Below the pieces are notes generated by a model. That model was not told the DNA's origin. It made no database searches and was given only the letters and a program-made list of their open reading frames with translations. From IMG/VR virus record IMGVR_UViG_3300010883_021039, positions 1 through 28,646 of that record: DNA of 28,646 nucleotides. One strand, 5' to 3'. Position numbers and translations under genes: made by a program. This document shows, piece after piece, positions 1-28,646 of this stretch. This stretch comes from a virus. Position 1 is the first letter of the stretch; every line of letters starts with the position of its first letter.

Positions 1-262
1 CCTGCGGGTCCAGCGGGTCCAGCTACACTAGAGTCAGCTCCCGTTGGTCCAGCAGACCCCGTCGGTCCAGCGGACCCCGTCGGTCCAGCGGACCCCGTCG
101 GTCCAGTTGATCCTGCGGGTCCAGCGGGTCCAGCTACGCTAGAGTCGGCTCCAGTAGGTCCGGTGACACCAGTAGGTCCAGCAGACCCAGTTGACCCAGT
201 TGATCCGGTCGATCCGGTCGATCCAGTAGGCCCAGTTGATCCCGTAGGACCACCTTCGCCCA
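1..262. repeat. Tandem repeats encoding Gly-X-Y triplets
   Basis: Nested repeats lie within the fibre gene. Positions 1-41 recur almost exactly at 112-152, a period of about 111 bp. Between them an 18-bp unit encoding G-S-A-G-P-T recurs about three times (57-110). At about 184-230 a 9-bp unit encoding G-S-T is repeated. Third-codon-position differences between copies show that the array has diverged. Slippage or recombination here would change fibre length in whole triplets. Confidence 0.85.
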
Positions 263-1235
263 CTATAGACGCCGTTACAACAACCGCGTCAGAATCGCTT
301 AGAGAAAAACCTGAAGAATTAGAAACCCAAACTATATTAAAAACTCCATAATCGCTCGACTTACTATCGTAGCCCGTAATCTTAAATAAAACCCAATTGT
401 CCGTGTCTCCTTCTTGTATAATGTTTATATAAGACTTGGTGGAGGCTGCTGAAGAAATAACCCATTGATTATATTTTTCATATGCTGAATTAGATGCAGA
501 ATCCGTACCATCGACAGCTATTTTGGTTACCGCAGCTACCGAAGCTGAATTAGCAGTACCATTTAGTCTAACTTTGCCCGCACTAGGGTCCGCCATTGTC
601 GTCGTATTGTCAAAGCTATAAATTATGTTTATTGCGTCAGATATGCCCGTTACCCCCATTGCGCCCGTAGACCCTGTGGCTCCAGCAGGACCGTCGCTTC
701 CCGCCGTGCCCGTTGCTCCGACAGCTCCAGTAGGTCCCGCTCCTCCTGCGGGCTGAAAAGCGACATATAAAACAGCCTCGTTCGAAAACGCGCTCCCGCT
801 AGAAGAGACAAAAGTTACCCCAACCTTTTTAAAACCAGAAACGTCAGTCACAGAAGCGACCTTAAAAACTACATGATTAGAAGTATCGTATTGTGGATGA
901 ATTTTAATCCTAGGACTAGCTGTAGCAGAGACGCTATCGTCTAAGGCGTCCAGCCAAGCGCTAACGCTCGAAGACTCATAGCTAGTTGTATTAAAATAAA
1001 TGTAAGTAACAGAAGAAAAAGAGCTATTGTTAAACCTTAAATCTCCAGAACCTGGGTCAGCTTCCGTAGTATAAGAGTCGAATCTAAACAACTGATTGTC
1101 ACCCCCAAGGGGTCCAGAGAACCCCGTTGGTCCCGTTGGTCCAGTATAGCCATCTGCGCCCCTTATTCCGGCAGAAGTAATATCTACTCCAGCAGTTGGG
1201 TTAACTCCAGATACTACAATTTCAATTTCTGCCAT
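1..1235 (-). CDS. Collagen-like phage fibre protein (partial, C-terminus beyond left edge)
   Basis: An uninterrupted minus-strand reading frame runs from ATG at 1235 ([13 protein letters not shown]) off the left edge, about 411 codons. It has three Gly-X-Y tracts: a short one near residues 25-45, a middle one at about 650-750 and a long one covering about 1-262. The long tract is dominated by G-P-T, G-S-T, G-S-A and G-P-A triplets and is broken by GADSSV. Between the tracts lie Ser/Thr/Tyr-rich segments that look like beta-structured fibre domains. Collagen-like triple helices are common in phage tail fibres, and this gene closes the structural block, so an adsorption fibre is the best call. 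Thr often fills the third triplet position, the residue glycosylated in Bacillus BclA. The receptor-binding end is not visible. Collagen-like fibre is well supported; tail location is inferred. Confidence 0.86.
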
Positions 1236-1241
1236 GTTGAA

Positions 1242-1583
1242 TTAGGTTGTTATTTCGGGGTAAACGCTAAAGCTTCCGTAAACCGCCTTATCGGCGAAGC
1301 CTTGAGAGGTGTATATTTCAATATCGTAGAGGTGTTGACCGACGGGAAGCGACGCTGAGCTCGCTCCTTTTATAAGGAGATCAACGTAACCGCTTGTTAG
1401 GAAGTTAGTTACGCCAGAAGGAGCTAGGTCATACAGAGTGCTGGAGTCTCCGTATCTATTTTTTACCTTACCGCTTATAAGATAACTCGTTAAATCTATA
1501 ACGCTTCCAGCAGAGTCTTTTAGCTTGAGTCTGATATAAAACTCTGTTCCTTGCGTAATATTGAGATCATAATTAGTTGCCAT
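1242..1583 (-). CDS. Small phage structural protein, fibre-associated type
   Basis: 113 aa, starting MATNYDLNITQGTEFYIRL. The pattern (short N-terminal strand, 'QGT.F...L.L.D..G..IDLT.Y', then a beta-rich body ending in a YDIEIY/GSFSV segment) resembles small beta-sandwich proteins next to tail-fibre genes in many marine phages. No signal peptide or membrane segment is visible. It lies 6 bp upstream of the collagen-like fibre gene in the same direction, so the two are probably co-transcribed and the product may be a baseplate or fibre-attachment component. The family resemblance is from memory of sequence style; the exact role is unknown. Confidence 0.68.
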   Translation of the reverse strand: MATNYDLNITQGTEFYIRLKLKDSAGSVIDLTSYLISGKVKNRYGDSSTLYDLAPSGVTNFLTSGYVDLLIKGASSASLPVGQHLYDIEIYTSQGFADKAVYGSFSVYPEITT

Positions 1584-1621
1584 TCATATATATTACACAT
1601 ATTATTAGAATTTTATTTTTA

Positions 1622-2023
1622 TTATTTACCTTCTTCTAGAATTTTTCTAGCTTCTAGGGAGGCGTTATTCATTGTTACGGAGTCTTCTTGATGATGAGGC
1701 TTCCTAAATTCCAGAACATACTTGTTAAATTCTCTTGCGAGTCTTTTTTCTAGCTGGTCCCTATTGTCGATTGGGATAACTCCATGCCTAGAGGCGTGAG
1801 CAAAAAGGTCTGATTTCGTCATATGGTTAAGCTCTTCTTGATATCTGATTTCGTCTAGGTGGCCATATTTAGTCTCCCCAGTATCTCCCCAAATCTGATC
1901 CAAACTATTAGGCTCAAAAGACTCTGCTTTTCCGTGGGTTTGAGAAAGGTCTTCCATTTTTTTGCCTTTAGAGACCTTCGTTGACGCTTTTGTTTTTCGA
2001 GATGATTTGTCGTTGTTTTTCAT
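1622..2023 (-). CDS. Small phage protein with THGKAES motif, downstream of capsid gene
   Basis: 133 aa from ATG 2023, chosen because AGGAAAAAGGA precedes it at suitable spacing and because the longer frame (to 2407) would run through the capsid gene and its terminator. A Lys/Ser-rich N-terminus is followed by a THGKAES motif and an acidic linker. A helical module of about 35 residues follows ('TKSDLFAHASRHGVIPIDNRDQLEKRL'-like, split here), resembling SAP/HeH-type short helix-extended-helix folds. Similar proteins (THGKAE motif, then a 'KSDL..HA...G..P..NR..L...L' module) occur, as far as I recall, near head genes of marine myoviruses. It is separated from the capsid gene by a terminator, so it may have its own transcript. 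Function is unknown; a virion or head-maturation role is possible. Confidence 0.72.
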   Translation of the reverse strand: MKNNDKSSRKTKASTKVSKGKKMEDLSQTHGKAESFEPNSLDQIWGDTGETKYGHLDEIRYQEELNHMTKSDLFAHASRHGVIPIDNRDQLEKRLAREFNKYVLEFRKPHHQEDSVTMNNASLEARKILEEGK

Positions 2024-2077
2024 AAAAAATCCTTTTTCCTTCTTCTTAGCATACACAATATAGCACAAATTGAGAAT

Positions 2078-2103
2078 AAAAAAACCCCCCAAAAATTGGG
2101 GGG
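2078..2103 (-). terminator. Rho-independent terminator after the capsid gene
   Basis: On the minus strand a hairpin with six G:C pairs (2098-2103 with 2085-2090, AT-rich loop) is followed by seven T. It lies 27 bp downstream of the capsid stop, where it would end or attenuate the capsid transcript. Confidence 0.85.
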
Positions 2104-2129
2104 TGTGAATTGGATTTTGGATTAAGTTA

Positions 2130-3245
2130 TTAAGCTGCGTCCAAGATAAGTCCACAAATCGCACGAGCGTCGATACAAACACGACCCTCTTCGAGCGAAC
2201 CGTAGAATCCGGCCTTATCGGCTCTAGTGACATTGTATTGATCATCCGGTAGAGCAACAAACGTCGAGCCAGACTCGGCGTTTCTCGCGATAGGACGAAG
2301 AAATGCACCTTTGCTATTGTCAAGACCGACCATAAGGTCGTCGCCAGCAGCGAAGGCAGCGTGGGTTGACTCGCTAGAATGCAAGTCAAAGCTGCCAGAA
2401 GAGCCACCCATGTTCGAGAACAGAGTGCAATACTTCTTGCCTACGCCAAATTCGACCATCTCATGAAGAGATACGCCGTAGATTTCGGAAGCGCCAGCAG
2501 CATTATAAATGTTCTCACGAACGTTAGCGGGAAGGTCCGTATTACCGTTGCCCACAGCATTGGAGGCGAAACTTCTAATATCGGCCATTCTCTCAGGAGC
2601 CATATACAAGTCCGTTAAACGGCTATACGGGTTCGCGGGAGTACCGCCAGCAAATGATTCGTTAATTCTCGTCATGCGAGTCAGTAACGTATTCATTAGA
2701 GCTAATGTGAAGGACGTGCCACCTGGCGTGCTACGAATAGCGTGCGTCAAGGTGTCGTCTCCAGTAGAAGCATTAGCTAGAGCCTTAAGAGCTACGGCCC
2801 AAGCATTACGTTCTTGCTTAACAAGAACTTCCTGCGCCATTCTTTCAACTGCCTTACTAATCACGTCCAAGCGAGCTCTGCGAGCGTAACGCTTGTTGAA
2901 AGAAATTGCACTATCTAAACGATAAGTAGCAATCTTCAACTCTTCGAGGCCCTCAACGTGTGAACTGGGCATACCGCCAGCTACGTTTTGGCTCCATACA
3001 GTAATGAAGTTCTTGCTTTCGTTGTAATACAAATCTAGCGGATAGCTAGGGCTGTCGTCCTCATCGAAAGGGGCGTCCTGATAAATCGCGCTAGCAGTTC
3101 CTGCTTGCTGAATTACCTCTTGAACTACCGGACCTAAGAAGGCAGCGAATGCCTCACTAGCTTCCCTAGCTACGATTTGGTTTCTAGAGCCCATCGCTTT
3201 GATAAGCTCTACTTGTTCTGGGTTTTCTTTTAAAGTTAATCTCAT
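2130..3245 (-). CDS. Major capsid protein
   Basis: 371 aa. It forms the icosahedral shell. The sequence has the character of an HK97-fold capsid protein: a helical N-terminal part (about 1-60), an E-loop-like region with 'YPLDLYYNESKNFITVW' (about 67-84), a long helix-rich P-domain (about 115-200), and a Gly/Ala/Ser-rich A-domain ending in short strands 'GRVCIDARAICGLIL'. Position agrees: it follows the protease-scaffold and decoration-type genes and precedes a strong terminator. CTGGAG sits 9 nt before ATG 3245. Codon choice looks more even and GC-richer than in neighbouring genes, as expected for a highly expressed product. There is no N-terminal scaffold region, consistent with the scaffold being encoded separately upstream. 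Confidence 0.87.
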   Translation of the reverse strand: MRLTLKENPEQVELIKAMGSRNQIVAREASEAFAAFLGPVVQEVIQQAGTASAIYQDAPFDEDDSPSYPLDLYYNESKNFITVWSQNVAGGMPSSHVEGLEELKIATYRLDSAISFNKRYARRARLDVISKAVERMAQEVLVKQERNAWAVALKALANASTGDDTLTHAIRSTPGGTSFTLALMNTLLTRMTRINESFAGGTPANPYSRLTDLYMAPERMADIRSFASNAVGNGNTDLPANVRENIYNAAGASEIYGVSLHEMVEFGVGKKYCTLFSNMGGSSGSFDLHSSESTHAAFAAGDDLMVGLDNSKGAFLRPIARNAESGSTFVALPDDQYNVTRADKAGFYGSLEEGRVCIDARAICGLILDAA

Positions 3246-3268
3246 TTTAAATTTCTCCAGTAAAGGGT

Positions 3269-3820
3269 TTAGCTGATGTCAAGGTGGACAAGGATAACTC
3301 CATCGCTATCTTTCGTGCCTAAAGCACGTCCGACCTTGGTATTAGCGCTACCAGGATTGCCAGTGATAATCTCACCGTTTGCACCGCAGTACAAATTTTG
3401 TCCCGCTGTAGGAGCGTCAGAAGCCAATTGGGTTCCGCTGTAGAGGAATACTCCACGGGAAACAACTGGAACTGCCTGTCCGCTCAATACGACGTCCATT
3501 TCCGCAGCTTTACGCGGATTGAAAATGAGTTTTTCACCATTTTCATCGGTTTCTTTAACGTCAAAGAGCATCATTCCTATTGGGGAATCCGCAGCTCCAG
3601 CAGTCGCTACAGCAGCCGATACGCCGTAGCGTTCCGAAACTGTATTGCTGTAAGAGTTGCCTACGCTGCCAAGCATGGCGATTTCGTCAGACGAAATCCA
3701 CCCGTTGCCCTGAATCTTCACCAAAGTTCCTTTGGTGGCAGGGAGTGTACCAGAAAAGTGATATAAATTAATTACATCCTTTTCGTCGTAATCTCTAAAT
3801 GGTCTTAATGTAATAGCCAT
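3269..3820 (-). CDS. Head decoration / capsid-associated protein
   Basis: 183 aa, starting MAITLRPFRDYDEKDVINLY. The composition is beta-rich and Gly/Ala/Ser-rich, with 'TKGTLVKIQGNGW', 'SGQAVPVVSRGVFLYSG' and 'VGRALGTKDSDGVILVHLDI'. The last segment resembles the C-terminus of DUF2190/decoration-type proteins, in which a 'G.AL......G..V.V.L' strand closes the fold. The gene lies directly between the protease-scaffold and the major capsid gene, the place of lambda gpD-type proteins. There is no signal or membrane segment. The role is inferred from position and sequence style, not from a diagnostic motif. Confidence 0.65.
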   Translation of the reverse strand: MAITLRPFRDYDEKDVINLYHFSGTLPATKGTLVKIQGNGWISSDEIAMLGSVGNSYSNTVSERYGVSAAVATAGAADSPIGMMLFDVKETDENGEKLIFNPRKAAEMDVVLSGQAVPVVSRGVFLYSGTQLASDAPTAGQNLYCGANGEIITGNPGSANTKVGRALGTKDSDGVILVHLDIS

Positions 3821-3844
3821 ATTATTTTATCTCTGTTTTTTAAA

Positions 3845-4501
3845 TTAAAGTCTCACATCGAACTGATCGATACTGAAAGCTTGTTTGTATTTATCAAAAG
3901 TAGTTTGCTCAGATGCTTCGGCTGACACAGGAATCTCTTCCTTTTCAGTCTTTACCTGAGAAATAGCCTCCTCCAATATCTCTTCAGAAGTATCTTCGGT
4001 TGGCTCTTCAGAAGCTTTCGCTTGCTCTACTTCCGCCTCAAGCTCGGCTTTTTCAGCCTCTCTTTTGGCTACTTCTTCCTTGCTTTTAGAGCTAAGAAGA
4101 ATTTTGAGTTTGCTAGAGTAAGTTTCGTAAGTTTCATTATCCATATCTTTTATATCCGAAGCGATAACTTCTCTATCTTCATCAGAAAGAGTGAACGCGT
4201 CGTCAAGAGAGGACATTCGCTGGTTGAACTTCTCTTCAGCTTCTTTTGCCATCAGCTCGGAATTGAGTTTATCCAATTCCTCCTTAACGGCTCCAAATTC
4301 TGCTTTGAGCTTTTCTTGGTCTCCCTCAAGAATCTTAGTATGTTCTTGAGCAGCTTGTAGCTGAGTTTCAACCTCCCGTTTTTCTTCAGCGTACTTCACC
4401 GAGTTCTTTTTGAGTTCTACCTCAATAAACTCAGAAATCTGAGAGGCTGTAAGCTCTTGGAGGTTTTCGTCTGAAATATCTTTAGTACTATTAATTCTCA
4501 T
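3845..4501 (-). CDS. Probable nested scaffold protein (internal start in the protease gene)
   Basis: In frame with the protease-scaffold gene, ATG 4501 begins MRINSTKDISDENLQEL, just before the coiled-coil region. TAGGA (4508-4512) lies 6 nt upstream, better than the site before the full-length start. Translation here would give a 218-aa free scaffold sharing the C-terminal part of the polyprotein, as Nu3 does within lambda C. The sequence shows the start and ribosome site; that it is used is inference. Confidence 0.5.
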   Translation of the reverse strand: MRINSTKDISDENLQELTASQISEFIEVELKKNSVKYAEEKREVETQLQAAQEHTKILEGDQEKLKAEFGAVKEELDKLNSELMAKEAEEKFNQRMSSLDDAFTLSDEDREVIASDIKDMDNETYETYSSKLKILLSSKSKEEVAKREAEKAELEAEVEQAKASEEPTEDTSEEILEEAISQVKTEKEEIPVSAEASEQTTFDKYKQAFSIDQFDVRL

Positions 4502-5377
4502 GACTTTTCCTATGTTAGTTGCTACATTTTTTTCGTCCATTTGTGAACTCTTTTTTTCATATTCTTGTACTTTCTCATCTGCATTACTTGAATTAAATTC
4601 TTTCTTTGGGACTTTTTTTGTCTTTTTAGCTTCTATAGTTGAGGGGGTTGCCACTCCTTTAACGTCTGCTGCTGGATTAACGGTAAGTCCAATTCCTAAA
4701 GCAACAACGTCGTTTACTACTTTTCGGTAAACATTTCTACCGTCTTCTAAGACTCCACATCCCCCAAATCCCTTCAGATACTGTTTAAGATTTTCTAGGT
4801 CCTTTTCGGACGTGATGATCTCGGCGTTCGCGATATCTTTACTGTCATTTACGACCGCTATTTCAAAGTCAGTAAAACCCAGCTCCCAACTTGCGGAAAC
4901 CATCATATAGTGTTCACTGGAGGGATCGCTAGACTCCTCTATTTTAGCTGCCAGCTCTGGATTTACGATCTTCCAAATGACACCCCCCAAGGTAATATTA
5001 AAGGGCTTGCTCTCTTCTAGTGCCTCTTCGTCACTAAGCGGTTTGTCGGTTCCAAATTCACTAAACCCTGCGGTTAAGACAACTCCAACTAACCGCTCCC
5101 TATTATGCTCAATATTAATTGGCTTATTGATGAAGGACTTATAAATATCGATAGCGGTGCTGGTGTCAATAACATCTCCATTTTTATTAGCTCGATTTAC
5201 GACGCAAGCGTTGAAAGCGACGGGGAGTAGGTCTATATTCTGCTTAGTATCAATTTCTGGCAAAAACTCGCCGATTTCACTTAAGCTAGCTAACGCTAAG
5301 ATTTCGTCCTTTTGTTCTGACACCAAAGGCTTGATAACAGAGCTAAAACAAGTAGTATATTTGTAATCTTTCATCAT
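3845..5377 (-). CDS. Prohead protease fused to scaffold-like coiled coil
   Basis: 510 aa from ATG 5377, which overlaps the stop of the upstream gene (TTATGATGA) after GGGA. A GTG at 5398 would add seven residues. Residues 50-230 look like a phage prohead serine protease: 'INKPINIEHNRERLVGVV' supplies the likely catalytic His (about residue 91) and 'YMMVSASWELGF' the likely Ser (about 161-163). Residues 255-500 are highly charged, rich in Glu/Lys/Gln, with long predicted coiled coil and ending in 'FDKYKQAFSIDQFDVRL', typical of an internal scaffold. Protease-scaffold fusions of this kind (lambda C/Nu3 is the model) assemble inside the procapsid, then cleave scaffold and themselves. It is followed by the decoration and capsid genes. 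The domain call is strong; the catalytic residues are assigned by pattern only. Confidence 0.82.
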   Translation of the reverse strand: MMKDYKYTTCFSSVIKPLVSEQKDEILALASLSEIGEFLPEIDTKQNIDLLPVAFNACVVNRANKNGDVIDTSTAIDIYKSFINKPINIEHNRERLVGVVLTAGFSEFGTDKPLSDEEALEESKPFNITLGGVIWKIVNPELAAKIEESSDPSSEHYMMVSASWELGFTDFEIAVVNDSKDIANAEIITSEKDLENLKQYLKGFGGCGVLEDGRNVYRKVVNDVVALGIGLTVNPAADVKGVATPSTIEAKKTKKVPKKEFNSSNADEKVQEYEKKSSQMDEKNVATNIGKVMRINSTKDISDENLQELTASQISEFIEVELKKNSVKYAEEKREVETQLQAAQEHTKILEGDQEKLKAEFGAVKEELDKLNSELMAKEAEEKFNQRMSSLDDAFTLSDEDREVIASDIKDMDNETYETYSSKLKILLSSKSKEEVAKREAEKAELEAEVEQAKASEEPTEDTSEEILEEAISQVKTEKEEIPVSAEASEQTTFDKYKQAFSIDQFDVRL

Positions 5378-5919
5378 AATTCCCATAAGTAAGTACACTT
5401 TTTATCTTTAGATATAAACAGTTGATCTTCCACCGACCCCAACCTGAACTCAACATTAAAATGCTGGACGTCCTCTTTAGCCTTAGAATAGTGCGAGTCT
5501 CCCACGGCCTGATCTTCAAAAAAATCAATGGCCCTCTCGACCTTCGCGGTTCCATTAAAGCTTTTTAAGTTGATGTACTCAAACTGTAAAGACTTAACGC
5601 TACCCACGGAGACTTCCTTTGATGAGAGGCTAACTCCAGTTAAAAAGGGTTTCTGGCCTAAAAGCATATCAAAAAAAAGGTTTATTCGAGCGAAGGCGTA
5701 AATGTTTTTCTTCTCAGGATCGGTCTCGCTATTAACCGCGTTTATATAAATCGATTTAATCTGAGTCGAAGTTATCTTCTTTTCGGACGTTTTGTTGAAC
5801 TCTTTAGCCTTATCCTCAAAAGCCTTAACGAGATTATTAGAATAGAGTATGGCTCTATCTTCGGAATCTATGTCTTTCATGCTCTTTTCGGCTTTATTAG
5901 AGGTCATTTTTGTATTCAT
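5374..5919 (-). CDS. Unrecognised protein upstream of the prohead protease
   Basis: 181 aa. A charged Lys/Ser/Asp-rich N-terminus (1-60) precedes a more hydrophobic middle ('YAFARINLFFDMLLGQKPFLTGVSL', split) and beta-like segments. There is no signal peptide, membrane helix or motif I can name. Its stop overlaps the start of the protease-scaffold gene (ATGA type), indicating translational coupling and a likely head-assembly role. The start is uncertain: ATGs at residues 1, 5 and 14 are possible, none with a strong ribosome site. It is the first gene of this leftward segment, divergent from the secreted-protein gene at 6026. Confidence 0.65.
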   Translation of the reverse strand: MNTKMTSNKAEKSMKDIDSEDRAILYSNNLVKAFEDKAKEFNKTSEKKITSTQIKSIYINAVNSETDPEKKNIYAFARINLFFDMLLGQKPFLTGVSLSSKEVSVGSVKSLQFEYINLKSFNGTAKVERAIDFFEDQAVGDSHYSKAKEDVQHFNVEFRLGSVEDQLFISKDKKCTYLWEL

Positions 5920-5935
5920 ACACTTTTTTTATTCA

Positions 5936-5962
5936 TTTAAATTAAATTAGTTTAAATTAAAT
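5936..5962. repeat. AT-only direct repeat in a divergent intergenic region
   Basis: TTTAAATTAAAT occurs twice (5936-5947 and 5951-5962), separated by TAG, a period of 15 bp. It lies between divergent genes starting at 5919 and 6026, upstream of the promoter at 5988-6016. It could be an UP-type element or a site for an AT-binding protein; no function is shown. Confidence 0.6.
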
Positions 5963-5987
5963 CAAAAAGAAAACAAGAAAAAAAAGC

Positions 5988-6016
5988 TTGAGTTATTCCA
6001 AGAAAAGAGATATCAT
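5988..6016 (+). promoter_or_regulatory. Sigma70-like promoter for the secreted-protein gene
   Basis: TTGAGT (5988-5993), a 17-bp spacer and TATCAT (6011-6016), with ATG 10 bp further downstream at 6026. The match to host-type housekeeping promoters is good. A private promoter on a gene opposing its neighbours is the usual arrangement for a 'moron' gene. Confidence 0.55.
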
Positions 6017-6025
6017 AAAGACATA

Positions 6026-6676
6026 ATGAAGAAGCTATCGAATATCATCGCCCTAATGTTTCTAACTAACGTTTGCGTTGCTCAGTTTAACGCGAACAAA
6101 ACGCGTTATCATTTACCGCAAATTGGATTCAAGGACGGCACAGTCCTTAAAAATGTTAAGATCAGATTTGTGTTTGACGACGGGCCGACGACAATGGGAA
6201 TCATCCTCCATTCGAGCGACGACAGAGTCTACTTTCATCATTATCCTTATCGACCTCCCGAGCGCCTCCAAGGGAGTATGAGTGACGAGTACGCGACTCC
6301 AGCACGCCCACAACTGGAAGAAAAAGCTGTGAGGTATAAATACACCGAACACTATAAACCCCCCAAATATGCGAACTTTAATCCCGTTCATATCCCTCAG
6401 TGTTGTCCCTCTCGGATTCCCTTCATTCACTTTAACAAGGCTACTCTGAATACTTTATATAAAGTCTTTTTACCAATGGGAAAAGCGAATCAAAATAACT
6501 GGAGCCATTTCAGAGTCGTCAACGGGACTATCAAAAAGGCTGCTTGGCACAAGCCCCGCGCTTACGAAATGAACACTCGAAAAGAAAGCTTGCTTTGGCA
6601 AGGTAAAGTAGAACGAGAGATGAGGCTAAGCTGGCCGAAAATCTATTACGGAAAGTGGTACTTAGGCAAAAAATAG
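6026..6676 (+). CDS. Secreted protein of unknown function (moron-like)
   Basis: 216 aa with a clear Sec signal peptide: MKKLSNIIALMFLTNVCVA, probable cleavage before QFNANK. The mature part is rich in His, Tyr, Pro, Lys and Trp, with a Pro/Tyr-rich stretch near residues 75-125 and a vicinal Cys pair at 'PQCCPSR'. No catalytic motif was recognised. It is the only plus-strand gene among the head genes, has its own promoter, and overlaps the 3' end of the convergent lipoprotein gene by 31 bp. That layout and an exported product suggest a gene that alters the host envelope or affects superinfection. This is inference from context. Confidence 0.72.
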   Translation: MKKLSNIIALMFLTNVCVAQFNANKTRYHLPQIGFKDGTVLKNVKIRFVFDDGPTTMGIILHSSDDRVYFHHYPYRPPERLQGSMSDEYATPARPQLEEKAVRYKYTEHYKPPKYANFNPVHIPQCCPSRIPFIHFNKATLNTLYKVFLPMGKANQNNWSHFRVVNGTIKKAAWHKPRAYEMNTRKESLLWQGKVEREMRLSWPKIYYGKWYLGKK

Positions 6677-7191
6677 CCATCGTTGCTATTCTCTAACAAG
6701 AATACGCTAGCTACGCGAGTGTCCTTTGCCCCGAAGAAGCTTTTTATGTTTCCTCTAACTGGGTAACAAATCCAATGATATTCCAAAGACCTTTTTTTAC
6801 AAACTAAAATAATGGCGACATCCCCTTCTTTAAGATCGCTCATGGAGCCTAACTCCTTAACGGTTATGTTGTAGACCTCCAGCACCCTTTTAATCTCGAA
6901 AGGAAACGTTATACTCCTAGCTCTCTCGTTGAAAATAGATAAGAAGCTTCTGAAAGGGAGTACGCTGTTATTTTGAATATGACGACTTATTTTCTCGTGG
7001 CTAACATGAGGGTCTATCCCCATATAGTTTATCGCCTCTACAACCGCTTTTGGACCACAACTTCTAGTGTGAAGCGGGTCTTCTCCCGATACCCTTTCTC
7101 TAATATGCAAAGAGTCATTAGAGATAGATTGAAAAACACCGCACCCCATAACAAAAAACATTATTAATGATATAAAAAAAAACCTCAGCAT
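6646..7191 (-). CDS. Lipoprotein with cysteine-peptidase (C39-like) fold
   Basis: 181 aa. An N-terminal hydrophobic segment ends in the lipobox VMGC (Cys17), giving a lipidated envelope protein. The mature part has 'RSCGPKAVVEAINYMGI', with Cys45 at the start of a helix, and 'SLEYHWICYPVRGNIKSF', with His139 and a following Asn. This Cys...His...Asn/Asp order and spacing are those of papain-like C39/C39-like peptidases, in which the Cys sits in a '(Q/S)CG(P)..(A/S)L' helix start. The oxyanion Gln usually before the Cys is not obvious. The gene lies at the distal end of the lysis block. It may cleave peptide or act on the envelope; a substrate cannot be given. No clear ribosome site precedes ATG 7191. 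Confidence 0.68.
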   Translation of the reverse strand: MLRFFFISLIMFFVMGCGVFQSISNDSLHIRERVSGEDPLHTRSCGPKAVVEAINYMGIDPHVSHEKISRHIQNNSVLPFRSFLSIFNERARSITFPFEIKRVLEVYNITVKELGSMSDLKEGDVAIILVCKKRSLEYHWICYPVRGNIKSFFGAKDTRVASVFLLENSNDGYFLPKYHFP

Positions 7192-7243
7192 TTAATGTAA
7201 ATACACTAAAAGCTAAAGCTTTGGCTTAGACTTTTTTTAGAAA

Positions 7244-7462
7244 TTAGTCCTCTTTAGGGAGAGCTCCCGCGTACCACCCTTCTGGCAGTTTGACTTTCTT
7301 TTTAGATAAGGTCCATTCGCCGTTTTTTAACACGTAAACCTTGCCAGAAACGTCCGGCCCCAATCTGACTAAGTCAGCTTGAGTATCTACGAACACTACT
7401 CTGGTAGAGCCACACCCTAAAAGTAGGGACGAACAGCTAAGAAGGATTAGAGTCTTCTTCAT
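7244..7462 (-). CDS. Small lipoprotein, probable outer-membrane spanin subunit
   Basis: 72 aa. The signal MKKTLILLSCSSLLLGCGS contains the lipobox LLGC (Cys17). The mature part 'TRVVFVDTQADLVRLGP', then 'VYVLKNGEWTLSKKKV' and 'LPEGWYAGAL', matches a lipoprotein type common beside holins in marine and enterobacterial podo- and siphoviruses. Its start lies inside the end of the upstream 58-aa gene (26-bp overlap), as in Rz/Rz1 pairs. The product would help disrupt the outer membrane at lysis. The family resemblance is good; the spanin role is inferred. Confidence 0.72.
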   Translation of the reverse strand: MKKTLILLSCSSLLLGCGSTRVVFVDTQADLVRLGPDVSGKVYVLKNGEWTLSKKKVKLPEGWYAGALPKED

Positions 7463-7613
7463 TTTTTTTCGCCTTTTCTTCTTGCTCTTCTATGCGCCGA
7501 CGCCACCTATCTTTTAAAGATTTAGGTGTTTTGTCAGCGTCGCTTGCCTTAGTGTCTTCTTTGACAAGCGCAGTAAGCCAGTCTAACAAAGCCTTGATGA
7601 AGGCTACCCACAT
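7437..7613 (-). CDS. 58-aa lysis-block protein
   Basis: The frame begins MWVAFIKALLDWLTALVKED, an amphipathic N-terminal helix, and continues into a charged Lys/Arg/Glu helix 'LKDRWRRRIEEQEEKAKK'. ATG is at 7613, just below the holin stop, and the 3' end overlaps the lipoprotein start by 26 bp. The pattern (Trp/Leu-rich first helix, 'KEDTKASDADKTP' linker, basic coiled segment) resembles short proteins found between holin and Rz1-like genes in many phages. It may act with the lipoprotein as an inner-membrane or periplasmic partner. Exact function is unknown. Confidence 0.66.
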   Translation of the reverse strand: MWVAFIKALLDWLTALVKEDTKASDADKTPKSLKDRWRRRIEEQEEKAKKNEEDSNPS

Positions 7614-7616
7614 GAA

Positions 7617-7823
7617 TTAGCCTTTCTTAGCTAAGCCTCTGGATACGGTGTACCCAATTGCGCTAAGTCCAGAAACTACAAGCCCGAAGACCTTGTTCGC
7701 TGTTCCAGCCCCCTCAGGATCAAGCACTCCTGCTCCCCAGAGCAAAGAGCCCGCTGCCACGCAAACCGTAATCCAGAATTCCGTAGTTTTCCAACCTGGC
7801 TTAATATCATTATCATTTTTCAT
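7617..7823 (-). CDS. Holin
   Basis: 68 aa from ATG 7823, preceded by GGAAAAG; a longer frame to 7853 has a poorer start. 'KPGWKTTEFWITV' leads into a first membrane helix (about 16-35), a short polar turn 'LDPEGAGTANK', a second helix (about 47-64) and a basic tail 'RGLAKKG'. This two-helix layout and the KPGWKTTEFW entry are typical of a widespread small phage holin family. It would form the membrane lesion that starts lysis. It heads the lysis block (holin, 58-aa protein, lipoprotein). No endolysin gene is obvious in the window; the C39-like lipoprotein is the only hydrolase nearby. Confidence 0.82.
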   Translation of the reverse strand: MKNDNDIKPGWKTTEFWITVCVAAGSLLWGAGVLDPEGAGTANKVFGLVVSGLSAIGYTVSRGLAKKG

Positions 7824-7887
7824 AATATACTTTTCCTTTTTCCTTATTAACAAAGAGTAGACGGAGATAACCGTTCAAACTCTCAAA

Positions 7888-9051
7888 TTAGTTTTCAAGC
7901 TCCGCAAGCCTTTCTTGCGGTAAACCTAGTCCGCCAATAACTGTAAAAATTGTAAGTCCAGACTGGTTTCCACTATAGATACCCCTGTGTACCAATGTAT
8001 TCGGTTTTAGCATTCTCGATAGCTGCGAAAACGCGTCGTCAAGGTCCATTTGCTTTATGTTGTCAAGCTGCTCTTTTCCGCCTATAACAATCGCTCCTGC
8101 GGTGGAGCCTTGACTTAGGTCAATCCCTCCAGTTAGCAAGCTGCCTTTCAGATTCTCTCTTACCGCTCTAGAGATAGCGACTGAATCTTGCCAGTTCTTC
8201 ACAGGAGAAGCTCCGAAGACTATTAATCCAGAGTCTAAAACGTTTTTATAATCATTCGCGTCAAAACTAGAGTAAGTACTGTCTTTAGCTGCTGTATGGT
8301 TAAATAAATGAAATAATCCAGAAGTGCTACCGTTTGCTACGTCCCAAAATTTTGACACCGGAAGACTTGGATATAAATTAGCGACCCGTTCGTTATCTAC
8401 GATAACTAATGGAGAAATTTTACCACTATCAACGAGGCTCATGACTTCTCTCAATAGCTTAGCTGCGTTGCCACACACCCCTGTTCCTTCTGAATTTTTA
8501 GGCAAGGTCAAAATCATGCCAACTTTAGTATTAGCAAGCTTCATTGTCTCGCACACTTCTTCACTAGCTTTAACCAAGCTGGTGGCGAGTCCAGAGCCTG
8601 TTCCGCCACCCCCGCCAACGCATACAAAAATTCTGTCGAATTCTTCCCCAAAGGAATAGCGAATGAAGTCTACGATATCGTTCTCTTTTTCGGCGTAAAG
8701 CCTTTTCGCGACCTCTGGGTCTTTACCAGCCCCGCCCTCCCCTATCAGAAGCTTGTTTTTTACATTTATAGTATTTAAATCTTGTTCTGCCGTATTGATA
8801 ACGGCTACTCTCTCGTACCCCTTCTTATTGAACGATTCTGCTATTCTCGACCCGCCTTGGCCAGCCCCTAAAAAACAAAACTTAAAAGCTCCCTCGACCT
8901 TATCTTTAACTATATTGCTTTTGCTGGTAGCTTCCTCTTGTACCTCAGGAATCATTAAGTCTTCCATTGAGATATCAAAAGACTCATCGTACATAGACTT
9001 AACGATGTCCGAAGCGTTTTCTTCTTGGTTTTGTTGATTTTCTTCACTCAT
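7888..9051 (-). CDS. Tubulin/FtsZ-superfamily GTPase
   Basis: 387 aa. After an acidic, probably disordered extension (1-55), the GTPase core starts at 'FCFLGAGQGGSRIAESF' (T1 region, about 58-74). The tubulin/FtsZ signature GGGGGTGSG follows at 146-154. 'SSFDANDYKNVLDSGLIVFG' (261-280) lines up with the FtsZ T7 loop and following helix and retains the Asp residues that complete the active site of the next subunit. It should bind GTP and polymerise. Phage tubulins are known (PhuZ, TubZ-like), organising phage DNA or the phage nucleus, but they lack this gene setting: here the gene sits 7 bp downstream of the portal gene and upstream of the holin. AAGGA precedes ATG 9051. The superfamily call is firm; PhuZ-type function is not shown. 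Confidence 0.88.
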   Translation of the reverse strand: MSEENQQNQEENASDIVKSMYDESFDISMEDLMIPEVQEEATSKSNIVKDKVEGAFKFCFLGAGQGGSRIAESFNKKGYERVAVINTAEQDLNTINVKNKLLIGEGGAGKDPEVAKRLYAEKENDIVDFIRYSFGEEFDRIFVCVGGGGGTGSGLATSLVKASEEVCETMKLANTKVGMILTLPKNSEGTGVCGNAAKLLREVMSLVDSGKISPLVIVDNERVANLYPSLPVSKFWDVANGSTSGLFHLFNHTAAKDSTYSSFDANDYKNVLDSGLIVFGASPVKNWQDSVAISRAVRENLKGSLLTGGIDLSQGSTAGAIVIGGKEQLDNIKQMDLDDAFSQLSRMLKPNTLVHRGIYSGNQSGLTIFTVIGGLGLPQERLAELEN

Positions 9052-9058
9052 GTAATGT

Positions 9059-10993
9059 TTATTCCTTGATACTTGACGCTAAAATGCTTGCCAAATAAGT
9101 GTCTAGTTGATGCTCGTACGCTATGTTTTGAATTCTTTTAACTCTTTCTGGGTTATGGTCAATTGGTTTCTCGCAGTATTTCTCTACACTTTTTAACCAA
9201 TTACTAGGCGGTTCATTAGCTATAATAATTTCGCAAATGCTATCTGCTATCCCTTTTTGCTTGTTCGAAAACCTTTTTATTCCATGAATCTTCCTCAGTC
9301 TTTTAGAGACTTCTGTCGATAGTTTTTGCGCCAAAATCATATTTTCTTTTATTTTGGACAAGCTAAAGTTTTTCGCCTTTGACTGTTCTCCGTCTCCTAT
9401 GGGGGAGACCTCTTGCGTCTGTTGGGGAACTCCTGACGTATCTTCCGGTCTACCTCCATCATCGGAAGCCGTCTTCATTATAGGCTCATAAAGCCCCTCC
9501 CGCTTATCCTTTATGAAGTCTTTTTGAGATTGCAGGGAGTCTTGCTTTCTTGGCAGTCTATTGCTTTGTAGAGCCTCTACTAGCTCTTCTGGGGTAAGTA
9601 CTCCAAGCTCATAAAGTCTATTATATATCTTGTCCTTAAGATTATCGTCTTTTAAGGATATTTCTGATAGACGCGGTTTTGGATAAGACCTAAATCCCAT
9701 TGACTTAGCGATTCTTTTAATTTCTGGAACCAAAAACGTTTGTAGAAAAGTTTGCCTTGCAGCCTCTAACCTTGCCAGAAAAACTTCTACTTTATTTGAT
9801 TGATTCGCGAACTTTTCTCCGCCAACTAAAATATTGTTTAATCCCATGTTTATGTCCTTGTCGAAGACTTCGTATTTTTGGGGATTCATTAGCTCCGCGA
9901 TTCTGGGTACAACGAATTCGGCTTTAGTAGTATAATCGGCGATCAAAACCCTTCCGACAGACTGGTTTTCAAACAATTTTTGCATGGCTGTTAGATTTTT
10001 TTGATTTACTCCACCTTTGTCTGGGTCTGTCCCCATTGTGACTAGCAGGATAGCTTGTTGCATTGTCCTTGCGATTGCCATGTCCATTTTCTTAAGTTCG
10101 TCCTTAAAGTTAAGGTCGGCTAATACGGGAAATCCCATCGGCACAGCAAACGGCTCATAGTCTTGTTTTTTATAGAAAATCGACACTAGCTTTTCGGTAT
10201 CTAGGGGGAAGGTTATCATTTTCGAACTGCCACTATCTATCTTTTTCAAGGTCTCTTGGTCTAATCCCCTCCTCAGCGTCTCGTCCTCTTCCGTTAGGGG
10301 GTTTTTAATTCTTTGTATTTCGTAGGGGCTTAATATCTTTGAGTACCCAGCTTTATAAAAAGAGGCCGTGCCCGTCATCCTTATGTCGGCGGGGTTTAAG
10401 AATATGTATTTAGTAGGCAACTTACCCTCGGTTAAGAGAGATAGGCTCGCTCCGTAAGCCTTCGCAACCTTTTTCAAGTCCTTCTCCTCAAGCTTACCCT
10501 CAAACCTATAAAGAAAAATATTTCCTGACCTAAAGTATTCTCTGTAAAACCTATCCTGTAGAGAAAATATGTTTATTTTCTCGAAAAATTCCTCGAAAAA
10601 TTTCTTGGATTTTTTATTGTCTCCCTCGAAAAATAGTTGTCCAACCGAAAACTCAGTCATCAAATCGATTACATTTCTAAATTGAGCGAAATTATAATAA
10701 GCCTTTTGGCATAGAGTGACTGCGTCACGAATATCTATATCTGAATTTCCCGTTCCAGTAGAGTAAGGTGAGCTGTAGTAACTATAAGGGACCAATCCGT
10801 CCTCGATATTCTTAAACCTGTCCGTTCTCCTAATGGTAGAAGTCTTGTTTCTTCTCGTCTGTGACGTGTCGTAAGCAAGACTCTCGAAAGTCATTAGAGG
10901 CTCGGTTTCTAGAGACGCCGAAGGAGCCTTCTTCTTCGCGGGCCTTGACTTCTTTGCTGAAGCCTTTGTCGATTTCTTTGGATTTTCGCTCAT
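9059..10993 (-). CDS. Portal protein
   Basis: 644 aa. The N-terminal 35 residues are Lys/Ser/Ala-rich and likely disordered. The body (about 60-480) has the features of a phage portal: 'DAVTLCQKAYYNFAQFRNVID' helix, 'FYREYFRSGNIFLYRF', 'PADIRMTG', a long stem-like helix region near 'DELKKMDMAIARTMQQAILLVTMG', and 'DKDINMGLNNILVGGEKFANQSNKVEVFLARLEAARQTFLQ', corresponding to the clip/wing segment. The C-terminal 150 residues are charged and helical, an extension beyond a typical core portal. It would form the dodecameric DNA channel. The gene directly follows the large terminase gene (29-bp gap), the normal order. AAAGGA lies very close to ATG 10993. Confidence 0.85.
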   Translation of the reverse strand: MSENPKKSTKASAKKSRPAKKKAPSASLETEPLMTFESLAYDTSQTRRNKTSTIRRTDRFKNIEDGLVPYSYYSSPYSTGTGNSDIDIRDAVTLCQKAYYNFAQFRNVIDLMTEFSVGQLFFEGDNKKSKKFFEEFFEKINIFSLQDRFYREYFRSGNIFLYRFEGKLEEKDLKKVAKAYGASLSLLTEGKLPTKYIFLNPADIRMTGTASFYKAGYSKILSPYEIQRIKNPLTEEDETLRRGLDQETLKKIDSGSSKMITFPLDTEKLVSIFYKKQDYEPFAVPMGFPVLADLNFKDELKKMDMAIARTMQQAILLVTMGTDPDKGGVNQKNLTAMQKLFENQSVGRVLIADYTTKAEFVVPRIAELMNPQKYEVFDKDINMGLNNILVGGEKFANQSNKVEVFLARLEAARQTFLQTFLVPEIKRIAKSMGFRSYPKPRLSEISLKDDNLKDKIYNRLYELGVLTPEELVEALQSNRLPRKQDSLQSQKDFIKDKREGLYEPIMKTASDDGGRPEDTSGVPQQTQEVSPIGDGEQSKAKNFSLSKIKENMILAQKLSTEVSKRLRKIHGIKRFSNKQKGIADSICEIIIANEPPSNWLKSVEKYCEKPIDHNPERVKRIQNIAYEHQLDTYLASILASSIKE

Positions 10994-11022
10994 GTCCTTT
11001 AGAGTATATCGTTTAATACACT

Positions 11023-12855
11023 TTAATCAAGCATTATAGGAGTAAAAGTTGCACAAGATTCATTTTTATACGATTTTATATCGAAAAAACACTTTAAAGC
11101 CCAATTTGACAGCATTAAGGTCGTATAATTATCTTTCCTAGCTCTACTTGGACTGGTCGAACGCTTAAGGTGTTGAGGAAGGTCAAAAGTTTGAGTCCCC
11201 TTAGCTGTAGTTTTGACTTCTACAAGAGCACATTGTTTCTTTGTTTGGTAAACTAAAATGTCTTGAGCTTCTATGAGCTCCCCCTTGTCACTTTCCCCAG
11301 TCAGGGAAACGTCAAAAGCTTGCGCGACTTGGTTAGTAAATTCAGATTCGTTAGCCGAACATCTAGACCCAAACCAAATCCGTTTATGATCTATGCAAGC
11401 CTGAAGATGTTCGTTAGCTTTCCTTAGCCAGCTAGAAGTGAAGTTCTGCTTAAAGCAAATCGTTCCCTCTTGTTTGTTCATATTCCTTTTGGCCTTCGAG
11501 CACTCGGAGATGTAATTTTGTCCCTCCATATCGCTGTTAAAATCAAAGAAATTAATATTAATATTGTCTTTCCTAAAATATGAAGACTCATTGCAACTGT
11601 CGATGAATTGAAATCCCGCATTATCAATACAGATCATCTCGACGTCGAAGCTTGAGTAGATATAATACATATACTTTATGTGATCTTTCAGGTCTCCGCC
11701 AGCCACGGCATAACTATGGACAAGAGTCCCCGTTTTCGTCTCCTCATCAACCTCTAGTAAGGACATTGCAAAAAAATCAGAACTTGGAGAGTTCGAGAAA
11801 GAGGGATCAATGCCCAAGATGTATTTCGCAGACGTTTTTCCTTTAATTAGAACGGTAGGGGATTCTCCATCGGGAATAGTGCAACCATGCATTTTCTTTG
11901 CGCTAAAATACGAATCGCTTCCATCGGTGAACCTAGCGCAATACTCTCTCAAAAAAGACGAATGAGATGCTCCTCCGTCTTGAGCTTCGTTAATGACCGT
12001 CTTATCTATCATCTCTTCTGGAAGAGCTTCGTACCCTAATTGGGAAATAAAATATGAGGCATCCCCCTTTTCTTTAGAATAAATTTTACTATTCCAGTCC
12101 TTGTAGGTTCTATAAAGGTTTTCAAAAGTATACGAGGCTGAAGATAAAGCTATCATTTTAGAGTTGTTCTCAAAGACTACCTTATCCTCCTCTTTCAAGA
12201 GGCCCTTCTCTATCATGGAGGCTTCCATTTCCCTTATCCTAATACGCTCCTTCATGTCTTGGGGGGCAACCAAGAAAGGCATTAGCACGGTCTTAATTAT
12301 GTCTTCTGGCAATAATAGAAATTCGTCCAAAAGTAAAACGCTCGCCCGAAACCCGCGAATCTTTTCTCCGCTTAACGGAATTGCGGTAATAGTACCTCCG
12401 TTAATTTGCCATTCAAACTGATCATTTCTTTTTGAGGGCTTGCATCCAAAAGCTTGCCGTAAGAGCTCTGCGCCCTTGGTGTTAACTATCTTTTCTAAGT
12501 TGTTAAAAATAAACCTTGCCGTTCTAAACGTAGGTCCAGCTATTAAGATTTTAGTTTCAGGGTTAAAGATGCACTGAAGAAAACAAAACACTGAGGCGAT
12601 GAAGGTCTTACCACAACCACGTCCCCAGACGCACATAGAGAAGTTTCTTTTCATCATTCCCTTCAGGGTTATCTCTTGGTATGGGGCTAACTTTATTCCC
12701 GATATTAACTCTGTCGTGAAAGACAAGTTCGAGTTTAAAAATTTAGCTAACGAAATCTTAGCCTCTTTATCGGTGAGTTCCCCATTCATTTTGAGAAGCT
12801 CTTCGTTGATGACTTCAACATTATCTTTTTGATATTTATCTGGCGCGTACCACAT
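11023..12855 (-). CDS. terL: Terminase large subunit
   Basis: 610 aa. It is the packaging ATPase and headful/cutting nuclease. Walker A is WGRGCGKT (77-84), Walker B VLLLDE (173-178), followed by a coupling-type 'ALSSASYT'. The RNase H-like nuclease follows: 'YILGIDPSFSN' with Asp350, then 'EMICIDNAGF' with Asp411, and a late acidic cluster 'ESDKGELIEAQD' that may supply the third metal ligand. Length is usual for this family. The ATG at 12855 abuts the stop of the upstream ERCC4 gene, and AAGGAGAT precedes it at good spacing. The portal gene follows. Confidence 0.93.
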   Translation of the reverse strand: MWYAPDKYQKDNVEVINEELLKMNGELTDKEAKISLAKFLNSNLSFTTELISGIKLAPYQEITLKGMMKRNFSMCVWGRGCGKTFIASVFCFLQCIFNPETKILIAGPTFRTARFIFNNLEKIVNTKGAELLRQAFGCKPSKRNDQFEWQINGGTITAIPLSGEKIRGFRASVLLLDEFLLLPEDIIKTVLMPFLVAPQDMKERIRIREMEASMIEKGLLKEEDKVVFENNSKMIALSSASYTFENLYRTYKDWNSKIYSKEKGDASYFISQLGYEALPEEMIDKTVINEAQDGGASHSSFLREYCARFTDGSDSYFSAKKMHGCTIPDGESPTVLIKGKTSAKYILGIDPSFSNSPSSDFFAMSLLEVDEETKTGTLVHSYAVAGGDLKDHIKYMYYIYSSFDVEMICIDNAGFQFIDSCNESSYFRKDNININFFDFNSDMEGQNYISECSKAKRNMNKQEGTICFKQNFTSSWLRKANEHLQACIDHKRIWFGSRCSANESEFTNQVAQAFDVSLTGESDKGELIEAQDILVYQTKKQCALVEVKTTAKGTQTFDLPQHLKRSTSPSRARKDNYTTLMLSNWALKCFFDIKSYKNESCATFTPIMLD

Positions 12856-13803
12856 TTAGAGTATCTCCTTATCGTATGCTAGTTGTAAGTCTATGTCTTT
12901 ATAAACGCATCCAGAAAAGAATATCTTTCGAGCTACCCTTGAGGCCTCTTCCCTATCCTTGACAAATAAAAATTGGATATGGTCATAGTTTTGGATCATC
13001 CTTCTTACTTTGTGAAAAATAAACTCAGGAGTGACCTTTATCTTTTTAGATATGTAAGGTAAAAATGGAAAAGACATTGCATGAGACAGGCTGTCTTCCA
13101 CAAGAATTATTAATTTAGCTTCATCTTCTTTTGCTCTTTCTATTTCTCTACAAAACCTGTCGTGATTCGCGACGCTAATGGTAGAGATGAAATCGGCGAG
13201 AGACTTTCTTTCTATGTAACAATTACAAGTGATATCTTTATTGCTCAATGTATAGTCGCCAAATTTGAGAGTCCTAACTTTCGTTGGAAAATCGAAGTCG
13301 AGAGGCATTTGTTCGCGAGTATCTATGTAAATTCTCAAATCTTCAAATACGGCTCCTTCGTGATCGCTACTAACAACTATGTTATCTATTTTTTTGTATT
13401 TATTTTCGAGTCCTAGACCTTCACATAATTGATAATAATCGTCAAAAAACTTTTCATAGAATATTATAGAGGGAGTAAGTAGACTTCTCAACTCTACTTG
13501 GCATGGTGAAAAATGTATGTTTTTTTCCTTTACTCTATTTTTTAGGAGCTCCTTGAGATATTCTCTTGCGTCATCCTTATCTTGTTTTTCTATCCATTTT
13601 CTTTGGTTCGTTCTTGAATTGAAGTCTTGTTCGAAGTATTGACTTTTCGATTTGAACTTTATTATTGAGCCATCGTAAAGGTCGTACCTAGGATAAAACT
13701 TTTGATAGTAAGATACTACCCTCAAGTCATGAGCCTTGATATGCGAATGGAGACTCCTTTCGCTACCGAAATCTTTCCCACAATCTTTGCATTTAAAATT
13801 CAT
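12856..13803 (-). CDS. C2H2 zinc finger plus ERCC4-type nuclease
   Basis: 315 aa. The N-terminus is a perfect C2H2 finger (Cys5, Cys8, His21, His25). Residues 155-260 carry the ERCC4/XPF-MUS81 nuclease motifs: 'IYIDTREQ' (Asp161, Arg163, Glu164), 'FGDYTL' (182-187) and 'IERKSLADF' (197-205), then 'RFCREIERA' and 'LIILVED'. This is the GDx(n)ERKx3D core, so the product should cut branched or flapped DNA. The gene lies between a terminase-small-like protein and TerL, abutting both. A role in resolving replicated DNA before or during packaging is likely, analogous to T4 gp49, but inferred. The finger may target the enzyme to DNA. Confidence 0.87.
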   Translation of the reverse strand: MNFKCKDCGKDFGSERSLHSHIKAHDLRVVSYYQKFYPRYDLYDGSIIKFKSKSQYFEQDFNSRTNQRKWIEKQDKDDAREYLKELLKNRVKEKNIHFSPCQVELRSLLTPSIIFYEKFFDDYYQLCEGLGLENKYKKIDNIVVSSDHEGAVFEDLRIYIDTREQMPLDFDFPTKVRTLKFGDYTLSNKDITCNCYIERKSLADFISTISVANHDRFCREIERAKEDEAKLIILVEDSLSHAMSFPFLPYISKKIKVTPEFIFHKVRRMIQNYDHIQFLFVKDREEASRVARKIFFSGCVYKDIDLQLAYDKEIL

Positions 13804-13804
13804 A

Positions 13805-14887
13805 TCAGTTCAGTACATCATCTTCGCTAATACCCAAGATTCTAGCTTTAAGCTCGTCCATGCTTTGTAGATTTCCTATTTCATCTTTTAAGACTTGTTT
13901 TCGTAGCTCAGCAAGATTAATCATTTTCTTTCTACTTTCTTCGTTTTTCCACGCTTCGACTAGGGTTATAATGCTCGCGTTTTCTTTTATCTTGTTTTTG
14001 AGCTTATCGCTCCTTTTCTCTTTTAAGTCTCCGAGAAGTTTGTGTTGGCGGTTAACTGATTGATTGTACTCATTTTGCGCCGAGCTAATGGCTTCTACTA
14101 GAGACATTGAGATTCTCGTTCCCTCTGTGTTATCGGCAGCGTCGTCTAATAGACCATGAAGATGTTCGACCCGTCTTTGAATATTGGAAGATATTACTAC
14201 CTCCGCCGACAAAACAATATATTGGTCAACCTCTTCTTGGGAAAGGTCTGGCTTGTCATGCGTGTATCTAATAAAACTACTCTCGAAAAGGTCCCTTATA
14301 GCTTGGTTTGAGTAGGTATTTATCTGGTGACTAAATCTGTAAAGACTTAAGTACCCGATTAGACTTTCGATCTCTTGTTTCTGAGAGTGAGATATCTTGT
14401 CAGGGTCAACTTCTGTGGTTGTAAATTTTATGATTTTCTGGATCGCTTGAGTTTGAGTCTTGGGGTTTTTATAATTTGATAGTTCGTGCCTTGTTCGATC
14501 CTCAAACGGCGTCACAGAGTCTCCAAGGAGTTCTATACATTCTTTTACGGCCTTGGCTTCTTGACTCAAGTTGTTCAACGTCTCGTTAGCGAAAAGAATT
14601 CTGGCTATCTCAACGAACGACATCATTGACGCGTTATTCTCGCAGTACTCTTCTTGCTCACTAGATAAAACTATTTTGCTTTTAGGCTTGTATTCGTTAG
14701 AGGGTCTAGCTCTTAACCCGTTATTTGCCAGAAATTCCTTGACGAGCTTTCCTTCCTTGCATCTTCCATCAACCTTTCCTAGTTCTGGGAAGGCTACCTG
14801 TGTGAGCTTTAATAGGGAAGGCGGGTTATCGGCTTTCTCGTTCCACTCTTTTAAAATTCGATCTTTTTGTTCTTCTGATAAGTTCAT
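13805..14887 (-). CDS. Possible small terminase / DNA-binding protein
   Basis: 360 aa, mostly helical and charged. The N-terminal part ('PSLLKLTQVAFPELGKVDGR', then 'LVKEFLANNGLRA') resembles a short helix-turn-helix region. The central part is helical with few landmarks. The C-terminal 100 residues ('SMSLVEAISSAQNEYNQSVN', then 'LGDLKEKRSDKLKNKIKEN') suggest coiled coil. It stands one or four bases from its neighbours and directly upstream of the ERCC4 and TerL genes, where a small terminase is often encoded. An N-terminal DNA-binding region plus oligomerising helices would suit that role. No family-specific motif was recognised, so the function is only suggested by position. Confidence 0.6.
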   Translation of the reverse strand: MNLSEEQKDRILKEWNEKADNPPSLLKLTQVAFPELGKVDGRCKEGKLVKEFLANNGLRARPSNEYKPKSKIVLSSEQEEYCENNASMMSFVEIARILFANETLNNLSQEAKAVKECIELLGDSVTPFEDRTRHELSNYKNPKTQTQAIQKIIKFTTTEVDPDKISHSQKQEIESLIGYLSLYRFSHQINTYSNQAIRDLFESSFIRYTHDKPDLSQEEVDQYIVLSAEVVISSNIQRRVEHLHGLLDDAADNTEGTRISMSLVEAISSAQNEYNQSVNRQHKLLGDLKEKRSDKLKNKIKENASIITLVEAWKNEESRKKMINLAELRKQVLKDEIGNLQSMDELKARILGISEDDVLN

Positions 14888-14890
14888 GTC

Positions 14891-15574
14891 TTAATAAATG
14901 TCTATCTTATTTTTAGCTATGGCCCTTTTCACCTTTTCTATGATCGATTTTTTTATGTTTTTTATATGTTTATAACCTGGCGTCCTATTCGTTTCAGAGG
15001 TCGTATAATTCATTATCTTCGCTACTTCATCTTCGGACTTATTTTCGATGTATAACAACTTATATATTTTCCATTCTAGCGGTTTTAAAATGCCTTCCAT
15101 TGCGCCGTGGAGCTTCTCTATGTTGGATTCTAGATTCATACTATTCTGAAGTTCCGAGCTAGAGATTACATTACTATGGAACTCTAATGAAGACGCCGTT
15201 TTCAAATTGTACGCGGGCTCCTTGGTAGCTTCCCATTTTGCATAGAGAGGGCAATCGTTGCTTTGTTTCTCGTAAATTAAACAAAGGTTTTCTCCCTCGG
15301 AAGCTTCGCATCTATAGCACGGCTTTGAAACGTTAGCGTAATTATTTCTTATTAAATTTTTAATTTGATTTGCTATTATCGCGTTTAACCAAGGCCCAAT
15401 AGGTTTTTTTTGGTCGTACAAATGCCACTTCTTGTATATGTGGATTCTTATGATCTGAGATACGTCATCGAAGTCTAACCAGGAAAGCGATTTAAGGTTC
15501 CACTTGGGTTTCCTCTTGATTATTTCCTTGTCGATAACTTCTATGAAGTCTTCGAATTTTTTAGGTTCCGCCAT
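14891..15574 (-). CDS. Divergent phage sigma factor with four-Cys insert
   Basis: 227 aa. Residues 30-85 resemble sigma70 region 2 of the small ECF/phage type: 'SWLDFDDVSQIIRIHIYKKWHLYDQKKPIGPWLNAIIANQIKNL' (split over positions 31-74), with the core helix and -10-recognition helix. A four-Cys insert follows (Cys86, 89, 98, 108: CX2C-X8-C-X9-C), probably a zinc site. Residues 160-215 look like region 4: 'LKPLEWKIYKLLYIENKSEDEVAKIM' plus a basic recognition helix. It would redirect host RNA polymerase to phage, probably late, promoters. The start overlaps the zinc-ribbon gene by 14 bp. Sigma identity is likely; the zinc insert is unusual. Confidence 0.78.
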   Translation of the reverse strand: MAEPKKFEDFIEVIDKEIIKRKPKWNLKSLSWLDFDDVSQIIRIHIYKKWHLYDQKKPIGPWLNAIIANQIKNLIRNNYANVSKPCYRCEASEGENLCLIYEKQSNDCPLYAKWEATKEPAYNLKTASSLEFHSNVISSSELQNSMNLESNIEKLHGAMEGILKPLEWKIYKLLYIENKSEDEVAKIMNYTTSETNRTPGYKHIKNIKKSIIEKVKRAIAKNKIDIY

Positions 15575-15977
15575 TACTTGGGTCTCTCAAAGAGCCCGCC
15601 TCTTTTTGAAAATCTTTCAGGAATTTCTCTCCATCAACCTCCTTTGGCGGGTTTTTAGAAGGCTCTCTTGGGGCATCCTCCTGTTTCCCTAACGCAGCTA
15701 TGCTTGCAATCGTCATTGGAATCTCCGTAAAGCTTTGCACGCTAAAGTCCAAAGCTTCGATATTCGTCGAAAAGTTGCCCTCATCAGCGTAATGATCTTT
15801 ATCGTCTTCTTGGTTTTGAGCCTTGGCGTCGATCTTTTTGGGCACAGTTTTCTTGGCTCGAGACTTCTTTTTGGCGGACTTACCCTCAAAAGATTCCCCG
15901 CAACTAGAACAAAATATGGGAGACTCCGACAAGTATTGGGTTGGTTGTCCGCATGTAGTACAGTATTTCTTAAGCAT
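15561..15977 (-). CDS. Zinc-ribbon protein upstream of the sigma factor
   Basis: 138 aa. The N-terminus is a zinc ribbon (Cys6, Cys9, Cys23, Cys26: CTTC then CSSC). A Lys/Arg-rich linker 'KSAKKKSRAKKTVPKK' and an acidic, Pro-rich remainder follow, with little predicted structure. AAGGAAAAA lies just before ATG 15977. The overlap with the sigma gene suggests co-translation, so the product may help transcription or bind nucleic acid. No specific function can be given. It is the first gene of the leftward morphogenesis operon and faces a plus-strand gene across 45 bp of AT-rich DNA. Confidence 0.7.
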   Translation of the reverse strand: MLKKYCTTCGQPTQYLSESPIFCSSCGESFEGKSAKKKSRAKKTVPKKIDAKAQNQEDDKDHYADEGNFSTNIEALDFSVQSFTEIPMTIASIAALGKQEDAPREPSKNPPKEVDGEKFLKDFQKEAGSLRDPSNGGT

Positions 15978-16022
15978 TTTTTTCCTTTATATTCTTTTTA
16001 AGATAATTAAAATAAATCCACG

Positions 16023-16214
16023 ATGATCAGTGTAAATATATGCATGGAACGCCAAAAAGGCAAAGTTATTAAGAGACTTAAAGAAATAATGGATTTGTCC
16101 CTCCCTTACTGCAAACACGATGATAAGGAGCTTTCTAGCATTTTCTATAAAATAAACAACTTAGCTCACGACGCGGAGAACTTTGTCAAGAAATTAGACG
16201 TTAACGAAGGTTAA
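16023..16214 (+). CDS. Small helical protein, unknown
   Basis: 63 aa from ATG 16023, or 56 aa from ATG 16044 (MERQKGKVIKRLKEIMD). The sequence is helical and charged ('ELSSIFYKINNLAHDAENFVKKL'). Neither start has a good ribosome site. It is divergent from the zinc-ribbon gene and is followed 58 bp later by the plus-strand glycosyltransferase gene, so the two may form a small rightward unit. No function was recognised. Confidence 0.5.
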   Translation: MISVNICMERQKGKVIKRLKEIMDLSLPYCKHDDKELSSIFYKINNLAHDAENFVKKLDVNEG

Positions 16215-16272
16215 ACGATTCCTTTTTTCTTGAATTGATTTTCATCGAGTTAAGCCATAACGTTCTTCCCTA

Positions 16273-17394
16273 ATGGGGCAACCTAAAAAAATAGCTCTTT
16301 GCTGCATTGTTAGAGACGAAGAAAAGGTCATAGGAAGACTACTAAAGTCCGTTGCTCCCCTAATTGACTTCGCTGTTATAGTCGATACTGGCTCCATAGA
16401 TAATACAGAAAAGGTAGCGATAAAAGCCCTAGAAGAGATTAATGTACCGTACGAATTTTCGCATGAAGAATGGAGAGACTTTTCTTACAATAGAAATATC
16501 GCGCTAGAAAAGCTTAGAAGCTATAGAGATATAGATTACTGCTTCACAATTGACGCTGACGAGGTTCTTTCTATAAAAACAGAGTTTGACTCGGAGAGCT
16601 TTAAAGAGTCGCTTACAAAGGACCTGTATCATGTAGAAACTCTTTTTAAAGATACTCTGTATAGCAGGACCTTGCTATTCAGTAACAAGAAAAAATTCTA
16701 CTACAAAGGAGTACTACATGAATTTGTAAGCTGTGACGAGAAGTTCTCCAAAGGAAAAGCTCGCGGAATAAAAGTCATAGTAAATACGGACGGGAAGAGG
16801 AGTATGGATGAAAATAAATTCGAAAAAGACTCTAAACTGCTAGAAGAGACGCTCAAAAAAGAAAAGGACCCCCACATGGTTTCTAGATACACATTTTATC
16901 TAGCTCAATCATATAGAGATTGCGGTAATCTGGTCAAAGCTATAGAGAGCTATAAAAAAAGAACAACTCTAGGATTCTTTGAGCAGGAAATTTTTGAGTC
17001 TTTATATAACATAACGAAAGCTAAGGCAAAACTAAATTACCCAATCGAGGAGGTCGTTGACGCTGGCCTTAAAGCCTACTCTTTTAAGCCCGAAAGAATA
17101 GAGCCTATGCATGAAATAGTTAAATACTGTAGGCTAAGGGAGCAGTTTAATTTGGGGTATTTTTTGGGGAAAGAATATATTGACTTCTCTCATCCAGAAG
17201 AGGCTCTATTTAAAATACACTGGGTCTATGATTGGGGTTTTTGGGACGAAGTCGCCGTTTGCGCTTTCTATTCCGACAAAAAAAGTTACGCAATCGACTT
17301 ATGGAAGAGGGCCCTGAACAATAAAATCAAGATGCCTGACGCTGAGATAGATCGAATCAACAAAAATATAGATTGCGCTATTAAAAACGAGTAG
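16273..17394 (+). CDS. GT2 glycosyltransferase with C-terminal TPR-like region
   Basis: 373 aa. The N-terminal GT-A domain has 'IALCCIVRDEEKVIGRLLKS' (7-26), 'VIVDTGSIDNTE' (35-46) and a metal-binding 'IDADEV' (93-98). This is the SunS/GT2 pattern found in enzymes that put sugars on peptides and in several viral transferases. From about residue 205 the sequence turns into helical repeats ('MVSRYTFYLAQSYRDCGNLVKAIESYKKR', split) resembling TPRs, which often bind the protein acceptor. It is convergent with phoH, one base apart, and transcribed against the sugar operon. It could glycosylate a phage or host protein with sugars made by that operon. The enzyme class is secure; the acceptor is inferred. 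Confidence 0.85.
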   Translation: MGQPKKIALCCIVRDEEKVIGRLLKSVAPLIDFAVIVDTGSIDNTEKVAIKALEEINVPYEFSHEEWRDFSYNRNIALEKLRSYRDIDYCFTIDADEVLSIKTEFDSESFKESLTKDLYHVETLFKDTLYSRTLLFSNKKKFYYKGVLHEFVSCDEKFSKGKARGIKVIVNTDGKRSMDENKFEKDSKLLEETLKKEKDPHMVSRYTFYLAQSYRDCGNLVKAIESYKKRTTLGFFEQEIFESLYNITKAKAKLNYPIEEVVDAGLKAYSFKPERIEPMHEIVKYCRLREQFNLGYFLGKEYIDFSHPEEALFKIHWVYDWGFWDEVAVCAFYSDKKSYAIDLWKRALNNKIKMPDAEIDRINKNIDCAIKNE

Positions 17395-17395
17395 T

Positions 17396-18172
17396 CTACT
17401 TTACATTTTTTAATTTTTTAGTTAAGAACTTGACTAGCTCAGAACGCATAATGTCGTCTTCATCAAACTCGAAAACCCTAATTCCCATTTCCTTACTTTC
17501 GTCATTCGAGAAAACTTTAGTTATTTTTTCAAACGCGTGAGCCTTGTCCTCATGTTTCAAATCGGTCTGCATAGGGTCCGCTAAAACGAAACATCTACTT
17601 CCCTCCCCCATTCGAGTTAGCACGGTTATGATTTCTTTTGTAGTTGAGTTTTGGGCCTCATCTAAGATTATGCATTTTGCAGCCCAATTCATACCTCTCG
17701 CAAAGTTGACGGGGAACATGGATATTCTTCCCTCCTCTTCTAATTTCGAGATACGATTATTTACAAGCAACTCTTCAAGCTTATCCAAGAAGGGTAAATT
17801 AAAGAATCTTAGTTTCTCCTCCGCGCTGCCTGGAAGATACCCCAAACTTTTATCCGAGCTTTCCACTGCTGATCTAAGATACATTATATCGGAGATAGCC
17901 TTCATGTTCAAGAGTTGAAGTCCGCAATAGACAGAGAGTATTGTCTTGGCGGTTCCCGCTGGGCCGTTGACGAAAACAACTTTCGTTTTCCGGTCTAGAG
18001 CTATCTTAAAGAATTCCTTTTGTTTATCAGTCCAATTAAGTTGATTTATTTTTATCTGCCTTTTAATCGGATTGGGGTTTTCGAAAGGCGATTCAAGGGA
18101 GTCTTGGATTTCTCGAAGGGTTTCTTCTTTTATTTCGGCTCTTGATTCAGCCTTTCCATGCGTTTTGCCCAT
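17396..18172 (-). CDS. phoH: PhoH-like ATPase
   Basis: 258 aa. Walker A GPAGTAKT (70-77), 'MYLRSAVESSDKSLGYLPGSAEEK' (97-120, the RPxVxxGxxxGFLPG equivalent), Walker B 'CIILDEAQN' (167-175) and 'VLADPMQTDL' mark the PhoH family (cytoplasmic P-loop NTPase, RNA- or nucleotide-linked function unsettled). PhoH genes are frequent in marine phages. The N-terminus MGKTHGKAES shares THGKAES with the small protein at 1622-2023. The gene lies 19 bp downstream of rmlB and is probably the last gene of the sugar operon. Confidence 0.9.
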   Translation of the reverse strand: MGKTHGKAESRAEIKEETLREIQDSLESPFENPNPIKRQIKINQLNWTDKQKEFFKIALDRKTKVVFVNGPAGTAKTILSVYCGLQLLNMKAISDIMYLRSAVESSDKSLGYLPGSAEEKLRFFNLPFLDKLEELLVNNRISKLEEEGRISMFPVNFARGMNWAAKCIILDEAQNSTTKEIITVLTRMGEGSRCFVLADPMQTDLKHEDKAHAFEKITKVFSNDESKEMGIRVFEFDEDDIMRSELVKFLTKKLKNVK

Positions 18173-18191
18173 TACTGTTAATACACCGGAA

Positions 18192-19145
18192 CTAAGGCTT
18201 GCTATATTTTTTTTTGTAAAAAGTAACGGTTTTCTCCAATCCGCTCAAAAAGGTATAATTGGCCCCCCACCGAAGCTCTTGTTTGATTTTAGACGCGTCA
18301 ATCGCGTACCTAAAGTCGTGACCCGCTCTATCTTTTACGAAATTTATGGATTCATGGGCTCGTTTACCCATTATAGCGCATATGCAAGATATTACTTGAA
18401 GATTTGACCTTTCGTTGCTTGACCCCACAAGGTACGTTTCGCCAATTTTCCCGTTGACCAAAATCGACCAAATCGCGTCACAGTGATCGTCTACATAAAT
18501 CCAATCTCTTATGTTTTCTCCGCCACCATAAACGGGGACCAAATCTTCGTTAACCAAGTTCCTTATAATAGTGGGGATCAACTTCTCGTCATGCTGGTTT
18601 GGTCCGTAGTTGTTGCTACAATTAGAAATGGTAGCTCTTACCCCATGAGTATGCACATACGACCTTACCAAGAAATCAGAGGCAGCTTTGGTTGCTGAGT
18701 ATGGATTCTTTGGGTCATAACGCGAGTCTTCAGTAAATTTTTCGTCGCCCAAAACTTCTCCATATACTTCGTCAGTAGAAATATGATGCAGCCTAATGCC
18801 CCTATCCTTACAAGTCTCTAAGATAGAATGGGTGGCGACGATGTTGGACTCGACGAAAACCCTCGACCCTTTAATTGAGTTGTCTACGTGAGTCTCTGCT
18901 GCAAAATGGACGACGTCGGTAATATCTTTATTTTTGCATGTTTCCCAAAGTCTACCGTAATCAGACAAACAAAAATTCTCATGAGAATATATTGGGCTTT
19001 CTTCAAACTCTTCAGTATTGTCTGGACTAGCAGCGTAGGTCATTTTGTCCACGTTAACCAAACTTTCTACTCTAGGACTCCTCAAGGCTAGCTTTATAAA
19101 ATTCGACCCTATAAAACCGCAACCGCCTGTCACCAATAAGTTCAT
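18192..19145 (-). CDS. rmlB: dTDP-glucose 4,6-dehydratase
   Basis: 317 aa extended SDR. It converts dTDP-glucose to dTDP-4-keto-6-deoxyglucose using bound NAD. The Rossmann motif is TGGCGFIGSN (6-15). The catalytic Thr-Asp-Glu lies in 'HISTDEVYGE' (Thr124, Asp125, Glu126), and YSATK carries Tyr149 and Lys153. 'NCSNNYGPNQHDEKLIPT' and 'YGGGENIRDWIYVDDHCDA' are standard RmlB segments. The protein is slightly shorter than typical RmlB (about 340-360). The 4-keto product is the branch point for the epimerase/reductase and the aminotransferase encoded upstream in the same operon. A 34-bp gap separates it from the GT2 gene. Confidence 0.93.
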   Translation of the reverse strand: MNLLVTGGCGFIGSNFIKLALRSPRVESLVNVDKMTYAASPDNTEEFEESPIYSHENFCLSDYGRLWETCKNKDITDVVHFAAETHVDNSIKGSRVFVESNIVATHSILETCKDRGIRLHHISTDEVYGEVLGDEKFTEDSRYDPKNPYSATKAASDFLVRSYVHTHGVRATISNCSNNYGPNQHDEKLIPTIIRNLVNEDLVPVYGGGENIRDWIYVDDHCDAIWSILVNGKIGETYLVGSSNERSNLQVISCICAIMGKRAHESINFVKDRAGHDFRYAIDASKIKQELRWGANYTFLSGLEKTVTFYKKKYSKP

Positions 19146-19179
19146 TTTATATATTAGTCTTTTCCGCCAAAAAGATCAA

Positions 19180-19980
19180 TTAAATATCCGTTGGAACATA
19201 TCTAGCGTCTTGGCTATCCCATTGTATGTTCCCTAGTTGTCCCTTCCAGAAAGCTTTGTATTGGCCGATAATTCCATTAAATTGACAATTGCCCCATTTA
19301 CGATCCATTATCAGATACAAATCGGCGTCTAAATTTGCCGTCTTAGGATAGTTAAATAATATCTCCTCCTCGATAGCCTTAGCTCTTCTCCAAGAGACCA
19401 TAGAAGAATCACAACAGTTATAGAGATGAGTGTTTTCGGGCCGACAATTTAACGAATTGTCTGGAGTATGATTAAATTTTTCATAGCTTAGGCCACTATT
19501 GCCCTCCGCCCATTCTCCTTGAGAAAGCTCTGACTTACCTCCCTCAATGGGGTTATATACAATAAGCCTACAGTAAGAATGATTAGCTCCTAGGTTATTT
19601 GTAAAAAAAGCATTTAAATCCGAAAGATAATTTCTAGTTACTCCATCATCGTCACAAAGCATTATGCATACATCTGCATTAGATGAGGACATCGCCTCGT
19701 TAGCAAACTTACCTATAACCGCGTCCCCCCTCTCTTTTTTTTCTTCAAGAGTGTCTCCGGTTTTAAATATCTTTACGTTGGCTTTTTTGCTTGAAAGCTC
19801 GGGGTTGTCCGAATAAAATTTCTCTAGAATTTCATCTGAGTTTTGTTCGCTACTATCGTCAATGATGGATAACTCCCAATTATCATAGTTGGATTCAAAA
19901 ACAGTCTTTAAGGCCATTCGGCTTACTAGGACTGGTCTATCGTAGTAAAAAAGAATGATTTGTATCTTTAAATTTTTCAT
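19180..19980 (-). CDS. GT2-type glycosyltransferase
   Basis: 266 aa GT-A fold. 'KIQIILFYYDRP' opens the fold, with 'WELSIIDDSSEQNSDE' (35-50) for nucleotide binding and 'VCIMLCDDDGVTRNYL' (104-119) holding the metal-binding DDD at 110-112. 'SSMVSWRRAKAIEE' and 'DADLYLIMDRKW' fit the acceptor half. There is no membrane segment, so it is a soluble cytoplasmic transferase. It lies 6 bp after the SDR gene within the operon and probably adds one of the pathway's deoxysugars. Donor and acceptor are unknown. Confidence 0.84.
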   Translation of the reverse strand: MKNLKIQIILFYYDRPVLVSRMALKTVFESNYDNWELSIIDDSSEQNSDEILEKFYSDNPELSSKKANVKIFKTGDTLEEKKERGDAVIGKFANEAMSSSNADVCIMLCDDDGVTRNYLSDLNAFFTNNLGANHSYCRLIVYNPIEGGKSELSQGEWAEGNSGLSYEKFNHTPDNSLNCRPENTHLYNCCDSSMVSWRRAKAIEEEILFNYPKTANLDADLYLIMDRKWGNCQFNGIIGQYKAFWKGQLGNIQWDSQDARYVPTDI

Positions 19981-19986
19981 ATTTTT

Positions 19987-20709
19987 TTAAACCGTCCCGC
20001 TGTCAACATAAATATTTTGCCCAGTAATAGTCAAGGACTCGTCAGAGCATAAGAAAAACGCAGTACTGCTCACGGACTTCATACTAGTCTCTTTGCCAAG
20101 ACAAGTTCGTTTATAAATTTTATTTTTTTGCTCTTCGGTAAGAGTTTGACTCATGTCTGTTTCCATAAACCCTGGCACAACGCAGTTAAATCTTATCCCC
20201 TTGGGTCCCCATTCTCTAGCTAGGTTCTTCGAGTGAGCCTCTAGGGCTCCTTTAGTGCTAGCGTACATAGAGAGTCCCTTGTATCCCGTTAGAGAGCTGA
20301 CCGAAGATATAAAAACAAAGCTGCCTTTAACTTGATTGTACAACATATTCCTTATTAAATGCCTGTTAATCATTATGGGAGAAAGGACATTGACTTTATA
20401 CATTTTCTCCAAAGTGGAGTAATTGACGTTTGTGACAATGTCGTCATACGCTATCGCTGCATTATGCACGACTGCATGTATGGGAGTTTTATTGGGAATG
20501 AAGGACTTAAAGAGCCCCTCTTTCAAATCTTCTACTTCGGATAGGTCAAAGCATTTATGCTGGAAACGGGAAGAGATTATTTTTAGATTCCGAACGCTCT
20601 CAGTCTCCGAGCGAGAAACGGTAAATACTCGCCAACCTTCACTTAAGAATTTATTGACTAGACTTAGCCCAAGCCCCCTAGAGCCACCAGTTATAAAAAC
20701 GTTTTTCAT
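19987..20709 (-). CDS. SDR, FabG-like 3-oxoacyl-ACP reductase
   Basis: 240 aa classical SDR. Cofactor motif TGGSRGLG (7-14), NAA at 83-85, catalytic Ser near 136-139, Tyr149 and Lys153 (YASTK), and a typical ending 'ITGQNIYVDSGTV'. All catalytic residues are present and length is typical. The start overlaps the stop of the ligase gene by ATGA, so the two are translationally coupled. With an ACP and an acyl-activating ligase adjacent, reduction of a 3-oxoacyl-ACP to 3-hydroxyacyl-ACP is the best guess. Reduction of a keto-sugar cannot be excluded. Confidence 0.85.
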   Translation of the reverse strand: MKNVFITGGSRGLGLSLVNKFLSEGWRVFTVSRSETESVRNLKIISSRFQHKCFDLSEVEDLKEGLFKSFIPNKTPIHAVVHNAAIAYDDIVTNVNYSTLEKMYKVNVLSPIMINRHLIRNMLYNQVKGSFVFISSVSSLTGYKGLSMYASTKGALEAHSKNLAREWGPKGIRFNCVVPGFMETDMSQTLTEEQKNKIYKRTCLGKETSMKSVSSTAFFLCSDESLTITGQNIYVDSGTV

Positions 20710-21785
20710 ACGATAGTCTTAAGATTGTCAGAGATTTTTAATTTTTCAATAAAATTTATTATCCTTGGCGTCTGGTAGCTTTCCAGCTTCTCGTTCTTAA
20801 AATGCTGTTTAACTTCTTTTTCGGTAATCGACAGGTCTTCTTTTATAATGTCGCATACTAATACGTTTCCTAATAAAGAACTAGTTTTTTCATAAACTAT
20901 CGCGTCTCTTATTCTTTCGCTACCCTTAAGAAGGTTTTCTATTTCCGTAGGGTTGACGTCGTTTCCGGCAATATTAATTATATTTTTTCTCCTTCCGACA
21001 AAGCGAAAATTGCTCTCGCCAACTAGTTCTACTGAATCCCCTGTGTCGCACCACTCCCCAGACCTGTCTTTCACATAGAGAACGTCGTCAACGACCTTAC
21101 ATTTTTGACTGAGGGTAAAAACGTCACTGCTAGAGTACAAGACTGACCCCGCCTCCGTTAGCGCGTAAATGTTCGTGATTTTAGCATTAGGAAACATTTG
21201 CTTTACGAGTCTGAAAGTCCGCGAGTCGGCCCTTTCCCCTCCTACCGTAGCCCTAACGACGCTTCTGTAAGATTCCTCAAAGGGGGATAGAAGCTTGTAG
21301 AACGTGGGTGTACTGGAGATATGCGTGACTTCGAATTTTTTTATAGCGTTCAATATGTATTCGCGATTTCCCTTGTACGCATAAATGATGGTGTCACCGT
21401 TTATCAATGCTTGAAGAAGAACTTGGATTCCACCCATGTGAAATGGATTGTACGTATAAAGCCAAGTATTATCTTTCGTAGCTTTTTTGGTGTCTGCAAG
21501 CAGATCAGATATTTTATGCTTTACGGTTTTCCTTTCGCCCGTGGTTCCAGACGTTTGGAGGAAAATGGTGGATTCGGATTCGGATATCCTTTTCAATAAC
21601 TCCTCTTTGGAGGATATTGTACTTCCAATAAGCTTGCTGTCTCCCCTGTAAGAGGCTAAATTAATCTCCTTACCATTCACTATATCTCTAGTAAAAGAAC
21701 ATAGTAGATGAGGATTGACTCCATGATTCAAATCTGAGATTAAGGAATCATAGGAAATTTTCAGACTTTCATCTATTAAAAACAT
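20706..21785 (-). CDS. Adenylate-forming acyl ligase (ANL superfamily), short form
   Basis: 359 aa. The P-loop is 'LQTSGTTGERKTVKH' (76-90). 'TNIYALTEAGSVLYSS' is the A5 motif, 'WCDTGDSVELV' A7 and 'FRFVGRRKNIINIAGNDVNPTEIE' A8, and a terminal Lys in 'KISDNLKTIV' fits the A10 lysine. The enzyme should form an acyl-adenylate from a free acid and pass the acyl group to a thiol, here probably the adjacent ACP. It is shorter than the usual 500 or more residues because the N-terminal subdomain before the P-loop is only about 75 residues, as in other stand-alone ACP-loading ligases. It abuts acpS upstream and overlaps the SDR gene. The acid substrate is unknown. Confidence 0.87.
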   Translation of the reverse strand: MFLIDESLKISYDSLISDLNHGVNPHLLCSFTRDIVNGKEINLASYRGDSKLIGSTISSKEELLKRISESESTIFLQTSGTTGERKTVKHKISDLLADTKKATKDNTWLYTYNPFHMGGIQVLLQALINGDTIIYAYKGNREYILNAIKKFEVTHISSTPTFYKLLSPFEESYRSVVRATVGGERADSRTFRLVKQMFPNAKITNIYALTEAGSVLYSSSDVFTLSQKCKVVDDVLYVKDRSGEWCDTGDSVELVGESNFRFVGRRKNIINIAGNDVNPTEIENLLKGSERIRDAIVYEKTSSLLGNVLVCDIIKEDLSITEKEVKQHFKNEKLESYQTPRIINFIEKLKISDNLKTIV

Positions 21786-22172
21786 TTATTTTAATTCAAT
21801 GACAGATACCGCTGTGGCGTAATCAGTACAGTGAGATAATGAAACGTGGCATGTATACTTGTCCATTTTGTCTGCGGTTTCACCCCTAAAAAAAACAATG
21901 GGCTTGCCTTGTTCGTCATTAGACACATCAATATCTTTCCAAGCGAGGTTTCCTGGTATTTTCGCGGACCATAGCTGGACACCAAGAGCTTTGGCTATCG
22001 CTTCTTTCGCTGCGAATCTTACAGCGTAATGCTCGGAAGAGTTATCATATTTTTCGCAATATTCCTTTTCTCTATCTGTAAAAATTTTGTTTAGAAATTT
22101 GTCGCCATGTTCTCGCTTTATATTCTCTATGCGAGATATCTTTATTATATCTGTGCCGATTCCTGCGATCAT
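21786..22172 (-). CDS. acpS: Holo-[acyl-carrier-protein] synthase
   Basis: 128 aa. 'IGTDIIKISRIE' (5-16, with the Mg-binding Asp8) and 'RFAAKEAIAKALG' (52-64, with Glu57) are the two AcpS signatures. 'HVSLSHCTDYATAVSVIE' closes the fold. The enzyme transfers 4'-phosphopantetheine from CoA to a Ser of ACP. Length matches bacterial AcpS. It abuts both the ACP gene and the ligase gene, so it probably activates the phage's own carrier protein. Finding it in a phage is uncommon. Confidence 0.92.
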   Translation of the reverse strand: MIAGIGTDIIKISRIENIKREHGDKFLNKIFTDREKEYCEKYDNSSEHYAVRFAAKEAIAKALGVQLWSAKIPGNLAWKDIDVSNDEQGKPIVFFRGETADKMDKYTCHVSLSHCTDYATAVSVIELK

Positions 22173-22415
22173 TTAAGTTAGTCTGTTTATTATTTCGCTT
22201 ACTGTCTCGGGTATACTGTCCTCAAAAACATCTAGGTCAAATCTCGTTTCAATTCTAACTGCTAGCTCTGCTAAGGCTAGGGAGTCTAATCCCAAATCTT
22301 GCCTGAGGTTAGATTCGTTGTTAATTATAATTTCGGACGTCCGAACCACGTCTTGATTACTGACCGTAGTTTTGACTATCTCACGAACGGCTTTTTCAAT
22401 TTCATCTTTGTTCAT
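22173..22415 (-). CDS. Acyl carrier protein
   Basis: 80 aa, helical, acidic. 'DLGLDSLALAELAVRIE' (40-56) holds the phosphopantetheine Ser45 in the DSL motif, and 'FDLDVFEDSIPETVSEI' forms the usual third and fourth helices. It overlaps the stop of the acyltransferase gene by ATGA and abuts acpS, so it is a dedicated carrier between the ligase, the SDR and the acyltransferase. It differs from housekeeping ACP in the segment before the Ser, so it is likely a specialised pathway copy. Confidence 0.93.
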   Translation of the reverse strand: MNKDEIEKAVREIVKTTVSNQDVVRTSEIIINNESNLRQDLGLDSLALAELAVRIETRFDLDVFEDSIPETVSEIINRLT

Positions 22416-22996
22416 TTTCGCAATGTCGATTTGATGGACGCCATGATTTTTAATAAATGTTTTTTTCTGTGTTTGATCCTCTTTGCTGGACTACCGAAAT
22501 AAACGCCCCATTCTTCTAAATCTCTAGTGACTAGAGACATAGCTCCCACAGAACACCCTCGCCCGATATTAGAACCAGGCAGTATTGCTGTTCCCGTACC
22601 GATTATTACGTGCTCCCCTAAAGTAACTAATTCGGGACACAGTTTTCTAAATTCTTGAGGTACTGTCGGGTTTGTTAAATGTTCGCCCGTATAATCATCA
22701 GAAGAAGAATAGATCGTGACTCCCGCTGCTAGACCACAATAATTTTCCACGACAATTCCTCCTGAGCAAGAGAAGTAGCATCTTGCGCTGACATGAATGT
22801 AGTTTCCTAGTTTTAGGAATCCGCTAGCAGCAATGATATAAACTCCGCCATCTATTTGTACGTTATCACCAATAGAAATGTTTTCAGGCCCAATGATCGT
22901 ACAATTCTTAGCGATTTTGACATTTTCTCCCACTGCCTTGAATCCAAATTCAAGTAGCTCTTCAGAAAAATAATATCCATTTTCAAATACATTCAT
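22412..22996 (-). CDS. Hexapeptide-repeat acyltransferase
   Basis: 194 aa left-handed beta-helix protein. Imperfect hexapeptides run from about 22 to 165 ('ENVKIAKNCTIIGPENISIG', then 'VVENYCGLAAGVTIYSSSDDY' split, 'GEHVIIGTGTAILPGSNIG' and 'GCSVGAMSLVTRDLE'). The 'SSDDYTGEHLTNPTVP' loop and 'WGVYFGSPAKRIK' end are standard in sugar acyltransferases of O-antigen clusters. It lies between the sugar aminotransferase gene and the ACP gene. N-acylation of the 4-amino sugar with an ACP-bound acyl group is therefore the best reading. O-acetylation is the alternative. Confidence 0.88.
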   Translation of the reverse strand: MNVFENGYYFSEELLEFGFKAVGENVKIAKNCTIIGPENISIGDNVQIDGGVYIIAASGFLKLGNYIHVSARCYFSCSGGIVVENYCGLAAGVTIYSSSDDYTGEHLTNPTVPQEFRKLCPELVTLGEHVIIGTGTAILPGSNIGRGCSVGAMSLVTRDLEEWGVYFGSPAKRIKHRKKHLLKIMASIKSTLRK

Positions 22997-23003
22997 GATC
23001 GTG

Positions 23004-24125
23004 CTACCACCCCTTCTTAATCGAGTCTACTATATGCGCTCTTTCTTCATGAGTGATCCACCAACCCACAGGTATAGAGATCAGCCTTGTCGTTATTTTG
23101 TCCAAAGCCGGAAGATGACTTTTGAACTCTTTCACACAAGAATGTATATCGTTTCTCTCATGGACTTGACTAACCATAATACCGCACTCTTTCATATGCA
23201 TCATGAAGTCGTCTTTTCTATCGACCAAAAGGCTATAAATCCAAAAGCAGGACTCCGACCCCTCGCTTCTTTTCGCTAGCTCTACTCCGTCAACGTTTAG
23301 AAGTTCGTTATCGTAGAAACTGGCATTATCCTTGTGAAGAGCGATGTTCGTGTCTACCTCTTTAAGATTCTCGATTCCTATTGCAGCAGCTATATCATTC
23401 ATATGGAACTTGTATCCCCATTCAGAAATATCGGCCTCGCACCTAAAGTCTTTCTTGTTATTGTCTCTGTCAATACCGTACCACCTTAGCAACTTGGCTC
23501 TTCTGTGGTATTCGTTGTCAGGACTGACCAGCATCCCTCCATCGCCAGTAGTTAGGTGCTTAATGGCTTGAAAACTAAACGTACAGAAGTTTCCATGACT
23601 TCCGATACGCTTTCCCTTATACGAACTACCTATAGCGTGAGCGCAATCCTCGATGACGATAGGCTTAAATCCATACAAAGACTTTGTCTTGTCAATTATT
23701 TTTTTGACTCGATCCAAATCTACAGGATAACCGCCCCAATGAACTAGGAAGATTACTTTAGTCGAGCGGGTAATTTTTCTTTCCAAATCGTCTAGGTCCA
23801 TGTTGAAGTTGCTAGGGTCAACATCCACCCACTTGATTTTTAGATTATTAGCTAGGATCGGCCAATTTGTCGCTGTACATGTAAGGGGCGTAGCCAAAAC
23901 CTCGTCCCCATCATTTACTCCGTGTTTCTTCACTAACCGTAAAGCTAGATGTTCCGCCGAGGTCGCAGCATTGGTAGTAGCTACATAGTCGCTCTCCACA
24001 TATTCTTTCAATAATTCTTCGAAGGCTTCGACCACAGGGCCTTGGCCAATAAATCCGCTGTCCAAGACCTTACTGACGGCCTTGTTAGCTGCCTCCGCCA
24101 TAAATACTTTAAATAAGGGTATCAC
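23004..24125 (-). CDS. DegT/DnrJ/EryC1-family sugar aminotransferase
   Basis: 373 aa from GTG 24125, which overlaps the upstream stop (GTGA) and gives the usual family start MIPLFK; a TTG at 24143 is possible. PLP motifs: 'ATTNAATSAEHLAL' for phosphate binding, 'VIEDCAHAIGSSYKGKRIGS' with the Asp that contacts the pyridine nitrogen, and 'FCTFSFQAIKHLTTGDGGML' with the Schiff-base Lys. The family transaminates keto-sugar nucleotides. With RmlB in the operon the likely substrate is dTDP-4-keto-6-deoxyglucose, giving a 4-amino-4,6-dideoxyhexose (viosamine or thomosamine type). Which epimer is formed cannot be read from sequence. Confidence 0.91.
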   Translation of the reverse strand: MIPLFKVFMAEAANKAVSKVLDSGFIGQGPVVEAFEELLKEYVESDYVATTNAATSAEHLALRLVKKHGVNDGDEVLATPLTCTATNWPILANNLKIKWVDVDPSNFNMDLDDLERKITRSTKVIFLVHWGGYPVDLDRVKKIIDKTKSLYGFKPIVIEDCAHAIGSSYKGKRIGSHGNFCTFSFQAIKHLTTGDGGMLVSPDNEYHRRAKLLRWYGIDRDNNKKDFRCEADISEWGYKFHMNDIAAAIGIENLKEVDTNIALHKDNASFYDNELLNVDGVELAKRSEGSESCFWIYSLLVDRKDDFMMHMKECGIMVSQVHERNDIHSCVKEFKSHLPALDKITTRLISIPVGWWITHEERAHIVDSIKKGW

Positions 24126-25000
24126 GATACTTTTGGTTCCCAATTTTTGATAGAGTCTATTATGGCTTCTTCTGCCGACCGAATCCCGACTCCTGCATTT
24201 CTTAATTTAGAATTGTCTAAAATACAGCTAGACCTTGGGGCCTTCGCCCCAATTTGGTAAAGCTCCTCCTCTCCCTTGAGAAAGACATAGTCTTTATCCA
24301 CCCCAGTGATTTCCTTAATCTTCTCCACGACAAACGAGGTGGTAATAAAACCAGTATTAACAACGTTATAAATACCGTAGTCCGCTTTCTTTTTGTACAA
24401 ATCTAAACAAGCTTCAACAAAGTCACTTAAATGAGAAACCGAATTCTCGGCCTCCAAAAGTCGATCATATTTCATCATCTTAGATAAATAATTACGAGGG
24501 CCGTCCTCGTTGTTGAACGGGATTCTTAATCTCCATACATAATGGTGATCACTGTTAAACTTAACCATCTGTTCGCCCTCAACTTTGGTTCCTGAATAGT
24601 AACTACAGTTTTTATGCTTGAAACTGAAGTTAGGCTCGTCTTCTTCGGTGAACCCCTTGTGGTCACCCTTGTCGCCCTGATAAATGCACCCTGACGAAAC
24701 GTGGCCCCAAGGAATGCCCATCATGGAGCACGCCATAGCTATGTTTTTGGGTAAATCGACATTAGCCTTCCAACACTCGCTCTTATTGTCCTCGCAAGCG
24801 TCAACGTTAGGTTTGCCCGTATAGCCAGCGCAGTTGATAAGAAAAGAGGGGTTGAATCTTTGAATATAATTAATCAAAGCTTCTAGGTCATAATAATCAA
24901 CAAGATCACGACCCACTTCGTGAAAGCCCATTTTCCTATTAGTTAACCCTTTCACGAACTCTCGCCCTACGTATCCAGTTGATCCTAACAATGTTATCAT
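24122..25000 (-). CDS. NRS/ER-like keto-sugar 3,5-epimerase/4-reductase (RmlD-related SDR)
   Basis: 292 aa extended SDR. Cofactor motif GSTGYVG (6-12), 'NCAGYTGKPNVDACE', 'HVSSGCIYQGDKG' with Cys105, and YSGTK with Tyr135 and Lys139. Several segments recall plant NRS/ER and mimivirus L780 rather than bacterial RmlD: 'GFTEEDEPNF', 'VWRLRIPFN', 'GPRNYLSKMMKYDRLLEAENSVSHL' (split), 'GIYNVVNTG' and 'KAPRSSCILDNSKL'. In that family a Cys at this position supports 3,5-epimerisation and the Tyr-Lys pair reduction, so one enzyme does the work of RmlC and RmlD. No separate RmlC is seen in the window. With RmlA and RmlB it would complete dTDP-L-rhamnose. The assignment rests on remembered sequence pattern. 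Confidence 0.8.
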   Translation of the reverse strand: MITLLGSTGYVGREFVKGLTNRKMGFHEVGRDLVDYYDLEALINYIQRFNPSFLINCAGYTGKPNVDACEDNKSECWKANVDLPKNIAMACSMMGIPWGHVSSGCIYQGDKGDHKGFTEEDEPNFSFKHKNCSYYSGTKVEGEQMVKFNSDHHYVWRLRIPFNNEDGPRNYLSKMMKYDRLLEAENSVSHLSDFVEACLDLYKKKADYGIYNVVNTGFITTSFVVEKIKEITGVDKDYVFLKGEEELYQIGAKAPRSSCILDNSKLRNAGVGIRSAEEAIIDSIKNWEPKVS

Positions 25001-25053
25001 TTTTTAAATTTCTCTCTTGGTCTTCGCGGTAAAACGATTGATAGATTTTATAC

Positions 25054-25962
25054 TTATCCTTCAATAAACTTATCCCTAGCCATCTCAAAGACGGAGTTGA
25101 ATTCGCCGTAATGCTTGTACCTATCATAGAAGGAATTAAACACCTCGTCAATTGCTCTATTTGAATGAAATTTTTCTTTTTTTATGAAAATGGTTTCGAA
25201 AGGGTCATAGGCTTGGTATCCCCTCTCATTTCTAACTTTTAATGCCTTTACTATTTCTTCTGGATTTGTGCCGAATAGAGTGAAGTACGGGAATTCTTTT
25301 GCGTTCACTAACTGCTCATCAGCAGTATTACTCCAATCTATCCCTTTTAGCCAATCTATACCCGAATAATGTGGATTAAAACAATCAATGTTATATCCAT
25401 TCTGTAATACGGCATTTGATAACCTTACTTCTTTTTTGAAGACCATCTCTGGCTTACTCATTTCATGGTCGTCCTTAATAAATACGCCCGACACTTTACC
25501 GATTTCCATTCCAACCTTATCTAAGCAGAAACACCACGACTGAACGTGAGGGAAAAAATCTCCTCCAAACCAAGGTATTAAAGAGGCTCCAAAAATTTTT
25601 GTTTTGTTATCTATTCTAGAGGTGAACAGTTCGTACCAAGGTCTACTTTTATCCCTTTGTGTTAGGAATGGCCCGCAAGAGGTCTCGTTCAGGAAAACGA
25701 AGTGACCATATTCTTCTTCCTTAAATGCGTCACTGTGAATTAGGTCGCTGTACCCTCCAAAGTCATAATTCTCATTTTCTCTATTCAAGAAATAGACATT
25801 TGGATAGTCTTTTGTTAATTCCTCTGGAATTAGATTCTCATTTCTATTAGAAACAAAGAAAAAATCACACTCTTCGCTTTTTATAAGACCACCACGCGTT
25901 AGAAAGAACTTTAAGTTTTCGTTCCAGTTATAGTAGTGATAGATTACGGCGGTTCTAGGCAT
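25054..25962 (-). CDS. Rhamnan-synthesis-F-like glycosyltransferase
   Basis: 302 aa. 'NYDFGGYSDLIHSDAF' and 'YGHFVFLNETSCGPFL' match the 'YDfGay...l' and 'y..i.f.N.S..GPf' pattern of RgpF-type and related surface-polysaccharide transferases. 'GASLIPWFGGDFFPHVQSWCFCLDKVG' (split) follows in the same order as in that family. There is no membrane helix. It overlaps rmlA by 8 bp. RgpF-type enzymes often transfer rhamnose, which agrees with the pathway encoded here, but donor and acceptor are inferred. Confidence 0.75.
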   Translation of the reverse strand: MPRTAVIYHYYNWNENLKFFLTRGGLIKSEECDFFFVSNRNENLIPEELTKDYPNVYFLNRENENYDFGGYSDLIHSDAFKEEEYGHFVFLNETSCGPFLTQRDKSRPWYELFTSRIDNKTKIFGASLIPWFGGDFFPHVQSWCFCLDKVGMEIGKVSGVFIKDDHEMSKPEMVFKKEVRLSNAVLQNGYNIDCFNPHYSGIDWLKGIDWSNTADEQLVNAKEFPYFTLFGTNPEEIVKALKVRNERGYQAYDPFETIFIKKEKFHSNRAIDEVFNSFYDRYKHYGEFNSVFEMARDKFIEG

Positions 25963-26818
25963 GCTGGTCCTTTAGTCTTTGTTTGTATTCGCACTCAGGC
26001 ATGGAGTTCATAATTTTCTTAAACTGAGTCTTGGATATGAGCTTTGATTTGTATGCTGCTGCTTCTGGACAGCCTATTTTGACCCCCTGACGGCGTTCAA
26101 TTACCGAAACGTATACGGAGGCTTCGTGGAGACTGCTTGAAGTACCCGAATCAAGCCAAGCACAGCCACGATTCATCTTGTAAACCATTAATTTTGATTT
26201 TTTTAAATAGAATTTAATGACGTCAGTGATTTCTAGCTCTCCTCGATCTGATGGCTTGAGGTTTTTTGTAATTTTTATCACATCCTTGTCAAAAAGGTAG
26301 ATACCTGGGATTGCAAATCTAGATTTTGGATTCTCAGGCTTCTCTTCGACAGATAGAGCCTTGCCCTTCGGGTCGAACTCTACTACTCCGTACCTTTCTG
26401 GGTCTGTAACTTCATAGGCGAAGATTGCGCCTCCCGATTTGAAGCTCTCAAACGCTTTTTTAAAGATACTTGCGTTGCTACATACGTTATCTCCTAATAT
26501 GAGGACTACTTTTTCATTTTTTATGAAATTTTCAGCAATTGTGAAGGCCTCTGGGATGCCCTTGGGTTCTTCTTGGGTTTTATACTCTATCTTAACGCCA
26601 AACCTAGAGCCGTTACCTATAATTTCTTTGAACTTAGGCGTGTGCTCTACTGACGAGATGATGCAAATGTCATTTACTCCATTTTCTATCAATGTCGATA
26701 GCGGGTAATAGATCATTGGCTTGTCGTATACGGGCAACAAGCTCTTTGGGTAGTTGTTTGTTAGCGGAAAAAGTCTAGAGCCAGCTCCTCCCGCTAGGAT
26801 AATGCCTTTTTTAATCAT
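25955..26818 (-). CDS. rmlA: Glucose-1-phosphate thymidylyltransferase
   Basis: 287 aa. 'GIILAGGAGSRLFPLT' (5-20) is the nucleotidyltransferase signature, with Ser in place of the common Thr (GSR for GTR). 'KSLLPVYDKPMIYYPLS', 'LILGDNV', 'YGVVEFDPKGKALSVEEKP', 'RFAIPGIYLFDKDVI', 'DRGELEITDV' and 'RGCAWLDSGT' follow as in RmlA. It makes dTDP-glucose from dTTP and glucose-1-phosphate. 'PKGIPEAF' replaces the more usual 'PxGLAQAF', a small departure in the sugar/base site. It overlaps both neighbours by 8 bp. Confidence 0.92.
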   Translation of the reverse strand: MIKKGIILAGGAGSRLFPLTNNYPKSLLPVYDKPMIYYPLSTLIENGVNDICIISSVEHTPKFKEIIGNGSRFGVKIEYKTQEEPKGIPEAFTIAENFIKNEKVVLILGDNVCSNASIFKKAFESFKSGGAIFAYEVTDPERYGVVEFDPKGKALSVEEKPENPKSRFAIPGIYLFDKDVIKITKNLKPSDRGELEITDVIKFYLKKSKLMVYKMNRGCAWLDSGTSSSLHEASVYVSVIERRQGVKIGCPEAAAYKSKLISKTQFKKIMNSMPECEYKQRLKDQHA

Positions 26819-27530
26819 CTTCGTTTATTTCTGGGATAATTATTGTTTGGTTTTTGCATTGAGCAAAGTAATCCATACCAGGCATTTGGGCGACCATTGT
26901 TTCTCCGTATCTTGACCCATTAAATCCTGAGAGCAAACAGGAAAAGGGGATTAAGTTCTCCGCTGGACCCCTTGCTTGGTCAATCATAGTTAGGTCCAAG
27001 TCATTTAATTCTTTACTTAACTTTTTGAACTCCTCGAAATGGTCTTTGCAGATTACCTGTAGGCTGGATTCTGGCCAGTTGTATTTGTTGCACAAGAAAG
27101 AAGTCCAACCGTCTTCTAGTTCATCAATAAATTTTCTTATCTTTGTTGAGATTAGGTACAGGTCAGACTCAACGTGAATTATTTTTTCAAAATTGAGCTT
27201 TTCTGCGATTTCTAAGGAGAAAAGGTAACTTCTCCACCATCCTGCCGAGTTTGCTGCTTGTCCGTCGCGATGAAGAGGGGACCGTTCATCAAAATGTATG
27301 AGATTTACTTTCTCTGTGTCGAATTTTGTGTCTTCGGATATGTCGCTCGCTTTAATTACGGCGAAATACTCTTCTTCAACGAAAGAAAGGTCTGAGCCGT
27401 CGTCAATCATTAAGATTGGGTCGTCCCTTGAGAGTTCTACGCTGCTGTAGTAAGCAGCCCATTTAGCGTATCTATGTTTATAGTCTGCCTCGTTGTCGAA
27501 ATGTGATGTGCAGAATAAGAAAGTCTTCAT
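26811..27530 (-). CDS. Glycosyltransferase-like protein, first gene of sugar operon
   Basis: 239 aa from ATG 27530 (MKTFLFCTSHFDN). A TTG at 27569 would lie inside the -35 box, so it is rejected. The pattern 'PILMIDDGSDLSFVEEE' and 'EKIIHVESDLYLIS', with an acidic ExD-type site, suggests a GT-A nucleotide-sugar transferase. The rest is unfamiliar. It is headed by a sigma70-like promoter whose -10 ends only 11 bp before the ATG, so the mRNA would be leaderless or nearly so; no ribosome site is visible. The stop overlaps the rmlA start by 8 bp. The transferase call is moderate. Confidence 0.68.
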   Translation of the reverse strand: MKTFLFCTSHFDNEADYKHRYAKWAAYYSSVELSRDDPILMIDDGSDLSFVEEEYFAVIKASDISEDTKFDTEKVNLIHFDERSPLHRDGQAANSAGWWRSYLFSLEIAEKLNFEKIIHVESDLYLISTKIRKFIDELEDGWTSFLCNKYNWPESSLQVICKDHFEEFKKLSKELNDLDLTMIDQARGPAENLIPFSCLLSGFNGSRYGETMVAQMPGMDYFAQCKNQTIIIPEINEDD

Positions 27531-27541
27531 ATGTATAGGGA

Positions 27542-27569
27542 AGTATATGAGAAGGAGCTGTAAAATCAA
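27542..27569 (-). promoter_or_regulatory. Sigma70-like promoter of the sugar operon
   Basis: Minus strand: TTGATT (27564-27569), 16-bp spacer, TATACT (27542-27547). Expected transcription start is about 27535, some five bases before ATG 27530. It resembles the second minus-strand promoter at 28120-28147 (same spacer length, same -10). The upstream stretch 27570-27695 holds no gene that I can support. Confidence 0.62.
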
Positions 27570-27695
27570 GGCAGTCTGGGTTTTTTTTGGCCGTGAAGTA
27601 TTTGTTTAATTATATTTGTATTCACTACTGGCAAATGGATAGGGAGTCTGGAGTCGGGCAAATATAAGCAGCCCCCCTCTCGGTACTATTACAAC

Positions 27696-27724
27696 AAAAA
27701 AAGTCCTGGTTTTTCAAAAACAGG
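27696..27724 (-). terminator. Terminator of the small-peptide unit
   Basis: On the minus strand CCTGTTTTT pairs with AAAAACCAGG (one bulged base), followed within three bases by seven T (27696-27702). It starts 13 bp after the stop of the 14-aa gene. On the plus strand the same hairpin is followed by a G-run and seven T (27732-27739), so it may also work in that direction. Confidence 0.72.
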
Positions 27725-27737
27725 GGGGGGCGTTTTT

Positions 27738-27782
27738 TTAACTATATAAAACGATCAAAACTATAATAGCAAGCAAAAACAT
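27738..27782 (-). CDS. 14-aa hydrophobic peptide
   Basis: The frame encodes MFLLAIIVLIVLYS, a single possible membrane segment. It is supported by a strong ribosome site AAAGGA 9 nt before ATG 27782 that overlaps the stop of the preceding 28-aa gene, and by position just before a terminator. Very short hydrophobic peptides are known from phage lysis and early regions. Function is unknown; at this length the coding call rests on context. Confidence 0.42.
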   Translation of the reverse strand: MFLLAIIVLIVLYS

Positions 27783-27797
27783 ACGCGAATTTCCTTT

Positions 27798-27884
27798 CTA
27801 CCAAATTTTTAGACGATCTAGGTACTGTAACACAATCCAGAGGACGGCAACTGCGGTTAAGATGTCAAAGTGATTTTTTTTCAT
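27798..27884 (-). CDS. 28-aa membrane peptide
   Basis: Starts MKKNHFDILTAVAVLWIVLQ and ends in a basic tail 'YLDRLKIW'. One probable membrane helix (about 8-21) with charged ends. An A-rich upstream sequence (AAGAAAG) is a weak ribosome site. It lies between the 64-aa membrane protein and the 14-aa peptide in one promoter-terminator unit. No known family was recognised. Confidence 0.48.
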   Translation of the reverse strand: MKKNHFDILTAVAVLWIVLQYLDRLKIW

Positions 27885-27901
27885 GTTTTTTTTTCTTTCT
27901 T

Positions 27902-28096
27902 CTACCACGTCCAAGCAGGGCCCGTGATCATCATGTGAGCGATGACGAACGCCAACGCGGTACTGGCCCCAATCAATCCAGCAATGGCATAGTTAAGTAT
28001 GTCGTTGTGCCGTTGGAGGCGGTTGATGCGGGCCTTGGTGGGCTCGGCGGTTAGTTTGTTGTAGCTAGTCCAGTTGATGTTTTTGTTTTTTGTCAT
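27902..28096 (-). CDS. Small membrane protein, first gene of the small-peptide unit
   Basis: 64 aa from ATG 28096, chosen over ATG 28111 because GAGAG lies 8 nt upstream and because the predicted transcript start (about 28113) would leave no leader for the longer form. A basic N-terminal half ('YNKLTAEPTKARINRLQRH') precedes one membrane helix (about 35-57, 'YAIAGLIGASTALAFVIAHM') and the end 'GPAWTW'. The N-terminus is probably cytoplasmic. It has a strong promoter with a palindrome in its spacer. An early or host-takeover membrane peptide is possible; function is unknown. Confidence 0.66.
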   Translation of the reverse strand: MTKNKNINWTSYNKLTAEPTKARINRLQRHNDILNYAIAGLIGASTALAFVIAHMMITGPAWTW

Positions 28097-28119
28097 AGTC
28101 ATTTCTCTCATCTGCTAAA

Positions 28120-28147
28120 AGTATACCAGAATTCTGGAAAAAGTCAA
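28120..28147 (-). promoter_or_regulatory. Strong sigma70-like promoter
   Basis: Minus strand: TTGACT (28142-28147), 16-bp spacer, TATACT (28120-28125). Each hexamer differs from consensus by one base. It drives the small membrane-protein unit. Confidence 0.75.
28126..28137. promoter_or_regulatory. Perfect 12-bp palindrome in promoter spacer (putative operator)
   Basis: CCAGAATTCTGG fills most of the spacer between -35 and -10. A protein bound there would block RNA polymerase, so it is a candidate operator. A near copy of its flank, ATACCAGGAATTCT, occurs in the loops of both hairpin repeats further right. Confidence 0.5.
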
Positions 28148-28149
28148 GA

Positions 28150-28196
28150 GCTAACCGAAAGTTTTTTCAAAAGTTATTCACAGTCTATAGGTTAGC
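28150..28196. repeat. Inverted repeat around a DnaA-box-like site
   Basis: GCTAACC (28150-28156) and GGTTAGC (28190-28196) form a perfect 7-bp inverted pair separated by 33 bp that include TTATTCACA. It could be a protein-binding pair or a large stem. Confidence 0.45.
28174..28182 (+). promoter_or_regulatory. DnaA-box match
   Basis: TTATTCACA matches the bacterial DnaA-box consensus TTATNCACA. It lies in a longer 13-bp word, AAAAGTTATTCAC, repeated at 28345-28357. A single 9-mer can occur by chance; the repeat and the surrounding structure raise its value. Confidence 0.4.
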
Positions 28197-28208
28197 AAGT
28201 TTCATGCC

Positions 28209-28261
28209 CCCCCCGAACCCCCCGCGAAAATACCAGGAATTCTCGCGGGGGGTCTGGGGGG
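28209..28261. repeat. GC-rich hairpin repeat, copy 1
   Basis: Inner stem of 10 perfect pairs (28218-28227 with 28243-28252), 15-nt loop AAATACCAGGAATTC, and an outer six-pair C/G stem (28209-28214 with 28256-28261) across a small internal loop. No T-tract directly follows on either strand, so it is not a simple terminator. Copy 2 lies 78 bp further right. Confidence 0.8.
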
Positions 28262-28292
28262 TATGATAAAAAAAAAATTAGCGCCCGTAAAA

Positions 28293-28339
28293 GAACCCCG
28301 CGAAAATACCAGGAATTCTCGCGGGGGGTCTGGGGGGGG
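28293..28339. repeat. GC-rich hairpin repeat, copy 2
   Basis: Nearly identical to copy 1 over about 46 bp, with two C fewer in the left arm. The stem is 28296-28303 with 28319-28326, and the loop is identical. The sequence between the copies is unrelated and A-rich. The stretch 28140-28410 between genes holds these repeats and the DnaA-like sites; no gene was seen there. Confidence 0.8.
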
Positions 28340-28349
28340 CAAGGAAAAG

Positions 28350-28358
28350 TTATTCACC
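28350..28358 (+). promoter_or_regulatory. DnaA-box-like site, one mismatch
   Basis: TTATTCACC, within the second copy of AAAAGTTATTCAC (28345-28357). With the site at 28174 it brackets both hairpin repeats in the same orientation. Confidence 0.3.
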
Positions 28359-28410
28359 GTGCAATACTATTTATTTCATGCTATTTGTTACAGTTGGCTA
28401 GAACCAGCGT

Positions 28411-28479
28411 TTACACGTCAGCCAAGCACATCGCAGCGCACATGCACACGCAAAAAATAATCAACGGCAAGATTTCCAT
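28411..28479 (-). CDS. Possible 22-aa Cys-rich hydrophobic peptide
   Basis: An ATG at 28479 opens a 22-codon frame, MEILPLIIF followed by a segment with four Cys, ending in TAA. It would be one membrane-spanning peptide, similar in kind to the two tiny peptides to the left. No ribosome site is visible, so it may be chance. Confidence 0.25.
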   Translation of the reverse strand: MEILPLIIFCVCMCAAMCLADV

Positions 28480-28507
28480 AATGATATAAAAGTAATCACT
28501 GATAATA

Positions 28508-28646
28508 CTAACACGTTCCTTTTACCTCTTTCCATACTGCGTGTGACATAGTGGTTGGTGTGCGATACTCCCACGCTGGAGACATCGGGCTAACCTTCTC
28601 CCATCCGTCTTGCACAAATAGTTTGCCAACGGCGTAGTCAAGCCAG
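28508..28646 (-). CDS. 3' end of an unidentified gene (cut by right edge)
   Basis: An open frame enters from the right edge and encodes 45 residues, including 'LDYAVGKLFVQDGWEKVSP' and 'WEYRTPTTMSHAVWKEVKG', ending with Cys and TAG at 28508-28510. Trp, Tyr and charged residues are spread as in a real protein, and orientation agrees with the neighbours. The start and family are not visible. Confidence 0.55.
   Translation of the reverse strand, partial: WLDYAVGKLFVQDGWEKVSPMSPAWEYRTPTTMSHAVWKEVKGTC

Follow-up and report, generated by a model that had tools for sequence, protein, structure and literature searches.

A probable phage glycan operon, constant at its ends and exchangeable in the middle, predicted to supply rhamnose and an N-acylated 4-amino sugar for a surface glycan

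Twelve co-oriented minus-strand genes in the 28,646-nt stretch of DNA analysed here (the window) probably constitute a phage glycan operon whose ends stay the same while its central genes can be exchanged; judged from the sequence, they would supply a dTDP-rhamnose core together with dTDP-4-(3-hydroxyacylamino)-4,6-dideoxyglucose. The source is a tailed phage: the same contig encodes a terminase and capsid-type genes as well as PhoH and tubulin, which bears out the phage context of the sugar genes. The phage is uncultured and probably marine; no near relative was found among cultured phages, and no tRNA genes were found in the window. Window ORFs were assigned to families by Pfam and NCBIfam profile searches with curated cut-offs (Table 1).

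ORF calling recovered all twelve genes of the original prediction between positions 18192 and 27530. Read in the order of transcription, the intergenic gaps measure -8, -8, +53, -22, +7, -4, 0, 0, -4, +6 and +34 nt (range -22 to +53), with 4-nt overlaps and zero gaps among the junctions. The first gene most likely starts at the ATG at 27530. A promoter-like site lies upstream at 28147-28120 in a scan no richer in such sites than shuffled sequences. The prediction had named key residues whose loss would undermine it, and all of them are retained: the catalytic aminotransferase Lys (in SFQAIKH), the ACP Ser (in DSL), and the RmlB motifs TDE and YSATK.

Table 1. Features of the glycan operon and its surroundings in the window
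Feature	Position	Strand	Evidence
Collagen-like protein, GPT/GST repeats; speculative candidate glycan acceptor	3..1235	-	PF01391 E 9e-14
Further glycosyltransferase-like gene, just outside the twelve-gene span	16273..17394	+	PF00535 26.2 bits; same place in L002, L174, L165
PhoH-like phage protein, context anchor adjoining RmlB	17396..18172	-	PF02562 E 9e-47; same neighbour in relatives
RmlB, dTDP-glucose 4,6-dehydratase	18192..19145	-	TIGR01181 equivalog 399.6 bits, above cut-off
GT2-family glycosyltransferase	19180..19980	-	PF00535 Glycos_transf_2, weak, 24.5 bits vs cut-off 23.3
FabG-like SDR, presumed 3-oxoacyl-ACP reductase	19987..20709	-	PF13561 E 5e-43; TIGR01830 E 5e-45, below cut-off
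Short AMP-forming acyl ligase, presumed acyl-ACP loader	20706..21785	-	PF00501 E 1e-20 + PF13193
AcpS, holo-ACP synthase	21786..22172	-	TIGR00516 99 bits vs cut-off 59.8
Acyl carrier protein (ACP)	22173..22415	-	PF00550 E 7e-8; DSL serine at 44-46
AntD-like left-handed beta-helix sugar N-acyltransferase	22412..22996	-	Hexapeptide PF00132
DegT/DnrJ/EryC1 sugar 4-aminotransferase, AtmS13/CalS13 subgroup, TTG start	23004..24143	-	PF01041 E 8e-83
NRS/ER-like dTDP-4-keto-6-deoxyglucose 3,5-epimerase/4-reductase	24122..25000	-	RmlD_sub_bind PF04321 E 3e-29
GT-A-like glycosyltransferase, RgpF-related, 302 aa	25054..25962	-	Relatives match PF05045 RgpF E 5e-7
RmlA, glucose-1-phosphate thymidylyltransferase	25955..26818	-	TIGR01207 359.7 bits, E 9e-108; conserved in lineage
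Conserved protein, first operon gene, possible glycosyltransferase, 252 aa	26811..27530	-	76% identical counterpart, same place in L002/L025
12-bp hairpin terminator, upstream of operon	28296..28326	-	

RmlA, which retains the GDN, EKP and DSG motifs, scores just under the TIGR01207 cut-off of 360.65 bits. The NRS/ER-like enzyme is, by its sequence, closer to NRS/ER than to RmlD: its best solved relatives are the 3,5-epimerase/4-reductase 4qqr (E 3e-30) and the UDP-rhamnose synthase 7jid (E 5e-20), with RmlD 1vl0 trailing at E 2e-13. C105, Y135, K139, and K174 align with C115, Y144, K148, and K183 of 4qqr, of which Cys115 and Lys183 are the epimerase-site residues, so that the Cys, the Lys, and the YxxxK motif are all kept. 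No match to a separate RmlC 3,5-epimerase or cupin was found among the window ORFs scanned with Pfam, a difference from the canonical rmlABCD operon. Rhamnose genes also occur in a Shimia prophage, and Rhodobacteraceae prophages carry rfbABCD (PMC8224337); the latter use RmlC and RmlD where the window operon has the NRS/ER-like enzyme.

The aminotransferase matches the solved structures 4xau/4zwv and CalS13 with E values of 1e-124 to 3e-116. Its product is probably the gluco sugar (Qui4N/viosamine) rather than the galacto form (Fuc4N), the one hint being the AntD-like partner. That acyltransferase has its best solved relatives in 3vbi-3vbp (E 1e-36, the runner-up family reaching E 4e-9), which we take to be AntD of anthrose biosynthesis and whose PDB name reads galactoside O-acetyltransferase; a literature search on these codes returned unrelated papers only. 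It is 55% identical to a Tritonibacter plasmid protein, and a bacterial scan with it yielded only three loci, none with an ACP or ligase and one with a MaoC-like hydratase beside the acyltransferase relative. AntD itself uses acyl-CoA; ACP as the acyl donor here is proposed from gene linkage.

The proteins of the acyl-carrier cassette resemble those of other phages. The ACP is 35-40% identical to the ACPs of other phage cassettes, AcpS is 57% identical to its counterpart in the 158-kb virus contig L338, and the ligase, with its TSGTTG motif and C-terminal Lys intact, is 35-38% identical to eight other phage ligases. The SDR shares 50-57% identity with the SDRs of other phage cassettes, compared with 35% for an Azospirillum copy; an alternative substrate is possible for this enzyme. 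From gene linkage, the acceptor of the ligase is presumed to be ACP rather than CoA. None of SDR, ligase, and ACP reaches the curated cut-off of a specific function, and the acyl group is therefore not fixed by sequence. Neither a KAS III domain, in whose place the ligase stands, nor any methyltransferase, such as the sugar-modifying VioM, was matched in the window ORFs scanned with Pfam. An IMG/VR scan with the single ligase sequence found nothing, whereas an alignment of phage ligases used as query found ten loci, so the earlier negative reflects a sensitivity limit. Two kinds of INPHARED record among the matches to AcpS and the ligase were set aside as phage precedents: MaAM05 has its locus among secDF, smc, scpAB, and glyS and looks bacterial, and the unannotated OR84xxxx records of Staphylococcus, Listeria, and Enterococcus appear to be host DNA. 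Literature searches, which covered only a minority of subscription journals, turned up no phage sugar-acylation cassette with an ACP.

The three glycosyltransferases originally predicted fared unequally. The GT2 enzyme has a weak Pfam match and is conserved in the related contigs L002, L164, L169, and L003, whereas the other two have no Pfam match of their own and are weaker candidates than stated. A low-confidence model of the 302-amino acid protein (pLDDT 62) resembles almost only GT-A enzymes. The 252-amino acid protein has no Pfam or PHROG match, and its structure model (pLDDT 44) was too poor to serve as fold evidence.

In the pathway we propose, RmlA and RmlB would produce dTDP-4-keto-6-deoxyglucose. 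The NRS/ER-like enzyme would convert part of this to dTDP-L-rhamnose without RmlC, and the aminotransferase would convert the remainder to a dTDP-4-amino-4,6-dideoxyhexose, probably in the glucose form. The phage ACP would be armed by AcpS, its own or the host's, and loaded with a short acyl group by the AMP-forming ligase or by host FabH. The FabG-like SDR would reduce the 3-oxo group on the acyl-ACP, the AntD-like enzyme would move the resulting 3-hydroxyacyl group off ACP and onto the 4-amine of the sugar, and three or four glycosyltransferases would assemble a glycan of rhamnose and the acylamino sugar. We infer substrates, direction, and acyl identity; family and residue evidence supports the predicted logic of RmlA and RmlB followed by a rhamnose branch and an N-acylated 4-amino-sugar branch.

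RmlA, the NRS/ER-like gene, and RmlB beside PhoH keep a fixed position in an uncultured phage lineage of at least 24 sequence clusters, where the trio brackets between 0 and about 10 variable sugar genes, in a layout like that of an O-antigen locus. Terminase, PhoH, and aminotransferase are 86, 83, and 82% identical, respectively, between L002/L025 and the window, and in L002 NeuB/NeuA-like genes occupy the place of the acyl cassette. The order acyltransferase-ACP-ligase-SDR recurs in seven further phage contigs, one of which is a phage of 334 kb that has a capsid gene of the T4 type, and an eighth distinct contig has ACP-ligase-SDR in order; an AcpS inside the cassette was seen in the window contig only. 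The earlier view that a whole pathway of this kind is rare in phages thus needs qualification: rhamnose trio and acyl cassette each recur, and special to the window is that the two are joined, with AcpS in addition. Nor was a bacterial island moved in as a whole, as had been suggested, since the rhamnose frame is lineage-wide, the aminotransferase is common to the nearest relatives, and the nearest matches of the acyl cassette are the cassettes of other phages.

The likeness to viosamine and anthrose systems holds up. Among known pathways, the Pseudomonas syringae viosamine island is the best-described counterpart in function: its genes vioA, vioB, vioR, and acp underlie the acylated viosamine capping the rhamnose on flagellin, and the gene order of the island in pv. 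tabaci is vioA-vioM-vioT-vioS-vioB-vioR-acp (PMC3927599). This island and the flagellin glycosylation island of P. aeruginosa PAK share with the phage operon, as we read it, the dTDP-4-amino-4,6-dideoxyglucose route, an aminotransferase, an acyltransferase, a 3-oxoacyl-ACP reductase (here an SDR that is only FabG-like), and an own ACP; the sugar is joined to rhamnose in the Pseudomonas viosamine system and in our reading of the phage. The phage operon differs in itself encoding RmlA, RmlB, NRS/ER, the AMP-forming ligase, and AcpS, and in having neither KAS III (vioS), the source of the acyl chain in Pseudomonas, nor a methyltransferase (vioM). The Pseudomonas acceptor is flagellin, whereas for the phage glycan a collagen-like virion protein or the host surface is likeliest. 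Anthrose biosynthesis in the Bacillus cereus group (AntA-D) is matched by the AntD-like acyltransferase and, as a possible parallel, capped rhamnose chains on the collagen-like surface protein BclA (glycan, PMC7793302); unlike it, the phage has no AntA enoyl-CoA hydratase, no O-methylation gene was seen, and ACP rather than CoA is expected. Mimivirus likewise encodes rhamnose and viosamine routes (e.g. the L142 acetyltransferase), and its fibrils bear rhamnose and N-acetylviosamine (PMC10117803), but this unrelated virus uses UDP sugars and plain acetylation, whereas dTDP sugars and an ACP-linked acyl group are expected in the phage. On plasmid p3 of Azospirillum brasilense Sp7 (NZ_CP033315), the ACP, ligase, and SDR genes of a flagellin-side cassette run in the same order, with KAS III and flagellin after them; identity to the phage proteins is 27-35%, and no AntD-like gene lies beside this cassette. 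AntD-like, DegT, RmlA, and RmlB genes are contiguous in Ilyobacter. Flavobacterium phage immuto (NC_055915) has an aminotransferase of the same subgroup (51% identity), but its sugar locus is without the ACP/AcpS/ligase branch.

As acceptor we lean slightly towards a protein on the virion surface, perhaps the collagen-like one, rather than the host envelope. It is a substantial possibility, if short of probable, that the same pathway is host-directed, its glycan staying out of the virion and instead remodelling the host envelope (O-antigen or capsule) during infection, so that superinfection is blocked or receptors are shed. Receptor-altering phages are well known, and the lineage has O-antigen-like gene content (RmlA/B, WbqC, LicD, GNAT, and DegT); yet the window's Pfam matches include neither Wzx/Wzy/Wzz nor a membrane acyltransferase of seroconverting phages, and collagen-like proteins, of a kind usual in virion fibres, are encoded in the lineage. 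That ACP, AcpS, ligase, and SDR are lipid or fatty-acid auxiliary genes standing beside sugar genes by chance seems improbable, even though FabG models give the SDR its best scores and Rhodobacteraceae prophages bear acpP/fabF/fabG as auxiliary genes (PMC8224337). We reject this role because of the linkage to the sugar acyltransferase: ACP-ligase-SDR directly follows the AntD-like gene in sugar loci of seven other phage contigs, and the nearest bacterial trio seen lies within a flagellin glycosylation island. An assembly chimera of a bacterial sugar cluster and a phage contig is very unlikely. The acyl cassette with AcpS, and its junctions with the flanking genes, are known from one contig only, but the phage genes on either side of the locus recur in L002/L025 (59-86% protein identity), which argues against the misassembly originally considered; GC content and codon use of the cassette match the phage genes, and its junctions are operon-style gaps of 6-7 nt. 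Phages are also known to glycosylate DNA (T-even phages are cited in PMC9614988). A supply of nucleotide sugars for hypermodified bases is nonetheless scarcely credible here, as the window's Pfam matches include no recognisable base-modifying enzyme and the glycan enzymes are of extracellular-polysaccharide type.

The phage glycan operon proposed here resembles bacterial O-antigen loci in combining a constant frame with a variable centre, and this suggests selection for diverse surfaces on phage particles or infected cells. Because part of the gene set recurs in unrelated phages, phages may swap cassettes to alter the sugar coat of the particle or infected cell. More tentatively, and with the balance just short of even, acyltransferase-ACP-ligase-SDR could be a module for N-acylating sugars from ACP that moves as a whole from the glycan locus of one phage to that of another, unrelated one; the lineage studied here would carry it as one of many cargoes of a rhamnose-framed, O-antigen-like locus giving variable coats ('phage serotypes'), and the added AcpS would have made the module host-independent in the window phage. 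If our reading is true, phages possess not just single glycosyltransferases but whole pathways to exotic acylated sugars, private acyl carrier included, that can be exchanged. The operon would then offer a handful of testable enzymes for sugar acylation that depends on ACP. It would also be a parallel of independent origin to two other coats, that of giant viruses with rhamnose and viosamine and that of Bacillus spores with collagen-like filaments capped by anthrose.

The virus record (28,646 bases, IMG/VR) carries phage genes clustered in the usual fashion on its minus strand (table), and the sugar operon immediately precedes PhoH in transcription order. This is the operon of the original prediction; its twelve genes are ordered u252 (the unassigned first gene)-RmlA-u302 (a probable glycosyltransferase)-NRS/ER-like-aminotransferase-AntD-like acyltransferase-ACP-AcpS-ligase-SDR-GT2-RmlB, with intergenic gaps of -8, -8, 53, -22, 7, -4, 0, 0, -4, 6 and 34 nt. 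A 12-bp hairpin with T residues after it lies upstream (28326-28296). In GC content and codon usage, the cassette genes fall inside the range of the window's phage genes. Many starts in 19180-27570 follow A-rich stretches without a clear Shine-Dalgarno, a pattern of Bacteroidota, and the closest aminotransferase from cultured phages is a Flavobacterium phage protein; both give only a hint of the host. Within the terminase lineage, 16 clusters encode the tubulin-family GTPase; the tubulins known from phages come mainly from large ones.

Features of the window outside the sugar operon
Feature	Coordinates	Strand	Remark
Collagen-like protein	3-1235	-	
Cement protein	3269-3820	-	
Tubulin/FtsZ-family GTPase	7888-9051	-	GGGTGSG motif intact
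Terminase large subunit	11023-12855	-	
ERCC4-type nuclease	12856-13803	-	
Sigma-70-like protein	14891-15574	-	
PhoH	17396-18172	-	

RmlB matches its equivalog model, and RmlA scores one bit under the cut-off of its own. The solved structures closest to the aminotransferase are 4xau/4zwv, which we take to be AtmS13, and CalS13 (E 1e-124 to 3e-116). The acyltransferase matches 3vbi-3vbp (E 1e-36, against 4e-9 for the next family); these entries have a generic PDB molecule name and are presumably AntD, the N-acyltransferase of anthrose biosynthesis. The reductase is nearer to plant 3,5-epimerase/4-reductase (4qqr) and UDP-rhamnose synthase 7jid than to RmlD and retains the four residues aligned with C115, Y144, K148 and K183 of 4qqr; no RmlC was found among the window ORFs scanned. 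Signature residues are intact in ACP, AcpS, ligase and SDR. Its relatives and a weak GT-A-like model place u302 close to RgpF (rhamnan synthesis F).

The observation holds, and the reading of these genes as a deoxysugar pathway with its own acyl-carrier branch is broadly right. The parts thought to be rare turn out to be a lineage-common locus, a recurrent phage cassette and an AcpS confined to the window. Our terminase searches located 264 related stretches in IMG/VR and no match above 30% identity among 50,697 cultured-phage records. At least 24 sequence clusters of the lineage have RmlB adjoining PhoH or no more than a few genes away, and in sufficiently long contigs RmlA and the NRS/ER-like gene mostly occupy the opposite side of the locus. 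Three members (L180, L201 and L176) have bare RmlA-NRS/ER-RmlB; others insert up to ∼10 genes (methyltransferases, GNAT and hexapeptide transferases, LicD, sulfotransferase, epimerase, glycosyltransferases). RmlB often has a WbqC-like gene nearby. L002/L025, the nearest relative (terminase 86%, PhoH 83%, aminotransferase 82%), shares the window's flanks, and between aminotransferase and GT2 it has, in place of the window's acyltransferase-ACP-AcpS-ligase-SDR genes, a differing ∼7-kb segment with putative NeuB-like (two), NeuA-like, dioxygenase, deacetylase-like, GT and GNAT genes. Across these relatives, then, the rhamnose core is constant and the centre swapped, the same layout as in bacterial O-antigen loci. 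L002 also has a 256-aa protein (8332-9102), absent from the window, between u302 and the NRS/ER-like gene, and L202:10985-13168 is a 727-aa GDP-mannose dehydratase ORF with an apparent intein-like insertion.

Searches with single sequences gave no second acyl cassette in the lineage. An alignment-based scan with the acyltransferase returned 74 viral loci, and L299, L314 (counted with its near-copy L313), L321, L324 and L333 have acyltransferase-ACP-ligase-SDR, the window order minus AcpS; the L333 acyltransferase ORF is shortened (143 aa). A later ligase-alignment scan added L347 and L348, as well as L342/L343 with ACP-ligase-SDR. Beyond the window, seven distinct contigs thus carry all four genes in this order and one carries the last three. 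The 334-kb L324 record encodes a T4-type gp23 capsid protein (E 8.5e-63), and therefore at least one cassette copy resides in a large T4-type phage. The window SDR is 50-57% identical to phage-cassette SDRs versus 35% to the Azospirillum SDR, and the ligase 35-38% versus 27%. We found no description of this recurrent cassette in the literature searched. A short DegT-like gene lies upstream of the cassette in these phages. Half-size DegT-like proteins close to the cassette (∼202-217 aa; L299:7341-7982, L324:7363-7992, L348:4066-4707 and equivalents) miss profile positions ∼98-162 and 246-360, and most copies keep a Lys in a GPYKHxKLSKGG motif.

AcpS within the cassette is particular to the window. 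Among viral sequences, its closest relative (57%) sits on L338, a 158-kb phage contig that likewise encodes an ACP-like ORF and has no sugar cassette beside AcpS. The ACP-like ORF and AcpS (1096-1377 and 8001-8378) are away from any acyltransferase; L338 also encodes ribonucleotide reductase and has small genes in common with L003. No credible cultured-phage record of AcpS or ligase was found; MW495066 118861-143235, named Microcystis phage MaAM05, looks bacterial (secDF, smc, scpAB, glyS).

Among bacteria, ACP-ligase-SDR-KAS III adjoins flagellin near a pseudaminic acid synthase gene in Azospirillum brasilense Sp7, and AntD-like, DegT, RmlA and RmlB genes are contiguous in Ilyobacter. A Roseburia MAG has a MaoC-like hydratase gene directly after its AntD-like gene (L254:8001-8965); such a hydratase is another source of 3-hydroxyacyl groups. 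P. syringae makes N-(3-hydroxybutyryl) viosamine with seven genes, among them vioA, vioB, vioR, vioS and acp; this sugar caps flagellin rhamnose and is lost without vioR (PMC3927599). Apart from KAS III and the methyltransferase, the phage set has a counterpart for each of these steps, with ligase and AcpS in addition.

RmlA and RmlB would produce dTDP-4-keto-6-deoxyglucose, which the NRS/ER-like enzyme would convert to dTDP-L-rhamnose and the aminotransferase to a dTDP-4-amino sugar. ACP would be armed by AcpS and loaded with a short acid by the ligase, or by host FabH; SDR reduction would give a 3-hydroxyacyl chain, and the AntD-like enzyme would acylate the 4-amine. Strong family identity supports the predicted RmlA, RmlB, AcpS, aminotransferase-class and acyltransferase-class steps; gene linkage suggests ACP as donor, the 3-hydroxyacyl group and the Qui4N configuration. 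As to the acceptor, BclA of Bacillus spores is collagen-like. BclA bears a rhamnose-anthrose glycan (PMC7793302), and mimivirus fibrils carry rhamnose and N-acetylviosamine (PMC10117803). Modification of the host envelope is nearly as likely a role for the phage glycan, but we slightly favour the virion as its acceptor since collagen-like proteins with GPT-type repeats are encoded both here and in the relatives of this contig.
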